A stretch of 64,000 bases of DNA from NCBI GenBank assembly GCA_030695565.1, contig JAUYRZ010000117.1, forward strand, positions 1 to 64,000, read 5' to 3'. The translations under genes and the position numbers were made by a program. Under the pieces are notes generated by a model. The model was given only the letters and a program-made list of their open reading frames with translations. It was not told the origin of the DNA and did no database searches. This DNA is from Archangium sp. Lineage in GTDB: Bacteria > Myxococcota > Myxococcia > Myxococcales > Myxococcaceae. Shown here piece by piece: positions 1 through 64,000 of the stretch. Position 1 is the stretch's first letter. Every line of letters starts with the position of its first letter.

Positions 1-107
1 GCGCTTGGTGCTTCGGTTTTTCCGTCAGCGTGGAAATGGCCTCCTGAGCCACTCCAGATCCACTTACCTTCGTCACCCGCCGCGACCTGTCCGCGACGGG
101 CTATTTC

Positions 108-262
108 ACCGCTCTCTTCGGGAGAGGGTCAGGGTGAGGGCGGTCGCGAAGGCACCGCTCGACTCTGATGAAGCCGCTGAGGTCGCGCTCGAGCAGGCTG
201 CTCGCCTGATGACGTTGAGCTGAGTTCGGCCCGCACCCCGACCCTCTCCCGAGGGAGAGGGA
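108..262. repeat. Inverted pair of CCCTCTCCC-type palindromes
   Basis: Two copies of a dispersed palindromic element face each other. One has CTCTC/GAGAG arms near 112-127 followed by a G-rich tail. The other has perfect CCCTCTCCC (242-250) and GGGAGAGGG (253-261) arms. The same core recurs near 16.7, 20.4, 29.4 and 62.6 kb. The first 267 bases hold no gene I can support. The second palindrome lies just downstream of the minus-strand TPR gene and could act as its terminator. Confidence 0.7.
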
Positions 263-267
263 GTCAG

Positions 268-810
268 TCATCTGGCGAGCTTGTCCTTGATGATCGCGGC
301 CAGCACCTTTGGCTTGAAACCCAACGAAGCCGCCCTGGTGCGCGCTTCCTCCGCGGCGCCCGCGTCACCGCGCATGGCGGCCAGCACCGCGAGATTTCCC
401 CAGGGCACGGCGTAGCCCGCGTCGTGGGCCAGCGCCGCCTTGAAGTGCGTCTCGGCGTCTTCCAGCCGCGCCTGCTCCAGCCGCACCGCGCCCAGCGTGT
501 TGCGCGCGGCCGCCAACGCATTCGACGTGTAGAGCCCCACGGCCATCGCCGCGAGCAGGCGTTTCCACCCGGTCTGGGTGATCGAACTCTCGAACGCCGC
601 CAGCTCCGTCGCCGCCGGCTCGTATTGCTGTTTGCGCAGCAGCGCGCGAGCGCGATGAAACGGCCAGGTCACCCACAATGCGAGCACCACCACGGGAGTG
701 GCCAGCACCGTCGCGCCCCACAACGCGACGTTGCCCAACCGCGGCGCCGCGAAGAACGCCGCGATCACGAACATGACGACCACCAACCTGTTGCGGGTGG
801 GCCGGGTCAT
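268..810 (-). CDS. Membrane-anchored tetratricopeptide-like protein
   Basis: This 180-aa protein has two hydrophobic segments at about residues 8-24 and 29-48. They are followed by helical repeats of TPR character, for example ARNTLGAVRLEQARLEDAE and the PWGNLAVLAAMRGDA helices around 135-150. It starts 2 bases after the stop of the upstream carboxyltransferase gene, so the two are probably co-transcribed. A scaffold or assembly role at the inner membrane is typical of such proteins, but no specific function can be read from the sequence. Confidence 0.75.
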   Translation of the reverse strand: MTRPTRNRLVVVMFVIAAFFAAPRLGNVALWGATVLATPVVVLALWVTWPFHRARALLRKQQYEPAATELAAFESSITQTGWKRLLAAMAVGLYTSNALAAARNTLGAVRLEQARLEDAETHFKAALAHDAGYAVPWGNLAVLAAMRGDAGAAEEARTRAASLGFKPKVLAAIIKDKLAR

Positions 811-812
811 CT

Positions 813-2375
<1,563 letters not shown>

Positions 2376-2411
2376 GGCGCGCGGGACGTACCAGACCCTG
2401 CGGCGCTTGGC

Positions 2412-2930
2412 TCAAGCGATCAACCGGGCCAAACCACCCGCGGTCAGTCCGATCAGCGCGCCCGCCATCACGTCGAGCGGGTAGTGCACGCCGAGGTAGA
2501 CGCGCGAGAAGCCCACCAGCCCTGCGAAGGCGGAAGCGAGCAGGCCCAGCCCGCTGCCTTCACCGGCCCACGCCACCGCGAGCGCGACCGACGCGGCGGT
2601 GTGCCCCGAAGGGAAGGAGAACGCATCGGGGTTCTGCACCAGCGCGGTGAAGCCGAGAATGCCGACGTTGGGCCGGCGGCGTTTCGAGAGCCGCTTCACC
2701 AGCTGCGCGATCATCGCCGCACCGCCGGAAGAGAGCAGCAGCAGCAGGCCGAGGTGCCGGGTCTGCGTCGTTCCGGCCAGCACCAGCACGAGCCCGAGGA
2801 AGGTGAGGCTCTGCGCATCGCCCAGGTGCGTCACGCCGCGCAGCGCCCGGGTCATCAGGGGGCGTTGCAGCCTGCTGACCGCGACCAACACCGCTTCATC
2901 CCACGCCAGCACTCGTCGGAGCTTTTCCAC
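2412..2930 (-). CDS. PAP2-family membrane phosphatase
   Basis: This is a type 2 phosphatidic acid phosphatase-like integral membrane protein. The three-part signature is intact: a KRLSKRRRP motif, PSGHT, and SRVYLGVHYPLDVMAG with the catalytic histidine. Several hydrophobic helices surround them. I chose a GTG start at 2930 (172 aa) because an upstream in-frame extension would run through the 3' end of the neighbouring minus-strand gene. The start is uncertain because no strong ribosome site precedes it. Likely substrates are lipid phosphates or undecaprenyl diphosphate. UppP at 21.3 kb is a separate enzyme of related function. Confidence 0.85.
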   Translation of the reverse strand: MEKLRRVLAWDEAVLVAVSRLQRPLMTRALRGVTHLGDAQSLTFLGLVLVLAGTTQTRHLGLLLLLSSGGAAMIAQLVKRLSKRRRPNVGILGFTALVQNPDAFSFPSGHTAASVALAVAWAGEGSGLGLLASAFAGLVGFSRVYLGVHYPLDVMAGALIGLTAGGLARLIA

Positions 2931-3000
2931 GGTGCACGGTGTCTCGAACTCGGAGGGCAGGGTGATGGAGCTTGCGCAACGATTCAGTGACCTCCGAAGG

Positions 3001-3540
3001 CTATCGGAGCGGCACGCCGAGCACCGTGGCGAGCGTACTTGCGTGCCCCTTCGCGATGCCGCCGCCGCCCGCCAGGGGGTCCGAAGAGCAGGAGAAGAGC
3101 AGCTGGGCGCCCGAGACGTGAAGGTAGGCGTAGTTGGATACGCGGGTCTCCGAGCTGCCTTCACCTCGATCGTAGTTGACGATCTCCGAACGCGTCGAGA
3201 TCGAGCCGATCGCGTCGAACGGCCAGCTCCGATGACGACCTCGGCCCCGCAAGGTGACGGTGCGAGACGACCAGTCGATCACCAGGCGCCTGCTCGATCG
3301 CCATGAATAGATCCACGCGACGAGCCCACCTGTGCCGACGCACGTGAGCGCGAAGACGGGTCCGAACAGCTCTTCGCTCAGCGCGGGGATGTCGAGCAGG
3401 CCCAGCTTGCGCAGCACCCCACCGAGCACGAGCACCACCCCCGTGGGGACGAAGAAGGCCCAGGGGTTGGGGGAACTCGCGAGCCTCACCTCGACGAGTC
3501 GCCCAGGGGCCCAGGTGTGAACGGCGGCTTGGTCGAGCAT
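3001..3540 (-). CDS. Membrane protein of unknown function
   Basis: From the ATG at 3540 this gives 179 aa. Two hydrophobic stretches (about residues 26-50 and 58-82) are followed by a soluble C-terminal part beginning near SSRRLVIDWSSRTVTLRG. The layout resembles small two-TM proteins with a PH-like cytoplasmic domain, but no family is recognised. A longer frame extends to 3660 but would overlap the upstream gene, which ends at 3612, so the internal ATG is preferred. Confidence 0.6.
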   Translation of the reverse strand: MLDQAAVHTWAPGRLVEVRLASSPNPWAFFVPTGVVLVLGGVLRKLGLLDIPALSEELFGPVFALTCVGTGGLVAWIYSWRSSRRLVIDWSSRTVTLRGRGRHRSWPFDAIGSISTRSEIVNYDRGEGSSETRVSNYAYLHVSGAQLLFSCSSDPLAGGGGIAKGHASTLATVLGVPLR

Positions 3541-3611
3541 TCGCGTTCCTAGCACTGATGGCGGCACCGGAGCCGAAGCGGCGATGTCGGCGCCAACGGT
3601 GGCGTCGCAGC

Positions 3612-4982
3612 TCAGGGCACGCCGGCATCGGCCGTGAACTTCGCCGCGTCGAGTTGCCACACCAACCGCGCGCTGTGCTGCCCACCGGCGGCCGAGTCGA
3701 TGAAGCCGGTGACCTTGTCGGAAGCGAGCAGGAGCGGACCCAGCTCGGTGCCTGCCGCCACCAGCCCCGCGAGCTCCGGCGCCTGCACGGCCTCGAGCAG
3801 CGGCACCTGCTGAAGCCCGCGCGCCACCAGCTTCGGGTCGACCTCGAACTCCACGCCGTGCGCCTGTTTGCCCGCCGCCGTGGCCAACGCTGTCACAGCG
3901 CGTTGACGCACCTCGGCGTCATTGGCCACCACCAACATCGAGCCCACCAAGGTCACCGTCAGCGTGCCTTCCCGGAACACCAGCGTCTTCGGATCGAGGC
4001 GGATGAGCATCGCCTCCACCGCGACCGGATCCGTCACCTCCGCGATCAACACCGACCGCACCGCGAAGAACCGCGCCTCGCGCGTGCGCAACCCCGTGGT
4101 CACCTTCGCGTGACTGATCAGCACCGCCGCGTTGCCCGTGAAATAGCCTGCCGCTTCCCGCGCCAGGGGCAGCAGCGTCGCCGAGCCGGGGAAATTGCGC
4201 ACCGCCTGCTCCACCATCGAAGGCACCTGCGTCTTCGCCACGCGCGCCCGGAACACCGCCATGCCCGGCACCGAAAACGCGCCCAGGGGAGACACACCCC
4301 CACCAGCCAACTTCGCCAGGGGCAGCCCCTTGCTCTTCGCATCGGCCGTGAGCGTCAGGCCCTTCGCGTTGAGCGAGACCACGCCGTGCTGCGCGCCCGA
4401 CGGGCCGATGATCTGCACCACGCCCGGCAGCTTCGCGGCCAACCCGAACCCCGGCCCTGCAGCGCTCTTCGTGACCAGCTTGCTCAGCAGCGAAAACTGG
4501 GTCTCCACCGAACGGCCGTGGCCCGAGATGGCGCACGACTCCTTGCCGTGCAGCACGTAGGCGGCGAGCACGCGCCCGAGTGGATCTCTCGACGCATAGA
4601 CCGACACGCCGCCTTCCACCTTCTCGAACACCTCACCCAGACGGGCGAGCTTGGCGTCGGCCGCTTTGCGGTATCTGTCGACCTCACTGACCGTCACACA
4701 GGCGATCGACGCGTCACCCAGGCGCGACGCGGTGAGGCTCGAGGCCGAGTCGATGCCGACCAGCGCCAGCGCTTCTTTGCTGGTCACATCGACGTCGATC
4801 AACGGGTGCGCCGAAGAGCGCCACGCCTCGGGGCGCAGCAGGGGTGAGCGTGACCCGGCCGCCGTGAAGAAGGGCAGCAGCTGGGTCGACTGATCCAACT
4901 TCGGCACCAGGACCACCACCTCGGCGTCCGCCGGCGCTCGGGGGGCGGTGAGCACGCTGATCAGCAGCAACGAAAAAATCAT
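3612..4982 (-). CDS. Secreted protein of unknown function
   Basis: The 456-aa product begins with a short hydrophobic signal sequence (about residues 1-18) and has no later membrane segment, so it is probably exported to the periplasm. The body is Ala/Leu/Val-rich with few charged clusters, and I recognise no catalytic motif. The composition resembles DUF3352-like secreted proteins of myxobacteria, but this is an impression. It is divergent from the histone-like gene starting at 5095, with about 110 bases between them available for promoters. Confidence 0.65.
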   Translation of the reverse strand: MIFSLLLISVLTAPRAPADAEVVVLVPKLDQSTQLLPFFTAAGSRSPLLRPEAWRSSAHPLIDVDVTSKEALALVGIDSASSLTASRLGDASIACVTVSEVDRYRKAADAKLARLGEVFEKVEGGVSVYASRDPLGRVLAAYVLHGKESCAISGHGRSVETQFSLLSKLVTKSAAGPGFGLAAKLPGVVQIIGPSGAQHGVVSLNAKGLTLTADAKSKGLPLAKLAGGGVSPLGAFSVPGMAVFRARVAKTQVPSMVEQAVRNFPGSATLLPLAREAAGYFTGNAAVLISHAKVTTGLRTREARFFAVRSVLIAEVTDPVAVEAMLIRLDPKTLVFREGTLTVTLVGSMLVVANDAEVRQRAVTALATAAGKQAHGVEFEVDPKLVARGLQQVPLLEAVQAPELAGLVAAGTELGPLLLASDKVTGFIDSAAGGQHSARLVWQLDAAKFTADAGVP

Positions 4983-5094
4983 GGGGCTGATCAGAGCAGG
5001 TCGACCTCGCGCCGGGGCCGATTTTTCGGGCCTTCACGCCATTTTCGAAAAGTGTATGGTGCCCGCCTTCACGTATCGCAACAAGGAGTCACCA

Positions 5095-5604
5095 ATGGCC
5101 TTCAAGGCTTCCAAGGCAAAATCAGGGTTGTTCGAAATTCACGGTCTCGAGTCGTTCATCGAGAAGAAGTTTGCCGAACTGAAGAAGGCATTTGGCGTCG
5201 AGACCGCCGCGCCGAAGAAGAGCGCTGCTGCTCCCAAGGCCCGCAAGGCCGCGGCGCCCGCGAAGAAGACCGCTTCGGCGAAGGCTGATCCGCTCGCGCA
5301 GATCCTCGCCAACCTCGACGCGCACCCCAAGAAGGCCAACCTGATCAAGGCCGGCAAGCAGAAGGATCAGCTCCTCCGCTCGCTCATCCCGCTCTACGTC
5401 GCGCGTGGCACCGTCGAAGTGTCGTCGGGCATCACCTCGAAGTTCTGGGCCAAACACGGCATCACCTACGCCGCGCCCAACGTCGCGAAGGCGCTGCGTG
5501 AGCACGTCGGTTACGCCCGCCGCACCGCCAAGGGCCCGCAGATCACCCCCAACGGCGTGAAGTACGTCGAGCAGGCGCTGAGCAACAAGACCAACGCCGC
5601 CTGA
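5095..5604 (+). CDS. Histone-H1-like linker, putative DNA-binding protein
   Basis: The start is the ATG at 5095, preceded by AAGGAG at 5083-5088. The protein is 169 aa. An N-terminal conserved segment (about 1-38) leads into an Ala/Lys/Pro-rich linker (about 39-66) like the tails of bacterial histone H1-like proteins. The C-terminal part (about 70-160) looks like a small winged-helix-type fold with a Lys-rich helix, KKANLIKAGKQKDQLLRSL. A role in nucleoid structure or regulation is inferred from composition only. Confidence 0.7.
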   Translation: MAFKASKAKSGLFEIHGLESFIEKKFAELKKAFGVETAAPKKSAAAPKARKAAAPAKKTASAKADPLAQILANLDAHPKKANLIKAGKQKDQLLRSLIPLYVARGTVEVSSGITSKFWAKHGITYAAPNVAKALREHVGYARRTAKGPQITPNGVKYVEQALSNKTNAA

Positions 5605-5631
5605 AGCAACCTGGGCGAAGGGGCGCTCCAC

Positions 5632-7833
5632 GTGCGATGGCTCCTTCTCTGTTTCACGCTCGCCTGCGCGCCGACCCCGGGTGCAGGTGAGTTCATCTTC
5701 GCCAAGGTGAGCTGGGAGCGCGGCGTCACCGCCCGCTGCTTCGTGGTTCGGGTGACCGCCGAAGGGCAGGCCGCGAGAACCACCCGGCCCATGCTGCGCG
5801 GCGAAGGCGACGGGCCGCTCGCCGTGGCCATCTTCCGCGACGGTTCTCCGGGTGAAGTGTCGCTCGAGGCCCTGGGCTTCGGTGACGAGGCCTGCCTCGA
5901 ACCTTCCGGTGAGAAGAGCGCGCTGCAGCAGGTGGCCTTCGTGCGCAAGCTGCCCGAGACCGGCGTGGCGCTGCGGGTGCTCACGGTGCCCATCTCTTCT
6001 TTCGACGATCTCGACGGTGATGGTTCGCCCACGCCCGCCGACTGCGACGACGGCAACCCGCTGGTGCGGCCCGGCGTGCCCGAAGCGTGCGGCGACACCT
6101 TCGACAACGACTGCGACGACAGCTTCGATTGTGACGACGCCGACTGCGAAGGGCTCTCCTGCGGGCTCGGGCGAATCTGCGTGGCCACCGGCTGCGTGGA
6201 GGGCACCTGCGACAACGGCGTCGACGACGATCTCGATCTCCAGGTCGACTGCGTCGATCCCGACTGCGCGATGAAGACCTGCGGGCCCGGAGGCACCTGC
6301 CGGCTCGGGCGCTGCCTCGCGCCCACGGAGGTCCGCTGTGATGACGGCGTCGACGACGACGGCAACGGCGCGGTCGATTGCGCCGATGCTCAATGCGAGA
6401 CGCGGGCGTGCAGTGACGGCGATGGCTGCTCCACGGGCGAGACCTGTCAGAGCGCGCTGTGCACCGGTGGCTCGGCGCGCGATTGCAGTGCGGGCCTGCC
6501 GGCGTGCCTGGTCAACCTCGGCTGCGATGCGGGCATGTGTCTGGCCAGCGCAGCGCCCGCGGGCACCAGCTGCGCCGGACCCTGCCGACCGGCCGGTACC
6601 TGCGATGGAGATGGGGGCTGCGCGGGGACATCGGTGGTCTGTGCTCCGCCGCCGGGATCCTGTTTCGCCGCCGGCGTGTGCCAGGCCGCGCTCGATGGTG
6701 GCTGCAGCTACGCGGTCACCGTGGGCAGCGCCTGCAGCGACGACGACGGCTGCACCACACAAGACGCCTGCCTCGCTGACGGCGGTTGTGCAGGAACCCG
6801 GCTCGCGAACTGCGAGTGGCCGTACGGGCCGTCGAACTTCGACCCTGCGCTGATTCCCGCATCTGACGCAGGCATCGTGATCGACTGCCTCGAGGTGGTG
6901 CTCGACACGACGCCGACGCCCGCGACCGTCACACCGATGGGCTGCAGCGCGAACGCCGTGCTCCCTGCTCCCGGCGTGTTGGTGCAGGGAAGTGTGCTGC
7001 TCTCGGCGTCTTCACTCTTCATCGACGCGGGCGCGCGCCTCACGCTGGTGGGCAGCCGGCCGGTCATCTTCGCGGTGCGGGGAGACGCGACCATCGCCGG
7101 CCAGTTGATCGCCACCTCCGGCGCTGATCTCAACTGCGCGGGAGCCACCGGCGCGAGCGGCACCGGGTCAGGCCCCGGAGGGAGCGGTGGTGCGTTCGGC
7201 AGCGCCGGAGGTGCAGGAGGCGCGGGCTCAGGCACCGCGCCGGGTGCGACGACGCAGGTGGGCGGCGCTTCCCTCATCCCGCTCCAGGGCGGGTGTTCCG
7301 GCGGTGCAGGGGCCGGCACCGGTGGTGGCCTTCGAGGCCGCGGCGGTGGAGGCCTTCAGCTCTCCTGCACCGGAGCGCTCGACCTCTCCGGGCTCATCGC
7401 CGCTCCCGGAGAAGGTGGTGGTGGCGGGGCAGGTGGCGTGTTTGGTGGCGGCGGCGCGGGCAGTGGAGGCGGCGTGCTGATCGAGGCCACCACGCTGCGG
7501 CTCTCTTCTTCGGGCCGGGTGCTCGCGCTGGGAGGTGGCGGGGGCGAAGGCTCCGGCACCCTTTCGGGCGCGGCCGGTTTCCCTGGAAGCCGCACCGATG
7601 GCCTCGCCGCACCCGGAGGCTCCACCGCGTCTCCTCGCGGCGGCGGTGGAGGCGCCGGGGCCAGCCGCACCGTCGACGCGGGCGTGGGTGGCAACGGCGT
7701 GCTGCAAGGCGCGGGCGGCGGTGGCGGCGCAGGTGTCGGCCGGGTGCGCTTCAACGTCACCAACAGCTGCACCTTCGTCAGTGGTTCGGTGGTCAGCCCG
7801 CTGCAGACGAGCGCTGATGGTGGCTGCTCGTGA
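5632..7833 (+). CDS. Secreted/lipoprotein with MopE-like metal-binding repeats and Gly-rich domain
   Basis: The GTG-initiated 733-aa protein opens with a signal sequence ending in TLAC, a plausible lipobox. Residues of about 120-330 are rich in Cys and Asp in the pattern seen in MopE and other putative metal-binding proteins of myxobacteria, such as DFDNDCDD-like and CDNGVDDDLD segments. The C-terminal third is extremely glycine-rich (GGGGGAGG runs) and ends with a Cys-containing tail. It is probably a cell-surface protein. Calcium or copper binding is known for MopE but is only inferred here. Its stop overlaps the start of the next gene by GTGA. Confidence 0.8.
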   Translation: MRWLLLCFTLACAPTPGAGEFIFAKVSWERGVTARCFVVRVTAEGQAARTTRPMLRGEGDGPLAVAIFRDGSPGEVSLEALGFGDEACLEPSGEKSALQQVAFVRKLPETGVALRVLTVPISSFDDLDGDGSPTPADCDDGNPLVRPGVPEACGDTFDNDCDDSFDCDDADCEGLSCGLGRICVATGCVEGTCDNGVDDDLDLQVDCVDPDCAMKTCGPGGTCRLGRCLAPTEVRCDDGVDDDGNGAVDCADAQCETRACSDGDGCSTGETCQSALCTGGSARDCSAGLPACLVNLGCDAGMCLASAAPAGTSCAGPCRPAGTCDGDGGCAGTSVVCAPPPGSCFAAGVCQAALDGGCSYAVTVGSACSDDDGCTTQDACLADGGCAGTRLANCEWPYGPSNFDPALIPASDAGIVIDCLEVVLDTTPTPATVTPMGCSANAVLPAPGVLVQGSVLLSASSLFIDAGARLTLVGSRPVIFAVRGDATIAGQLIATSGADLNCAGATGASGTGSGPGGSGGAFGSAGGAGGAGSGTAPGATTQVGGASLIPLQGGCSGGAGAGTGGGLRGRGGGGLQLSCTGALDLSGLIAAPGEGGGGGAGGVFGGGGAGSGGGVLIEATTLRLSSSGRVLALGGGGGEGSGTLSGAAGFPGSRTDGLAAPGGSTASPRGGGGGAGASRTVDAGVGGNGVLQGAGGGGGAGVGRVRFNVTNSCTFVSGSVVSPLQTSADGGCS

Positions 7834-8249
7834 GCGACGTGCACGAGCAGTTGCTGCGCGGCCTTCAGCCGGGCGCGGTGATGTGGCTGCGCGCTTCGGG
7901 ACAGAGTCTGTGGCCGCTGCTGCGCGACGGCGATTCACTGCGGGTGGAGCGGGTGGAAGGCACGTCGCTGCGCCTGGGGGAGATCGCCGTGGTGAAGTTG
8001 CCCAACGGCGTGCTCGCTGCACACCTGGTCGCTTCGCTCGATCCGCTGCAGACCGCCTCGAGCGTGGGCGTGCTCGACCCTCAGCCCGTCGAGGCGCTCG
8101 GCCGGGTGGTGGGCTTCCGCCGCGACAGGGAGGTGCACGAGTTGCCCGCGTCAGGCCGGTTGCTGCTTCGGTTTCTCCCCGCGACCTCGCGTGCGCTCAA
8201 GCGGTTGCCGCTGTTGCGCCAACTCGTGCGCGTGTTGCGCCGCCTCTGA
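7830..8249 (+). CDS. S24/S26-type signal-peptidase-like protein
   Basis: This 139-aa product starts at GTG 7830, overlapping the preceding stop (GTGA). The segment SGQSLWPLLRDGDSLRVERV matches the Ser-containing box of S24/S26 peptidases. The later GEIAVVKLPNGVLAAHLV matches the second box. In that box the usual Lys is replaced by His, as in the eukaryotic/archaeal Ser-His signal peptidases. No N-terminal membrane anchor is seen. Coupling to the surface protein upstream suggests it may process that protein, which is inference. Confidence 0.75.
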   Translation: MSDVHEQLLRGLQPGAVMWLRASGQSLWPLLRDGDSLRVERVEGTSLRLGEIAVVKLPNGVLAAHLVASLDPLQTASSVGVLDPQPVEALGRVVGFRRDREVHELPASGRLLLRFLPATSRALKRLPLLRQLVRVLRRL

Positions 8250-8444
8250 TCATCCGCCGTTGCAGATGGTCTGGCAGTCGGGGTCGACGTCGCAGCACGC
8301 GCCACCTTCACAGGTGATGGGTGTACCCGAGGTGCACAGCAGCGCTATCGAAGTCTCGGCCGGCGCCGACCGCACCTGAGGCGCAGCCCACCGCCGTCGC
8401 TCGGTTGCGACCGGAGGGGAAAGCGTGCTCCTCGGATGCTTCAA
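8250..8444 (-). other. Possible small Cys-rich ORF
   Basis: A 64-codon reading frame ends TCEGGACCDVDPDCQTICNGG, a composition seen at the C-terminus of some secreted myxobacterial proteins. Its stop codon abuts that of the convergent gene at 8249 (TGATCA). The N-terminal half looks like noise and no ribosome site is evident. It may be a remnant of a larger secreted protein. The 240-base gap 8250-8489 holds nothing else I can support. Confidence 0.3.
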
Positions 8445-8489
8445 GGTACGTCCTGTGTCATCGCAACGAAGCTCGAAAAGAAAAGTACT

Positions 8490-11400
8490 TCAGAAGGTCG
8501 TGGTGAAACCGCACAGCCGCCCATCCGCAGTACCGACGTACACCCGCTTCAGCCCCGCCGTCGTGTCGAGCGAGGGCATGCTGACGCCACCCACCGTCGA
8601 AACACGCACGGACCGTTCGATGACTCCGGTGTCCAGGTTCAGGCGGCGCAGAAACCCGTCAGCGTCGCCCACGAAGAGTTTGCCAGCCACCGCGTCGACG
8701 CGCACCGAGGTCGGCAGGCGCATGGCTGCCGGGGCTGCCCAGACGGGGGTGACCACGTTGGTGGCCGTGTTGATGTGAAAACGCTGCACGCCGGTCGCCG
8801 TGCTGGCGAAGAAGTCGTCCTGGTAGGCCACCAGTGGGCTGGTCACCAAGCCTCCCACGTTGATCTGCCAGGCCAACGTGCGGGTGTTGATGCCGTAGCC
8901 GCGCGCGTTGCCATTGCGATCGACCACCAGCGCCTGGTTGGTGCCGCCCTGGCGGGTGACTCCGGTGGGAATGTCGCCCAGGTCGCTGACCAGCAACAGC
9001 GGGGCCGCGGTGGGGTTCACCACGTCGATCACCCTCAACGAAGGGCCCGCGGTGCTCAGGCTGGCGACCCACAAGGTGCCCGCGAGGAAGTCGAACATCG
9101 GCGCGCCGGTGATCTGATCGAGATTGCCCGGCTGGTACGCGAAGAGCTGCGCCCCCGTGTCGGCGCGCAGAGCCCTCACGCTGTTGCTGCTGCGCACCGT
9201 GCTGTTGCGGGTTGAGAAGAACACCACGTCGGTCGGGTACTTCGCCTGGAACGCCGCGCTGCTGAACGAACGCACCGCTATCACGCTCTGCGCCTGGATC
9301 ACCTCGCCCAGCGCCACGCCGCCGTTGCCCGTCCACGTCACCGCGCCCGTCGCCCCGCTCAGGCGATAGGCATAGCCGAGCTGATCACCCACGAAGATCG
9401 AAGGCTCCGTCGCGCCGTTGAGCTTCTGCGCCGTCGGCCGCGCCTGCACCACGCCGCGCGTGAGGCTGGGGCGCCACTTCTCGTTGCCGTTCACCGGCGC
9501 ACCGGTGGTGATGAAGTTGCCGGTGAAGTAGCTGCCGTTGGTGGATTGGTAGATGGCTTTGCCCAGGTCGGTGAAGGGCTGCTGCAGCGCAGGCAGGCCC
9601 ATCGTCGAACACCAGAGCGGGTCGCTGGCCGCGGTGCCCGGGGTGATCACCAGGAGGTGATTGTTGGGGCTGGCGGTCGGCACGTTGCCTGGCGAGTACA
9701 GCCCGTACTCATCGCGGTTGTAGAGGCGGTAGTAGTAGACGGTGCCGTTGGTCAGGCCCGTGTCGGCGAAGCTGCTGTTGAAGCTCAGCGCGTCTTCGTA
9801 GACGACCGTCGCGTTGCCCAGCGCCGTGCCCGGCGGGTACCTGCGGCCCGGGGCGGGCGCGGTGTTGGGCGGGGCGCCTGCTGAGCGGAGAATCAACACG
9901 CCGTCGTGAAGCGCGGGGTTGCTCCAGGTGAAGTGCACTCGCCCCGTGGTCGCCACCGCCACCGGCATCGAGATGTCGGGCACCGGGCGGTTCACCACCA
10001 CCGTCACCTGGCACTCGGCGCGCGCCGTGGTGGTGTCGCTGAAGATGATGTGCGCCTTGTGCGAGGTGGGCGTGTTCACGGTCACCGTGCCGATTGACGC
10101 GTAGCTGATGGTGAGCGTCTGCGTCTGCCCGGGGAGGATGCGCGCCGCCGTGTTGGCGTCGAAGCGCACGCCCCGTGGGGTGCTGGAGGGCGACCAGGTC
10201 CACCCGGTGGGCAGCGCGACGACGGTGGGCGTGCGGAAGAGGTTCGCATCGGGTGTCATCAACACCACGCCGGTGATCGGCAGGTCGCTGCCGTTCGCGA
10301 GCCGGTAGGTGATCTGGGTGGTGCCCGCGCCCGTCAGCACCGATGACGGCGAAGGCGTGACGGTGAGCTCACGCAGCGTGACGTCGGCGCTGCTGAGGGG
10401 ATCGCTGGTGACGGTCGCCCCGAGTGCATCGACGGCGCGGGCGCGCGCCTGGAAGGTGATCCGGTCTCCGGGATCGCCGCGAATGTTCCAGGTGGTGGTG
10501 AAGGCTGTTGTCGAACGCGACCCGAGCGCATCCACGCTCGAAGGCGTGGGTCCGGTGATCAGGGTCGCCGTCGCGGTGCCGGTGGGTGTCACGGTGGCAG
10601 GCAAAGGTGTCACGTTGGTCAGCGGGCTGGCGCCGTTGTTGGTCGGCAGCACCTGGAGCGTGATCACCCCGTTGTTCACGGTGGCGCTGGGCGTGCTGAT
10701 CAATGCCGCGGGGAAGGCGCCCACGTTCAAGTCGGGCGAGCTGGCCAGCGGCGAGGTGACGGCGGCGTTGCGCGCGCTGCTGGCAAAACGCACCGAGCCG
10801 CGCCCGGTCGCCCGGTAGACCCAGCTGAAGCTCGCGGTCGAGTCTTGGGTGAGCGAGTTCACCGACGCAGGCGTGGGGCCGGACACCAGCACGAAGGTGG
10901 CCGTGCCGGTGAGCACCGGCGCCGTGGGGGTGATCGCGCTCTGGGTGACAGACGAGGTGTTGGTGATGGTGAGGGTGACCGTCACCTGATCACCCGTGTC
11001 CAGCGCGCGCGCACTCGAGGTCATGCGGCTGGACAGGCCCACCAGGGTCCACGTGTGCGTGCCTCCGTAATCGCGGAAGGTGACGTTGCGGTTGCAGATG
11101 TCGAGCACCTTGGTCTTCGACTTCTGCAGGGCTTGCCCCGCGGCGTCAGCGCTGAGCGGCACGCCCACCACGCGCGCTTCGAAGAGCGCCGACTGGCCGG
11201 GCAGCAGGCCGATGCTGGTGGTGGTGCAGGCGTCGATGGCGCGGAAGGTGAGGGTGCGGTCTTTGCGATCGATGTTGCTGGCGCGCCAGCCCGGGGGCGC
11301 GGTCGCCCCGTCGATGTCGTACGGCCCGTTGGGAATGCCGATGGTGAATGAAGAAATCGGGTCTCGGCTGGTGGCGAGGTTGGTGACCCGGAAGGTGAGC

Positions 11401-11516
11401 GTGCTCACTTCATCCATCACCGCGCTGCCGGCGACGCGATCGATGGTCCAGTTGTTCTGCTGCGCGAAGGCGCTGGTGGCGAGCAACGCGACGAGGGCGA
11501 GGACCGTGCGCATCAT
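8490..11516 (-). CDS. Large secreted protein with DUF11-like repeats and PQQ-type propeller
   Basis: The product is about 1008 aa. A signal peptide ending ATSAFA is followed by successive beta-rich repeats (about 120-520) of the DUF11/uncharacterised-repeat type. A fibronectin-like segment follows (about 530-640, DGVLILRSAG and YYYRLYNRDEYG). The C-terminus (about 700-1008) resembles a PQQ-like beta-propeller (FVGDQLGYAYRLSGATGAVTW, FVGDADGFLRRLNLDTG, YVGTADGRLCGF). GTG 11522 overlaps the upstream stop, but GGAGG at 11525-11529 is better spaced for ATG 11516. It is probably an exported surface or adhesion protein. Confidence 0.8.
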   Translation of the reverse strand: MMRTVLALVALLATSAFAQQNNWTIDRVAGSAVMDEVSTLTFRVTNLATSRDPISSFTIGIPNGPYDIDGATAPPGWRASNIDRKDRTLTFRAIDACTTTSIGLLPGQSALFEARVVGVPLSADAAGQALQKSKTKVLDICNRNVTFRDYGGTHTWTLVGLSSRMTSSARALDTGDQVTVTLTITNTSSVTQSAITPTAPVLTGTATFVLVSGPTPASVNSLTQDSTASFSWVYRATGRGSVRFASSARNAAVTSPLASSPDLNVGAFPAALISTPSATVNNGVITLQVLPTNNGASPLTNVTPLPATVTPTGTATATLITGPTPSSVDALGSRSTTAFTTTWNIRGDPGDRITFQARARAVDALGATVTSDPLSSADVTLRELTVTPSPSSVLTGAGTTQITYRLANGSDLPITGVVLMTPDANLFRTPTVVALPTGWTWSPSSTPRGVRFDANTAARILPGQTQTLTISYASIGTVTVNTPTSHKAHIIFSDTTTARAECQVTVVVNRPVPDISMPVAVATTGRVHFTWSNPALHDGVLILRSAGAPPNTAPAPGRRYPPGTALGNATVVYEDALSFNSSFADTGLTNGTVYYYRLYNRDEYGLYSPGNVPTASPNNHLLVITPGTAASDPLWCSTMGLPALQQPFTDLGKAIYQSTNGSYFTGNFITTGAPVNGNEKWRPSLTRGVVQARPTAQKLNGATEPSIFVGDQLGYAYRLSGATGAVTWTGNGGVALGEVIQAQSVIAVRSFSSAAFQAKYPTDVVFFSTRNSTVRSSNSVRALRADTGAQLFAYQPGNLDQITGAPMFDFLAGTLWVASLSTAGPSLRVIDVVNPTAAPLLLVSDLGDIPTGVTRQGGTNQALVVDRNGNARGYGINTRTLAWQINVGGLVTSPLVAYQDDFFASTATGVQRFHINTATNVVTPVWAAPAAMRLPTSVRVDAVAGKLFVGDADGFLRRLNLDTGVIERSVRVSTVGGVSMPSLDTTAGLKRVYVGTADGRLCGFTTTF

Positions 11517-11518
11517 CG

Positions 11519-12064
11519 TCACTCCTCCAACGCGAACGTCGCGCTCGCCAACTCGGCGCCATCGTCGAGCGTGGTGATCTGCCAGGTGCCCGACAGCTGC
11601 TGGTCTTCGATGAAGGTGGACGCCACCGGCAAGGAGAAGTGGGCCACCTGCTTCTCACCCCGTCGGGCGTCGATCAGGGTGGCCTGGCGCTCCCACACGA
11701 GGCCTTGCGGCGAGACGAACACCGCGGAGATCTCGCGCGCGCCGTACGCCCCCCCTTCGACCTCCACCTCGATCTCCACGCTCTGCACGGCGCCCAGCTT
11801 GCGTGACTGCGCGGGGGAAGTGGTGGCGATCACCACGTGCCTCGCAGGGAGCGCGATCGGCTCGAGATAGATCAGCTCGGGTGCGAGCAACGCCAGCGGA
11901 AGCGGCGCGATCACCGGCTCAGGCGTGAGGTCGACCGGGGGTGCAGTCTCGATCACCTCCACGACGCCCGATGACCCATCCAACTGGTGGCTCGCGTCGA
12001 CGCAACTCGTGAACACCACGAGCGTGAGCGGGAGCAAAAATGTTCTGCCGGGGATCAGGGACAT
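11519..12064 (-). CDS. Lipoprotein with P-domain-like C-terminus
   Basis: The 181-aa protein has a signal sequence ending VVFTSC, a good lipobox, so it is likely membrane-anchored. A Pro-rich stretch follows. The C-terminal part ends with a beta-sandwich-like segment, SGTWQITTLDDGAELAS, reminiscent of proprotein-convertase P-domains. Its stop overlaps the first possible start of the large secreted protein downstream, so the two are probably translated together and may act as a surface complex. Confidence 0.7.
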   Translation of the reverse strand: MSLIPGRTFLLPLTLVVFTSCVDASHQLDGSSGVVEVIETAPPVDLTPEPVIAPLPLALLAPELIYLEPIALPARHVVIATTSPAQSRKLGAVQSVEIEVEVEGGAYGAREISAVFVSPQGLVWERQATLIDARRGEKQVAHFSLPVASTFIEDQQLSGTWQITTLDDGAELASATFALEE

Positions 12065-12188
12065 GGGTCTTTGGGTGAACGGAAGGACCCAGACCTTACC
12101 GGCAAATTGAACTTCGGCGAATCTGGGTCAGGGCTGCCCGAGGGTCACATGTACGCCGCCCGCTGACGTGTACCCCCCGAAAGACGAC

Positions 12189-12216
12189 GGGCCGCCTCGA
12201 AACCCCGAGGCGGCCC
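12189..12216 (-). terminator. Rho-independent-type terminator of ahcY
   Basis: A perfect 11-bp hairpin, GGGCCGCCTCG at 12189-12199 and CGAGGCGGCCC at 12206-12216, has a 6-base loop. On the minus strand it lies 30-60 bases past the ahcY stop and is followed by a weak pyrimidine-rich tail. The rest of the 184-base gap 12065-12248 shows nothing else distinctive. Confidence 0.8.
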
Positions 12217-12248
12217 GCACGCTTCACAGCTGTTGAAACTTTACCGGC

Positions 12249-13586
<1,338 letters not shown>

Positions 13587-13619
13587 GGTGGTGTTCCTCT
13601 TGCGGTTGGGGGACTGCGG

Positions 13620-14642
13620 TCACTGCGTTGAAGGTGATGCCGACAGGGGCTTCTGGGCGACCCACGCGTGCCAGGTGACTGAGGCGTCGGGGCCGACCGG
13701 GTGAAAGGAGTTGGGAATGCCCACGTCACCCAGGAAGGTGAGCGCGGCTTCTTTGACGAAACGTTTCACGTCTTCTGCGCCGAAGCCGAGCCACACGTCG
13801 CCCGCTTCGGTGCGCAACGTGTCGAGCTCGTGGGGCAGGTAGTCCATCACCACGAGGTGACCGCCGCGTTTGAGCAGCCGGGAGAACGCCTGAATCGCCG
13901 AGGCCGGGCGCGACGCGTGGTGAAGAATGCGCCCCGCGAAGACCAGATCAGCGCCGCCTGCCGCGTCGACCCGCTGCACCAGGGCCGCGTCGTCGTAGCT
14001 GCCGGGGAAGAGGCTGACGTGCGAGAAACCGCGCGCCGCGACGCGTTCCGCCACCCGCGCGAGCTGGGCCTGGCTGCGATCGACCGCGATCACCCGGGCG
14101 AACAGCGGCGCGAGCACGTCGAGCGAAAGCCCTTCACCGGTGCCCAGGTCGACCGCCAGCCCGCGGCCCGGCATCAAGAGCGACAGCGCCGACAGGTGCG
14201 CGAGGTGCTCCGGAGAAGCAGGCACCGACGCGGTGGAGGTCGAAGCCGGCGGTGACTCGAAGTGCGAGCGGCCCTGCTCTTCACGCGCGGCCACGATGCC
14301 GGGTACCCGGGCGAGGCTGCCATCGGCCAGGCTCAACCGACGGCCTTCCGCGAGCGCTTCCGTCAATACCGGGTCGTTGCCGATCGCGGCCAGGTCGGTG
14401 CGGAGAAACAGGCGCGTGCCGTCTTTGCGCGCATCGAGCAGCCCCGCTTCACGCAGCGGCGAGACCTTGCGGCTCATCTGCGGCTGGCTGTCTTCCAACA
14501 ACGTGGCCAGCTCGGAGACCGAGAGCTCTTCGGCTTCACACAGGGCCAGCAGCTGCAGGCGTCCCGGCTCCGCCAACAGGCGGAACAGCTCCACGCGGGG
14601 AAGGCGGGGAGGGTGCGGCAGATGGGCCAGCGCTGGAATCAC
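13620..14642 (-). CDS. ArsR-type regulator fused to SAM-dependent methyltransferase domain
   Basis: An N-terminal ArsR/SmtB winged helix (ELFRLLAEPGRLQLLALCEA...LSVSELATLLEDSQPQMSRKV) is joined to a methyltransferase fold with motif I VDLGTGEGLSLDVLA and a DLVFAGRILHH segment. This architecture next to ahcY matches known SAH-responsive regulators (SahR-type) of the SAM cycle. The methyltransferase-like part may sense SAM or SAH. I place the start at GTG 14642 (340 aa) because the frame upstream to 14690 runs through an inverted repeat that looks like its operator. The ribosome site is weak, so the start is uncertain. Confidence 0.88.
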   Translation of the reverse strand: MIPALAHLPHPPRLPRVELFRLLAEPGRLQLLALCEAEELSVSELATLLEDSQPQMSRKVSPLREAGLLDARKDGTRLFLRTDLAAIGNDPVLTEALAEGRRLSLADGSLARVPGIVAAREEQGRSHFESPPASTSTASVPASPEHLAHLSALSLLMPGRGLAVDLGTGEGLSLDVLAPLFARVIAVDRSQAQLARVAERVAARGFSHVSLFPGSYDDAALVQRVDAAGGADLVFAGRILHHASRPASAIQAFSRLLKRGGHLVVMDYLPHELDTLRTEAGDVWLGFGAEDVKRFVKEAALTFLGDVGIPNSFHPVGPDASVTWHAWVAQKPLSASPSTQ

Positions 14643-14656
14643 GGAGACATCAATAA

Positions 14657-14678
14657 TGCATCCATGCGCAATGATGCA
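14657..14678. promoter_or_regulatory. Candidate operator for the SAM-cycle regulator
   Basis: TGCATC (14657-14662) and GATGCA (14673-14678) form an inverted repeat around a 10-base spacer. It lies between the lipoprotein gene ending at 14701 and the proposed regulator start at 14642. ArsR-type proteins usually bind such dyads and autoregulate. A second copy near metK was looked for and not convincingly seen. Confidence 0.45.
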
Positions 14679-14700
14679 AGTCTCATTCAACTGCCCGTAT

Positions 14701-16029
14701 TCAGGGGGTGCATTGCCGGATCAGCCCCAGCCCGCCGTCGTGGGCCGCAGTGAACAAGGCCATCTCTTCCCGGCTCGGCGCGGCCGCCGTGATGAGTGGG
14801 TTGGCCCGCTGGGCGCCCCGTTCGGAGACCATCCACAGCACGGCACCCGGGTTCTCTCTTCCAAGCATCAGCACGCCGCCGCGGTGCTCGACGGCCTGGA
14901 GCTCGCTGAGCGGGGGCACGAAGCCGCTGAAGAGGGGCTGTGCGGGGCGTCCGGTGAGCACGTTGGGCAGAATGGCGGGTGCACCGGTTTGCGCGAGCGG
15001 AACGCCGACGAGTGCTGACTCCAATTCGATCAGCGCGCTCAGCGGGCCGACGCTGCCGCTGCGCAGCGTCCCCAGATCCTCGGTGCGCACCACGCCGCCC
15101 GACCACGCGAGAAAGCGCCCCGTCTGGCTGAGCTTGAGGGTGCCATCGGTGTCGGAGCCCACGATCACTGGAGCGCCTCCGTCGACCACCGAGATCAGCT
15201 CGACCTGGCCATTCACGATGACCGCGACCACCTCGCCTGCGAGCTCCAGCGCGGTGGCATTGCGCCAGGTCGGCACCAGTTGCTCGCGGGCTCGGTCGCG
15301 ATCGACGGAGGTGATCATCACGCCCGCATCGGTGCGCTGGGTGAGCACCACCGTGTCGCCGTGGGTGGTCGAGGCCAGAGACAGCTGCTCAGGAAAAATG
15401 GTGTTGGCTTCGACCTCCAGCGATCGCGACAGCCAGGTCGCCTGCGTCGGGGCGATGAGCACGTAGCCCGTGGTGGTGGGGCTCAGCAGCGCGCCCTGCA
15501 TGACGGGGATTGAAACGATCGGCCTGACGTCGACGAGGCCATCGCAGTCGTTGTCGCGGCCGTCACAGCGCGTCTCCACGGGTTCGAAGAAGGGTCCGTA
15601 CGCCGTGTCGTCGCACGCGCGCCATTCACCATCGAGGCATTGCTGCCGGCTGTTCACGCAGACGCCGAGCGTTCGCGCGCACGTGGGCGGCAGCGAAAGC
15701 TCTTCGTCGATGAAACCGTCGCAGTCGTCGTCGAGGCCGTTGCACAGCTCAGGGCGCGGGCCGATGGCGTTCTCGCACGCGCCCCATTGGGTCCCTTCAC
15801 ACCGTTGCACGCCGGGCTGGCAGGCGCCTTCGGTGGTTCCACACGCGCGCTCTTCTTCAGCGCGGCATTCACACACCGTGGTGGCGCGGGGCAGCCGGCA
15901 GAAACCAGCGCGGCAGAACAGCTCGTCGGGGCACGCCCTGCTGGCGGTGCAGAGAATGCGGCAGTCGATCGGCTGGGGATCGTAGATGCGGCAGCCCGCC
16001 AGCAGGAGGTAGCAGAGCCAATGCTTCAC
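14701..16029 (-). CDS. MopE-like putative metal-binding lipoprotein
   Basis: The 442-aa protein starts at GTG 16029. The signal sequence ends LLLAGC, a strong lipobox. The N-terminal half is Cys-rich and carries two MopE-type motifs, CNGLDDDCDGFIDE (about 96) and CDGRDNDCDGLVD (about 155), known from putative calcium- or copper-binding surface proteins. The C-terminal half is beta-rich and may form a propeller. The start overlaps the upstream PEGA-domain gene (GTGA), so both belong to one surface-protein operon. Confidence 0.85.
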   Translation of the reverse strand: MKHWLCYLLLAGCRIYDPQPIDCRILCTASRACPDELFCRAGFCRLPRATTVCECRAEEERACGTTEGACQPGVQRCEGTQWGACENAIGPRPELCNGLDDDCDGFIDEELSLPPTCARTLGVCVNSRQQCLDGEWRACDDTAYGPFFEPVETRCDGRDNDCDGLVDVRPIVSIPVMQGALLSPTTTGYVLIAPTQATWLSRSLEVEANTIFPEQLSLASTTHGDTVVLTQRTDAGVMITSVDRDRAREQLVPTWRNATALELAGEVVAVIVNGQVELISVVDGGAPVIVGSDTDGTLKLSQTGRFLAWSGGVVRTEDLGTLRSGSVGPLSALIELESALVGVPLAQTGAPAILPNVLTGRPAQPLFSGFVPPLSELQAVEHRGGVLMLGRENPGAVLWMVSERGAQRANPLITAAAPSREEMALFTAAHDGGLGLIRQCTP

Positions 16030-16631
16030 CAGCGGGTGCTCCAGGTGAGCAGGCCACCCTGCGGCGTGGGGAGCAGCGCCAGGGTGGGAAAATCCGTACG
16101 GTGACCGAAGAGCTGCAGGCCGGTGACCAGCAGCCCTGAGGCGATCACCGCGACGCCTGCGCCGGTAAAAAAGAAGCTCCAGCCCTGGGCGCTCAAGCCC
16201 GCTTGTTCGAGCCGCTGCGCGGACGCGTCCCAGGCGCCGCCTCGTTCGAACAAGAGGTGCACCTGCTGGCCTGCTTCCCGCGCAGGGATCTGCAGGAGCA
16301 GTCCCACGCCGAAGCTCAGCGCGCCGGCGGCAATGGTGATGAGGCCGGCGACCGGAGCGGGGCGGGGCGGGAGCACGGCGTCGAGAGCGATGCTGAGCTT
16401 GCGGGTTTCACCTTCGGCCAGGGAGAGCGTCTGCGAGGTCATTGCGCCGGAGAACTCGGCGGTGACCGTGTGCACTCCGGCGGCGAGTGATTCGGTGCGA
16501 GGGGAGAGGCCGACCAGTTGGCCGTCGATGGTGATCGCCGCGCCCGCGGGCGTGGTGGTGATGACCAGCTGCGCGCGTTCTTCGGCCATCACGAAGGTCG
16601 AGGCGACGAGGAGGAGTGAAACGCAGCGCAC
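16026..16631 (-). CDS. PEGA-domain membrane protein
   Basis: From GTG 16631 the product is 201 aa. A signal sequence (about 1-16) precedes a PEGA domain (about 20-85, TTTPAGAAITIDGQLVGLSP and AAGVHTVTAEFSG). Two hydrophobic helices follow at about 93-115 and 145-170. PEGA domains occur in exported proteins and usually bind surface components. A longer frame reaches 16718 but runs through the palindromic repeat. The gene overlaps the MopE-like lipoprotein by four bases. Confidence 0.78.
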   Translation of the reverse strand: MRCVSLLLVASTFVMAEERAQLVITTTPAGAAITIDGQLVGLSPRTESLAAGVHTVTAEFSGAMTSQTLSLAEGETRKLSIALDAVLPPRPAPVAGLITIAAGALSFGVGLLLQIPAREAGQQVHLLFERGGAWDASAQRLEQAGLSAQGWSFFFTGAGVAVIASGLLVTGLQLFGHRTDFPTLALLPTPQGGLLTWSTRW

Positions 16632-16643
16632 GGCAGGAGAGTA

Positions 16644-16751
16644 CCTCTCCCTGCGCGCGGGGAGAGGTCGGTCCGCAGGACCGGGTGAGGGGCGCAGGTG
16701 CTCAGCGTGGCCCCTCACCCCGACCCTCTCCCCGCTGGCGCAGGGAGAGGG
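16644..16751. repeat. Inverted pair of CCCTCTCCC-type palindromes
   Basis: Two palindromic elements lie head to head. CCTCTCC (16644-16650)/GGAGAGG (16661-16667) and CCCTCTCCC (16724-16732)/GGGAGAGGG (16743-16751) are joined by complementary GGGTGAGGGGC and GCCCCTCACCC arms. They occupy the divergent gap between the PEGA gene and the ion-channel gene, where they could influence both promoters. Confidence 0.8.
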
Positions 16752-16766
16752 AGATAAGGTGTCAGC

Positions 16767-17762
16767 GTGCTGCTTCCTCTCGTGTGTGCTCTCGCCCTGA
16801 CGCAGTCACCACCTGAACGTGTCTCCGTGGGCGCGCACCTGCGCAACGTCGAGGTGATCAACCTCGCGGAGAACTCGTACTTCGCCTCGTTCGTGCTCTG
16901 GGTGAGCTGGCGTGGCGAGCGTGATCCCAGCAAGAGCCTGCGCTTCGTCAATCTGCTCGAGGCCTGGTCGCTCACCCTCACGCCCGTCTACGACGAGCCG
17001 CTCACGTTGCCCGACGGCCGCCGGTATCAACGCTTCGTGGGCGAAGGCCGCTTCTTCCACAAGTTCGAGCTGGCCGCCTTTCCGCTCGACTCGCAGCAGC
17101 TCGTGCTCGAGCTCGAAGACGTGCAGCACTCGGAGACCGAGCTCATCCTCGAAGCGGATCCCGCCAGCAGCCTCGCTGCCGACTTGAAGGTCCCCGGGTG
17201 GATGGTCAAGACGCCCGTGCTCGACGTCGCGCACGTCAGCTACCCCGGCGCGTTCGGCCTGCCCTCCGAAGGCGCCCACTCGCGCGTGCGGTTCGGCGTC
17301 ACCCTCGAGCGGCCCTGGAGCGTCTTCTTCATCACCATGTTCCCGCCGATCCTGCTGGTGATGATGTGCTGCTGGTTCATCTTCTTCCTGCGGCCGGTGC
17401 ACGTCGAAGCGCGCGTCGGCACCGCCGTCACCGCGCTGCTCACCATCGTCTTCCTGCAGCTCGCCTTCACCGACGATCTTCCGTACCTGGGCACCACCGT
17501 CTTGCTCGATCAGGTCTTCAACTTCTCCTACGCGATCATCACCGCGGTGCTCGCCGAGTGCGTGGTGGTGATGCGCTGGCACGATCGCGCGGTGGCCATC
17601 GAAGCGGCCTTGCCGGCCATGCCCGAATCAGAACGACCCGGTCTCGACGCAGAACGGCGCACCCTGCGCGAGAAGTTCGAACGGTTCGACGCGCGCTCGA
17701 AGTGGATTTTTCCGTTGAGCTACGCCGCTGGCTGCGTGGCCATCGTGGGCATGCACCTCTAA
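16767..17762 (+). CDS. Pentameric ligand-gated ion channel homologue
   Basis: The 331-aa protein has the Cys-loop-receptor layout without the Cys pair, like bacterial GLIC and ELIC. A signal sequence precedes a beta-sandwich ligand-binding domain (about 17-180) containing the loop-equivalent FPLDSQQL (about 105-112). Four membrane helices follow at about 186-211, 220-242, 246-274 and 312-331, with a short TM3-TM4 cytoplasmic linker rich in Glu and Arg. The start is GTG 16767. It should sit in the inner membrane with the ligand domain in the periplasm. The ligand is unknown. Confidence 0.88.
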   Translation: MLLPLVCALALTQSPPERVSVGAHLRNVEVINLAENSYFASFVLWVSWRGERDPSKSLRFVNLLEAWSLTLTPVYDEPLTLPDGRRYQRFVGEGRFFHKFELAAFPLDSQQLVLELEDVQHSETELILEADPASSLAADLKVPGWMVKTPVLDVAHVSYPGAFGLPSEGAHSRVRFGVTLERPWSVFFITMFPPILLVMMCCWFIFFLRPVHVEARVGTAVTALLTIVFLQLAFTDDLPYLGTTVLLDQVFNFSYAIITAVLAECVVVMRWHDRAVAIEAALPAMPESERPGLDAERRTLREKFERFDARSKWIFPLSYAAGCVAIVGMHL

Positions 17763-17772
17763 AAGAAAGACA

Positions 17773-17805
17773 AAACCCCCGGCGCCGCGTGGGCACCGAG
17801 GGTTT
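17773..17805. terminator. Bidirectional terminator
   Basis: AAACCCCCGG (17773-17782) pairs with CCGAGGGTTT (17796-17805) apart from one mismatch, with A-rich and T-rich flanks. It lies between the convergent ion-channel gene and the lipoprotein gene and can serve both. Confidence 0.75.
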
Positions 17806-17826
17806 GAAATCTCGAAAGCGCGAGGT

Positions 17827-18417
17827 TCAGCGGCTGGCGTTGATCTTCGCGGAGATCTGGCCGGCCACCACGTCGACCGACTCGTCGAAGGTGAAGGTGC
17901 CTTCGCTGGTGCTGATGGTGCCCTTGAGCACCACCGAGACGCCCGTGCCGTTCGCGCCGAGATCGCCGACCGCCACGCGCTGGGTGACGTCGACGTCGAG
18001 GAAGTCGTCATACGCGCCCTGCACCAGCACCTTGCCCTTGAAGCCCTGCTCGACCAACGCGCTGCCGCTGCCGGCCATGATGTTCTGCGAGAACTTCAAC
18101 TCGCCGTTGTAGATGGCGATGCCGAGGTCGCCCTTGGCGACGCCGCAGCCGTTGTACTTCATGTTGAAGTTGGTCCCGACGCCGGCGGTCCCGCTGCCGA
18201 TGCCGATGCTGATGCCTGCGCCGTTGATCTCCGCGGTGCCGCCGTGCGGGCAGTTCGCGCTGACGTCGACAGGGGAAGCCGAGGTGTTGTTCTTCGAAGG
18301 CTGCGAGGCGGCGAACATGGCCTCAGCGGCGCCCTGCTTGCCGTCGATCTTCGCGCCGGGACCACAAGCCACCATCACCAGGCTGCTGACCACGAGCATC
18401 GAGATGCGCTTCACCAT
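17827..18417 (-). CDS. Lipoprotein of unknown function
   Basis: The 196-aa protein has a signal sequence with lipobox MVAC (about residues 15-18). The mature part is Gly/Ala/Val-rich, with two cysteines (SANCPHGG and KYNGCGV) that could form a disulfide. No domain is recognised. Its beta-rich composition suggests a periplasm- or surface-exposed barrel or sandwich. The upstream GGAGA gives a suitable ribosome site for ATG 18417. Confidence 0.7.
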   Translation of the reverse strand: MVKRISMLVVSSLVMVACGPGAKIDGKQGAAEAMFAASQPSKNNTSASPVDVSANCPHGGTAEINGAGISIGIGSGTAGVGTNFNMKYNGCGVAKGDLGIAIYNGELKFSQNIMAGSGSALVEQGFKGKVLVQGAYDDFLDVDVTQRVAVGDLGANGTGVSVVLKGTISTSEGTFTFDESVDVVAGQISAKINASR

Positions 18418-18494
18418 GTTGTTGTCTCCAAGGAGGGGTGTACTGCCTGAGTTGCCGGGCGAAGACCGGACGATCCCTCAGAAACAGCCCCCTG

Positions 18495-19064
18495 TCACTT
18501 GAGCTGTACGTCCTTCATTTCCAAGGCCTTTTCGCGCATGGCCTTCATGAGGGCGTCCCACCCACCTTCTTTCAGGATGGGTTGAACCTGGTCGTCGCGG
18601 ATTCCGATCAGCATGGAGTCGCCCAGCACCAGCACGTCGACCACCTTCCAGGCGCCCCCCTGCTTGACGAGGTTGTACTTCACCTTGAGTTCCTGCTTTT
18701 TGAGCGGGTGGTTGATCAAGATGGTCGAAGCGACGGTGGCGGTCGTGCCCGTGATGACGGGCTCGTCGTAGAGCACCGTGTCGAGGTTCTCGAAGTTCTT
18801 CCGGATCTTCGGAAAGGCGATCTTCCCGAAGAGTTGCAAAAAAAGGTCCTGGAACTCCTTGCGCTGGGCGTCGGTGCCTTTGGCCCAACTGTCGGCCACC
18901 ATCAACTTGCCCTGCTCATCGGCGGCGAACTGTTTGAGCGCGGCGAGATCTTTGCCGTAGCGCACCGAGTTGATCACCGTCTTGAGCGGCTTGGTCACCT
19001 CATCTCCGGGGCCCCCAAAGACAGGCAGGGAGAGCACCAGGGCCACAGCCAGCATCGTTCGCAT
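18495..19064 (-). CDS. MlaC/Ttg2D-family phospholipid-binding protein
   Basis: The 189-aa protein carries a signal peptide (about 1-18). The Ttg2D fold follows, with helices KGTDAQRKEFQDLFLQLFGK, the central YDEPVITGTTATVASTI strand pair and KVVDVLVLGDSMLIGIRDD near the C-terminus. MlaC proteins shuttle phospholipids across the periplasm between outer- and inner-membrane Mla complexes. No mlaD, mlaE or mlaF gene is adjacent, so it works with components encoded elsewhere or has a specialised role. Confidence 0.88.
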   Translation of the reverse strand: MRTMLAVALVLSLPVFGGPGDEVTKPLKTVINSVRYGKDLAALKQFAADEQGKLMVADSWAKGTDAQRKEFQDLFLQLFGKIAFPKIRKNFENLDTVLYDEPVITGTTATVASTILINHPLKKQELKVKYNLVKQGGAWKVVDVLVLGDSMLIGIRDDQVQPILKEGGWDALMKAMREKALEMKDVQLK

Positions 19065-19161
19065 TCGCCGTACCTAGCACCAAACATCCAACCCATTGCC
19101 GCGATGCGTCTCGCGCGCTATGGGGCCACCCCTCCGCAGCAACCCACACACGAGGAACGCC

Positions 19162-20331
19162 ATGCCGAAGGACTACCTGTTTACGTCGGAGTCGGTCACT
19201 GAAGGTCACCCGGACAAGATTTGCGACCAAATCTCCGACGGCGTGGTCGACGCGCTGATCGAGAAAGACCCGCGCGCTCGCATCGCCGTGGAGACCCTCG
19301 TCAAGACGGGCATCGCGATCGTCGCCGGTGAAGTCACCACCAACGCGTGGATCGACATCCCCAAGATCGTTCGCAGCACGATCTGCAAGATTGGCTACAC
19401 CGACTCGGCCATGGGTTACGACGGCAACACCTGCGGCGTGATGGTGGCGATCGAAGGCCAGAGCCAGGACATCGCGCGCGGCGTCGACGAGAAGGGCGCC
19501 AAGGAGCAGGGCGCCGGCGACCAGGGCATGATGTTCGGTTACGCCTGCAACGAGACCGCTGAGCTGATGCCTGCGCCGATTCACTACGCGCACGCGCTCG
19601 CGAAGAAGCTCGCCGACATCCGTAAGAAGAAGCACTCGTGGCTTCGCCCCGACGGCAAGAGCCAGGTCACCGTCGAGTACGTCGACGGCAAGCCGGTGCG
19701 CATCGACGCGGTCGTCGTCTCCACCCAGCACGCGGAAGAAGCGTCCAACAAGAAGATCAAGGACGTCATCATGGAGGAGGTCATCAAGGCCTCGCTCCCC
19801 GCCAAGCTGATGGACAAGAAGACCAAGTTCTTCATCAACCCCACGGGCCGTTTCGTGGTCGGTGGCCCCATGGGCGACTCCGGTGTGACCGGCCGCCAGA
19901 TCCTCGTCGACACCTACGGCGGCATGGGCCGTCACGGCGGCGGCGCGTTCTCCGGCAAGGATCCGTCGAAGGTCGATCGTTCGGCCGCCTACATGGGCCG
20001 CTACATCGCGAAGAACGTGGTCGCCGCGGGCTTGGCGACGCGTTGCGAAGTGCAGATCTCCTACGCCATCGGCGTGGCAGAGCCGGTCAGCGTGATGGTC
20101 GAGACGTTCGGCACCGCGGCGGTCGACGAAGACCGCATCGCCAAGGCCGTGCGCAACACCTTCGGCCTCAAGCCGGCGGAGATCATCGAGCACCTCGACC
20201 TCCTCAAGCCCATCTACCAGCGCACCGCGGCGTACGGTCACTTCGGCCGCAGCGAGTTCAGCTGGGAGCGCACCGACAAGAAGGACGAGCTGCGTGACGC
20301 GGCTGGCCTTCGTGGCAAGAGCGCGGCCTGA
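19162..20331 (+). CDS. metK: S-adenosylmethionine synthetase
   Basis: MetK makes S-adenosylmethionine from methionine and ATP in the cytoplasm. The 389-aa length is normal. Signatures include [19 protein letters not shown] at the N-terminus, [12 protein letters not shown] (about 115-126) and [19 protein letters not shown] (about 256-274). ATG 19162 follows CGAGGA at 19151-19156. The 97-base leader back to the MlaC start shows no SAM riboswitch I can recognise. Together with ahcY 5 kb upstream it forms the methylation cycle. Confidence 0.98.
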
Positions 20332-20349
20332 TTCACCCGGGGGAGCGGC

Positions 20350-21156
20350 ATGGCCAGCAAGGCGAAACAAGCGAAGTCCCTGACCTCGCTGGCGAAGTCG
20401 CTCGATACCCGTAAACGCGAGCCCCCCGTCCTCCCTCTCCCTCGCGGGGGAGAGGGTCGGGGAGAGGGCTTGAAGTCATCGCTGATCAGGTCGAAGCTCG
20501 AGCAGAAGCCGGTCGTTCTGCCGCCGAAACCGGCGCTGCCCCTGAGGCAGCCTGTCGCACCCGTCGCCTCCGTCCCCCGCGCCGGCGCGCTCGCGTCGAT
20601 GCAGCGTTCGCCCAGCCCGGTGCCGGCGAAGGTGCCGCTCGCCCAGAAGAAGCCCGCGGTCGCCGCTTCCACTGATCCCCGCCGCTCGTACCCGCGCGCT
20701 GAGATTCACGTGCGCGCGAAGCTGAGCCTCGCCGACGATCCCTCGCGGTACTTCGAGGCGACGTTGCCCACGCTCAACCTCTCGGTGGGTGGCATGTTTC
20801 TCGAGTCGAGCTTCTTCCTGAAGATCGGCACGAAGCTCAACGTGACCTTGCAGCTGCCTGAGAAGGGCCGCGAGGTGAAGGTGAAGGCCGAAGTGGTGCG
20901 CGTGGAGTCGAACGTGCTCGGCTCGTCGGGCTTCGCGCTGCGTTTCACCGAGTATCTCGACGGCAGCCAGGTGACCCTGGCCACGCATTTCCTCTCGCCT
21001 GTCCTCCGCGAGTTCCTCTCTCAGTACGCGAAGGAGCACCGCTTCCAGGCCAGCGCCGAATACCTCGCTCACACCGCCGACGTGCTGGCCGCGTGGGAGC
21101 TCAAGAAGGCCGAGCTGGGCGGCGACGTGTGGGATCTCTTCTCGAGCAAGGCGTAA
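20350..21156 (+). CDS. PilZ-domain c-di-GMP-binding protein
   Basis: The 268-aa protein has a low-complexity Lys/Pro/Ala-rich N-terminus (about 1-108) and a PilZ domain (about 110-215). Both c-di-GMP-binding motifs are present: RxxxR as R112-SYP-R116 and NxSxxG as N143-LSVG-G148. A palindromic repeat is inserted in frame at residues of about 26-41 (PVLPLPRGGEGRGEGL). PilZ proteins act as c-di-GMP effectors in motility or polysaccharide control. It starts 18 bases after metK and may be co-transcribed with it. Confidence 0.9.
   Translation: MASKAKQAKSLTSLAKSLDTRKREPPVLPLPRGGEGRGEGLKSSLIRSKLEQKPVVLPPKPALPLRQPVAPVASVPRAGALASMQRSPSPVPAKVPLAQKKPAVAASTDPRRSYPRAEIHVRAKLSLADDPSRYFEATLPTLNLSVGGMFLESSFFLKIGTKLNVTLQLPEKGREVKVKAEVVRVESNVLGSSGFALRFTEYLDGSQVTLATHFLSPVLREFLSQYAKEHRFQASAEYLAHTADVLAAWELKKAELGGDVWDLFSSKA
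20433..20456. repeat. CCCTCTCCC palindrome inside a coding sequence
   Basis: CCCTCTCCC (20433-20441) and GGGAGAGGG (20448-20456) lie within the PilZ gene, in the disordered linker before the PilZ domain. The G-rich tail of the repeat family follows (to about 20468). The reading frame stays open across it. Confidence 0.85.
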
Positions 21157-21177
21157 CCGACGCCACTCCCTGATTTG

Positions 21178-21346
21178 GGTCGTTGCGCCTCTGCGCGCTG
21201 TCCGCTTCGCTCCCAGCTGTCTCGCGCAGCGTTCCGCTGCTACCGGCGCAACTCCATGATCTCGGTCGTTGCCCCTCGGCCATCTGTCCGCTTCGCTCCC
21301 AGCTGTCTCGCGCAGCGTTCCGCTGCTACCGGCGCAACTCCATGAC
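21178..21346 (+). repeat. Two-copy 86-bp tandem repeat in the uppP leader
   Basis: Bases 21178-21260 and 21264-21346 are near-identical copies with a period of 86. The shared block from about 21198 through CTCCATGA is identical to 21284 onward, and differences are confined to the first 20 bases. The second copy supplies the uppP start codon (21342). The first copy carries an equivalent out-of-register ATG at 21256. Confidence 0.88.
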
Positions 21347-22163
21347 CCTCTTCGAAGCAATCGTGTTGGGCATCGTGCAGGGACTCACCGAGTTTCTGCC
21401 CATCTCATCCACCGCGCACTTGCGCATCGTGCCGGCGTTGCTGGGCTGGGATGATCCGGGCGCGGCCTACTCCGCGGTCATTCAACTGGGCACCGTGGTG
21501 GCCGTGCTGGCGTACTTCTGGAAAGACATCATCAAGCTCACCCGGGCCTTCGTGCGCGGCCTGGTCGATCGCAAACCCTTCGGCACGGAAGACTCGCGGC
21601 TCGCCTGGTTCGTGGGGCTGGGCACCATTCCCATCTCCATCATGGGGCTGCTCTTCAAGTCGGCGATCAAGACCTCGCTGCGTTCGCTCTACGTGATCTC
21701 CGCGTCGCTGATCATCCTGGCCATCGTGTTGTTCGTGGTGGAGCGCTTCGCCTCGCACAAACGCACCATCTCGGACCTCACGCTCAAAGACGGGATCATC
21801 GTCGGCCTCTGGCAGGCGCTGGCGCTCATCCCCGGCAGCAGCCGCAGCGGCACCACCATCACCGGCGCTTTGTCCCTGGGCCTGCGGCGCGAAGATGCCG
21901 CGCGCTACTCGTTTCTGCTCTCGATCCCCGCCACCACGTTGGCCGGACTGGTCGAGCTGAAAGACCTGCTCGAGGCCACCACGCGCCCCAGCACCTCGGC
22001 CATGGTGGTGGGCACGGTGGTGTCGTTTCTGGCGGGCATCGCCGCGATCTCGGGCCTGCTGCGGTTCTTGAAGAACCGCTCGATGCTGGTCTTCGTGATC
22101 TACCGGATCGTGCTCGGCGTCGCGTTGCTGGGCCTGCTGAGCGCCGGCGTGCTGCACGCGTGA
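21342..22163 (+). CDS. uppP: Undecaprenyl-diphosphate phosphatase
   Basis: UppP/BacA recycles undecaprenyl pyrophosphate to undecaprenyl phosphate, the carrier for peptidoglycan and glycan export, at the inner membrane. The 273-aa protein has the two family signatures: GLTEFLPISSTAHL near the N-terminus and PGSSRSGTTITGAL around residue 165. Several membrane helices are visible. ATG 21342 is chosen because homology begins there (MTLFEAIVLGIVQG). Its leader is the 86-bp tandem repeat. Confidence 0.96.
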   Translation: MTLFEAIVLGIVQGLTEFLPISSTAHLRIVPALLGWDDPGAAYSAVIQLGTVVAVLAYFWKDIIKLTRAFVRGLVDRKPFGTEDSRLAWFVGLGTIPISIMGLLFKSAIKTSLRSLYVISASLIILAIVLFVVERFASHKRTISDLTLKDGIIVGLWQALALIPGSSRSGTTITGALSLGLRREDAARYSFLLSIPATTLAGLVELKDLLEATTRPSTSAMVVGTVVSFLAGIAAISGLLRFLKNRSMLVFVIYRIVLGVALLGLLSAGVLHA

Positions 22164-22201
22164 TCGCCCGGCGCGGGGCAGGGCGTTAGATTGGAGCGCG
22201 C

Positions 22202-22789
22202 ATGACGGCCCTCCTCCCCGATACCGCAGGCCCGCAGTTCTTCGGCCGGCTCAAGGAACATCTTCACCGCTCGCCTTCGAAGACCTTCGAAGCGCCAGGC
22301 CTGGTGCTCAAAGAAGCCGCGGTGCTCGCGCCGCTCTTCTGGCGTGGAGGGGAACCCTGGGCCTACCTGACGCGTCGCCCGATGACGCTGCGCAAGCACC
22401 CGGGCCAGATCTCCTTTCCCGGTGGAGGCCGTGAGCCCGCCGACGTGACACCGCTGCACACGGCCTTGCGCGAGACCCACGAAGAGCTGGGCATCGCTCC
22501 CGAGCAGGTCGAGGTGCTGGGCCTGCTGGGCGCCATGCCCACCATCACCTCGTTCTGGGTCACCCCTTTCGTGGGGGTCATCGCCGAAGACGTGAAGCTC
22601 GACCCCAACCCGGGCGAAATCGACGAGGTCATCGCTGCCCCGCTGTGGCGCTTGCGCAAGGAGAAGCGACACCTCTTCCAGGCCGACCGCGAGGTCTTCG
22701 TGTGGGACGACGCTCGGCACGTGGTGTGGGGCGCGACCTGGCGCATGCTCAGCCAGCTGCTCGAACACGTCGAGGCGATCGGTCGCTGA
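22202..22789 (+). CDS. Nudix CoA pyrophosphatase
   Basis: The 195-aa protein carries the coenzyme-A pyrophosphatase (NudL-type) signature LRKHPGQISFPGGG followed by the Nudix helix ALRETHEELGI (about 62-100). These enzymes hydrolyse CoA and acyl-CoAs to 3',5'-ADP and phosphopantetheine derivatives. It follows uppP by 38 bases in the same direction. Confidence 0.9.
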   Translation: MTALLPDTAGPQFFGRLKEHLHRSPSKTFEAPGLVLKEAAVLAPLFWRGGEPWAYLTRRPMTLRKHPGQISFPGGGREPADVTPLHTALRETHEELGIAPEQVEVLGLLGAMPTITSFWVTPFVGVIAEDVKLDPNPGEIDEVIAAPLWRLRKEKRHLFQADREVFVWDDARHVVWGATWRMLSQLLEHVEAIGR

Positions 22790-22821
22790 CGTTCGCGGGC
22801 GCGATGTGGTGAAGTCTGCCG

Positions 22822-25404
22822 ATGCGTCACGCAGTCCTGGTTGCAGAACTCGAGGCCTGCATCGGCGACAACGCGGTGCGGGTGGTGTTGCTCACCGGCT
22901 CTCGCGGCTCTGGCATCTCCACCGCGCTCTCCTCGTTCGCCGAAGAGGTGCGCGGGTGGGGGCATCGCGCTGACGTGATCGACGCCGAGCGGGTGGGCGT
23001 GCAGCCCGGCGGTGCGGTCGACGCGTTGTTGCGCGCGCGGCTGGGCATCGGCCCTTCGATTCGGGGCAACGAGCTGCTCGAGGCGCTCGACACCGCGGCG
23101 CCGGGCCTCGAGCCGCTCGCCCGCGAGTTCCTCTCCTTCGCGATGGGCTTTTCCCGCGACGATTTTCAGACCGCCCGCCTCGATCCGAAGAGCCGCTGGG
23201 AAGGGGCGCTCGCCGAGGTCGGCCGCTGGCTGGCCGCGCGCAGCGGCACCTGGGCCTGGGTGCTCGACGATTCGCTCCTGGTCGACGAAGAGTCGCTCTT
23301 GCTGGTGGAGCGGCTGGCGCGCGGCGCTCAGACGCCGGGCCTGGTGGTGCTCACCGCGCGTGATGACGAGCGGCAGCTGCTCGAGCAGCGCATCAAGGGC
23401 ATTCGTGCGAGCGGCAGGCTGCGTGAGCTGGTGCTGCCTTCGTTCACCTCCGACGAGCTGGCCCTCACCTTTCCCACCACGGTCGCCGCGGCGCGTGGGG
23501 TCGCGCTCACCGCGAAGCTGCTCCAGCTGCATGGGCGCGAAGGCGGTTTGCCCATCACCACCGACGCGTTGGTGCGTGAGCTCATCGCGATCCTTCCGGC
23601 GCCGCAGCTGACGGTCATCTCCCTGCTGGGTGTGGTGGGGGGCCGGCTTCCCTTGATGGCGCTCGACGCCGCGCTCGGCTCGCCGCAGCTGGCCGCCGTG
23701 GAGACCCTCGAGGCGAAGATGTTCCTCCGCCGGGGGCCGACGCAGCGGTGCGGCGGGGCTGAAGAAGTGTGGCTGCGGTTTCCAGCGCTCGCACCGAAGG
23801 CAGACGACGCTTCTTCGCGTCAGTGGATCGCCGCGGTGGGCGCGTGGGCCGAACGGCAATTGTGGGGCGAGACGCGCAACGACGCGCTCCGGCTGGTGGC
23901 CCTTCCGCACGTGATTCGGGCTGCCGACGCGGCGAAAGACTTCACCCGGGCCAGCCTCGCGTGGGAGCTCTCGGCCCGCACCGGCGGTGGTGCGGTGGCG
24001 TGGCGCAAAGCAGAACAAGGCGCCAGTGGCGTGCGGCGCCTGGTGCTCGCCCGGCTGCTGGCCGAAGAAGAGCTCTTTCGCGGCGACGTGCAGAAGTCGT
24101 CGGCCACTGCCCTCTCGGCCTCTCGCCTCGCGCTCACGCCCGGGGCTGCCATCCCCGAGGTCTGGCACGAAGCGACCCTGCAAGGCGTGGAGGACGAGCT
24201 CGAGCGGTGGGACCGGCTGACCTACGAAGAAGCGCAGATCGCCCTCGACCTCGCCCGCGCGGAGGCCATTGCGCAGTTGGGTCAAGCCACCGAGACGAGG
24301 CGGGCCTTCGAAGCGGTCGATGCCCGCCTGCAGAAGAGCAAGGCTTCGCCGGTGACCGGCGCGTTGTTCCTGCGCATGGCCAGGACGTGGGTGTGGTTCG
24401 CCGCCGAGGTGCTGGCCGACGGGCCGCTCGCGCGCCGCATCTGCGACACCATTCGCGAGCGCGTTCCTCCCGACGTGCTGCAGGCCAGCTTTCACGCGAG
24501 CGCGTATCTTCGGGCAGAGCAGGTCGCGCACTCCCGCGGCGGAGATCCGCTGCGCGCGCGGGCGATGGCCGACGAGCTGATCGAGCTGTCGAAGGCGCGT
24601 GGTGATCAACGCGAAGAATGCATCGCGTGGAATTCGCGGGCGCTGCTGCACCTGCGCGATGGAGATCTCCGCCTCGCGCGCCTGGGCTTCGAGCGCAGCC
24701 TCGACCTCGCCCGGGCCATCGGGTTTCGAAGGCGAGAAGCGGTGGCCTTGCACAACCTGGGGCTCACCCAGGCCTACGCCGGAGAGTTCGGCGCGTCAGT
24801 GGCCTGCCAGGAGCGCTACGTGCTGCTCTCGGAGCAGATCGGCAACTTCGTGGCGCGCGCGTACGGCCCGGCGGCGTTGGCGCTCGTCTACGTGCAGCAG
24901 CTCGACGTGCAGAAGGCCGAGCTCAACCTCGCCCGGGCGCGGCGCTCGGCGGAGGAGAACGGCTGGCCTGGCCTCATCGCGTGGACGCGGCACCTGTCGG
25001 GTGTGCTCAAGCTGCTCAAGCACCTCGAGAAACGCGACACGCTGTTGCTGAGCCTCGCGCGCTCCGACTTCCTCGCGAGCCTCGACCTGCTCGAAGACCG
25101 CAAGGGCACCTGGTCGGAAGAGCTCGATCCGGCGGAGGCCGCGGCGTTCCTCGCGTTGACCTGGTTCTGTGCGGGCAACGTGGCGCAGGCCAACGCGGCG
25201 CTCCCGCGGGCGGAGAAGTTCGAGCACGGCAGCGCGGCCTCGAAGTACGTGGTCGCCGCCTTGCGCGACGTGCTGGCGGGCCGGCCGCCGGCGGCGAGCG
25301 TGGCGTGGTTCGAAGCCAATGGTCACGGACGCTCGATGGAGCTCTGGCAACGAATCGCGATGGCCCTGGGCGTGCCCGTGCTGGCCGACGAGCCCTCCCT
25401 CTGA
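22822..25404 (+). CDS. Large AAA-like/TPR protein with degenerate P-loop
   Basis: The 860-aa protein has an N-terminal NTPase-like region. GSRGSGIST (about 26-34) is in the Walker A position, but Ile32 replaces the invariant Lys. A Walker B-like TWAWVLDDSLLVDEE lies near 150. The remainder is helical tandem repeats of TPR type (about 370-800). The architecture recalls MalT/LAL regulators or AAA_16 proteins, but no DNA-binding domain is visible. It may be a scaffold or sensor that binds nucleotide weakly, if at all. Confidence 0.75.
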   Translation: MRHAVLVAELEACIGDNAVRVVLLTGSRGSGISTALSSFAEEVRGWGHRADVIDAERVGVQPGGAVDALLRARLGIGPSIRGNELLEALDTAAPGLEPLAREFLSFAMGFSRDDFQTARLDPKSRWEGALAEVGRWLAARSGTWAWVLDDSLLVDEESLLLVERLARGAQTPGLVVLTARDDERQLLEQRIKGIRASGRLRELVLPSFTSDELALTFPTTVAAARGVALTAKLLQLHGREGGLPITTDALVRELIAILPAPQLTVISLLGVVGGRLPLMALDAALGSPQLAAVETLEAKMFLRRGPTQRCGGAEEVWLRFPALAPKADDASSRQWIAAVGAWAERQLWGETRNDALRLVALPHVIRAADAAKDFTRASLAWELSARTGGGAVAWRKAEQGASGVRRLVLARLLAEEELFRGDVQKSSATALSASRLALTPGAAIPEVWHEATLQGVEDELERWDRLTYEEAQIALDLARAEAIAQLGQATETRRAFEAVDARLQKSKASPVTGALFLRMARTWVWFAAEVLADGPLARRICDTIRERVPPDVLQASFHASAYLRAEQVAHSRGGDPLRARAMADELIELSKARGDQREECIAWNSRALLHLRDGDLRLARLGFERSLDLARAIGFRRREAVALHNLGLTQAYAGEFGASVACQERYVLLSEQIGNFVARAYGPAALALVYVQQLDVQKAELNLARARRSAEENGWPGLIAWTRHLSGVLKLLKHLEKRDTLLLSLARSDFLASLDLLEDRKGTWSEELDPAEAAAFLALTWFCAGNVAQANAALPRAEKFEHGSAASKYVVAALRDVLAGRPPAASVAWFEANGHGRSMELWQRIAMALGVPVLADEPSL

Positions 25405-25446
25405 GCGGTCGGGGTGAGGGCCTTTCGAGCTAGTCTCTGCCCCGAA

Positions 25447-26820
25447 ATGAACGACTTCGATCTGGTGGTCATCGGTGGCGGCGCCGCAGGCGAAAAAGGA
25501 GCCGTTCAAGCTGCCTTCTTCGGCAAGAAGGTCGCGCTGATCGAAAAGGAGCCGGTGCTCGGCGGGGCGATGGTGAACACGGGCACGCTCCCCTCCAAGA
25601 CCCTGCGAGAAACCGCGCTCTACCTCTCCGGCTTCCGGCAACGCGGCCTGCACGGCGTGAACATGGCGTTGGGCCGCGCCGCACAGGTCGACGAGTTCCT
25701 CTACCGGCTCGATCGCGTGGTGGCCTCCGAACACGAGCGCATGAACGCCAACCTGAAGAAGCACGGCGTGACGGTCTTCCATGGCGCTGCATCCTTCGTC
25801 GACCCGCACACGCTGCAGGTGGGCGAACAACGCGTCTCGGGCCGTCACATCCTGATCGCCACGGGCAGCCGCCCGCACCGGCCCTCGGGGTTCCCCTTCG
25901 AGCACCCGCACGTCTACGACTCAGACGAGATCGTGCGAGTGCACTCGTTGCCCTCGACGATGGCCGTGGTGGGCGGCGGGGTGATCGGCTGCGAGTACGC
26001 GTGTCTCTTCGCGGCGCTGGGTACGAAGGTGACGGTGATCGACTCGAAGCCCACGGTGCTCGGCTTTCTCGACACGGAAGTGGTGGGCTGGTTGCTCGAG
26101 CGCATGCGTGGCCTGGGCATCGAGTTCAGGCTCGAGGCGCAGGTGGCCCAGTGCGAGCCGTCGACCGGCAACGTGCGGCTGTGCCTGGATCGCGGCGAAC
26201 CACTCGAGGTCGACCTCGCGCTCATCTGCGCGGGGAGAAGCGCGAACACCGACGCGCTCGGGCTCGCTCACGCAGGCATCACCCCGGGCAAGCGGGGCGT
26301 CATCGAGGTCGACGCGCGGTTCCGAACGCAGGTGCCGCACATCGCTGCGGTGGGTGACGTGATCGGCTTTCCGTCACTCGCCTCGACGTCGATGGAGCAG
26401 GCCCGCGTGGCCGTCGTCGACTTCTTCGACCTCAAGTACAAGACGCGCGTCGCGCCGTTGTTTCCCTACGGTATCTACACGATCCCCGAAGTGTCGATGT
26501 GCGGTGAGACCGAGGAGTCGCTGCAGAAGAGCGGCGTGGCGTACGTGAAGGGCGTGGCCAACCTCGGCGAGAACGCGCGCGGGTTGATGATCGGCGAGAC
26601 GGGGCACCTGAAGCTGCTCTACCGCCGGGAAGACATGAAGCTGCTCGGCGTGCACTGCGTCGCGGAAGGCGCGACGGAGCTCATCCACATCGGGCTGACC
26701 GCGATGCTCGCGGGCGCCGGGGCCGATCTCTTCATCGAGGCGTGCTTCAACTACCCGACGCTCAGTGAAGCGTACAAGTACGCCACCTACGACGCGCTGG
26801 GCCGAAGGAGCCGGTCATGA
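25447..26820 (+). CDS. sthA: Soluble pyridine nucleotide transhydrogenase
   Basis: SthA interconverts NADH and NADPH in the cytoplasm. The 457-aa protein has the FAD-binding GGGAAGEKGAVQAAFFGKK at the N-terminus. GTLPSKTLRE stands in place of the redox-active disulfide of lipoamide dehydrogenase, which is the hallmark of SthA. An NAD(P) site VVGGGVIGCEYACLFAALG (about 176) and the FAD segment AVGDVIGFPSLAS (about 305) follow. ATG 25447 is chosen from homology. Its stop overlaps the next start (ATGA). Confidence 0.94.
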   Translation: MNDFDLVVIGGGAAGEKGAVQAAFFGKKVALIEKEPVLGGAMVNTGTLPSKTLRETALYLSGFRQRGLHGVNMALGRAAQVDEFLYRLDRVVASEHERMNANLKKHGVTVFHGAASFVDPHTLQVGEQRVSGRHILIATGSRPHRPSGFPFEHPHVYDSDEIVRVHSLPSTMAVVGGGVIGCEYACLFAALGTKVTVIDSKPTVLGFLDTEVVGWLLERMRGLGIEFRLEAQVAQCEPSTGNVRLCLDRGEPLEVDLALICAGRSANTDALGLAHAGITPGKRGVIEVDARFRTQVPHIAAVGDVIGFPSLASTSMEQARVAVVDFFDLKYKTRVAPLFPYGIYTIPEVSMCGETEESLQKSGVAYVKGVANLGENARGLMIGETGHLKLLYRREDMKLLGVHCVAEGATELIHIGLTAMLAGAGADLFIEACFNYPTLSEAYKYATYDALGRRSRS

Positions 26821-27338
26821 GCTGGAACCAGGATCTCTTCAAACGCACGCTCGACTTCGCGGCGAAGGCGCACGGCACGCAGCAGGTTCCGGGCAGTGGT
26901 TTTCCGTACGTGGTGCACCTGGTGAAGGTGGCCACCGAGGTGCTGCGCGTGGCCGATGGCACCTTCGACCTCGACTTCGCGATGCAGTGCGCGTTGCTGC
27001 ACGACAGCGTGGAAGACGCCGGCGTGGCGGTGGTCACGCTGCGCCAGGCGTTCGGAGATCGTGTGGCTGAGGGTGTGAGCGCGCTGACCAAGGACGACGC
27101 GCTGCCGAAAGCAGAGCGCATGGCGGACAGCTTGAGGCGCGTTCGCGGGCAGCCGAAGGAGGTGTGGTTGGTGAAGCTCGCCGATCGCATCACCAACCTG
27201 GAGCCGGCGCCTGCGCACTGGAGCGCTGAGAAGAGGGCAGGGTACCGCGTGGAAGCACAGGCCATTGCCGACGCGCTCGGTGAATCGAACGCCGCGTTGG
27301 CCGCGAGAATCCGAGAGAAGATCGCCAGCTACACGTAG
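26817..27338 (+). CDS. HD-domain (p)ppGpp hydrolase-like (Mesh1-type) protein
   Basis: The 173-aa protein matches small alarmone hydrolases. Metal-binding His34 (VVHLVKVA) and His62-Asp63 (ALLHDSVEDAG) are present. The ED pair at 66-67 and a later Asp in LVKLADRITNLE complete the site. There is no synthetase domain, so it should only hydrolyse. Mesh1 proteins remove the 3' pyrophosphate of ppGpp, and animal Mesh1 also dephosphorylates NADPH. That activity is striking because the gene is translationally coupled to sthA, which governs the NADPH pool. Confidence 0.85.
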   Translation: MSWNQDLFKRTLDFAAKAHGTQQVPGSGFPYVVHLVKVATEVLRVADGTFDLDFAMQCALLHDSVEDAGVAVVTLRQAFGDRVAEGVSALTKDDALPKAERMADSLRRVRGQPKEVWLVKLADRITNLEPAPAHWSAEKRAGYRVEAQAIADALGESNAALAARIREKIASYT

Positions 27339-27393
27339 AACTGCACAACCCCAGACCACACCAACACCAACGCCAACGTCGGGGAGTGGGCTG

Positions 27394-28011
27394 TCAGAGC
27401 AGTCGAAACCGGTACACGTATTCAAAGCCGCTCTGCACTGCTGCCCCCAGGTGCGTTGCGGGCCTGAACTGCGCGCGCATCAACGCGCTCCGAGCCGCGG
27501 CCCCCAGACCCGATCCCGGCTCCTCGAGAACCTCGACGCTGATCACCTGCCCACGCTCATCGAGCTTCACCCACAGCCGCACCACCCCCTCGACATCATC
27601 CGCGCGAGCCGTCTCCGGGTAAGTGATGCGAGGCATCACCAGCAACTCCGCCGGAGAATCAGGAGGCGCAGCCGGAGGACCCTCTTCTCCACCAACGTCC
27701 GCGTCATCATCCCCCCCAGGCTGACGCCCGACCTGCACTTCACCGACCTCGGCGACGGCGACGGCGACGGCAAGGGCAACCGGAGCCGGAGCCGCAAGCA
27801 CCACCGGACCACGCCGCCGCGAGCTCGCCTTCCGCTGCTCCACCACCGGAGTCCGCCGCGCCTCCACCGGACGAACGAACGGCCTCAGCTCCATCTCGAT
27901 CGGCACGCGGACCACCTCCACGCGCTTCACCGGTTCGCCCCACATCGACCACACGAACACCGCATGCACGCCGCCCGAAACGATCAACGCCCCAGCCCGG
28001 GTCATCCACAT
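27394..28011 (-). CDS. TonB-family energy transducer
   Basis: The 205-aa protein has one N-terminal membrane helix (about 7-24), a charged and Ala/Val-rich periplasmic linker, and the TonB C-terminal domain (about 125-205). That domain contains PRITYPETARADDVEGVV, GQVISVEVLEEPG and AARSALMRAQFRPAT. It would couple proton motive force from ExbB/ExbD to outer-membrane receptors. No exbB, exbD or receptor gene is adjacent. Confidence 0.88.
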   Translation of the reverse strand: MWMTRAGALIVSGGVHAVFVWSMWGEPVKRVEVVRVPIEMELRPFVRPVEARRTPVVEQRKASSRRRGPVVLAAPAPVALAVAVAVAEVGEVQVGRQPGGDDDADVGGEEGPPAAPPDSPAELLVMPRITYPETARADDVEGVVRLWVKLDERGQVISVEVLEEPGSGLGAAARSALMRAQFRPATHLGAAVQSGFEYVYRFRLL

Positions 28012-28211
28012 GCCGCCACCCTAATTGCCCTCAAATTGCAAATGCAAGCCGATGCTCATGACGGCTGAGGGCCGCTTGGGCGACGGCTCGGTCTGGGCGT
28101 CAGGGCACGGGCAACTTCGAGAAGTTGCAAGCCTTCGTGGCGGCCCATCCAGACTTCGGGGTGCGGGTCGGTCACCAGCACGGACTGACCTTGAAGTAGC
28201 TTCCGCTGGCG

Positions 28212-29405
28212 ATGCTCGGCAGTCGAAGGTTCCCCAGATACCCGGTCAATCTCAGGCTCCGCCTGCAGTTCCCCACGGGCGAGCTGGAGACGACGACCGA
28301 TGAAGTCTCGATGGCCGGCTTCAGTGCGCCGTGCGCCGATCTGCCCGAGGTCGGCACCAGCTTCGGCTTCGTGGTGCACCTGCCCGACGGCACCCTGGTC
28401 ACCGGCACGGCCTGCGCGATGCGGCTGGCGCCCGAAGGTTCGGCCGGTTTCTCGTGCGAGTTTTCACCGGCGCAGCAGCCCCTCTGGGCCGCCTTCGTCA
28501 ATCAGGAGAAAGGCAGCGGAGGCGTGTGGCGCATGATCGGCCGCTACGCCACCAGCGCCGGGGAAGATCAAGAAGCCGCGCGTTCGATTCTCGAGAAGGG
28601 CCCGCTGGGCATTCTCTTCCGCCGCATCGGGGGCGAGAAGCCGGGCACCGAAGCGCCGGGCGTGATGCGGCTGCACATGGTGGGCGAGAACGGTGAGGCC
28701 TACCGCATCGCGTTCGAGAAACACCCGAGCGAGCCGCCGGAGGCTTCCGCCTTCGCGAACGCTGCGCCCAAGGTGCTGGAGTTCGCCAGGAGAGCCGTGT
28801 CGCGGGTGCTCACCCAGGAAGTGTTCCTCAAGCGTGCGCCGCACGCCGCGGTCGAATCGTTGCGCCTGGTGGAGATGGTGAAGGGTGGCTTCGGCTACGT
28901 CGCGCAGCAGCCCGGTGGAAAGCTGGGCCTGATGGGTTTGCACGGCAGCGAGCTCATCGGTATCGAGGTCGATGGAAAGCGCGTCTTTCCGTTCTTCGAA
29001 CCCGACGAGCTCGATCGCATCGCGTGCGACACCTTCCGCGTGGCCGACGATGCCGTGAAGGAAGCGCCCGCCGCGCCGGCGTTGCTGAGCGAGGAGCGGT
29101 TCTCGGCGCGGTACGAGCACAAGAAGCTCGACAGTCAGAACCGGGCCGGGTGCACGCCCAAGCAGCTGAGTGACGCGATGGACGCGAGCCAGCGGGTGCA
29201 GACGCGCACCTACGGCACACGCACGTTGCGGCTCTTCCCTGATCTCTGGCTCGAGGTGCTGCGTGCCGGTTGGCCCGTGCCCGCGCGCGGGTTCGCGATG
29301 GAAGATGGCAAAGCGCTCTGCGTGTTCGTGCTGGTCGGCGCCGACGCGCCCCGAGTGGTTCGGCTCGAAGGCGGCGACACCGTCTTCATCATCCGCGATC
29401 GTTGA
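28212..29405 (+). CDS. PilZ-like protein with long C-terminal extension
   Basis: The 397-aa protein starts with SRRFPRYPVNLRLRL, giving an RxxxR motif (R5-R9), and TTDEVSMAGFSAPC, a D/NxSxxG-like motif in which Glu or Asp is displaced. This is an atypical PilZ domain (about 1-105). The remaining 290 residues form an unrecognised alpha/beta region. A c-di-GMP effector role is likely, but binding is less certain than for the PilZ protein at 20.4 kb. Confidence 0.78.
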   Translation: MLGSRRFPRYPVNLRLRLQFPTGELETTTDEVSMAGFSAPCADLPEVGTSFGFVVHLPDGTLVTGTACAMRLAPEGSAGFSCEFSPAQQPLWAAFVNQEKGSGGVWRMIGRYATSAGEDQEAARSILEKGPLGILFRRIGGEKPGTEAPGVMRLHMVGENGEAYRIAFEKHPSEPPEASAFANAAPKVLEFARRAVSRVLTQEVFLKRAPHAAVESLRLVEMVKGGFGYVAQQPGGKLGLMGLHGSELIGIEVDGKRVFPFFEPDELDRIACDTFRVADDAVKEAPAAPALLSEERFSARYEHKKLDSQNRAGCTPKQLSDAMDASQRVQTRTYGTRTLRLFPDLWLEVLRAGWPVPARGFAMEDGKALCVFVLVGADAPRVVRLEGGDTVFIIRDR

Positions 29406-29413
29406 CCTCTCTT

Positions 29414-29450
29414 TCCCTCCCCCGCTGGGAGAGGGGCAGGGTGGGGGCCT
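29414..29450. repeat. Single CCCTCCCCC/GGGAGAGGGG palindrome
   Basis: A variant of the dispersed palindrome, with its G-rich tail, lies just past the PilZ stop and about 60 bases before the decarboxylase start. It may terminate the upstream transcript. Confidence 0.65.
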
Positions 29451-29507
29451 CACTTCGACGAAAGATTTGCGCGTGCGCCCGCTTCATCGCGGTCAGATAG
29501 TGCCGCC

Positions 29508-31394
29508 ATGGCTGACGAGCTGGCGCCGTACTTTCTGGGGCCCTACGGCGAGAACAACGACTTCTTCGAGAAGACCTTGCTCGAGCTGGTGCGTGACCAC
29601 GTCTTCTGGCGGCGCAACTTTCACCCCGAAGACACGCCGCCCATCAGCACGCGGGAGCAGCACACCGCCGACTTCCTCGATGGCACCGCGAAGATGCGGC
29701 AGGAACTCCACCTGCTCACCGCGCAGCTCAAACGTTCGGTGCCGTTCTTTCACCCGCGGTACCTCGGCCACATGGTGAGCGACCTGTTGATGCCGGGGTT
29801 GATCGCCCAGCTGGTCACCACGCTCTACAACCCGAACAACATCGTCGAAGAGTCCGCGCCGGTGACGGTGCAGCTCGAGCTCGAGGTGGGCCGGCAGCTC
29901 GCGCGCATGTTGGGCTACTCCCTCGACGTCAAACAGCGGCCGTGTGCGTTAGGTCACCTCACCTCCGGTGGCACGGTGGCCAACGACGAAGGGCTCTGGC
30001 TGGCGCGCGCCACCAAGCTGTACCCGCTGGCGGTGCGTGACGCGCGGCTCGATCTCCGACTGTCCACCGACGACTGGGAGCTCCTCAACTGGAGCACTGC
30101 GCAGATTCTCGAACTCGCAGAGCAGGTCGAGGCGTTGCCCGGAGGCGTGGCGGCGGTCAAAGCCACCCGGGTGGAGACCGTGGGCCTGGGCCGTTTCTGC
30201 GCGAAGCACCCGCTCGTCGCCGAGCTGGCCGTGCTCGCGCCCGGCACCGCGCACTACTCGTGGCAGAAGGCGATGAAGCTGCTCGGGCTGGGCGCAGAGC
30301 AACTGGTCGAGGTGCCCACCGCGCAAGCGCGGATCGACGTGCCTTCGCTGCAGGCGTTGCTCGAGCGGCGCGCGGCGGAGCAGAAGCCGGTGCTCGCGGT
30401 GATCGGCGTGTACGGCACTACGGAGTTCGGCACGCTCGACCCGCTGCACGAGATCGTCGCGTTGCGCGGCAAGCCGCTGGAGTTCTGGTTGCACGTCGAC
30501 GCGGCGTGGGGCGGCTATCTGCCCAGCCTCTTTCGCGATGCCTCCGGTGCGCTGCTGCCGCGAGAGTCAGTGGCGGCCGGCTTCAAACACTTCCCCAGCG
30601 AGCGGGTGCACCAGTCGACTGCTGCGTTGGCGCAGGCCGACTCCGTCACGGTCGATCCACACAAGCTGGGCTTCGTGCCTTTCGGTGCGGGGGCTTTCCT
30701 CGCGCGCGATCGGCGCGTCTTCGATCTCGTGCAGCAGGAGGCGTCGTACGTCTTCGGCGCCTCTGCTTCCCCAGAAGATCGCTATCGCAAGCCGGGGCGC
30801 TTCAGCCTCGAAGGCAGCCGGCCGGGCGCAGCGGCAGCGGCCTGCTACGTCAATCACCGGGTGCTCCCGCTCGATGCTGCGCACTTCGGCCGCTTGATGG
30901 CCCGTTCGGTACGGGCGTGCGAGGCGCTCTACGATCGACTGCCCAGCCTGACCGCGGAGCTCGCGCCGCAAGTACGCGTGTGCGTGCCCTTCGAGCCCGA
31001 TTGCAACCTGGTGTGTCTGGCGTTCAACCCGAAGGGCAACCGTTCACTCGCGGCCGCCAACGCCTTCACCCGCGAGGTCTTCGCCGACATGACGGTGCGC
31101 GGCGATCTCCCGGTTCAGCTCCGTGACTTCTACGGCTCGAACACCACGGTCACGCTCGCGCACCTGGGCGCCGCCGAGCTGAAGCGCCTGGGCAGCGAGC
31201 TCGAGCTCGACCTGGAACACCCCGACGCCGACGGCCTGTTCATGCTGCGCCACACCTTGATGAACCCGTGGCTGCTCTCGCCGGTGAACGCCGACGAGGC
31301 CAACTACATCGAGGCGTACTGCCACTACATCGTGGACCTGGTGAAGGCCCTCAGCTCACCTGGGCGAGGTCACGCAGCCCCAGCTGGGCGGTGA
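29508..31394 (+). CDS. PLP-dependent group II decarboxylase (tyrosine decarboxylase-like)
   Basis: The 628-aa length and order match bacterial tyrosine decarboxylases (about 620 aa) rather than the shorter glutamate enzymes. The PLP Lys is K386 in TVDPHKLGFVPFGAG. The cofactor-stacking His is near H250 (GTAHYSWQKA) and Asp331 in LHVDAAWGG binds the pyridine nitrogen. PYLGH-like N-terminal and C-terminal helices are intact. The amino-acid substrate is not determined by these residues. The 3' end overlaps the convergent FAD oxidoreductase by 44 bases. Confidence 0.88.
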   Translation: MADELAPYFLGPYGENNDFFEKTLLELVRDHVFWRRNFHPEDTPPISTREQHTADFLDGTAKMRQELHLLTAQLKRSVPFFHPRYLGHMVSDLLMPGLIAQLVTTLYNPNNIVEESAPVTVQLELEVGRQLARMLGYSLDVKQRPCALGHLTSGGTVANDEGLWLARATKLYPLAVRDARLDLRLSTDDWELLNWSTAQILELAEQVEALPGGVAAVKATRVETVGLGRFCAKHPLVAELAVLAPGTAHYSWQKAMKLLGLGAEQLVEVPTAQARIDVPSLQALLERRAAEQKPVLAVIGVYGTTEFGTLDPLHEIVALRGKPLEFWLHVDAAWGGYLPSLFRDASGALLPRESVAAGFKHFPSERVHQSTAALAQADSVTVDPHKLGFVPFGAGAFLARDRRVFDLVQQEASYVFGASASPEDRYRKPGRFSLEGSRPGAAAAACYVNHRVLPLDAAHFGRLMARSVRACEALYDRLPSLTAELAPQVRVCVPFEPDCNLVCLAFNPKGNRSLAAANAFTREVFADMTVRGDLPVQLRDFYGSNTTVTLAHLGAAELKRLGSELELDLEHPDADGLFMLRHTLMNPWLLSPVNADEANYIEAYCHYIVDLVKALSSPGRGHAAPAGR

Positions 31395-32964
31395 GCGGGC
31401 CGTCGAAGAGCTTGAGCGGGTTGAGCTCTCTGAACGCGGCGAGGAACGCGGGCAAGCCGGCGGCGTAGTTCCGCTCGAGCTGCGCACGGCTCATGGGGTT
31501 CTGCTGGCCCCAGTGCGGCCGGCCGCCGAAGGTGTCCATCATGTAGTTGGTGTACTTGTTGAGCGTCTCCACCGCGTTCGGCGTGCCCTTGAGAATCGGC
31601 ACCTCGAGCATGATGGTGTCGCGCTGATACTGGGGCGAGAGGTAGTCCTCCGAGGCCTTCACCCAGCGCATGCCGATGGGCGAGGTGATCCAGTTGTTGG
31701 TGCTCCGCCAGGAATCGAACTGGGAGACCAGCCCCTTGAGCACCTCGTCAGCGCGGCTCGCGTCGAAGCCCACGCTGGCCGCGTTGACGGCGAGATCGTT
31801 GGGCGGGCCGAAGTCGAGCGCCTGGGTGGAGGGCATCAACACGTCGGTCGAGCGGCACGCGTCGAGCGCGAAGTCGAGCTTGGCGGCCACGCCTTTGGGA
31901 TCAGTCGCGGCCTGGTAGCCGATGAAGTCGGTGATGATCTGTCGGCCACCGAAGAGAATGCCCAGCCCACGCACGCCCCACGGCCAGGGCTGCTGCGTCG
32001 CCTTGGTGAGCTTGGTGATCAGCACGGTGGGGCTGGTCTTGCCGGTCGACACGTACGGGTTGATCCACACGTGAATGCCGTGCACCGCGGGGTGCACCAG
32101 CAGTTGGTTGATCTGCGGCAGCGCCTCGTCCCAGGTGGAGATGAAGCGGTCTTCCTTGAGGAAGAACTTCGGGCGGGTGCGCAAGGTGACGGCCGAGATG
32201 ATCCCGAAGTGCCCCTGGCCGCACCGCACTGCGTGGAAGAGCGCGTCGTCTTGCCGGAGCACGTACTTCGCTTCGGGGTGCTTCTTCTTGTACTTCGCCG
32301 GATCAGTGAGGCCGTCGGTGCGCTCGATGCGCATCACGCGCACGTTCTTCTGGGCGTCGAAGGTGACCAGCTCGACGGCTTCGATCCACCCGGCGATGCC
32401 GTAGAGCTCGAGGCCCGAGCCGTGACCACCGGCCGAAGCGCAACCGACGACGGTGAGGTCGCGGTAGCCGGGCTGCTGGCAGACGGTCTTGCCGATCTGC
32501 GCCAGCGCGTCGTTGAGCTTGCCGAAGGTGATGCCCGACTCGACGCGCACCAGGTCGTCGGCGAGCTCCTGCTCCTTCTCTTCGTGGAAGGTATCGGCCT
32601 CGAGATCGAGCAGGTCATTCATCTGGAAACACTGCACCAGGCAGTCCGTCGTCCACGCGGCGTTCGCGAAGCCAAACCCTTCCGCCATCGCGCGGAACGA
32701 GGTGACCTGGTTCTTCTTCGCCTCCAGCATGTTCACCAGCTCGTCTTCGGAGCGGGGGCGGAGGAAGAGCTTGGGCCACTGCGGCATCGTGGTGTTGTGC
32801 CGGTGGTACTGGTTGGGTGCGTTGGGGTTGGTGGGCGTGGGCGCCACCGTGTCTGCCAGCTCGGGTTGCGCCTCGAGCATCTTCTGCAGCTGCAACTGCA
32901 GCGCGGGGGAGTTCATCTGGCGCAGCGCATTCACGAGATTCAGGTAGTCGAGTGGGGTGGCCAT
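31351..32964 (-). CDS. FAD-linked oxidase (VAO/PCMH family)
   Basis: From ATG 32964 the product is 537 aa. The FAD-binding PCMH region contains LFLRPRSEDELVNMLEAKKN (about 60-85), VVGCASAGGHGSGLELYGIAGW and DDALFHAVRCGQGHFGIISAVTLR (about 245-270). Family members oxidise sugars, sterols or alcohols with O2 or another acceptor. The composition recalls cholesterol-oxidase-type VAO enzymes, but the substrate is unknown. No signal peptide is evident. Confidence 0.82.
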   Translation of the reverse strand: MATPLDYLNLVNALRQMNSPALQLQLQKMLEAQPELADTVAPTPTNPNAPNQYHRHNTTMPQWPKLFLRPRSEDELVNMLEAKKNQVTSFRAMAEGFGFANAAWTTDCLVQCFQMNDLLDLEADTFHEEKEQELADDLVRVESGITFGKLNDALAQIGKTVCQQPGYRDLTVVGCASAGGHGSGLELYGIAGWIEAVELVTFDAQKNVRVMRIERTDGLTDPAKYKKKHPEAKYVLRQDDALFHAVRCGQGHFGIISAVTLRTRPKFFLKEDRFISTWDEALPQINQLLVHPAVHGIHVWINPYVSTGKTSPTVLITKLTKATQQPWPWGVRGLGILFGGRQIITDFIGYQAATDPKGVAAKLDFALDACRSTDVLMPSTQALDFGPPNDLAVNAASVGFDASRADEVLKGLVSQFDSWRSTNNWITSPIGMRWVKASEDYLSPQYQRDTIMLEVPILKGTPNAVETLNKYTNYMMDTFGGRPHWGQQNPMSRAQLERNYAAGLPAFLAAFRELNPLKLFDGPLTAQLGLRDLAQVS

Positions 32965-33016
32965 GGCTGCGGAGCAAGCCATTCTCGCCTTGATTTGTAC
33001 AGAGATTGGCTTTGCT

Positions 33017-34447
33017 TCAGTCCCAGTCCTCCTTGCGTGCCACGTCTGGATCTCCGAGGACGATGAGTCCGCGTTCCTTCAAACTCGACACCAGGGCTGG
33101 AGCCGCGAAGTGAACGGCGAGCGTGGGGCCCACCTCGGAGAAGAAGAACCTGCGTGCGCTGCCTCTCTCGGCGACGATCACGTTGAGCAACGCGAGCACC
33201 ACGCGGGCATCGAGAGTCACCTTCTCGCGACGTACGCCCACCGCGTACAGATCGTCGCCGAGCCGGCCTGACAGTCTGACGCCGCCATCCACTTCGGCCT
33301 CTTCGATGAAATAGAAGTTCTCGAGCTCAGGAGCCTGACGGGACCACTGGGCCGCAAGCTCGTCGTGGCCGAGCCCATCCTGGCTGTAGAAGTCGACGAA
33401 GTTCTCTTCGTCGAGGTCGCCCAGCAGCGCCTCCGGGAGGAAGCCACCGTCGGCGAGCGCGTGGGCGGAGACAGAGCGCGCGAAGGCGTTGAACGCCTCT
33501 CGAGTCTCGAACGCACGCAGCGCACTGTTCCATGACGAGTCGCTCTTCAGGCGCAGCGCCACGAGGTGCGCCATGGGCCAGTCGAGGGCCGCGAGGCGAT
33601 CGATGCAGTAACCGGAGTCGTCGAGTCGAAGGGCGCACGCGGCCAACTCCTCTCTGGGGTCGACGCCGGAATCCGGCTCATCGGGACAGTCGACTCGCGC
33701 GCACGCCAACGCCTTCACTCGCGGGGACGCAGCGTCCCTCAGCAAGGCCGCGAAACGGCTGTCCCAGTTCATCAACCGAACGGAGGCGTCGAGCAACTCG
33801 GCATGCTCGGAACGCACCATCTTGATCGAGCGAGAGAGCTGCCAGGAACGCAGGGGCTGGGCGCCACCATCACCGAGCACCAGAACCTCATCCACCAGGG
33901 CGCCCAGCTCCGGTGACCAGGAGCCCCCGTCGTTGAAGCCTGTCCATGCTTTCAAGCGAAGGTCGAGCGGAAGCCGGAGATCCGTGCGCAGTTCACTGAA
34001 CGCAGCCCAGTCGCACGCGAGCACGCCCGCCGCGAAGAACGAGAGTTCGTCGACGCTCAGACCTGCATCTTCGGTGAGCGCAGCCGCAGCCCGTGCACAG
34101 AAGGGAGCCCCACGCGTACAACGTGAGACCAGTTCGCCGTACGCCGTTCCTTCGCCGGGGCCGAGCAACAGATGGCCCTGCACCTGCGCGAGCATCACCT
34201 CGTCGCCCGCGCACAGCTTCGCTGCGACGTAGCTGCGCGGGAGGTTGAAGCGGGTCAGGTCGGGTTGGTTCAGCGAGGGCACGGGCAGCGCCTCGAAGCG
34301 GTTGGGCTCGGCGTGCCGGGTGATGCGCACCTCGAAGCCATCTTCTTCACGCGTGCTCGTCTCGGGGCGGGGCGGTTTCGGATGCCACGCAAACGCAGCC
34401 ACCGTGGCGGCGACCGCGAGGAGCGAGAAGACGTATGGCGGCTTCAT
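33017..34447 (-). CDS. Exported or membrane-anchored protein of unknown function
   Basis: The 476-aa protein has one N-terminal hydrophobic segment (about 4-21) and then a soluble region with several cysteines around residues 79, 110-118, 145 and 245-275. No domain is recognised. Helix-rich stretches in the middle look HEAT- or Sel1-like, but this is weak. Its start overlaps the stop of the CPBP protease gene (ATGA), so it is probably co-transcribed and may be a partner or substrate. Confidence 0.65.
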   Translation of the reverse strand: MKPPYVFSLLAVAATVAAFAWHPKPPRPETSTREEDGFEVRITRHAEPNRFEALPVPSLNQPDLTRFNLPRSYVAAKLCAGDEVMLAQVQGHLLLGPGEGTAYGELVSRCTRGAPFCARAAAALTEDAGLSVDELSFFAAGVLACDWAAFSELRTDLRLPLDLRLKAWTGFNDGGSWSPELGALVDEVLVLGDGGAQPLRSWQLSRSIKMVRSEHAELLDASVRLMNWDSRFAALLRDAASPRVKALACARVDCPDEPDSGVDPREELAACALRLDDSGYCIDRLAALDWPMAHLVALRLKSDSSWNSALRAFETREAFNAFARSVSAHALADGGFLPEALLGDLDEENFVDFYSQDGLGHDELAAQWSRQAPELENFYFIEEAEVDGGVRLSGRLGDDLYAVGVRREKVTLDARVVLALLNVIVAERGSARRFFFSEVGPTLAVHFAAPALVSSLKERGLIVLGDPDVARKEDWD

Positions 34448-35589
34448 CGGCCCTCCCGCCTGGCCAATTCGCGGCGGAGCTCGGTGTACCCGCTCACCGA
34501 CCCGGTGCCCTTGCGCGCCCCTCGACGCATTCGTTGGAGCACCTCTCGTTCATGGTGTTCGAGCGGCGTCTTCGCTGCTCGCAAGGGATTGGTGAGATCG
34601 ATGATGGTGAGTTGCGCACCGGCGCCATCCAGGCGGAGCACGAGCGCGATGAGCATCATGAGCGCAGTCGCCCAGGGCAACACTTCAGCGAAGAACGAGC
34701 GGCGGGGTGCCTCGGGATCGTCAGCGGGAAGGGCGAGGTCCGAAGGTGCGCTGCGCATCAGGGCCACCACGGCGGGAACGAAGATCAACGCGCCCACGGC
34801 CAGCACGGGGATCCAGTCGACCAGCGTCACGGGCTCCGTGGGATCGTGGTCACTGTTGGCGAAGAGGAGCATGCCGCCCACGGCGAACAGGTTGTTGGCG
34901 GCGTGTGCGGCGATGCACGCGCCCAGCGACTTCGTGCGCCAGAAGAGCCACGCGAGCAGCAGGCCGATCTGCAGACGCGCGAGGAAGCCGACGGGGTCGA
35001 GGTGATACGCGCTGAAGACCACCGCGGTGATGACCGCAGCCCATCGTGGATTCCACTGCGCGAGCCCGCGAAAGAACACCCCGCGAAACAGCAGCTCTTC
35101 GATGATCGGGGCCATCAGCACGGCGGCCACGAAGAAGGTGCCCGTCTCCAGGGGCGTGAAGTCCATCCGGCGGAGCAGCTCGCTCATGTCGAACATCTTC
35201 ACGAGCCACTCGGGGAAGAACTGCCTGGCGAAGACGTGAAGCGGGCCGTTGAAGAGCAGGGTGTTGCCGAGGCCCACCGCGGCGCCGAGCAGGTACGCGC
35301 GAGGGCGGCTCCCGGCGAGGCCGGTGAAGCGGGCGATGGAGCGGCGGGAGAGCCGCAACACGATCACCACCACCGCGAGCAGCCCGAGCTGCGCGAGCAC
35401 CACCGAGAGCGCGAAGTTGATGACCGAGCCGATCATGGACAGCGCCAGGTACGTGGGCATCGCCAGCCCGACGGCGAAGATCGCGACGCCCACCGCGGAG
35501 ATCCGGCTGTCGACCGGCGGGGCAGGGAGCGGCTCGCTGGCCACCGGTGGCACCACTTCGATCACGCCCTCGCCTTGCCCCTCACTCAC
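34444..35589 (-). CDS. CPBP-family intramembrane glutamic protease
   Basis: The 381-aa polytopic protein contains the CPBP/Abi signature: EELLFRG (motif EExxxR), FSAYHLDP and HAANN (motif HxxxN). These residues form the active site inside the membrane. The family includes eukaryotic Rce1 and bacterial bacteriocin-immunity and regulatory proteases. The N-terminal extension adds membrane helices. It is coupled by ATGA to the unknown exported protein downstream. Confidence 0.88.
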   Translation of the reverse strand: MSEGQGEGVIEVVPPVASEPLPAPPVDSRISAVGVAIFAVGLAMPTYLALSMIGSVINFALSVVLAQLGLLAVVVIVLRLSRRSIARFTGLAGSRPRAYLLGAAVGLGNTLLFNGPLHVFARQFFPEWLVKMFDMSELLRRMDFTPLETGTFFVAAVLMAPIIEELLFRGVFFRGLAQWNPRWAAVITAVVFSAYHLDPVGFLARLQIGLLLAWLFWRTKSLGACIAAHAANNLFAVGGMLLFANSDHDPTEPVTLVDWIPVLAVGALIFVPAVVALMRSAPSDLALPADDPEAPRRSFFAEVLPWATALMMLIALVLRLDGAGAQLTIIDLTNPLRAAKTPLEHHEREVLQRMRRGARKGTGSVSGYTELRRELARREGR

Positions 35590-35627
35590 AAGCGCGAGCT
35601 TCGCACAGGTTCTGCTAGTGCTCAGTC

Positions 35628-36011
35628 ATGCGTATCGTTCTGGTGGTGTTGGCCGTGATGGCTTCTGCATGTGGCTCGAGCGAAGGCGCTGCCTGCCCGA
35701 CGCCCAACGCGGTCGAGTGTTCGGGGGCGAAGACGTTGCTCGTCTGCGAAGGCGCGACGTGGAGGGGCTACCCGTGCCCGAATTGCACCGGCGGCAAGTG
35801 TGATTGGAAAGGCGCGGCGAATGGAGATCTCTGCCCCAGGCTCGCTGAGACCTACGGCACCTGTCCGCTCGATGGCCGGCTGATTGGTTGTTTCTACTCG
35901 TCGTCTGCTGACGCGGGCGTGTTCGTCGAGTCGGCGTGCCAGGCGTGCGTCGCGGGTAAGTCGATCGAAGAGCTCGGCAAGTGCACTTCGGGCCGCTGTT
36001 CCTGCCAGTGA
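35628..36011 (+). CDS. Small Cys-rich lipoprotein
   Basis: The 127-aa protein has a signal sequence ending ASAC, a good lipobox. The mature protein has about 14 cysteines, which suggests a disulfide-rich surface domain like many myxobacterial lipoproteins. No family is recognised. The gene lies at the edge of the accessory island and is divergent from the CPBP gene. Confidence 0.7.
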   Translation: MRIVLVVLAVMASACGSSEGAACPTPNAVECSGAKTLLVCEGATWRGYPCPNCTGGKCDWKGAANGDLCPRLAETYGTCPLDGRLIGCFYSSSADAGVFVESACQACVAGKSIEELGKCTSGRCSCQ

Positions 36012-36143
36012 CGCTCCGAAATGAGCACCGCCCTTCGTGGGAGAGGCGTGGGGGTCGTTCTGGCGCGTGTTGTTGTTTGCATCTGCGTGAGTTTGGGCGG
36101 GCGCGGTGACGACAACGCGCGGTCCGCTCGGCGCCCACGTCAC

Positions 36144-36743
36144 TCAGCCACGCAAACGCGGAACCGCGCCTGCGGGCGCGTGTCGGGCCGAGGCGTACCG
36201 CTCGAACATTGCGTTGTAGTGGGTGCCGAACTGCAGGCGCGTCAGGTCAGCAAGCTGAACCCTCACTGCGCGTTCGCCCCAGGTTCCCGTTGAGCTGACG
36301 GCGTGCACATCAGCCGACCGGGGACCCACGCGCACCACGTGCCCGAGCAGAAAATCACCGTCTTCCTCGCACTCGAGCGCAATGAGCCGCGCCGAGCCGA
36401 GACTCCTCAAGAGCGCGACCGTATTACCGAGGGCCACTTCAGGCGGCCCGACATCCTTCGGGTGTTCGCTCCGAATGATCTTCTCCGCGAAACGCTCACT
36501 GGCCCCGCGCACGACAGCCGTGGTTTCGGCGAGCCGAACGCACTCCCACCCGTCGAGGCGAAGGTCGTCGACGATGCCGAGGAGTACCCACTCGGCGCCC
36601 ACCGCTTCGATACTTCCCAGCACGTTGCTGGAGCCGGGAAGCGATCGCGCCAAGCCTTTGCCCATGACGCCGACGGTGTTGACCGCGTTCACCATCGCAT
36701 CCACCTCTGCCGCCAACAGGTCGCCCGAGCCTTGCTCGATCAT
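36144..36743 (-). pseudogene. Truncated DarG-like macro domain fused to an unknown protein
   Basis: The frame starts MIEQGSGDLLAAEVDAM then NAVNTVGVMGKGLA, the first 30-odd residues of DarG-type macro domains, which remove ADP-ribose from DNA. Homology stops abruptly and the frame continues into RSLPGSSNVLGSIEAVGAEW and an unrelated region of about 150 aa (SERFAEKIIRSEH, ADLTRLQFGTHYNAMFERYA). The junction is in frame. The macro fold cannot be complete. The second part may still be expressed. It follows the AbiEii gene by 67 bases in the same direction. Confidence 0.65.
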
Positions 36744-36810
36744 CCGAGGGCCATCGTGGAGCTCAGCTCGCGGCCGATTGTGCAGACGTGCCTGCACGAT
36801 TGGTTCGGCA

Positions 36811-37869
36811 TCATGGAGTGCTCGTCACCGGCGGCACCACCGCCATGGCCTTGTTGACGCGGTCCTCAAGGCTCCTGGATTGCTCCAGGATCTTCTCGAA
36901 CGGCACCGAGTCGTCCAGGAGCAGACCGTCTTCGAGCATCTTGCGATAATCGTCTGCGAGTTCGTCGAGGAGCCTCCCGCGCGGCGGGATCAGTCGCATC
37001 TGCCCCCCGACTGCGGAGGCGTACTCAATGACCACACCGCCGGCGTCCTTCGCAGGGAAGAACCATCCTTTGTGGCGAGCGACACGGTCGGCGACGTCGC
37101 GCATGGTGAGCGCGGATGCGGCGTGGCCGGCACTGTCCAGGTGGCAGAGGTCGTACCAATGCCGAGAGAATCGTGACCCGGCCAGCCGCCCTCCTTGGCA
37201 GTACACATGGACTGCGGTCGCCTTCTCCCAGAAGGTTCGCTCGACACGCATCACGCGCGGCGTACTCGTGGGGAAGGTGAGCGCGGGTACGAACTCCGCC
37301 ATGTCGCACCGCACGGCGATCGGGTCGCATGGTTCGCCCGTCGAGCGCGCGCCAAACTCGAGAATAACGACCGGCTTGACGTAACCGGTGCCCTCCGCCG
37401 TGTGTTCGTACTCGATGCGAAGGACGTGACTGTCTTCGGGGTCGACGGTCGCGGTCGCCGAGAGCCTCTCGTCCTGAAGCGCTCGCTGCAGGAGCGGCAG
37501 AACATCCTCGGCGGCCCACTTGGTGAGTCGCTCTCTGATGTCCCTGGTCCACCTTTTCTCTTGGCTCTTGGTGGGCGGGAGCGCCTCCTCGTTGTTCTCG
37601 CCCACGAGGTCTGCGGCGATCTTCCGGATGTCGTAGGTGAGGTCGATGTCCTCCGAGAAGCGCTCGATCGCACCGTAGGCCTTGGAGAGCGACGTCCCGC
37701 CCTTGAAGACGAGGTGGGGACCGAAGGGCGACTGGAACATCGTGCGAAGCGCCCACACGACCCAGACGTCCTTCTCGAGGAGGTGAGCCGGGCGACGGCT
37801 CTGCTCCGCGGCGACGCCCAGTGCGTCGCCGCGGTCCTTCTTGCTCAACTGGAGGAAGATCTCAGACAT
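36811..37869 (-). CDS. AbiEii-type nucleotidyltransferase toxin
   Basis: The 352-aa protein carries the AbiEii/AbiGii signature LVFKGGTSLSKAYGAIERFSED followed by IDLTYD, the GS...DxD nucleotidyltransferase core (about 50-80). A later RVERTFWEKATAVHVYCQGG is typical. AbiEii toxins arrest growth by modifying RNA targets in type IV-type TA systems and can abort phage infection. Its start overlaps the antitoxin gene by 8 bases, the usual abiE arrangement. Confidence 0.9.
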   Translation of the reverse strand: MSEIFLQLSKKDRGDALGVAAEQSRRPAHLLEKDVWVVWALRTMFQSPFGPHLVFKGGTSLSKAYGAIERFSEDIDLTYDIRKIAADLVGENNEEALPPTKSQEKRWTRDIRERLTKWAAEDVLPLLQRALQDERLSATATVDPEDSHVLRIEYEHTAEGTGYVKPVVILEFGARSTGEPCDPIAVRCDMAEFVPALTFPTSTPRVMRVERTFWEKATAVHVYCQGGRLAGSRFSRHWYDLCHLDSAGHAASALTMRDVADRVARHKGWFFPAKDAGGVVIEYASAVGGQMRLIPPRGRLLDELADDYRKMLEDGLLLDDSVPFEKILEQSRSLEDRVNKAMAVVPPVTSTP

Positions 37870-38455
37870 GAGCGAGCGCGCTTACCTGCTGTGCGACCCA
37901 CGTTGGAAGCCGACCCTGGACCGCAGTGAGCGACTGGAGCTCAGCACTCGATAGCTTCCCTCGAAGCGTCTGGACCGCCTCTCGTGACCGCTGCTTCCCG
38001 AACCAGGCGAGCGCTCGAATCGCCTGCCCGGCGCGGCTTTGGGGAAGTTCAAGCTGCCACGACGGCGCGTGACGCAGCTCGACCGTCTGAGCGCCGACCG
38101 AGAGCACGCGGCTAGGTCCTGACGTCCAGTACACGGTCCGAACGGGGACCTGCGTAGTCAGGCCCAATGCGTTCGCGGCCGACGCGCCATTCGAGGCGAC
38201 GGTCTCTCCCCGCGCCTCGGCCAGCGCTTCGATGACTTTGGGAATCGAAGGCGGCCGAACTCCAAATCGCGTCTCGACCGGACGGACATAAAGGCCGCGG
38301 CCGGCGCGGAGGAGCTGGCCGGCCTTGACGAGCCGGGAGAGGGACTGGTCGATGGCTGCCCGGCTACCCAGGTGCAGAAGTTCCTTCGCACGCAGCGGTG
38401 CTCCCTCGGGAAGGGTTCGGGCACGCTCCAGAATCTGTTCGGTCATGTTCGGCAT
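37862..38455 (-). CDS. DUF6088/AbiEi-type antitoxin
   Basis: From ATG 38455 the product is 197 aa. An N-terminal winged helix (RAKELLHLGSRAAIDQSLSRLVKAGQLLRAGRGLYVRP) precedes a C-terminal antitoxin domain (SNGASAANALGLTTQVPVRTVYWTSGPSR). AbiEi proteins bind their own promoter and neutralise AbiEii. The frame continues to 38503, but that extension runs through the 9-bp inverted repeat, so the internal ATG with AGAGG upstream is preferred. Confidence 0.85.
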   Translation of the reverse strand: MPNMTEQILERARTLPEGAPLRAKELLHLGSRAAIDQSLSRLVKAGQLLRAGRGLYVRPVETRFGVRPPSIPKVIEALAEARGETVASNGASAANALGLTTQVPVRTVYWTSGPSRVLSVGAQTVELRHAPSWQLELPQSRAGQAIRALAWFGKQRSREAVQTLRGKLSSAELQSLTAVQGRLPTWVAQQVSALAHV

Positions 38456-38466
38456 TTTGAAGCCTC

Positions 38467-38496
38467 TGTCAGAAGAATATCCTCGTTTCTGACAGG
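38467..38496. promoter_or_regulatory. Inverted repeat before the abiE-type operon
   Basis: CTGTCAGAA (38467-38475) and TTCTGACAG (38488-38496) are perfect 9-bp arms spaced 12 bases apart, 21 bp centre to centre, which is two helical turns. The dyad lies 12 bases upstream of the antitoxin start. AbiEi proteins are known to repress their operon by binding paired inverted repeats in this position. Confidence 0.75.
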
Positions 38497-38633
38497 TAGG
38501 CAACGATGCTTGAAAAGCATCCTTATTTCAGTGGCTTGAGCATGTAGTGTCGGTGATGTTCTTGGAATTTCAATTGTTTGACGTAACCAGATGAAATCCC
38601 GGCCATCCCCTCGGATGCGCTCGGTCATCCCGC

Positions 38634-38743
38634 GTAGCGACGGGTTGATGACGTGTCCGGTCATCTCGAGGTCGCTGGAAGCGACCGAAATCACCGGTGA
38701 AGCTGAGTGCCCAAGGCCGGAATCGAACCAGCGACACGGGGAT
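38634..38743. repeat. 110-bp direct repeat, copy 1, with tRNA-Phe 3' fragment
   Basis: This segment matches 44431-44540 with about five mismatches, 5797 bp apart. Its right end (38708-38743), read on the minus strand, is the T-arm and acceptor 3' strand of a tRNA-Phe (GGTTCGATTCCGGCC then TTGGGCA). A small hairpin GGTCGCT/AGCGACC lies in the flank. No complete tRNA is present. It looks like an attachment site or its scar. Confidence 0.85.
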
Positions 38744-38798
38744 CCGTCGTCGAGCCCGTTGTGCCACCGGTGTGCCGATCGTCGGAGGATCCGCGAGG

Positions 38799-39758
38799 TC
38801 AGATCGACGGGGCCGCGATTGCGACTGCGAGGCGCCTGGCAACTACGTCGACCGACTGCGCCCACGCGATTGGCTCCCCGGTAGCCAAGGGCGGAGGCAA
38901 AGGACCGACTCCAAGCTCAAGCGCGCGCGCAAAGAGCGCCTTCGTCAGCAAGAGCACCCGATCCCCTGGACGAAGAGCCCATGGAGAGACGGCATCAGCG
39001 ACCGTGAGCGCGATGATTCCACCACCGCGCAGGTGGATGGCTCCACCGTCCCCGGTGCAGAGGACAGCGACAGAGTCACTGGTTGCGTCCAACACGCAGG
39101 CCTCAAGCGGGCGTCCGACCTGATCAAAGAAGCTCGAGAGCAACGCCACCGAGCCTCGAACGGCGCTGAGGTTCACCGGTGACCCCATGACCGCAATGCG
39201 CCGCCCGGAGCCGGTCCACCAACTGCCCACGTCACTCGGTAGTCCGACGTTGAGCACGTAGCCGTCGGTCATCTCGAATGCCGAAAGGCGAATGTCGGGC
39301 GGCGCGATTGGTTCCGTACCCGTCACAGCGGCGACGTGCGCAGCGAGACGAACATCTGCGCTGAGGTGTTCCCCGAGGCCATTCGCGAACAGGCTCTGCT
39401 GCGGCTGTTGATTGAAACGCACGAACCACGTGGGCCTCGTCTCGAGCAGAAAGCGATGAAGGTGCGCGAAGAGCGCGCTGATCGCGACGGCATGATCACC
39501 GTTGGATTGCTGGAGAAGATGGCGGGCCCAGCCTCGCTGGGGGAAGGCGTTCGCCTCGTCGCGAAGCCAGGGAAAGAAGCCGTCACTGGATGCGATGGCG
39601 GCTTGGTACCCTGTGACGAAGGAAGCCAGCGTCCCAACGTTCAGGTACGGCGGCTCGGTCTCGAGGCCCGGCCCCATGACCATCCACCAGCGGCCCGGCG
39701 CTTCGAGGCTCATCTGGTACAGAAGCTGGCTCAGCGGGGTTGGCACTGGCGTGCTCAC
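38799..39758 (-). CDS. PP2C-like (SpoIIE-fold) protein of a duplicated module
   Basis: From GTG 39758 the product is 319 aa. The C-terminal half shows PP2C-type segments: LEACVLDATSDSVAVLCTGDGGAIHLRGGG and LRPGDRVLLLTKALFARALELG. The classic metal-binding Asp pattern is only partly visible, so activity is uncertain. A longer frame to 40100 exists but is the 119-aa gene in another phase. The start overlaps the 119-aa gene stop by GTGA. A gutted copy remains at 44649. Confidence 0.7.
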   Translation of the reverse strand: MSTPVPTPLSQLLYQMSLEAPGRWWMVMGPGLETEPPYLNVGTLASFVTGYQAAIASSDGFFPWLRDEANAFPQRGWARHLLQQSNGDHAVAISALFAHLHRFLLETRPTWFVRFNQQPQQSLFANGLGEHLSADVRLAAHVAAVTGTEPIAPPDIRLSAFEMTDGYVLNVGLPSDVGSWWTGSGRRIAVMGSPVNLSAVRGSVALLSSFFDQVGRPLEACVLDATSDSVAVLCTGDGGAIHLRGGGIIALTVADAVSPWALRPGDRVLLLTKALFARALELGVGPLPPPLATGEPIAWAQSVDVVARRLAVAIAAPSI

Positions 39759-40114
39759 CGCGTGACCCTTGACCGAGCGGGAGGACGTCTCTTTCGCACA
39801 ACCGGTGGTCGCCCGAGCGGCTTGGGGCCGAAGTCGTGAAACGCGTGCGAGATGAGAACGAATGCGTTCATGGTCGAGTCCACGGGCCCGACACCATAGA
39901 TCGGTCGCCAACCGTGCATCTCGGACCACCCACGGGGCAAGCCCTCCATCAGCACCGGACAGTACCAGTCGCGTCCTGAGGGATCCGGTGCCGCGCGACC
40001 GACGGCGATGTGCGCGACGAATCGCTTCCCTCGGTGGCGCACCTCCCACCAATCCTCGGCGATCACGTCGTCGACGGTCGTAATCGTCACCATCTTCCAC
40101 TTTGTCTTCGCCAT
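39755..40114 (-). CDS. 119-aa conserved protein, copy 1
   Basis: The 119-aa product is about 86 percent identical by eye to the protein at 44687-45046. The conserved block is MVTITTVDDVIAEDWWE, VAHIAVGRAAPDPSGRDWYC and VLMEGLPRGWSEM, with a basic C-terminal tail that differs. It resembles DUF6968-like small proteins, but that assignment is uncertain. It is coupled to the PP2C-like gene by GTGA, so the two probably act together. Confidence 0.75.
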   Translation of the reverse strand: MAKTKWKMVTITTVDDVIAEDWWEVRHRGKRFVAHIAVGRAAPDPSGRDWYCPVLMEGLPRGWSEMHGWRPIYGVGPVDSTMNAFVLISHAFHDFGPKPLGRPPVVRKRRPPARSRVTR

Positions 40115-40350
40115 CGCCGCCTCCGTGATCTCGACGGTTACTTTAGCTCGCGCAACCTCGCCGCTGACGTCGAGAGTGGCCAGCAGCTCGTGGACCTCGT
40201 GAACAAGATCAGCGCCGCATGCACCTCGCAGACGACGTCCCGCGCTCTTCAGGGATCAGTCAGAACTTGTCTCAATGTGCCGACTTGCTCACGCGCACAA
40301 GCCGCAGAATCGGGCGCGTCGTTCAGTGGCTTGGCGCAAGCAGGCATTGA

Positions 40351-40503
40351 TCATTCCCAGCTCCAGCGTTCGGGGTGCCACGCACCGTCCGCGAGGAGCT
40401 GCCGCTTGCGCGCGAAGAGGGACCCTGTGTTCGCCGACGTACGGAGCCGGTGCTCGAGGGCCTGTTTGAAGGCTTCCGGGGAGGACTACGTGCGCACGGT
40501 CAT
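40351..40503 (-). pseudogene. Gutted AbiEii-type toxin remnant
   Basis: The frame MTVRT-stop-SSPEAFKQALEHRLRTSANTG then SLFARKRQLL matches the first 37 residues of the toxin at 46578-47483. It jumps directly to ADGAWHPERWSWE-stop, matching the toxin's last residues (LDASWHPRHWTWEQHV). About 250 codons are missing in frame and codon 6 is TAG where the intact copy has TAC. It overlaps the antitoxin gene by ATGA exactly as the intact pair does. Confidence 0.85.
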
Positions 40504-41084
40504 GCGGCGAGGCCTCCGAACGGGGCGAGTGCCTTCTTGACGGCGGCGAGCTCGGCCTTCCTGACGAGGCCACGGCGAAGCGCTTGCTGTGCGGCTTGCC
40601 TCATGAACTCCGGCGAGAGCCCTGCGCGGGCACAGTCGTTCAGCGTCCGCCTGGGGTTGGTGGTGGGCACTGCCCCGAACCAGGAGCGATCCGCGGGCGG
40701 CACGTCCTCGTGGTGGAGCACGACGTCCGCCGGCACCCTGAATCGTCGCCGCCGCCATGCGCTGGGGAGCGTGAGATGCGCGTGCGCTTGCAGGGCATCC
40801 GACAGCCCATGGAGCGCGAGCGCAGTCTGGTGAGACACGACTCCTTGCTGCTCCGACCAGAGCCAGGCGACGACCAGTTCCTCGTGCTCGCCCGCGGGGA
40901 AGTGCACGAGCCGGTAGATGCCACGGTGGACTCGCAGCGCCTTTCCGGCGTGGACGTAGTGCACGAGGAGCTGAGGCGAGTACCCTGCCTCGGCCGCCTG
41001 CTGAGTCGTGAACAGACCGGACTGACCTGCCGCCGTCTCGTAGAGGCGGTCCCATTCGGGGCGATTAGACAGGACCTTGGCCAT
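40500..41084 (-). CDS. AbiEi-type antitoxin, copy 1 (orphaned)
   Basis: From ATG 41084 the product is 194 aa and about 90 percent identical to the protein at 47480-48064. An N-terminal winged-helix type IV antitoxin domain (GLFTTQQAAEAGYSPQLLVHYVHAGK) is followed by an AbiEi-like core (VSHQTALALHGLSD, DVVLHHEDVPPADRSW, TNPRRTLNDCARAGL). Its toxin partner is the gutted remnant immediately downstream, so it is an orphan. It may still repress its promoter or cross-neutralise the intact toxin at 46.6 kb. Confidence 0.85.
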   Translation of the reverse strand: MAKVLSNRPEWDRLYETAAGQSGLFTTQQAAEAGYSPQLLVHYVHAGKALRVHRGIYRLVHFPAGEHEELVVAWLWSEQQGVVSHQTALALHGLSDALQAHAHLTLPSAWRRRRFRVPADVVLHHEDVPPADRSWFGAVPTTNPRRTLNDCARAGLSPEFMRQAAQQALRRGLVRKAELAAVKKALAPFGGLAA

Positions 41085-41117
41085 GCACGGAACGTAAGCC
41101 AAATTTTAGTTTCGTGC
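41085..41117. promoter_or_regulatory. Candidate AbiEi operator, copy 1
   Basis: GCACGGAAC (41085-41093) and GTTTCGTGC (41109-41117) form an 8-of-9 inverted repeat spaced 15 bases, directly before the antitoxin start. The minus-strand spacer contains TAAAAT, a plausible -10 box. A related dyad precedes copy 2 at 48065. Confidence 0.55.
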
Positions 41118-41175
41118 ATCAGGCCGATGGCTGGACCGGGGACCGGATTGCTTCGAAGGCTGCCTCGATGGCGCC

Positions 41176-41711
41176 CTACAGGCCCAGAGCGCGGAGGAGC
41201 TCGAGTACTGCGCCTGCCCGGTCCGCTCTGTACTCCTCGTCGTCAGAGCGACTGAGGAACTCGGCGGCTCTGGCTGGCCCTGCGTGTTTCGATGACGAGA
41301 AGTCAGCCTTCAGGATGGCGATCGCTTCTTGTGCGGGGTCGCTGTCCAGGAGTGGTCGAAGGGCAGCGGCGACGTCGGTGACGTAGTTCTCGCCGAAGTG
41401 CTCCAGTACGTAGAAGAGGTCGTACGCGTCCTTGTTCTCACCACGGCCGCGGAATGCGAGCGCCTTCAGGACCATGAAGGCGCCGGCGCCGCAAACCCAC
41501 AGGTCGCGAGTCATCTCTTCTCCGCGCAGGGTCTTGCCGGAGAGCGTGACCTTCTTCCTGTCGCGAAATGCCAGCGGCAAGCCGCTCGCCAGGACCGCCG
41601 AGAGGTTGTCGGTGATGACCTTCACCTTCGCGTCGCTGGTCGGCACATCCGCAGGGGCCGGGGCGATCAGGAAGTCGACGGTGACGCGGACATCCCAGCG
41701 ATGATACCCGC
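41176..41711 (-). pseudogene. 5'-truncated nucleotidyltransferase-like gene
   Basis: The conserved part runs VRVTVDFLIAPAP...SDAKVKVITDNLSAVLASGLPLAFRDRKKVT, then GAGAFMVLKALAFRGRGENKDAYDLFYVLEHFG, and ends LLRALGL. This is the C-terminal portion of AbiEii-like or related nucleotidyltransferases. The N-terminal catalytic GS/DxD part is absent. The upstream frame (to 41877) is unrelated and overlaps the divergent SEC-C gene start. A short homologous remnant of its 3' end lies at about 45182. Confidence 0.6.
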
Positions 41712-41848
41712 TGCGTGGAAGCGCTCGCGCGCCACGCCCTGACCGCAGATCGCCGTCAACCCGCCCGCGCATGCGCTCGGGCGGACGGACACCAGGGTCC
41801 CGTGCCGAACGGCTTGAGCTGATCGTCGTCACCGGAGTATCCGCAGCC

Positions 41849-44374
41849 ATGCGCTGCTTCATGAAGGTCGGCCCCATCGAGTTCGAGGACGCGGAGACGA
41901 CGACTGCCTACCTCGCGATCGGCGACGAAGGCGTCGACACCGTGTTCGCCGACTCAGACCGGTCGGGCCTCGAGCAACTCCTCGCGAAGCGCCGCGAGGA
42001 AGCAGTGTGCGAGCCAGCGCTGAAGTCCGCGGCGCGCAAGCTGGGGCTTCGGGTCGAGCGCCCGTCGCCGCCAGCCCTCGCCTTCAAGGCTGGCTTCGCC
42101 ATCGTGATCGCACACGGCACGATGTTGGAACTCGACAACCTCCCGTTGGTCATCGACCTCGCCGAGGCGTTCGTCGCCTTTCTGCGCGCGGAACCCTGGA
42201 TGGTGTTCGAGGCCGATGAAGTCCTGGGCGTCGACCTCCAGAAGCCCGCGCGGTCGTACGAGGGGTGCGTGATGGGCCAGCTTGGGGAGGCGTTCGGCCT
42301 CGCGCTCTATCACCAGCAAGGCAGCGTTCAGGCGATCCGCGACCTCACCGAGGCAGAGCGAGGCGCGGAGGAGGTGATGTTCCCCTGCACGAGTGTCCTC
42401 GTCGAGCACGAGCCCGCCTTCGTCTTGGAAGCGATGAAGGACTTCGTCGGGCTCGCCGTCGCCCCGGGGCTCCTCCACTTTCGACATGGAGAGCCGACGC
42501 CGATGGAGGAGGGCGACGTCGCCGCGGTGGTGGCGTCGCTCAAGGCGGTCACGGCGCTTTCCATGGGGCAGCCGGGCTCGGGCAGCGCGGAGATGTCGAA
42601 GGGCCGGCTCACGGCGCGAGTGTCGAAGGAGGTGTCGCCCCAGGTGCCAGTCGTCGACCAAGCCGGCGTGGGGCGCAACGATCCGTGCCCGTGCGGGAGC
42701 GGCAAGAAGTACAAACGTTGTCACATGGGCGCAGCGGCGGAGGCCCCGAGCGGCCCCGGCCAAACCTGGCATGAGCGAGACCACCGGCTCATCGAGACCC
42801 TGGTCGCCTTCACGAAGCGGCGCTTCTCGGCCGCGGCGATGAAGCGCATGGGCCCGGAGACCTTCGGCGCCAGAGAGCCCCAGATCGGCCTCGTCGGGCC
42901 GCTCGCCTCGTACGAGTGGCCCGTCGAGGGGCGCCCCGTCGTGGCCCACTTCCTCGACGAACAGGGCGCCTCGCTCGACGCAGCCGACCGGCAATGGCTC
43001 GAGGCGCAGACGTCGTCACGCCTGGGCGTTTGGGAGGTGCTCCGCGTCGACCCGGGAGAGGGACTCGAAGTCCTGAACCTCCTGACGAGTGAGCGAAAGT
43101 ACGTGCGGGAGAAGAAGGGCTCGCTGACGCTGGCTCCTCGCGACGTGATGCTCGCGCGCGTCGTCGATGCTCCCGACATGTCCCTTCTCGGAGGGTCGCA
43201 CCTCTCCCCGTTGCCCCCGCGTGAGGCGGACGCTGTCGTGCGCGGCGTGAAGGCCGAGGCGCTCGAGCCCGGGTGGCCGACGACGCTGCGACTGCTGGAA
43301 TTGTGGGACGAGGCCGTCAGTCAGCGGGCGCTCGAGTTGGCGTCGCCAACGCGTGTTCGGAATACGGACGGGCACGACGCGGCGATGCTCGAGGACGAGT
43401 TTGCGCTCAAGCGAGGGTCGCTCGCTTCGGCGCTCTCGCGAATCACTGCGCTGGAAGGCGCCGAGCTCTCGGGCGAGGACGCACGCGGCGCTCATGTCAC
43501 CTTCACGCGCACGGGCAACTCGAAGTACGACGCCTGGAAGAACACCGTGCTCGGCTCAGTTCGGTTGACGAAGACGAAGCTCATCATCTCAACCAACTCC
43601 CGCGAGCGCGCCGACGCACTGAGGGAGCGCGTGATGGGGGCCCTCCAGGAAATCGCGACGCACCGGGGACGGACCGAGCAGCCGTTGCCGACGATGCGCG
43701 GTGGGCGGGACCTCATGATCGACAGCCAGTCGGTGGCCTCGACGTCGACGGTGGAGGTCTACCGGGGCTGGCTCGACACAGAGATTCCCATGCTCGATGG
43801 TCGCACGCCCCGCGCGGCCATCTCCGATCCCGCGGCGGTGCCCACGATTCACCTGATGCTCAAGGAGATGGAGAACATGGCGGCGCGGAGCCCGAACCCG
43901 GAGGGCTACGACTTCAAACAGTTTCGTCGCGAGCTCGGGCTGGACGAATACGGCGCGCGCGGAGGCGACCACGACCTGGATCGTGCGCTGGGCCACGGAC
44001 GGAAGATCTCCGAGACGCTCCTCGACTTCGCACGTCCGCTCATCGACGAGAGCGGGTCGAGCGAGAGGGACTTCGAGGCTGCGCTCCGCTTCGCCACCGT
44101 GGTGTGGAACATCGCGGTCGCGCAAGAGCGGGGGTGGGCGGTAGGCCAGGTCGACAAGATGCGCGCCGAACTCACCACGAAGGCGTTCGCCGCGAGGCTC
44201 CTGAAGGCATACGACGCACTCGTCGGGGACAAGGGCGCCCGGTTCTCGGGAGATCTGAGAATGGTGGGGAAGTGGCAGGTCAAGCGGTCCAGGGGCCGGG
44301 TCGGCGTCGAGATGGTGGCGCTGCTTCCACCAGAGTTGATCGCGCGCGCGACCGCTGCCGGGCTCAGGCCGTGA
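41849..44374 (+). CDS. Large SEC-C motif protein, island cargo
   Basis: From ATG 41849 the product is 841 aa (alternative ATG at 41861). A central SEC-C zinc-binding motif, GRNDPCPCGSGKKYKRCH, lies near residue 277. Helical regions on both sides are not recognised. SEC-C motifs occur on SecA, on many uncharacterised proteins and in defence islands. It is the largest gene between the two tRNA-fragment repeats and the only plus-strand gene there. No nuclease or helicase motif is seen. Confidence 0.75.
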   Translation: MRCFMKVGPIEFEDAETTTAYLAIGDEGVDTVFADSDRSGLEQLLAKRREEAVCEPALKSAARKLGLRVERPSPPALAFKAGFAIVIAHGTMLELDNLPLVIDLAEAFVAFLRAEPWMVFEADEVLGVDLQKPARSYEGCVMGQLGEAFGLALYHQQGSVQAIRDLTEAERGAEEVMFPCTSVLVEHEPAFVLEAMKDFVGLAVAPGLLHFRHGEPTPMEEGDVAAVVASLKAVTALSMGQPGSGSAEMSKGRLTARVSKEVSPQVPVVDQAGVGRNDPCPCGSGKKYKRCHMGAAAEAPSGPGQTWHERDHRLIETLVAFTKRRFSAAAMKRMGPETFGAREPQIGLVGPLASYEWPVEGRPVVAHFLDEQGASLDAADRQWLEAQTSSRLGVWEVLRVDPGEGLEVLNLLTSERKYVREKKGSLTLAPRDVMLARVVDAPDMSLLGGSHLSPLPPREADAVVRGVKAEALEPGWPTTLRLLELWDEAVSQRALELASPTRVRNTDGHDAAMLEDEFALKRGSLASALSRITALEGAELSGEDARGAHVTFTRTGNSKYDAWKNTVLGSVRLTKTKLIISTNSRERADALRERVMGALQEIATHRGRTEQPLPTMRGGRDLMIDSQSVASTSTVEVYRGWLDTEIPMLDGRTPRAAISDPAAVPTIHLMLKEMENMAARSPNPEGYDFKQFRRELGLDEYGARGGDHDLDRALGHGRKISETLLDFARPLIDESGSSERDFEAALRFATVVWNIAVAQERGWAVGQVDKMRAELTTKAFAARLLKAYDALVGDKGARFSGDLRMVGKWQVKRSRGRVGVEMVALLPPELIARATAAGLRP

Positions 44375-44430
44375 GCGTGCCGACACAGGCATTGCCGCTC
44401 CCTCCCAAAGGAAGTGGGGGAGGAGTGGGG

Positions 44431-44540
44431 GTAGCGACCGGTTGATGTCGTGTCCGGCTGTCTCGAGGTCGCTGGAAGCGACCGAAATCACCGGTGAAGC
44501 TGAGTGCCCAAGGCCGGAATCGAACCAGCGACACGGGGAT
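44431..44540. repeat. 110-bp direct repeat, copy 2
   Basis: This copy matches 38634-38743. It begins immediately after a G-rich palindrome-like stretch (44400-44430), possibly a degenerate member of the dispersed repeat. It carries the longer tRNA-Phe fragment. Confidence 0.85.
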
Positions 44541-44550
44541 TTTCAATCCC
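44505..44550 (-). pseudogene. 3' half of tRNA-Phe(GAA)
   Basis: On the minus strand the 46 bases read as the anticodon arm GGGATTGAAAATCCC (anticodon GAA), the variable loop GTGTC, the T-arm GCTGGTTCGATTCCGGC and the acceptor TTGGGCA. The 5' half (acceptor 5' strand and D-arm) is missing because the sequence diverges beyond 44550. It cannot give a functional tRNA. Integrases commonly regenerate just this half at attachment sites. Confidence 0.85.
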
Positions 44551-44648
44551 TCCGGGGTTCCCGATTCCGCTCGGAGAATCGTCGGAGGTCGACCGCTTTG
44601 TGCCACAGGTGTGCCGGTCGTCGGTGGGCGGGTTCAGGATCCGCGAGG

Positions 44649-44690
44649 TCAGATGGGTGGAGCCGCGCAGTTGGCCCCGGTGAGTGTCAA
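44649..44690 (-). pseudogene. Gutted PP2C-like gene, copy 2
   Basis: A 14-codon frame starts TTG (44690) overlapping the 119-aa stop, as GTG does in copy 1, and ends NCAAPPI-stop, matching the AIAAPSI-stop end of the intact gene. The middle (about 300 codons) is missing in frame. Sequence beyond the stop, toward the tRNA fragment, is also homologous to copy 1. Confidence 0.7.
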
Positions 44691-45046
44691 CGCGTGGTCC
44701 CTGGCCGAGGGGAAGGACTCTTCTTCCGCGCACGCGGTGCTCTGCCAAGGGGCTTGGGGCCGAAGTCGTGGAACGCACGCGAGATGAGAACGAATGCGTT
44801 CATGGTCGAGTCGACAGGGCCGACGCCGTAGATTGGACGCCAACCGTTCATCTCCGACCAACCACGGGGCAACCCCTCCATCAGTACCGGGCAGTACCAG
44901 TCCCGTCCTGAGGGGTCCGGTGCCGCCCGACCTACCGCGATGTGCGCGACGAAAAGCTTCCCGTAACGGCGGAACTCCCACCAATCCTCGGCGATCACGT
45001 CGTCGACGGTCGTAATGGTCACCATCTTCCACTTCTTCTTTGCCAT
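44687..45046 (-). CDS. 119-aa conserved protein, copy 2
   Basis: This is the second copy of the 39755-40114 protein, about 86 percent identical by eye. The conserved core MVTITTVDDVIAEDWWE to AFHDFGPKPLGR is intact and the basic C-terminal tail diverges. Its coupled PP2C-like partner has been reduced to 14 codons, so it is an orphan here. ATG 45046 is shared with copy 1. Confidence 0.72.
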   Translation of the reverse strand: MAKKKWKMVTITTVDDVIAEDWWEFRRYGKLFVAHIAVGRAAPDPSGRDWYCPVLMEGLPRGWSEMNGWRPIYGVGPVDSTMNAFVLISRAFHDFGPKPLGRAPRARKKSPSPRPGTTR

Positions 45047-45181
45047 GGCCGCCCCTGCCTGATGTCGATGGCCAGATTAGCTCGGCGACGTCAGGACGCG
45101 GCCAACGCCGTGCGCTTCTCGAACTTGTGGCAGACCCAGTCTCTCCATTCCCGCTTCAGGACCACGGAGGGAAAGCCTCGC

Positions 45182-45218
45182 AGTACAGACCCAGAACGCG
45201 AAGGATCGAGCACTGCCG
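45182..45218 (-). pseudogene. Remnant of nucleotidyltransferase 3' end
   Basis: Minus-strand bases here match the last 12 codons of the 41176 fragment (GCAGTGCTCGA then CGTTCTGGGTCTGTA against GCAGTACTCGA then CGCTCTGGGCCTGTAG) with a short deletion and lost stop. It is the only recognisable content of the 388-base gap 45047-45434. The gap otherwise shows no gene. Confidence 0.45.
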
Positions 45219-45434
45219 TCGAAGGCGAGTTCGCGATCACCTCAGCACGCCAACCCGACACGGCTGCTCAGCTCGAGTGGATTATCGACTTCGCCATCCA
45301 GGTGGAGCCTCCCGTGGTGGGGTGCCCCGCGACTCTCTGACTCAAAACGGAGGCGCGCCTGGGCAACCCAGTGCGGTGCGGCCAAGCGAGCCGGTCATAG
45401 CGTGGAGGAGGCCACAGGTGGTGGAGTGACCCCG

Positions 45435-45860
45435 GTGAGCAAGCTCGACGAACTGCTGAAGGAGATCGAGTCGAACCCGCGAGACCAGCGGCTGCACCAA
45501 AAGCTCGGCGAGCTGCACCAGAAGCGCGGCGATTCAGGGCAGGCCGCGCGGGCGTTCAAGCGAGTGGCGGAGCTGTATGCCGATGACGGCTTCTTTCTGA
45601 GGGCCGTCGCGCTCGCGAAGCAGGTGCTCAAGCTCGACCCGAAACTGATCGAGGCCGAGGTGTTGCTCGCGGAGTGGCACCACGCGCTCCAGCTCACCGG
45701 CGAAGCGAGGGAGCACCTCATTCTCGCCCTCCGAGCCCTGAATGCAGAAGGCCGCACCGCAGAGGCCCGCGTACTCGAGGCCCGCTTCGCCGCGGCGGGG
45801 CTCTCGCGGCTGCCATCGACCGACGAGGTGTTCCTGGCGTCGCCGAAGGCTCGCGCATGA
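45435..45860 (+). CDS. Small TPR protein
   Basis: From GTG 45435 (GGAG 7 bases upstream) the product is 141 aa. Three to four TPR-like helical hairpins are visible: DQRLHQKLGELHQKRGDSGQ, AARAFKRVAELYADDGFF and AVALAKQVLKLDPKLIEAEV. These small TPR proteins are common in myxobacteria and usually mediate protein contacts. It could be the N-terminal part of a longer gene, since the sequence after 45860 is not clearly coding. Confidence 0.65.
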   Translation: MSKLDELLKEIESNPRDQRLHQKLGELHQKRGDSGQAARAFKRVAELYADDGFFLRAVALAKQVLKLDPKLIEAEVLLAEWHHALQLTGEAREHLILALRALNAEGRTAEARVLEARFAAAGLSRLPSTDEVFLASPKARA

Positions 45861-46048
45861 ACGGACTCACTGCCCGAGAACGGGTTGCAGTGCGGGCACG
45901 TCCCTCGACTCGGCGAAGCCGCGCCCCGGAGCGCGCCTCCAATTGTCGCCCCACTGCGGCGACAATCTGAGCGCCGTACTCTGCGCGCTGTTCTCGAGGA
46001 CCTCCGCAACGCAGCGACGATTTGGCTCGGCGCTCGGCACGCATGGCC

Positions 46049-46585
46049 TCACTGCTCGCCTGCGTCGACTGCCCTTCGAACTGCGAGCCCGTCGTTGAGA
46101 CAAGCCAGCATCGAGTTGTAAACGTCACCGGTCCACGTGGACACGAACCCGTCCTCGATCCGGCGGATTGGGTCTCGTTCCTTGAGCCGGGTTCCGGGCG
46201 CGACCCGAATGCAGCCCTCACGCATGAAGATCGCGACGCCGTAACCAAGGTTCTCGTCGGAGCCGTCAACGACGACTGACGCCCCGGAGGTACCGATACC
46301 GATGATATTGATTTCGAGGCGCTCGACCGAGAACGAGCACTCTCGAAGATTGGAATCGGGCACGTCCTGACAACGCTTCCCCTGTTCGAGGAGCCGAACT
46401 ACGGCACCTCCAGGGCCGTAGTCGCAGACTGCTGAATCAGTGTTCCATTTTCCGTTGCTCGCGACACAGTCAGTCTTCGCGCTCGCCCGCTCCATCAGGT
46501 GCTTACCGAGTAAGAACGCGACTGCGATCAGTGCGACGAACGCGCCAAGCAGCCCGAACCGCTTCTGCCAACTGCGTTCAGACAT
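46049..46585 (-). CDS. Single-pass membrane protein beside the AbiE pair
   Basis: From ATG 46585 the product is 178 aa, with one membrane helix (about 11-29, FGLLGAFVALIAVAFLLG). A soluble domain with five cysteines follows (TDCVASNGKWNTDSAVCDYG, KRCQDV, RECSF, REGCIRV). Its start overlaps the stop of the AbiEii toxin by 8 bases, so it looks like a third gene of that TA operon. No homologue follows the copy-1 remnant. Function is unknown. Confidence 0.6.
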   Translation of the reverse strand: MSERSWQKRFGLLGAFVALIAVAFLLGKHLMERASAKTDCVASNGKWNTDSAVCDYGPGGAVVRLLEQGKRCQDVPDSNLRECSFSVERLEINIIGIGTSGASVVVDGSDENLGYGVAIFMREGCIRVAPGTRLKERDPIRRIEDGFVSTWTGDVYNSMLACLNDGLAVRRAVDAGEQ

Positions 46586-47483
46586 GTTGCTCCCAGGTCC
46601 AGTGTCGGGGATGCCACGACGCGTCCAGACCGCCAGCGAGCACGGGGTCGAGGAACGCTTGGGCAACCCTGGTGACGTCGTCGAGGGTCGGCCACTTGAG
46701 TTCGTCTTCGCGAGCCATTACCGCGTAGGGGAGTTCCCAGGCGTCCAGCGGGCGCGGGAGCTTCGAGGGAAGCGGGTGGGTCTTGCGGAAAGCGAAGGTC
46801 TGTTCGAGGGCTTCTCTCAGACGCTTCGCATCGAGCGGCTGCGCCGTCGCGAGGAGCGCGATGTCGGGCAGGTCCTTCACTCGCGTGTTGGGGCGCGTGC
46901 GAGGCATCGTGTACGCGTGGAGCTTCTCTGCGAGGTGCGTCTCGATCGGATAAAGCCGCAGCGTCGGAGGCGCGATGCCCGCGAAGGAAAGTACGTCTTC
47001 GGCCACCACGATGTCGGGTTCGCCGATGATCGGATCGCCAAACGCAACGTCGACGCCAAACGGCTGGCCGTAGAGCTTTCCCGCAAGCTTGCACTCGGCG
47101 CGGAAGCGGAGCCCCTCATACTGCATGCCGTCGTTCTGAATCTCGGGATGGTCCGCGTCTCGGCTCACCTCGAAGGTCATGAAGTCGGCGAGGTCGCGAC
47201 GGCCAGCCTCCTGCAGCTTGGAGAGGACATCCTTCGGTGACCCCATCATCCGCAGGTCGACGTCCTTCGTCGTGCGGGCGCGCTCGAGTCGGAGCTCGAG
47301 TACCAGCCCGCCCTTGAGTGTCGCGGCATCGCCGAGCACGGCAGCGATGCGGGCCAGAAAGCGGTCGAACACGAGGAGCTGCCGCTTTCGGGCGAAAAGT
47401 GCCCCTGTCTTCGCCGACGCACGGAGTCGTTGCTCCAGTGCCTGCTTGAAGGACTCCGGCGAGGGGTACGTGCGAACGGTCAT
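46578..47483 (-). CDS. AbiEii-type nucleotidyltransferase toxin, intact copy
   Basis: The 301-aa protein has the core KGGLVLELRLERARTTKDVDLRM (about 57-80), equivalent to the GS...DxD nucleotidyltransferase site, with Gly58-Gly59 and the DVDL Asp pair. The C-terminal half includes PIETHLAEKLHAYTM, a motif typical of AbiEii-like NTases. ATG 47483 overlaps the antitoxin stop (ATGA). It is the intact parent of the gutted frame at 40351. Confidence 0.88.
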   Translation of the reverse strand: MTVRTYPSPESFKQALEQRLRASAKTGALFARKRQLLVFDRFLARIAAVLGDAATLKGGLVLELRLERARTTKDVDLRMMGSPKDVLSKLQEAGRRDLADFMTFEVSRDADHPEIQNDGMQYEGLRFRAECKLAGKLYGQPFGVDVAFGDPIIGEPDIVVAEDVLSFAGIAPPTLRLYPIETHLAEKLHAYTMPRTRPNTRVKDLPDIALLATAQPLDAKRLREALEQTFAFRKTHPLPSKLPRPLDAWELPYAVMAREDELKWPTLDDVTRVAQAFLDPVLAGGLDASWHPRHWTWEQHV

Positions 47484-48064
47484 GCGGCGAGGCCTCCGAA
47501 CGGCGCGAGCGCCTTCTTGACGGCGACGAGCTCGGACTTTTTGACGAGGCCCCGGCGGAGCGCTTGCTGTGCGGCCTGCTTCAGGAGCTCCGGCGAGAGT
47601 CCGGCGCGGGCACAGTCGTTGAGCGTCCGCCGCGGGTTGGTGGTGGGCACCGCGCCGAACCAGGATCGATCCTCTGGTGGCACGTCGTCATGGTGGAGCA
47701 CGACGTCCGCCGGCACCCGGAATCGTCGGCGACGCCACTCACTGGGCAGCGTGAGGTGCACGTGCGCGGGCAGGGCGTCCGACAGCCCATGGAGCGCGAG
47801 TGCAGTTTGGTGAGAGACGACTCCCCGTTGTTCCGACCAGAGCCAGGTGCCGACCAGTTCTTCGTGCTCGCCCGCCGGGAAGTGAACGAGGCGGTAGATG
47901 CCACGGCGTACGCGAAGGGCCTTCCCGCTGTGGACGTAGTGCACGAGGAGCTGGGGCGAGTACCCTGCCTCGGCCGCCTGTTGGGTCGTGAACAGGCCAG
48001 CCTGACCCGCCGCCGTCTCGTAGAGGCGGTCCCATTCGGGGCGTTGCGGCAGGACCGTGGCCAT
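47480..48064 (-). CDS. AbiEi-type antitoxin, intact pair
   Basis: The 194-aa protein is about 90 percent identical to the orphan at 40500-41084, with the same winged-helix N-terminus and AbiEi core. Differences cluster at the N-terminal end (TVLPQ against KVLSN) and near residues 160-185 (PELLKQ, KKSELV). These residues may set toxin or operator specificity. It is coupled to the toxin by ATGA. Confidence 0.88.
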   Translation of the reverse strand: MATVLPQRPEWDRLYETAAGQAGLFTTQQAAEAGYSPQLLVHYVHSGKALRVRRGIYRLVHFPAGEHEELVGTWLWSEQRGVVSHQTALALHGLSDALPAHVHLTLPSEWRRRRFRVPADVVLHHDDVPPEDRSWFGAVPTTNPRRTLNDCARAGLSPELLKQAAQQALRRGLVKKSELVAVKKALAPFGGLAA

Positions 48065-48097
48065 GTACGAAACTTAAGCCACATTTTATGTTCGTGC
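48065..48097. promoter_or_regulatory. Candidate AbiEi operator, copy 2
   Basis: GTACGAA (48065-48071) and TTCGTGC (48091-48097) form a 6-of-7 inverted repeat in the same place as the copy-1 dyad at 41085. Spacing is about two bases longer. An AT-rich ACATTTTATG lies between the arms and could hold the -10 box. Confidence 0.5.
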
Positions 48098-48202
48098 ACC
48101 ACGGCCGATCGGGCATGACCGTTCTCAAATATTCGGTGGTCGCGTTGATCTCGCCGTCGAAACGACCTTGCCTCATCGAAGCGTGAAAGCCGGAGGAGCA
48201 AC

Positions 48203-48718
48203 TTGAAGAAGATTCGAGCAAAGAAGATCACTGGCGATTCATTCACGCCAAATCCCGAGCGAGACCGGGAGCGACGCCACAAACATCGGGGCGTCACGGC
48301 GTGGATCCTCCAATGGGTCGAACCCGAAATTGCCGACACGCCGCTGGCGCTTGCTCTGCCGACGTCTCGGGCGAGGGTCGTTTCGATCCTTTCATCCCGA
48401 TTCTCCGACGGTGAGGTGCTGAAGGCTGCACGGGCGATCTACATCGCTCACCGCGCGACGCCCACAGGTGTCCTTGCCATCTTCCATCTTGAGCAGGAGC
48501 TGAGGCGGACTCCAGAGAGATGGCCGCTCGCTCCAAAGTACGCGCGAATCTCCCGTCAGTTTGGAGACGAAATCATCACGGCAGAGTCGCGTGACCGGTT
48601 TCGGATCGGTCGGAGCCCCTGTCTCTACGCGCGCAAGGTCACAAGACTGAGAGAGCGCCCCGGTGGGGTACTGGCGTGGGACGAGATTCCCCTTTCTCCC
48701 GATGTGCGTCCCGCGTGA
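48203..48718 (+). CDS. Island protein of unknown function
   Basis: The 171-aa basic protein has a Lys/Arg-rich N-terminus (KKIRAKKITGD, DRERRHKHRG) and no membrane segment. ATG 48203 is preceded by AGGAG at about 48191. It converges on the integrase gene. No family is recognised. Nucleic-acid binding is possible from composition alone. Confidence 0.6.
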   Translation: MKKIRAKKITGDSFTPNPERDRERRHKHRGVTAWILQWVEPEIADTPLALALPTSRARVVSILSSRFSDGEVLKAARAIYIAHRATPTGVLAIFHLEQELRRTPERWPLAPKYARISRQFGDEIITAESRDRFRIGRSPCLYARKVTRLRERPGGVLAWDEIPLSPDVRPA

Positions 48719-48728
48719 CCCCACTCAG

Positions 48729-49772
48729 TTACGGCGTCGCCGACTTGAGCGACTGCTTCATTCGCTCGGCGAGGACCTCGGGCGCGAGTCGGCCGTAGAC
48801 GCGCTCGACCATCCGCGTGTCGCGGTGGCCGAGCACCGCGGCGATCAGGTCCGGCTGAAGGCCCATGCCGCGCAGCCAGGTCGCGCAGGTGCGGCGCAGG
48901 TCGTTGGGCGAGCAGCGCTCGATGCCGACCCGCTTGCACGCAACGAGGATGTCACGGTTCATGTTGCCCCACGGTTTAAACAGGGCATCCCCTTCGCCGG
49001 CCGCGTGCTCGAGCGCGAAGTCGAGGTAGCGGCGAAGCAGCGGCACCACCATCGGCACTCTCCGCGAGCGCCACGCCGTCTTGGTCCCATGGATCTCGAC
49101 GAAGTCGCGCGCCGGGCTCACGTCACCTCGAAGCGCGAGGTTCGTCTCGTTCCGGTTCGCCGACGTCGCGACGATGTACGCCACGCGCGCAGCTCGATCG
49201 CCGCCCAGAGCGCCGAGCAGCTTGTCGACCTCGTCCTGCGTCAACCAGCGGGTCCGCGGCCGGTAGTCGCTGAGCGACTCCGCAGGAAGAACCGCGAGCA
49301 GGCTCCCGTCCCAAAGCCCCGCGCGGGCCGCGAGCTTGAGACCCCCGCGAAGCGTGACGATCTCTTTGGTGATCGTGTTCCCCGCCGCTCCCTCTTCGCG
49401 CCGCGTGCGGATGTACGCATCGACATGGCTCGCGCTCAGCTCGCCAATCAGGAAGGGCCGGTACTCGCTGCCCTCCTGCCCAAGGAGTCGCATCAGGTGG
49501 CCGCTCTTCTTCCGGTACATCTTCGCGGTCTCCGGGCTCCGCTTTCCGAGCTCGGCTTGCTGCTCCCGCTTGGAGATGAGCAGGGTGAGCGCCTGCTCGA
49601 GCGTGGCCGACCTGACCGCCGTCCCGGCCGGGTCCGCGTGTTCCTGCTCGATGCGGCGCGCGACGATCTCCGCGGCCTTCTTGTCCTGGCAGCCCGTGCT
49701 CAGTCGCTGGCGCTTCCCGCCCCGAAGGTTGATGTCGACGAACCAAGTCTTCCCGCGCTTGTAGAGCCTCAT
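48729..49772 (-). CDS. Tyrosine-recombinase integrase
   Basis: From ATG 49772 the product is 347 aa. An N-terminal SAM-like core-binding region (about 55-160) precedes the catalytic domain. Arg207 (SANRNETNLALRGDV), Lys231 (HGTKTAWRSRRV), Arg293 (SPNDLRRTCATWL), His316 (VLGHRDTRM) and Tyr326 (VERVYGRL) fit the active site. The usual box II His before Leu-Arg is Asn290. ATG overlaps the upstream HTH gene stop (TGATG). It probably drives integration of the island. Confidence 0.92.
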   Translation of the reverse strand: MRLYKRGKTWFVDINLRGGKRQRLSTGCQDKKAAEIVARRIEQEHADPAGTAVRSATLEQALTLLISKREQQAELGKRSPETAKMYRKKSGHLMRLLGQEGSEYRPFLIGELSASHVDAYIRTRREEGAAGNTITKEIVTLRGGLKLAARAGLWDGSLLAVLPAESLSDYRPRTRWLTQDEVDKLLGALGGDRAARVAYIVATSANRNETNLALRGDVSPARDFVEIHGTKTAWRSRRVPMVVPLLRRYLDFALEHAAGEGDALFKPWGNMNRDILVACKRVGIERCSPNDLRRTCATWLRGMGLQPDLIAAVLGHRDTRMVERVYGRLAPEVLAERMKQSLKSATP

Positions 49773-50158
49773 CAGAGGCCGCCCTTCTTCGCCTTGGTGC
49801 GCGGCTGCGTGAACTTGATCGACCCCGGAAGGTTCGAGGCCTGGGCGTTTCGCGCAGCCTGCTTCAGTGCTCCGAGTTCCGACTGGGTTAGTGGTCGCTC
49901 GATCGCGGCGCTGCGCGTCGGAAGGGCGGGCCTTCCGAGCTGGCGGAGGGTCCAGTCTCTCAGCTGAGAGGGCAGGATGAAGGCGAGCGTCGAACCGATC
50001 AGCTCGCCTCTGCACTCACGGATCACCTGGTAGGCGTGCGACCGCGAACAGCGGAGCGCGGTCACGACGTCCTTCACTCGAAGGACCGCGATGACCATCG
50101 AGCCCCGCGAGTTCATCCGGTAGTCGAGTTCAGGATCCGGCTTCAGCGTCCCCGTCAT
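49772..50158 (-). CDS. Helix-turn-helix protein, excisionase-like
   Basis: The 128-aa protein has a short helix-turn-helix, VLRVKDVVTALRCSRSHAYQVIRE (about 25-48), of the MerR/excisionase type, followed by a Lys-rich tail. The position directly upstream of and coupled to the integrase (TGATG) suggests an excisionase or directionality factor. GGAGG precedes ATG 50158. It lies next to an operator-like dyad at 50193. Confidence 0.72.
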   Translation of the reverse strand: MTGTLKPDPELDYRMNSRGSMVIAVLRVKDVVTALRCSRSHAYQVIRECRGELIGSTLAFILPSQLRDWTLRQLGRPALPTRSAAIERPLTQSELGALKQAARNAQASNLPGSIKFTQPRTKAKKGGL

Positions 50159-50192
50159 GTTGCCTCCGCGTGATTGTGCGGAGACGACAATA

Positions 50193-50210
50193 GGATTCCA
50201 ATCGGAATCC
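50193..50210. promoter_or_regulatory. GGATTCC-N4-GGAATCC operator
   Basis: A perfect 7-bp inverted repeat with a 4-base spacer lies 35 bases upstream of the HTH/integrase operon. The same GATTCC/GGAATC words recur at 50580-50620 and in the arms at 51706-51766, so one regulator probably serves all three sites. Confidence 0.75.
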
Positions 50211-50220
50211 AGTCAACCGG

Positions 50221-50565
50221 TCACTTCTTGCTGTGGGGCGCGCCATGCGAACGCGTCACCGGGCCTTCGGGTTCATCGGGAGTCTTATGTCCCGGTACCA
50301 GAAGGTCAGCCCCGGCTGCCGGTAGCTTCATCGCGGCTTCCAGCAGAATGTCCGCGACGAGGACCGAAAGCGGCACCCGGCGCTCGTTCGCTCGGGCCTG
50401 CAGTCGCTGGTGAACGCTCAGGGGTAGCTGGAAAAGGAACAACCGTTCCTCGAAGAACTCGCGGATGAGGTCCGACTGAGGGATCTGCCGCTGCTTCGCG
50501 AGAAACCGCACCCACGAGGTCGCGCGACTCGAGAGCTTGACCTGGAACTTGTCGCCGTCTGCCAT
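50221..50565 (-). CDS. Ribbon-helix-helix-like regulator
   Basis: The 114-aa protein looks like two ribbon-helix-helix units in tandem. The first is KFQVKLSSRATSWVRFLAKQRQIPQSDLIREFFEER (about 6-42). The second is PLSVHQRLQARANERRVPLSVLVADILLEAA (about 48-78). It lies between, and divergent from, the ParB-like gene, with GATTCC words on both sides. It is the best candidate to bind those words and control the integrase and parB operons. Confidence 0.65.
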   Translation of the reverse strand: MADGDKFQVKLSSRATSWVRFLAKQRQIPQSDLIREFFEERLFLFQLPLSVHQRLQARANERRVPLSVLVADILLEAAMKLPAAGADLLVPGHKTPDEPEGPVTRSHGAPHSKK

Positions 50566-50579
50566 GGCGACGATCTATC

Positions 50580-50620
50580 AGATTCCAGATTCCACCAGCC
50601 TTGAGTGGCGATTCGGAATC
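50580..50620. promoter_or_regulatory. GATTCC operator cluster in divergent promoter region
   Basis: AGATTCC occurs twice in tandem (50580-50593) and GATTCGGAATC at 50610-50620 forms an overlapping dyad. They sit between the RHH-like gene start (50565) and the ParB-like start (50663), beside TATATAGACT, a possible -10. Confidence 0.65.
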
Positions 50621-50662
50621 TATATAGACTCCATGCAGCAACCCCTGACGTGGAGGCACGCA

Positions 50663-51547
50663 ATGAAGTTGACCACCGTGGAAGTGGACCTCGCCGCACT
50701 GAACCCCAACCCCTGGCAGCCGCGCCGCAACATGGATGCGGACGAGCTCGCGACGCTGGCCGCGTCGATCCGCGAGCAGAGCCTGCTGCAGCCGATCGTC
50801 GTTCAGCCGCTCGAGGGCGGCCGCTACGTGATCGTCGCGGGCCACCGACGCGTCGCCGCCTACGAAAAGCTGCATGAAACAGATGGCTCGAAGTGGGCGC
50901 GAATCCCGGCTCTGGTCCGCACAGGGCTGACCGAGGCGCAGCTCGCTTCCCTCGCCTACACGGAGAACGTGGCGCGATCGGCGCTGACGCCTGTGGAAGA
51001 GGGCAGGGCGCTCCAGTCGATGGTGGACGCGGGGCTCGCCCAGACCAACGAGGACCTCGCCGCGCTGGTGCAGCAGCCGGTTGCTCGCATCAAGCGCCTG
51101 CGCCGCCTCGCCTCCGGTCCGCGCGTCATTCGCGATGCGGTCGACGCCGGCTTCATGGTGACGCTGGGCACCGACGCTGACGGCACCGAGCGACGCGAGC
51201 TCCGCAAGCTGGAGCTGAACTCCGCGCTCTGCTTCGTGCGGCTCCACGAGGCCTTCAAGCTGGCCGCCCCGAAGAAGGCCGACGAACGCATTGATCGCGT
51301 CATCCGCAAGGCGCTCGCCGCCAACTGGTCCGTCCGCCGCTGCGAGACCTTCGTCGAAGCCACGATCGCCGGGCGCGAGCCGGAGCCCGTCACGGACTCG
51401 GCTCCCGTCCTGGCGGCGCTCTTCACCGAGACGAAGCGACGGTTCGTGGTCGACCTCTTCCTGGCGGCCTCAGCCTCCGCGGAGCAGCTCGCAGAAGTCC
51501 GCGCGGCCTTCGAGCGGGCGCTCGCCTCGGAGCCGGGCCAACGTTGA
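50663..51547 (+). CDS. ParB-like protein
   Basis: From ATG 50663 (GGAGG at 50652-50656) the product is 294 aa. ParB/Srx N-terminal boxes are clear: NPNPWQPRRNMDADELATLAASIRE and VIVAGHRRVAAYEKL (about 45-70), followed by YTENVARSALTPVEEGRAL and an HTH near QPVARIKRLRRLAS. ParB CTP-binding proteins segregate plasmids and chromosomes. Here no ParA is adjacent, so it may serve element maintenance or regulation. The next 307 bases hold only a nested inverted repeat. Confidence 0.88.
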   Translation: MKLTTVEVDLAALNPNPWQPRRNMDADELATLAASIREQSLLQPIVVQPLEGGRYVIVAGHRRVAAYEKLHETDGSKWARIPALVRTGLTEAQLASLAYTENVARSALTPVEEGRALQSMVDAGLAQTNEDLAALVQQPVARIKRLRRLASGPRVIRDAVDAGFMVTLGTDADGTERRELRKLELNSALCFVRLHEAFKLAAPKKADERIDRVIRKALAANWSVRRCETFVEATIAGREPEPVTDSAPVLAALFTETKRRFVVDLFLAASASAEQLAEVRAAFERALASEPGQR

Positions 51548-51670
51548 CCCCGGGCCTTCATCACTCCCTGATTCCTTCCCTTGTTCGCCGCCTTCCCGGT
51601 GCAGGCAGCAACGTAGGCAGGGCAGCAGGGTGTGCGTAGGCAGCATTCCCCTCGGAAGAGGGCGGCGACG

Positions 51671-51797
51671 CTCCCTGCTCTGGCCCCTTGATCGTCGGGG
51701 CGTTCGATTCCCGACCCCACTCCCACAACGACTGAAAATACAGAGAAGGGAGTGGGGTCTGGAATCTCACTGAAAACTGAGGGGCCAGAGCAGGGAG
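51671..51797. repeat. Nested inverted repeat, candidate origin or transfer site
   Basis: Outer arms CTCCCTGCTCTGGCCCC (51671-51687) and its complement (51781-51797) are perfect over 17 bases. Inner arms 51706-51724 and 51748-51766 match over 19 bases with one mismatch and contain GATTCC/GGAATC. The inner loop is 23 bases of AT-rich sequence. It lies between parB and the replication-relaxation gene. The left part reads GTTCGATTCCCGACC, resembling a tRNA T-arm. Confidence 0.8.
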
Positions 51798-51854
51798 AAG
51801 GAAGAGGAGAGTGTCTTCAGAAGGAGTGAATGAAATTCAAAGGAGAGATTGAGA

Positions 51855-52934
51855 ATGGCAACCATCATTACTGAGAGAGATAGGAATCTGTGTGGGGTGT
51901 TGGGGGAAATGAAATGGATAGACGGCGCGCGGGCTGAGCGGTTGTTGCCGGGGCGAGCGGCTGCGGAGGTGCGGAGCGCGTTGGACCGGCTCACGAAGGG
52001 GCAACGGCAGCTGTTCCGGAAGGAGCGGTGGATGTCGCGGCGGGGAATGGAGCCGGCGTACTGCCTGACGGACGCCGGGCATCAGGAGGCGTGTCAGCTG
52101 CTGGAGCGGGAGCTGGAGCCGCCACCGCGGGAGTTCAACGCGCAGGGAATGGAGCACCACTTCGGCGTGGTGGACATCTACCTGGGGCTGCTCACGCACG
52201 CGCTGCCGGCCGAGCTGGCACGTCGACGGTTGCACGCAGGGATGGATCCATCGATGCGGCGAAAGCTGCTGCAGGACGTGTTCGCCCGCGCCGCGCACCC
52301 CACGTGGCGGTGGACGATGGCCGCCAACGAGTCGAGGCTGCCGTGGCGGCAGTTGGTGGCGGTGGGCAGTCCACTGCAGGAGCGCTACCTCCAGCCCGAC
52401 GCGGTGGTCGAGGTGCCTCGGTATTCGATGCGGTCGTTCATCGAGTACGAAAGCGGCGCTCACACCATCCAGCCGGTCGGGCCGAACAAGCCCAACGCAA
52501 CGGTCGCTAAGCTGAAGCGCTACGCCGACTTCATCACCGGCCTGGCGAGGGTCGAGCCGCGCACCACCTGGTACGCGGAGAAGTACCCCGACGGACTCAA
52601 GCCCGAGCTCGTGCTGGTGGAGCCGACTGATCGCCGCGTCGCTCACGTTCAGCAGGCCGTCAACCTGTGGGCGAAGGAGCGGTACCTGGGCAAGGAGCCC
52701 TTCAAGGTCAGAGTGCTGACGCCGGAGAAGACGGTGGCCCGCTACCTCACGTACCTCGACGTCGCCCCTGCACCGCGGCCGAGAGCCACGGCCCTCAGCG
52801 AGCGTGAGGCCGCGGCTCTCGTCGAGTACCTGGAGGGCGTGAAGCACCTCGCTGCGCAACGAGCACTCCCCCGCCAGCCCCTGCCACGGGAGCAGTCAGT
52901 GGCCGGCTTGATGAAGCGACTGATGAACGGATGA
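51855..52934 (+). CDS. Replication-relaxation family protein
   Basis: From ATG 51855 (AGGAG upstream) the product is 359 aa. The winged-helix N-terminus (TERDRNLCGVLGEMKWIDGARAERLL and AYCLTDAGHQEACQLL) and the following HHFGVVDIYLGLLTHALP and PDAVVEVPRYSMRSFIEYE are typical of the Replic_Relax family found on plasmids and integrative elements. Members act with replication or mobilisation initiation. The gene follows the nested inverted repeat, a plausible binding site. Confidence 0.8.
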   Translation: MATIITERDRNLCGVLGEMKWIDGARAERLLPGRAAAEVRSALDRLTKGQRQLFRKERWMSRRGMEPAYCLTDAGHQEACQLLERELEPPPREFNAQGMEHHFGVVDIYLGLLTHALPAELARRRLHAGMDPSMRRKLLQDVFARAAHPTWRWTMAANESRLPWRQLVAVGSPLQERYLQPDAVVEVPRYSMRSFIEYESGAHTIQPVGPNKPNATVAKLKRYADFITGLARVEPRTTWYAEKYPDGLKPELVLVEPTDRRVAHVQQAVNLWAKERYLGKEPFKVRVLTPEKTVARYLTYLDVAPAPRPRATALSEREAAALVEYLEGVKHLAAQRALPRQPLPREQSVAGLMKRLMNG

Positions 52935-52945
52935 AGGAGAGCGTC

Positions 52946-53287
52946 ATGGACGAGGGAATGAGGAACGCCATTGGTCGCATCTTCGTGCGCCAGTGCGACG
53001 TACTGGAATTGTGGGGGCCCGATGGCCCGCTCCCCCAGCTGCGAGACGACGTCGGCGAAGGCCGCGATGGGCCGCTCAGCACACCGCAGAAGGCGCTCAT
53101 GCGCGTGGCCCTCGACCTCTACGACGGAAACGGCCGCATCACCGTGCGCGATGCGCTTGCGCAGATGGGCGGCGACATCGACATCATCAGCACCTTCGCC
53201 GACTTCGTGATGGGGCACATGGCGCCCGGGATGCTGGAGGAGTGGGCGAAGACGCACCAGCTGTTCAACGAATCATCGACGCACTGA
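52946..53287 (+). CDS. Small island protein, paralogue A
   Basis: From ATG 52946 (GGAG 7 bases upstream) the product is 113 aa. An earlier ATG at 52931 overlaps the previous stop and is poorly spaced. The pattern DVLELWGPDGPLPQLRD, ALMRVALDLYDGNGRITVRDAL and IISTFADFVMG parallels the next gene. The central segment has a loose EF-hand-like look (DLYDGNGRITVRD), but not a full calcium loop. Function is unknown. Confidence 0.6.
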   Translation: MDEGMRNAIGRIFVRQCDVLELWGPDGPLPQLRDDVGEGRDGPLSTPQKALMRVALDLYDGNGRITVRDALAQMGGDIDIISTFADFVMGHMAPGMLEEWAKTHQLFNESSTH

Positions 53288-53298
53288 GGGAGGCCCGA

Positions 53299-53646
53299 AT
53301 GCTGAACGCGGTGAAGGACCGGAACGCCATCATCATCGGCGTGCTGGAGGTGCCGAAGCTGCAACACCTGTGGACGGCGAACGGGCCCACTCCCGAGGCG
53401 CTGCGGATCCGCGACTCCGGCGGAGCGATCGTCGAGCCAGCCGTGTTGACCTGGATGCTGCTGGCGTTCGACCTGTTCAACGCGACGGGCGAACTCACCC
53501 TCAATCGGATGTTCGACTCCCTGGAGCGAGATCACCTCGCCATCGCGTTCACGCTGCTGATCCGCGTGGCGTACGGAGAGGAGGGACTGAACAGCATCAT
53601 CGAGAACGGCGGCGGCGAGCCGAGCGGTGGCGCGCCGGTTCATTGA
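53299..53646 (+). CDS. Small island protein, paralogue B
   Basis: From ATG 53299 (GAGGGAGG at 53286-53293) the product is 115 aa. It aligns along its length with the preceding protein: KLQHLWTANGPTPEALRIRD, LLAFDLFNATGELTLNRMF and IAFTLLIRVAYG. Identity is low but spacing and hydrophobic pattern agree, so it arose by tandem duplication. Function is unknown. Confidence 0.6.
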   Translation: MLNAVKDRNAIIIGVLEVPKLQHLWTANGPTPEALRIRDSGGAIVEPAVLTWMLLAFDLFNATGELTLNRMFDSLERDHLAIAFTLLIRVAYGEEGLNSIIENGGGEPSGGAPVH

Positions 53647-53717
53647 GAGGCCGTCTGCGGCATCCTCGCGGGCGACTGCGACGGGTAGGTCGTGGGGACT
53701 GACGGTCGGGCCACGGA

Positions 53718-54617
53718 CTATCTCATGAGGCTTGGGTGCGGCACCTCTCCCTCCCCACGACAAAGCAGGCGAGGGAGGCGGAGCTGGGGATGAGTGGAGT
53801 CGAAAAGTTCACTCGACACTGTCACACCAGCCTCGAACCAGGCCGCTGCTGCTGCGACGACCCGCTGGTCCAAAGCGCCGTCAGGGTAAGCGATGGTCCG
53901 CGGTTTCCGTTGCCCCAGCTCGACGAGCATTTGGGACGAAGCTGAGAGCTCGGCAGCAAGGGTAGTGGGGTGCAGGTCGGTCAGCCGATCGTGATGAGCG
54001 CCGTGACCGCCGATCTCCCATCCGACGGACATCAACGATGAAAGGTCCTGGCGGTCGAGGTATCCGATTGAAGCTGAGGGGACGGAACTCACTCCGAGTG
54101 CCGCCTCCAATCGTTCGAGCAGCCTGCCCCTCGCGTCTCGAGCCAGCCCCGCCAGCCTCGCCTTGAGCGGTCCCCGCACCCACCAACGCAGACTGGAGTC
54201 TGGAGGCCGCTCGTTGCATTCGGTGGCGAGGATGTCTCGAACTGCGGTGGCCTCAAACCCGGCCTGGAGTTGAGGGACCATCGCGTAATAGCGGTCGAAC
54301 CAAAGCGGATCAGCTCCCGGAGGGAGGGTCGAGGTGCAGACGTACACGGTCGCGACAGCGCCCAGTTCGCGGCAGACAGGAAACACGTGCTCGACGACAT
54401 CGCGATAGCCGTCGTCGAACGTGAGGGCGACAGTGGGATGCTCGTTGCGCTCTCCGAAGACGAGGTCTCGGACCGTGCGGAAGACATACCGCTCAGCGAG
54501 CCATCTGAGCTGCGCGCGGAAGGCCTCGGGCGTCACTGCAGTCCCGCGTTCGAAGTAGCACGCGGTGTCCTCGGTACGCGCGCAGACGCGGTGGTACATC
54601 AGAATGGCCTTGGTCAC
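53718..54617 (-). CDS. Polysaccharide deacetylase-family protein
   Basis: From GTG 54617 (overlapping the upstream stop, GTGA) the product is 299 aa. NodB-homology motifs are present: LTFDDGYRD with Asp68-Asp69, and GGHGAHHDRL with His205 and His209 as metal ligands. These enzymes remove acetyl groups from glycans or other amides. No signal peptide precedes the domain, so a cytoplasmic small-molecule or lipid-linked sugar substrate is likely. It is the last gene of the seven-gene operon. Confidence 0.85.
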   Translation of the reverse strand: MTKAILMYHRVCARTEDTACYFERGTAVTPEAFRAQLRWLAERYVFRTVRDLVFGERNEHPTVALTFDDGYRDVVEHVFPVCRELGAVATVYVCTSTLPPGADPLWFDRYYAMVPQLQAGFEATAVRDILATECNERPPDSSLRWWVRGPLKARLAGLARDARGRLLERLEAALGVSSVPSASIGYLDRQDLSSLMSVGWEIGGHGAHHDRLTDLHPTTLAAELSASSQMLVELGQRKPRTIAYPDGALDQRVVAAAAAWFEAGVTVSSELFDSTHPQLRLPRLLCRGEGEVPHPSLMR

Positions 54618-55651
54618 GTTGGACCGATGGGGCACGAGGTGGACATGATCGCGAACAGCTTGGCGTGTCGCTCTCCGCCAAACGCAACGCGACCGAGAAG
54701 CCGCCCGGAGCCACGCTCGAGCCACAGGACCGATGTCTCAGTCGCTTCGACGCTCTCCTCGCGCCACGCGTATTGCGGGCGTCCATGCATCTGGGTGAGC
54801 GCCACGGCAACGCCCTCCTCGGAGGCAAGTATTCCACGGCACCAGCCAAGGTGACCGGTGGCTGCACTGTCGTAGCGCTCAGCCAGCTTCCACACTGGCC
54901 CGCGCGGGTCCCAGCCTTGGATGAAGCCGTCGGTGGTGGTCGTCCAGACGAGCCCATCGAATGATTCCGCGTCGTGTGGATGTCCCTCGAATCTCGCAAT
55001 GGTCTCGAACGTCCTCAGACAGCGCACCTCCTTTGCAGCGAGCAAGGTGACTGCCAATCGCCCGTTGATGATGCTCACGTGGTTCGGGTGCGCGTAGTCG
55101 CGAACGAGCCTCCGATGAAACTCAGGTCGAGGGCCGTCCCCTCCGTAGTTTTCGCCCTTCGCGCGGACGAACTCGGGCGCAGCGCTCCGGGACCAGCCGC
55201 TGGCCAGAAGGTTTGCGAACTGGTGACGCTCTACGGCCCATCCGTCCTGGCGGCGCGCGTCGAACCAGGTTGGGCTCAGAGAGTGACGCCCAAGGAAGCG
55301 TCCGTTGAGGTCGAACGACTCGATGCCATCGAGCCCGGTATTGCAGACGAAGAGCCGTCCCTCGTCGTGGGCGACGTGTACGTCGTGCAGATCGTTGAAG
55401 TCCGGTTGGTGAAGGATTCCCGTGCACGCCCACGTCGGTACGTCGAACCGCCAGACGGCAGAGAAGCTCGCGACCAGGAGCGTCCGGGGATCCAGCCATC
55501 TCGCGCCGGTGAAACCCTTCGTCGGCACGAGGAACTCCGCCGGAGGGATGAGCGTGACGAGCCGCTCTCGCGTACCGGTCGCCAGATCGACCTCCTCGAC
55601 GAAGCACTCGCCGCTCTGATCGAAGAAGCCCCCAGTGACCCAAACTCTCAT
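54614..55651 (-). CDS. Beta-propeller protein (TIGR03032/DUF4915-like)
   Basis: From ATG 55651 the product is 345 aa with repeated beta segments, for example GARWLDPRTLLVASFSAVWRF, FNDLHDVHVAHDEGRLFVCN, HPNHVSIINGRLAVTLL and FEGHPHDAESFDGLVWTTT. It resembles DUF4915/TIGR03032 propellers found in glycan and secondary-metabolite clusters. No catalytic residue can be named. It is 13 bases after the SLOG gene and overlaps the deacetylase gene. Confidence 0.7.
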   Translation of the reverse strand: MRVWVTGGFFDQSGECFVEEVDLATGTRERLVTLIPPAEFLVPTKGFTGARWLDPRTLLVASFSAVWRFDVPTWACTGILHQPDFNDLHDVHVAHDEGRLFVCNTGLDGIESFDLNGRFLGRHSLSPTWFDARRQDGWAVERHQFANLLASGWSRSAAPEFVRAKGENYGGDGPRPEFHRRLVRDYAHPNHVSIINGRLAVTLLAAKEVRCLRTFETIARFEGHPHDAESFDGLVWTTTTDGFIQGWDPRGPVWKLAERYDSAATGHLGWCRGILASEEGVAVALTQMHGRPQYAWREESVEATETSVLWLERGSGRLLGRVAFGGERHAKLFAIMSTSCPIGPT

Positions 55652-55664
55652 CTCGCCCCTCGTT

Positions 55665-56240
55665 TCAGCGACCGTGACGCCAGCCCGCGCCGATGTCGCC
55701 AGCAGTGGCGGGCCGTGCGGCCAATTCGCGGCAACGTCGGACCGCATCTGCGACGTCACTCGCCGTATGGATCGGCTCGGTGCTCCGCGCATCAATGACC
55801 TCGCCAGCAAGCCGTCCCCCCCAGCCTCGACGGCCGAACGCCACGATCGGCCTCCCGAGCTGCCACGCGATGGCGATTTCGCTCAGGGTCCCTGCGCCAC
55901 CACCGATGGCCAGCACCACGTCCGCTGAAGAGACGACGAGCACGTTGCGCCCCATCTGCATCCCGCTCGGGATGACCACGTCACACCAGGGGTTCGCATC
56001 GCTCGCCCGATAGGAAGGGACGATGCCGATGATGCGGCCATCGCACCAGGCTGACGAACTCCGCGCGCCCCGGCTCACTTCCTCCATCACTCCGCCGAGG
56101 CCACCTGTGATGATTCGGAAACCCGCATCGATGAGTGCGGCTCCGAGTTCGCGCGTCTGGGTGATTTCGGTCTGGTCCTCGAGCCGCGCATCCCCAATCA
56201 CGCTCACCACGGGGAGCCGCTTGACGGCTTCACTCAGCAT
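55665..56240 (-). CDS. SLOG-fold protein (TIGR00725 family)
   Basis: From ATG 56240 the product is 191 aa. The nucleotide-binding motifs VSVIGDARL, GGLGGVMEEVSRGA and GGGAGTLSEIAIAW match the TIGR00725/LOG-like family, whose members bind nucleotides or NAD derivatives and sometimes act as phosphoribohydrolases. The start lies 11 bases inside the upstream gene. It is probably the nucleotide-handling component of this operon. Confidence 0.82.
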   Translation of the reverse strand: MLSEAVKRLPVVSVIGDARLEDQTEITQTRELGAALIDAGFRIITGGLGGVMEEVSRGARSSSAWCDGRIIGIVPSYRASDANPWCDVVIPSGMQMGRNVLVVSSADVVLAIGGGAGTLSEIAIAWQLGRPIVAFGRRGWGGRLAGEVIDARSTEPIHTASDVADAVRRCRELAARPATAGDIGAGWRHGR

Positions 56241-57597
56241 CTGGGCTCTCCGCAAGGCGCCGGGCGAAGGCCTCGAGCGCTTTGGCGCCGTCGATGCTGG
56301 CGAGCACGTCGCGCCACGGAGCGGCGAGGCGCCCTTCGCAAACACCGGGTACCGTATCGAGCACCCATTGCAGCCTTTCGTCGACGCGTTGCCACAAGGC
56401 TCGCGGTCCCTTCGCCCAGGGAGCAATCGCTGCGGCGAGCCTCCTCGCGTCGCCGATCGCCACTGCAGTGCGGCTCAGCGCTCCGTCGATCCTGTCGAGC
56501 CGTTGCTGGAGGAAGCTCATCACCGTCCGGCCGTCGTCACCGAGCGCGCGAGTCAGCGCGGCCCCCCACGTATCGGCAATGAGATTGCGGGCGAGCTCCT
56601 CGCTGGTCGGAAGCGCACTCTCATGGCGTGGCCGTGAGTGGAGGACCGCAAAGCCCGACTTGCGGAGACGCTCGGGGCATGCGCGCGCGAAGAGAGTGCT
56701 CGCCAATGTGTCGCTCCGTCGTGTCTCGATGCCCTCGATCGTCAGAGAGGCATATCGCTGCGAGAGAAATGCTTCGGAGGAGAAGAACACCGCGTGCGCC
56801 CCACGAATCGTCTCGTTCCGAAGTCGGCCGAACTCGAGTGCGTTCGCAAGGATCGGGCGCGAAAACGCGATGCCGAAGGGGATGTCGCACGCGTCGCACA
56901 ACATTTCTTCGAGTGCCTCCGCGACCTTCAAGCCTCGCCTGCTTGCTGTCCAGAGACGGGCCTCGGTCGCGCCCTCCGAGAAGTCGTAATAGTCGTCCCC
57001 GGAGGAGCCAGAAGCCCCCGCCGGCTCGCCCTCCCAGAGTGCGTGGGGCGCCATCCCTCCCATTCGGCGAAGCGAAACCGCGAAGTCTTCTAACCTCGAC
57101 GCGAACGTCGCAACCGCTGGGATGGGTGGATCGCCGCTGACTTCTCCGAGCAGAACCTCGAGCTCAGGGTGCTTCGCCTTCACATCGAGGAGAAACCCCA
57201 GGTGGTTGTGGAGCCGTCGTGTGCGCCGCGTGCCGCCCTCGACGACCTGGTGCTCGAGGCGCACGTCATCGTCGAGCATCCAGATGAAAGCCGGTGGGGA
57301 CGCCGAGGCGCGAGCGCGGCCCACCTGATTCCGCTGATCCCTCCGACTGCGAGCGATCGACCCGCCAGGTATCGTCGCCTGCTCGACCCGCACCGAGCTG
57401 GCAACACTTCTGAGCACTGCGAGGGCATCCTCAGTGGATCTGCGTGCAGCGGCCGTTTTGCTGTTGTCGATGACCAAGACGCTCAGGGCACAGGGGAACT
57501 CTTTGGCCAGCTCTACCAGGTCACCCGCGAGCCGTCGGAGCGATGCGGGGCGATCCGTTACTGCAATTGAGATCCAGACTTCTGAAGTCGAGCTCAC
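56230..57597 (-). CDS. Glycosyltransferase-like protein
   Basis: From GTG 57597 (GTGA overlap) the product is 455 aa. The N-terminus ISIAVTDRPASLRRLAGDL and LSVLVIDNS, followed by FIWMLDDDVRL with Asp109-111, resembles the nucleotide-sugar and metal site of GT-A (GT2-like) enzymes. The remaining 330 residues are an unrecognised helical region. A longer frame to 58692 is another gene's shadow. Sugar transfer to an unknown acceptor is inferred. Confidence 0.65.
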   Translation of the reverse strand: MSSTSEVWISIAVTDRPASLRRLAGDLVELAKEFPCALSVLVIDNSKTAAARRSTEDALAVLRSVASSVRVEQATIPGGSIARSRRDQRNQVGRARASASPPAFIWMLDDDVRLEHQVVEGGTRRTRRLHNHLGFLLDVKAKHPELEVLLGEVSGDPPIPAVATFASRLEDFAVSLRRMGGMAPHALWEGEPAGASGSSGDDYYDFSEGATEARLWTASRRGLKVAEALEEMLCDACDIPFGIAFSRPILANALEFGRLRNETIRGAHAVFFSSEAFLSQRYASLTIEGIETRRSDTLASTLFARACPERLRKSGFAVLHSRPRHESALPTSEELARNLIADTWGAALTRALGDDGRTVMSFLQQRLDRIDGALSRTAVAIGDARRLAAAIAPWAKGPRALWQRVDERLQWVLDTVPGVCEGRLAAPWRDVLASIDGAKALEAFARRLAESPDAE

Positions 57598-58373
57598 GAC
57601 GTCTCCCGTCGCGCTCGCAGCCAGGCTTCGACCGCCTCGTCTACTGGGAGGCACCCCAAGCCGAGCCGGTCGCGCAGAATTGCACCGACGTTGTCCTCGG
57701 CCAGTTCGATGCGATGCCACGTCTTCTCGCGGTAAACCGTCAGGGTCGTATCTCGGAGCACGATCATCTCGTCCGTGCTCATCCTCACGGCGCGCAGGCC
57801 CCGCAGGAACGGCCCGAATCCCTCTTGGTGGTGATGGCGATCGATCGTGCCGGAAAAGTCTGCCCACACCTTCGGCTTCAACGCAGCTCGGTAGACGACC
57901 CGCGATTCCGGCTGATCGGGCGATGCTCGCCGCAGCTCCACGGCGCCTGAGAGAGGGCGGGTCTCGAAGCACCAGCCAAGGTGTGCGAACCGAAGCGGAG
58001 CGTCTGCTGGGAACGGTTCGACGTAAGGCTGGCCGTTGCCCACGTCGCACAACCACACCCGTCCGCTCGCGAGCACACGCACGAGCAGATGGTCGTCGGG
58101 GTGGGTGATGGTCGCCGCGGCGAGATCGGCCTCGAACCCGAGCGACGTCACCAATTGAAGAAACCCCGCGGCCTGTACGTGGCAGGGCCCGCCAAGCCCA
58201 GTGGTGCAGCGGTCGAGGGCTTCCTCTCGGGTCAACGTTCGACCTCCACGAAGCGAGCTCGCGAGCAGGTCGAGGTTGTGGAAAGGCTGAGTGAAGAGCC
58301 ACTCGCGCACGAGCTGGCGCAGCGCGTGAACGCTCTGTCCGTCTGAATCGAGTTGCTCCGCGGATGGGCGCAT
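57594..58373 (-). CDS. Arylamine N-acetyltransferase-like acyltransferase
   Basis: From ATG 58373 the product is 259 aa. The NAT fold is recognisable: PFHNLDLLA (about 30), GGPCHVQAAGFLQLVTSLGF with Cys64, DDHLLVRV with His95, and VWLCDVGNG with Asp110, the Cys-His-Asp triad in the expected order. NATs transfer acetyl or longer acyl groups, and NAT-like proteins also close amide bonds in antibiotic pathways. ATG overlaps the PhyH stop (TGATG). Confidence 0.85.
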   Translation of the reverse strand: MRPSAEQLDSDGQSVHALRQLVREWLFTQPFHNLDLLASSLRGGRTLTREEALDRCTTGLGGPCHVQAAGFLQLVTSLGFEADLAAATITHPDDHLLVRVLASGRVWLCDVGNGQPYVEPFPADAPLRFAHLGWCFETRPLSGAVELRRASPDQPESRVVYRAALKPKVWADFSGTIDRHHHQEGFGPFLRGLRAVRMSTDEMIVLRDTTLTVYREKTWHRIELAEDNVGAILRDRLGLGCLPVDEAVEAWLRARRETS

Positions 58374-59530
58374 CAGCTTGGGACACGCTGAAGGACTTCG
58401 ATGGCTGAACCGGCAACCTCCCACCAGCGCGACACCGCGCGAAGGTAGACGTCGCGTGCCACAGACACACGACGGACGAGTTCCTGTTGCCGGAGCTCGA
58501 CGAGCAGCTCGAGAACGGCGCCTTGCTGGTTGGGCTTGATGACGGCGCACTCGACCAACCGCGAGATGATCGAAGCCAGCTGCTCCGTGGTTCCGAGCTG
58601 CTCGGAAAGTGGCGATGGGGCTCCGGTCGATCCGCGCAACCACGCAATCTGCGCGGCGATGTCTTTGCTGGCGGTGAACATGCTCGGCCCATTTGCTCTC
58701 ATGGGCGCCGGGAACGAGACGAGGCGCCCGCTACTCTCCTCGTCGCCGATGGCGTCGCCGAACAGGGGGAAGTACTCCCCCTCGAGACGCTCCCCCGGCG
58801 CGACGTGAATGTGCGCGGACGAGGGGTGCCAGTTCGCATGGGCTGGAACGAAGCGAGCCGCAGCGGGCACCCAGAGTGTCAGGTACGCGAGGCGATCCTC
58901 TACGGCGCCATTCGGGTCGCTCGCGTGCCAGGTCAGTCCGTCGAGGATCACCGATTGGCCCCGCCGCGTCGGCAACAACACCAGCCGGGCGTCGCAGTCG
59001 CGCGCAACGCCTCTGTTCGCGAGGAAGTCCTGCGGGGGAGCGGGTCCGTCGCGGTGTGACCCATCGATGACCTTCAGGCAGCCGCCGGTCGTCGGGACAT
59101 CCGCCGTCGGCGTCCACACCGAGAGGCCTACTCGATCAAGCGGCCAGTACGCCGAGTCTTGATGCCACGGGATGGCCCCAGAGCGGCCCGGCGGTTTGCA
59201 GATCGCCTGGTCGTGGAACAATCGCACGGCCTTGGCCCCGAGAAATCGGCGTACGACCGCGCTTTGCTCGGTGTCGAAGAGCAGCGTCCGGAACTGCTCG
59301 TTCTTTCGCCAGAGGTCACGGTTCTGTGGAAATCGTTCAACGAACGAAGTGGGCGACAGCCCAGCGAGTACCGCGCTGTCGTGCACGACCTCGTTCCACC
59401 CTCGGTTGATCTGGTCGAGGGAATCGTCGGTCAGAACGCGGTCGACCACGGCGTAGCCATGAGCATCGAAGAACGCCTTGGCTTCGGCGGAGTGCCATGG
59501 AAACGACCGGGACTCTACGCGGGGTGGCAT
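58373..59530 (-). CDS. Phytanoyl-CoA dioxygenase-family oxygenase
   Basis: From ATG 59530 the product is 385 aa. The iron site HxD is in IPWHQDSAYW and a distal His is in LDGLTWHASDPN, followed by a conserved DRLAYLTLW. These non-haem iron/2-oxoglutarate enzymes hydroxylate or halogenate small molecules. The C-terminal 130 residues are an extra helical part. The gene is coupled on both sides by TGATG overlaps. Confidence 0.87.
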   Translation of the reverse strand: MPPRVESRSFPWHSAEAKAFFDAHGYAVVDRVLTDDSLDQINRGWNEVVHDSAVLAGLSPTSFVERFPQNRDLWRKNEQFRTLLFDTEQSAVVRRFLGAKAVRLFHDQAICKPPGRSGAIPWHQDSAYWPLDRVGLSVWTPTADVPTTGGCLKVIDGSHRDGPAPPQDFLANRGVARDCDARLVLLPTRRGQSVILDGLTWHASDPNGAVEDRLAYLTLWVPAAARFVPAHANWHPSSAHIHVAPGERLEGEYFPLFGDAIGDEESSGRLVSFPAPMRANGPSMFTASKDIAAQIAWLRGSTGAPSPLSEQLGTTEQLASIISRLVECAVIKPNQQGAVLELLVELRQQELVRRVSVARDVYLRAVSRWWEVAGSAIEVLQRVPS

Positions 59531-60360
59531 CAATCGATCTCCGAAGCCGCAGTGAGTACCGCGCGGAACTGGCGAACGGACAGTTCGAGGTTCTGCTCTG
59601 GGAGCGACTCATCGGGCCGATGGATCGCAGATGCCGGGTCGTTGGGCCCGATGGCCAGATAGGGGCGGTCTCGAACGAGGTGAGTGAGAAAGGGACACTG
59701 CGCTGGCCCTAGGGCCTTGTTGAGAAAGCGGTCGTGGCGCCGCGACGCTCGCCCGTCGCCAGCCGCGACCCGCTCCACTGCTGCGACGATCGGCGCCGTC
59801 GCCTCATCGTGGTTTCGCGCGAGGATCCGTTGCGAGCCGTCGAGCTCGAAATAGCCGGTCTCCTCGAGCCAGAGATCCACTCGGGGCCACTGGAGTTTGG
59901 GAAACGTTTGGTGCGCCTCGGGCGAGCCGATCTCCTCCTCCCCTTGAAGCACGAGGAGCAGCGACGGTGTCGAGTCACTCGCGTGTTCGTCGATCGCGGC
60001 CAGACGGAGCCAGAGGGGCCCGAGGTTGTCAGCCAGGCCACGACCGAAGATGCGGCCACCAGCGCGCGTCGCCTCGTGCGACGGGTAGGTCCAGCCGCTC
60101 CCCGCATCCTCAACGTCGTAGTGACCGATGAGCCCGAGCCGCAGGCGGCCCGTTCCTGCACGTGACGCACGCACGATACCTCCGGAGGGACCGCAACGCT
60201 CCACGTGGAAACCGAGGCGCTCGAGCCAGGCCACCACCGATCCGCACACGTGCTCGCGCCCAGCGATGTTTGCTTCAGTGGGCCGCGCCGCGACCCAGGG
60301 CGACACGCCAACATGAAGCGCCTCTCCCCAGTCGCCCACCTCGCCGCCCGACGTCTTCAT
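59530..60360 (-). CDS. Compact M20-like metallohydrolase
   Basis: The 276-aa protein has the zinc ligands and catalytic residues of M20 amidohydrolases: GHYDVEDAG (His80, Asp82), GRGLADNLG (Asp111), LQGEEEIGSP (Glu141/142), WLEETG (about 167) and HRPDES (His247). It is about 100 residues shorter than usual, because the dimerisation/lid domain between the Glu and final His motifs is missing. It is the first gene of the operon, with AGGAGG at 60368-60373. Confidence 0.82.
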   Translation of the reverse strand: MKTSGGEVGDWGEALHVGVSPWVAARPTEANIAGREHVCGSVVAWLERLGFHVERCGPSGGIVRASRAGTGRLRLGLIGHYDVEDAGSGWTYPSHEATRAGGRIFGRGLADNLGPLWLRLAAIDEHASDSTPSLLLVLQGEEEIGSPEAHQTFPKLQWPRVDLWLEETGYFELDGSQRILARNHDEATAPIVAAVERVAAGDGRASRRHDRFLNKALGPAQCPFLTHLVRDRPYLAIGPNDPASAIHRPDESLPEQNLELSVRQFRAVLTAASEID

Positions 60361-60367
60361 CCGTTAG

Positions 60368-60387
60368 CCTCCTGGGCCGCGAGTATA
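60368..60387 (-). promoter_or_regulatory. Promoter -10 and ribosome site of the seven-gene operon
   Basis: On the minus strand TATACT (60387-60382) is a good -10 box and AGGAGG (60373-60368) lies 7 bases before the ATG. The short distance between them implies a very short leader. No convincing -35 is seen. Confidence 0.5.
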
Positions 60388-60428
60388 GGGCTTGGGAAAC
60401 GAGTTTGATCCAACGAGCGGGGTGAACC

Positions 60429-60911
60429 GTGAAGCGTCTGACCTGGCTCGTTGGCCCGCCCGCTGCGGGAAAGACCACGTGGGTGAAGACGCTCGACTGC
60501 GCAGTGGTCGAGTTCAACGAGATGCTCGCTCCGCTCATTGAACCCCAGCGGCTGCGGAAGGGCGTCCTCTCCGCGAACGGGCATCTGGTCGGGGCAGTCC
60601 GTGCGGTGCTTCTGCACGCAGAGAACGTCGCGCTTCCGCCCACTCTCGTGGTGGCCGGAATGGTTGCTGAGACGATTCTCTTCCCAGTCTCCGAAGACGA
60701 GGATGTTTGGTTGCTCCTCCCAGAGCGAGCGCGATGGGAGCGACAACTCCTGGCGCGACCAGTGAACGGAGGTGCCACTGGGCAGTACGACGACTACGAG
60801 TACGCTCGGCTTTGGTACGAGCGGTTCTCGAGTTGGCCGGGCCGCCTGCCGGTCGTGACTATCGATGCGCCGTACCGCCAGGAACTGATTGGAGGGATCG
60901 CGGACCGATGA
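60429..60911 (+). CDS. P-loop kinase-like protein
   Basis: The 160-aa protein begins TWLVGPPAAGKTTW, a Walker A motif at residues of about 9-17. An Asp/Glu-rich DEDVWLLLPERARW and a later Arg-rich region are consistent with a small AAA_33/shikimate-kinase-like fold. It is divergent from the M20-like gene with 68 bases between, so the two may share a regulatory region. Substrate is unknown, but kinases of this size phosphorylate small molecules. Confidence 0.72.
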   Translation: MKRLTWLVGPPAAGKTTWVKTLDCAVVEFNEMLAPLIEPQRLRKGVLSANGHLVGAVRAVLLHAENVALPPTLVVAGMVAETILFPVSEDEDVWLLLPERARWERQLLARPVNGGATGQYDDYEYARLWYERFSSWPGRLPVVTIDAPYRQELIGGIADR

Positions 60912-61001
60912 GCGCACCCTGACCCAGGCTGTCACACCAGTCGGCGATGTTCTCTAGGTGCACCCAACTTGGGTGAGACGCTGCTCACGGAGACTCGTAC
61001 G

Positions 61002-62057
61002 ATGCGTGCCGGAGGGTTCTTGGTGGTCAAACGAGCCGGGCGGGTTGGTGCGAAGTCGTCAGATGTTCTGCGCAACGAGCAGGTCGTACGCATCTTACGA
61101 ATCCTGAGAGACCTGGACCGCGTCGGCGGAAGCGATCTCTACGAACTGGCCGAACGCTACGGCACCACGACGCGAACGGTGCGCCGTGACCTCGACGCGA
61201 TCGCGGAATCTGGCATTCCACTCACTCAGGAAGCGGGGGAGGGCAGCCGCAAGCGCTGGCGACTCGACACCGAGGCGGCCGCCCGACTCGCGAATCTGAT
61301 CGAGGCCTCGCACTTTCTGGCGCTCCGCCTGGCGATGGAGGAATCCACCATCCTCCGCCGCAACGAGAGCCTCTTCGCTGTCATGGAAGATCTCGCCGGC
61401 CGAATCGAGAAGGCGCTCGGCCGCAAAGGCCGCGAGGAACTGCGTGAACTCGACCGCTGCTTCTTCAGCTGGGAAAAGTTCGCCTGGCGCGAAGCCCCGC
61501 GCGAGCTGATGTGGCCGCTGGTCGGGGCGATCACCAAGCGACGGGCCTGCGTGGTGACGTACCGCGCACCCAGCAGCGGCAACACTGACCGGCGCTTCCG
61601 TGTGCTTCCGCTCCGACTCATCGTGCACAACGGCGCTCTCTACCTCCACGCGTGGCAAGCGCACTTCAAGACCGTACTGCTGCTGAACCTCCAACGTCTG
61701 CACAAGCTCGAGGTCCTCGACGAGTCGGAGGCGCTGCCGCCCGAATACGACCCTGAGAAGCTCGAGCACTCCGCGTTCGGGATCTTCATCGGCAAAACCA
61801 CCGAGAACTATATTTTGAAGTTCGACGCCTTCGCGCGCCCCTACATCGAGGAGCGCAAGTGGCACCCATCGGAGAAGCTCGAGCCACAGCCCGACGGCGG
61901 GGTGATTCTCAGCTTCCAGTGCACGCCCTCCTACGAGGTGACCAACTGGGTTGCCTCGTGGCGGGAACATGTCGAGGTGCTCGAGCCGAAGAAGCTGACC
62001 CACGAGCTGCGGGCGTATGGGCAGTGGTTGGTCGGCAAGTACGGTGGCCCAACGTGA
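61002..62057 (+). CDS. WYL-domain transcriptional regulator
   Basis: From ATG 61002 (GGAG upstream) the product is 351 aa. An HTH (RILRILRDLDRVGGSDLYELAERYGTTTRTVRRDLDAI, about 30-68) precedes a WYL-type domain (about 170-260, AITKRRACVVTYRAPSSG and RVLPLRLIVHNGALYLHAW) and a WCX-like C-terminal region. WYL proteins sense nucleic acids and often control DNA-repair or anti-phage genes. It overlaps the next gene by GTGA, so the nuclease-like gene is its operon partner. Confidence 0.9.
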   Translation: MRAGGFLVVKRAGRVGAKSSDVLRNEQVVRILRILRDLDRVGGSDLYELAERYGTTTRTVRRDLDAIAESGIPLTQEAGEGSRKRWRLDTEAAARLANLIEASHFLALRLAMEESTILRRNESLFAVMEDLAGRIEKALGRKGREELRELDRCFFSWEKFAWREAPRELMWPLVGAITKRRACVVTYRAPSSGNTDRRFRVLPLRLIVHNGALYLHAWQAHFKTVLLLNLQRLHKLEVLDESEALPPEYDPEKLEHSAFGIFIGKTTENYILKFDAFARPYIEERKWHPSEKLEPQPDGGVILSFQCTPSYEVTNWVASWREHVEVLEPKKLTHELRAYGQWLVGKYGGPT

Positions 62058-64000
62058 GCGCTCGAAAGATGTTCTTCGACGAAGCCTTCGATGGTGGCGT
62101 CTATGCAGGGCCCCGCACTGGTGGAAGCGCTGGCGAGTCGTGGTTGGGACCGCAGGGCGCTCTCGGTTCCTTCGAGTCGCTGCTTGGGCTGACGCAGCGC
62201 TCAGTGGGCGCGGGCGTTCGTGTGGGAGAAGCCCTTCGAGGCCTGACCGAGGCGCCCGCGGCGTTCTGGACCAACTCTCTGGGCGCCGATGGATTGGCGA
62301 CTGCTCGCGACCTCTTGCGCTGGAACGACACCCTTCGCCTTCACGGGTGGAAGGGCGAGGGAGGTCAGCGGCTCGAAGCGCTGGCAGCCGCCTTGAGCAA
62401 CGTCTCACCTGGCACCGCGGAGCGCCTGGAGCGAGTCAAAGAACGCCTCGCCCTGCTGACCGATGTGCGCTTCTCACTGGGCCTCTTCGCAGATCCGCAG
62501 TCGCTCCCGCGCCGCTGGCGAGAAGTGATCGAAGCGGGCTCTTCGGTCATGAAAATGGTCTCCCTCTCCCCCGCGGGAGAGGGGGTTGGGGAGCGGGCCG
62601 TCAACCCGTCATCCGACGACCCGGCGCTCCAACTCATCCGCCCGTATGGGCCTCTCGTCGCCGCCGAATCGATCGCCGCCGCCCTCGCGGCTTCTCCGAC
62701 GGTCCCCACCGTCATCATCGGCAGCGATCCCGTTCTCGACGCAGCGCTGCGCCGCTACGGGCTGCCCACGACCGGCGCACCGCAATCAGCCCACGACAAC
62801 GTGCTGGGGGAATTGCTGCCCCTCGTCATCGAGCTCGGCCTGCTCCCCGCGGATCCCCATCGAGCGCTCGAGCTGCTCACGATTCCGAATGGGCCGGTGC
62901 GCGCCAAGGTTGCGCGGCGGCTCCAGCGCGCCCTTCAACAGTGGCCTGCCGTCGGGAGCCCCGCATGGCGCCAAGCCATCGAAGAGGTCTTGCCGGAGCT
63001 CGAAGACGACGCCGCGCGGAAGTCCGTGAAGGAACGGCTCAGCGATGTGTTCGAAGGGAAGGTGGCGAATGGCCACGCCTACCCGACCGCTGTGCTTCTC
63101 GATCGCGCGGCCTGGATGCAGCAATGGCTCCACGGCCGACTCGCGCATGAGACTTCGCTCGAGGGCCAGCTGCGGCTTCAAGCTGTCATGGGTCAGGTCG
63201 CCCTGTTCTCAAACCTCGTCGACCGGACCTCGGCCCCTGAGTTGACGATGATTCAGGTGCGGCGCTTCCTCGAGGAAGCGCATCACGGCATGTCCACCCC
63301 GGCCGCCTTCCCCCGACAAGCGGGTCTGCACTCCGTCGCTGCGCCAGGAGGCGTGGTGGCACCGGTCGAGCGCATCGTCTGGTGGAACTACACGCGGTCG
63401 AGCAGTGGGGTGCCGCGCGCGCTGGGGCTTTCGAAAGGCGAACTGGAGCAGTTGGCCTCGGCTGGAGTCGTGCTTCCGACCACTGCTGATCTTTCACGTC
63501 GACGCTCGGCGAGTGCGCAGCGGCCTTTTCTGATGGCAACCCAGTCGCTGTGGTTGGTGTGCCCCCGGCACGAGCTCAACGGAGATGAGGCGACGCCCCA
63601 CTCGAGCTGGGACGAGATCGCCGCACGCGTGAAAGAACCCCGTTTGGTGAGCCGCCTCGTGCGCGACGAGCCGCTCCTCGAGAAACCCGTGACGAAGACG
63701 CGGCGGACCTCGTTGCCACTTCCCGCCCCAGTCCTCGAGTGGAAGACCAACGTGAAGATCCTTGCGCGCGAGAAGGAGTCCCCCTCGAGCGTCGAGGCAG
63801 TTCTCGGCTGCAGCCTTCAATGGTCGCTCAATTACGTCGCGAGGCTGAAGAGCGGTGCCACCGCAACGCTCCCCACGGGCGACACCGTGTTGGGGAAGCT
63901 CGCGCATTTCGTTCTGCTCGAAAGGACTCTGCGGGTGCAGCACGCATCCGCGGTCGACGCCGCCGACTTCGCGATCAACACTCTGAGGGAGGAGGGCCCA
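62054..64000 (+). CDS. Large nuclease-family-like protein (partial, runs off window)
   Basis: From GTG 62054 the open frame continues 649 codons to the window edge without a stop. The N-terminus (MSARKMFFDEAFDGGVYAGP, WLGPQGALGSFESLLGL) and the AAWMQQWLHGRLAHETSLEG region resemble AddB/PD-(D/E)XK nuclease-family proteins encoded beside WYL regulators. The nuclease motif itself, expected near the C-terminus, lies beyond the edge. A dispersed palindrome is inserted in frame at residues of about 169-180 (VSLSPAGEGVGERAV). Confidence 0.7.
   Translation, partial: MSARKMFFDEAFDGGVYAGPRTGGSAGESWLGPQGALGSFESLLGLTQRSVGAGVRVGEALRGLTEAPAAFWTNSLGADGLATARDLLRWNDTLRLHGWKGEGGQRLEALAAALSNVSPGTAERLERVKERLALLTDVRFSLGLFADPQSLPRRWREVIEAGSSVMKMVSLSPAGEGVGERAVNPSSDDPALQLIRPYGPLVAAESIAAALAASPTVPTVIIGSDPVLDAALRRYGLPTTGAPQSAHDNVLGELLPLVIELGLLPADPHRALELLTIPNGPVRAKVARRLQRALQQWPAVGSPAWRQAIEEVLPELEDDAARKSVKERLSDVFEGKVANGHAYPTAVLLDRAAWMQQWLHGRLAHETSLEGQLRLQAVMGQVALFSNLVDRTSAPELTMIQVRRFLEEAHHGMSTPAAFPRQAGLHSVAAPGGVVAPVERIVWWNYTRSSSGVPRALGLSKGELEQLASAGVVLPTTADLSRRRSASAQRPFLMATQSLWLVCPRHELNGDEATPHSSWDEIAARVKEPRLVSRLVRDEPLLEKPVTKTRRTSLPLPAPVLEWKTNVKILAREKESPSSVEAVLGCSLQWSLNYVARLKSGATATLPTGDTVLGKLAHFVLLERTLRVQHASAVDAADFAINTLREEGP
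62562..62583. repeat. CCCTCTCCC palindrome inside the nuclease-like gene
   Basis: CCCTCTCCC (62562-62570) and GGGAGAGGG (62575-62583) plus the G-rich tail lie in the reading frame, between the helical N-terminal region and the RPYGPLVAAESIAAAL segment. The frame stays open. Confidence 0.85.

Follow-up and report, generated by a model that had tools for sequence, protein, structure and literature searches.

A conserved orphan gene cluster in Archangium sp. that probably makes a sugar-linked small molecule

What does a tightly packed operon that joins hydrolase, oxygenase, acyltransferase, glycosyltransferase-like, nucleotide-enzyme, propeller and deacetylase genes make, and is the same set found elsewhere? 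The question is raised by a locus in a 64,000-nucleotide stretch of Archangium sp. contig JAUYRZ010000117.1 (the window), for which a first-pass annotation had suggested a sugar- or amino-acid-derived small molecule as the product. From the sequence and a list of its open reading frames we read seven co-directional genes (g1–g7) on the minus strand, running from position 60360 to 53718 (Table 1). The five overlapping junctions and the single 13-bp gap described previously match the minus-strand sequence exactly.

Table 1. Genes of the window operon and the divergent kinase-like gene, with the junction to the following gene.
Feature	Position	Strand	Assignment	Length (aa)	Basis	Junction to next gene
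g1	59530..60360	-	M20-family metallohydrolase catalytic core	276	PF01546	TGATG
g2	58373..59530	-	Fe(II)/2-oxoglutarate oxygenase (PhyH)	385	PF05721	TGATG
g3	57594..58373	-	NAT-fold acyltransferase	259	PF00797 (Acetyltransf_2)	GTGA
g4	56230..57597	-	GT-A fold glycosyltransferase-like protein	455	predicted model; invariant DDD motif	11-bp overlap
g5	55665..56240	-	SLOG/LOG-like nucleotide enzyme	191	PF18306 (LDcluster4), TIGR00725	13-bp gap
g6	54614..55651	-	beta-propeller, six-bladed YWTD/NHL-like	345	predicted model	GTGA
g7	53718..54617	-	NodB-type polysaccharide deacetylase	299	PF01522 (Polysacc_deac_1)	
Kinase	60429..60911	+	divergent small P-loop kinase-like protein, cluster partner	160	Walker A	

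All six junctions of the operon are 13 bp or shorter; in the window's chromosomal backbone this holds for 6 of 21 co-directional junctions (rough chance 5e-4). Two homologous loci, L020 and L013, likewise have overlapping junctions. The overlaps suggest that g1–g7 may be translationally coupled.

Searches with Pfam and NCBIfam profiles confirmed the M20, Fe/2OG oxygenase (PhyH), NAT, SLOG and deacetylase domains proposed for the operon. The g1 protein belongs to the M20 family (PF01546, E 4.8e-10, 40.1 bits against a cut-off of 24.6), and its metal-ligand motifs (HxD, D, EEE, EE, IH) are kept across nine loci. The g2 protein is a member of the PhyH family (PF05721, E 2.5e-26) with the HxD...H ligands present; an ortholog occurs in L020 and two PhyH proteins in L026. 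Its closest solved relatives are the anthracycline and orthosomycin oxygenases SnoK (E 9e-17) and EvdO2 (E 5e-14), from which g2 (approximately 385 aa) differs by an additional C-terminal part, the remaining cluster genes being unrelated. The g3 protein has the arylamine N-acetyltransferase fold (PF00797, E 1.2e-15, 58.4 against 22.8 bits), with a Cys-His-Asp triad that aligns to solved NATs; the catalytic Cys is lost in three loci (L012–L014). The g7 protein is of the NodB type (PF01522, E 9.3e-19, 68 against 23.1 bits), and the motifs TFDDG and G(G/A)HGxxH are present in all nine aligned sequences. The g5 protein exceeds the cut-offs for both SLOG LDcluster4 (PF18306, E 6.7e-34, 117.1 against 26.3 bits) and TIGR00725 (110.1 against 106.9 bits). 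Its Arg and Glu align with those of LOG phosphoribohydrolases, although the same two residues occur in the Moco carrier protein, a g5 relative not known as a hydrolase. The scans detected no assembly-line (NRPS/PKS) domains in the operon, nor is an NRPS, PKS or precursor peptide evident there, as previously noted.

The proteins described earlier as GT-like (g4) and as a propeller (g6) have no Pfam match, yet their predicted structures agree with those descriptions. The AlphaFold2 model of g4 (pLDDT 75.7) aligned in VIA-align with TarS (Z 12.0 over 229 aligned residues) and AvpGT (Z 11.6); the structural matches listed are GT-A enzymes, with a top Z of 12.0, and both the fold and the invariant motif assign g4 to GT-A. 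The g6 model (pLDDT 83.8) is a propeller (Z 26 over 244 residues in VIA-align), and one g6 ortholog gives a weak match to DUF4915. The kinase-like protein scores 19.2 bits against AAA_33, under the cut-off of 27, and shows only the Walker A motif, GPPAAGK(T/S), which is present in all seven aligned sequences.

Co-occurrence in other genomes had been named in the first-pass annotation as the test of the set, and the outcome is positive. Strong matches to g4, g6 and the kinase were found in an identical 8 of 195 Myxococcota genomes, each time in one locus (E<1e-60 for g6 and the kinase), and the gene-to-gene distance matrices correlate at 0.94–0.99. On these grounds the divergent kinase belongs to the cluster, as had been suggested; its gene lies within the operon in L013, where the operon has ten genes, and in L014, and beside it in L012, L015–L018 and L020. 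The set is thus a conserved, co-inherited one with catalytic motifs intact in most members, and its biosynthetic character was likewise upheld. A propeller alignment worked as query for g6 in the scan of genome contigs; the single g4 sequence gave no matches there, a plasmid tblastn with the propeller found none, and nothing useful came from searching PDB sequences with g4, with g6 or with the glycosyltransferase (GT) resembling cytosylglucuronate (CGA) synthase described below. The cluster is scattered among myxobacteria and also occurs in two planctomycete-assigned genomes. Since relatives are carried by named strains (Archangium violaceum Cb vi76, Corallococcus terminator, Corallococcus praedator, Hyalangium versicolor and Plesiocystis pacifica SIR-1), the question of the product is testable.

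The cluster occurs in several forms. That of the window, kinase included, has its gene-for-gene counterpart in L020, a MAG assigned to the planctomycetes. A second, larger form in Myxococcaceae has a NAT–GT fusion together with a GT2, a CGA-synthase-like GT, a LegB/TviC-like epimerase/dehydratase and, in one locus, an NDP-sugar dehydrogenase. The fusion of the g3 and g4 equivalents into one protein is seen in Myxococcaceae and in Plesiocystis, and in five fused-form loci, Plesiocystis among them, SLOG was not found. The sole NCBIfam match of the additional GT is to cytosylglucuronate synthase (TIGR04467, E 5.6e-13), at 40–49 bits for the cluster GTs (best 48.8) against a cut-off of 300, which none of the 195 genomes exceeds; among these genomes, it is present in exactly the seven with the larger form. 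The divergent form L068, from a planctomycete (36% GC), joins GT2, a g4-like part and GTP cyclohydrolase II (RibA) in a single ORF. It further has an NDP-sugar dehydrogenase fragment combined with a NADAR N-glycosidase (TIGR02464), asparagine-synthase-like, NAT, propeller, deacetylase and folE2 genes, and a CGA-synthase-like GT approximately 7 kb away; M20, kinase, PhyH and SLOG are absent.

Taken together, the cluster probably makes a small molecule that has not been described before, linked to a sugar and perhaps nucleoside-like. The genes and their relatives suggest cytosolic assembly of a glycosylated, amide-tailored compound, and the relatives point to what is probably a glycoside that carries uronic or amino sugars plus a nucleobase-like component. 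The latter had not been proposed in the first-pass annotation. The nucleobase reading rests on the divergent relatives, because our search found no match to the CGA-synthase-like GT in the window genome and neither a GT2 nor sugar-nucleotide enzymes are local to the operon; two NDP-sugar dehydrogenases and one GT2-like match lie on other contigs. Our best explanation, which we favour tentatively and at somewhat less than an even chance, is a biosynthetic cassette that moves horizontally, of which this locus represents one version, and whose product is a cytosolic, glycosylated small molecule. Consistent with a cytosolic product, hydropathy gives no evident signal peptide. Against the explanation speak the low score of the CGA-synthase match, the Arg and Glu shared by the Moco carrier protein, the fused-form loci in which SLOG was not found, the lost NAT cysteines, the genes missing from L068 and the lack of any transporter in the loci that we examined.

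From the protein families we infer the steps of such a pathway, the order of its substrates and its nucleobase content. The SLOG enzyme would cleave a nucleotide 5'-monophosphate and so free a base-like heterocycle, a step that the NADAR N-glycosidase may take over in the planctomycete form. The GT-A protein would attach an amino- or uronic sugar, in the larger form with the GT2 and the CGA-synthase-like GT; the deacetylase would strip the N-acetyl group from the sugar, and the NAT-fold enzyme could acylate or aminoacylate the amine. The M20 enzyme may trim an amide, possibly a protecting group, the oxygenase could hydroxylate or cyclise, and the kinase might phosphorylate an intermediate or, for self-protection, the product. 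In its most specific version, this proposal concerns an undescribed class of glycosyl-heterocycle natural products that would have spread horizontally among Myxococcota and Planctomycetota. SLOG or NADAR, acting as interchangeable N-glycosidases, would cut a nucleobase-like ring out of a nucleotide, and a NAT–glycosyltransferase pair, in many members a single fused protein, would then re-glycosylate and N-acylate that ring. We regard that version as rather unlikely as a whole. If the product is a nucleoside-like glycoside, myxobacteria would gain a new product class, in which base release is carried out by two different enzyme folds and NAT and glycosyltransferase form a fusion that is new as well.

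Described pathways share elements with this scheme. The 8-azaguanine (ptn) pathway has a GTP cyclohydrolase and the LOG-like phosphoribohydrolase PtnC, which frees 8-azaguanine from its nucleotide (PMC7109123). A LOG-like enzyme is present in the window, and RibA and folE2 are present in L068, but nitric oxide synthase was not seen here and a glycosyltransferase is not described in ptn. CGA synthase couples cytosine and UDP-GlcA (PMC3715490). Cytosylglucuronate-type nucleoside antibiotics (blasticidin S, mildiomycin) resemble the cluster in the TIGR04467-matching GT of larger-form relatives, the NDP-sugar dehydrogenase that some of these have and a possible base-releasing SLOG. They differ in that the GT match is far under the cut-off and absent from the window genome, that other pathway enzymes were unrecognised here (no BlsE-type radical-SAM decarboxylase among the cluster genes scanned in the window and L013), and that M20, NAT, NodB, propeller and PhyH are additional. 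The combination of propeller, RibA and NADAR may parallel toxoflavin. In the open-access literature we found no described cluster for DUF4915/LDcluster4, for the domain combination or for the toxoflavin/NADAR parallels, in agreement with the earlier statement that no described pathway with this gene set was known. The cluster is an orphan, a bounded, conserved gene set without an NRPS, PKS or evident precursor-peptide core, although as a type of system it is not categorically new.

Nod-factor (NodABC) and mycothiol/bacillithiol synthesis use a glycosyltransferase, a NodB-type deacetylase and an acyltransferase in sequence, a logic that the window cluster may resemble. By the same logic, the product could be an amino-sugar conjugate without a nucleobase: the GT would add GlcNAc, the deacetylase would remove the acetyl group and the NAT-fold enzyme would re-acylate, with SLOG as carrier or regulator. 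The GT-A fold, NodB motifs and NAT triad in the window, as well as the NAT–GT fusion of the larger form, fit this scheme. It leaves no place, however, for the RibA, NADAR and CGA-like GT of the relatives, and sits poorly with the lost NAT cysteines; the known systems also use another acyltransferase fold and differ from the cluster in its additional kinase, SLOG, M20 and PhyH. We consider it rather unlikely.

Modification of a surface glycan (EPS, LPS, glycolipid), decorating an existing polysaccharide or lipid-linked sugar, also appears rather unlikely. GT2, the epimerase, NDP-sugar dehydrogenase and a NodB-type deacetylase are typical polysaccharide genes, and amidation of the asparagine-synthase-like type found in L068 is known in O-antigen pathways too. 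Yet in neither the window nor L013 did we recognise flippase, polymerase, export (Wzx/Wzy, ABC) or PHPT genes within the cluster, the deacetylase has no signal peptide by hydropathy, and SLOG, NADAR and RibA are misfits.

In the window genome, the operon was acquired as an accessory locus and lies within a defence-type island: it has low GC3, is absent from five same-genus genomes and neighbours AbiE, WYL regulator, AddAB-like and DUF499 genes. The right flank contains no repeat array. A role in conflict or phage defence would suit this island, the low GC3 and the accessory distribution, but is highly improbable given that none of the seven operon genes matches PADLOC convincingly (best, SLOG to PsyrA at a marginal E of 0.059) and that relatives, judged from sequence starts, adjoin housekeeping genes (GAPDH/PGK/TPI) or a PKS-like gene. 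The acquired, accessory nature of the operon had gone unrecognised in the first-pass annotation.

The operon consists of seven genes joined by six junctions, as described in the first-pass annotation, with overlaps of TGATG, TGATG, GTGA, 11 bp and GTGA, and a 13-bp gap between g5 and g6 (gene calls are our own and based on codon usage). Up to 35.6 kb into the window, 6 of 21 co-directional junctions are equally tight, so that the 6/6 of the operon corresponds to a rough chance of 5e-4. Overlapping junctions are also present in L020 and L013, two loci from other genomes. The assignments as M20, PhyH, NAT-fold acyltransferase, SLOG (LDcluster4) and Polysacc_deac_1 each scored above the Pfam cut-off, in agreement with the earlier annotation, and the SLOG protein (g5) also matched TIGR00725. 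A Pfam scan gave no match for g4 and g6. The predicted model of g4 has a GT-A glycosyltransferase fold (VIA-align Z 12.0 over 229 residues against TarS), and that of g6 is a beta-propeller with six blades, as in the YWTD/NHL structures that it matches (Z 26 over 244 residues).

Coordinates of the operon, its flanks and related features
Sequence	Positions	Strand	Feature
Window	36811-37869		AbiEii-type toxin gene
Window	40500-41084		Start nearly repeated at 47480-48064
Window	46578-47483		AbiEii-type toxin gene
Window	47480-48064		Short gene
Window	48729-53646		Phage-type integrase, ParB-like gene, three orphan genes
Window	50696-53592		88-90% identical to G069 (L061)
Window	53718-60360	-	Operon, g1-g7
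Window	60429-60911	+	Small P-loop kinase-like gene
Window (and L062)	60969-64000		Right flank
Window	about 62558-62598		41-bp repeated sequence, inside AddB-like ORF
L068	13435-17493		Fusion genes of form C
L019/L070	349-5526		1725-aa protein

Metal-binding and catalytic motifs of the M20, SLOG and deacetylase proteins are kept in all aligned members, and the PhyH motifs are conserved too. The alignment of g5 to LOG phosphoribohydrolases includes the Arg and Glu; hydrolase activity is plausible rather than proven, because both residues are also found in the Moco carrier protein. The catalytic triad of the window NAT is intact. Among fused NAT-GT proteins the Cys is lost in L012-L014, where SLOG is present, and kept in L015-L018 and L026, where it is absent, a small pattern of three versus five phylogenetically non-independent loci. 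Simple hydropathy analysis revealed no evident signal peptide in any cluster protein; only in the kinase and SLOG does a 19-residue mean reach 1.6-1.8, within the globular core. No transporter, flippase or polymerase was recognized among the cluster genes.

The first-pass annotation had proposed examining co-occurrence in other genomes, and this is indeed observed: among 195 genomes of the phylum, g4 and strong profile matches to the propeller and kinase are common to the same eight, the window genome and seven others of its family. One other-family genome matched g4 solely within a large multidomain protein, and the remaining propeller and kinase profile matches were marginal (E about 1e-4). 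Two random 8/195 sets would coincide with a chance of 2e-14, a figure to be taken as indicative, as the genomes are related. The cluster genes are grouped at one place in all seven other genomes, and correlations of 0.94-0.99 between the pairwise-distance matrices of the M20, GT, propeller, deacetylase and kinase proteins indicate that these genes move as a set. The operons of L013 and L014 include the kinase gene, which is divergent in the window; it is a true member of the cluster. The cluster is real, conserved and biosynthetic; the open-access literature searched contained no description of it. Separately, a 1725-aa protein from another Myxococcota family (L019/L070) combines GT2, g4-like GT and methyltransferase domains, and the remaining cluster genes are not nearby.

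Three forms can be distinguished. Form A, comprising the window and L020, shares the order M20, PhyH, NAT, GT, SLOG, propeller, deacetylase, plus the kinase; L020 has a second PhyH and is 39-51% identical across the five proteins compared (its source is a MAG titled Planctomycetota, and the contig may be misbinned). Form B (Archangium violaceum, Corallococcus terminator and praedator, Hyalangium versicolor, a Myxococcaceae MAG and two more genomes) has NAT and GT fused into a single protein (about 700-775 aa). No PhyH was found in its loci, which carry in addition GT2, a glycosyltransferase resembling cytosylglucuronate (CGA) synthase and an NAD-dependent epimerase, as well as an NDP-sugar dehydrogenase in L013. 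Of the 195 genomes, the seven with form B and no others have the CGA-like GT, and neither the window genome nor the L020 genome gave a match to it; SLOG is carried by form A and 3/7 form-B loci. Plesiocystis pacifica is intermediate, with two PhyH, a fused NAT-GT, an NDP-sugar dehydrogenase and a P-loop protein; SLOG and deacetylase were not recognized at its locus. Form C (L068; 36% GC locus in a 9.5-Mb planctomycete genome, the phylum of the L020 genome) encodes deacetylase, propeller, NAT, asparagine-synthase-like and DUF4145 proteins. Here an NDP-sugar-dehydrogenase fragment is fused to a NADAR N-glycosidase, and GT2, g4-like and GTP cyclohydrolase II domains form one fusion, adjoined by folE2; a CGA-synthase-like GT lies about 7 kb from the locus.

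Through fusion and neighbourhood, form C joins GTP cyclohydrolase II, the enzyme that opens the ring of guanine, to an N-glycosidase that releases bases, to sugar-nucleotide oxidation and to glycosyltransferases. In form A and three form-B loci, a LOG-like SLOG enzyme could perform the base-releasing step, as a LOG-like enzyme does in 8-azaguanine biosynthesis (PMC7109123), and in blasticidin and mildiomycin biosynthesis CGA synthase joins free cytosine to UDP-glucuronic acid (PMC3715490). Together, these links and precedents suggest a glycosylated, amide-tailored heterocycle as the best single reading of the putative product. For the window form this heterocycle is less well supported, because the CGA-like GT is absent there, and a base-free conjugate of an amino sugar is a close rival.

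The mean GC3 of the eight cluster genes is 0.753, versus 0.866 for 30 backbone genes of the window genome (Mann-Whitney p 5e-7), and the cluster is absent from five same-genus genomes. In one genome of the genus without the operon (G069), identity with the left flank ends 126 bp from the operon's end, followed by divergence. The right flank, with a WYL regulator and then AddAB-like nuclease/helicase, sacsin-like ATPase and DUF499 genes, is a defence- or repair-type island. Taken together, the low GC3, the absence within the genus, the flank break and the right-flank genes indicate that the operon is most likely acquired cargo within a variable, defence-type island. Elsewhere in the window, two genes encode AbiEii-type toxins; the second comes immediately after a short gene whose start nearly repeats that of another. 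The 41-bp sequence, a suspected REP-like element, has dozens of copies (about 82-96% identical) across the window genome and same-genus genomes.
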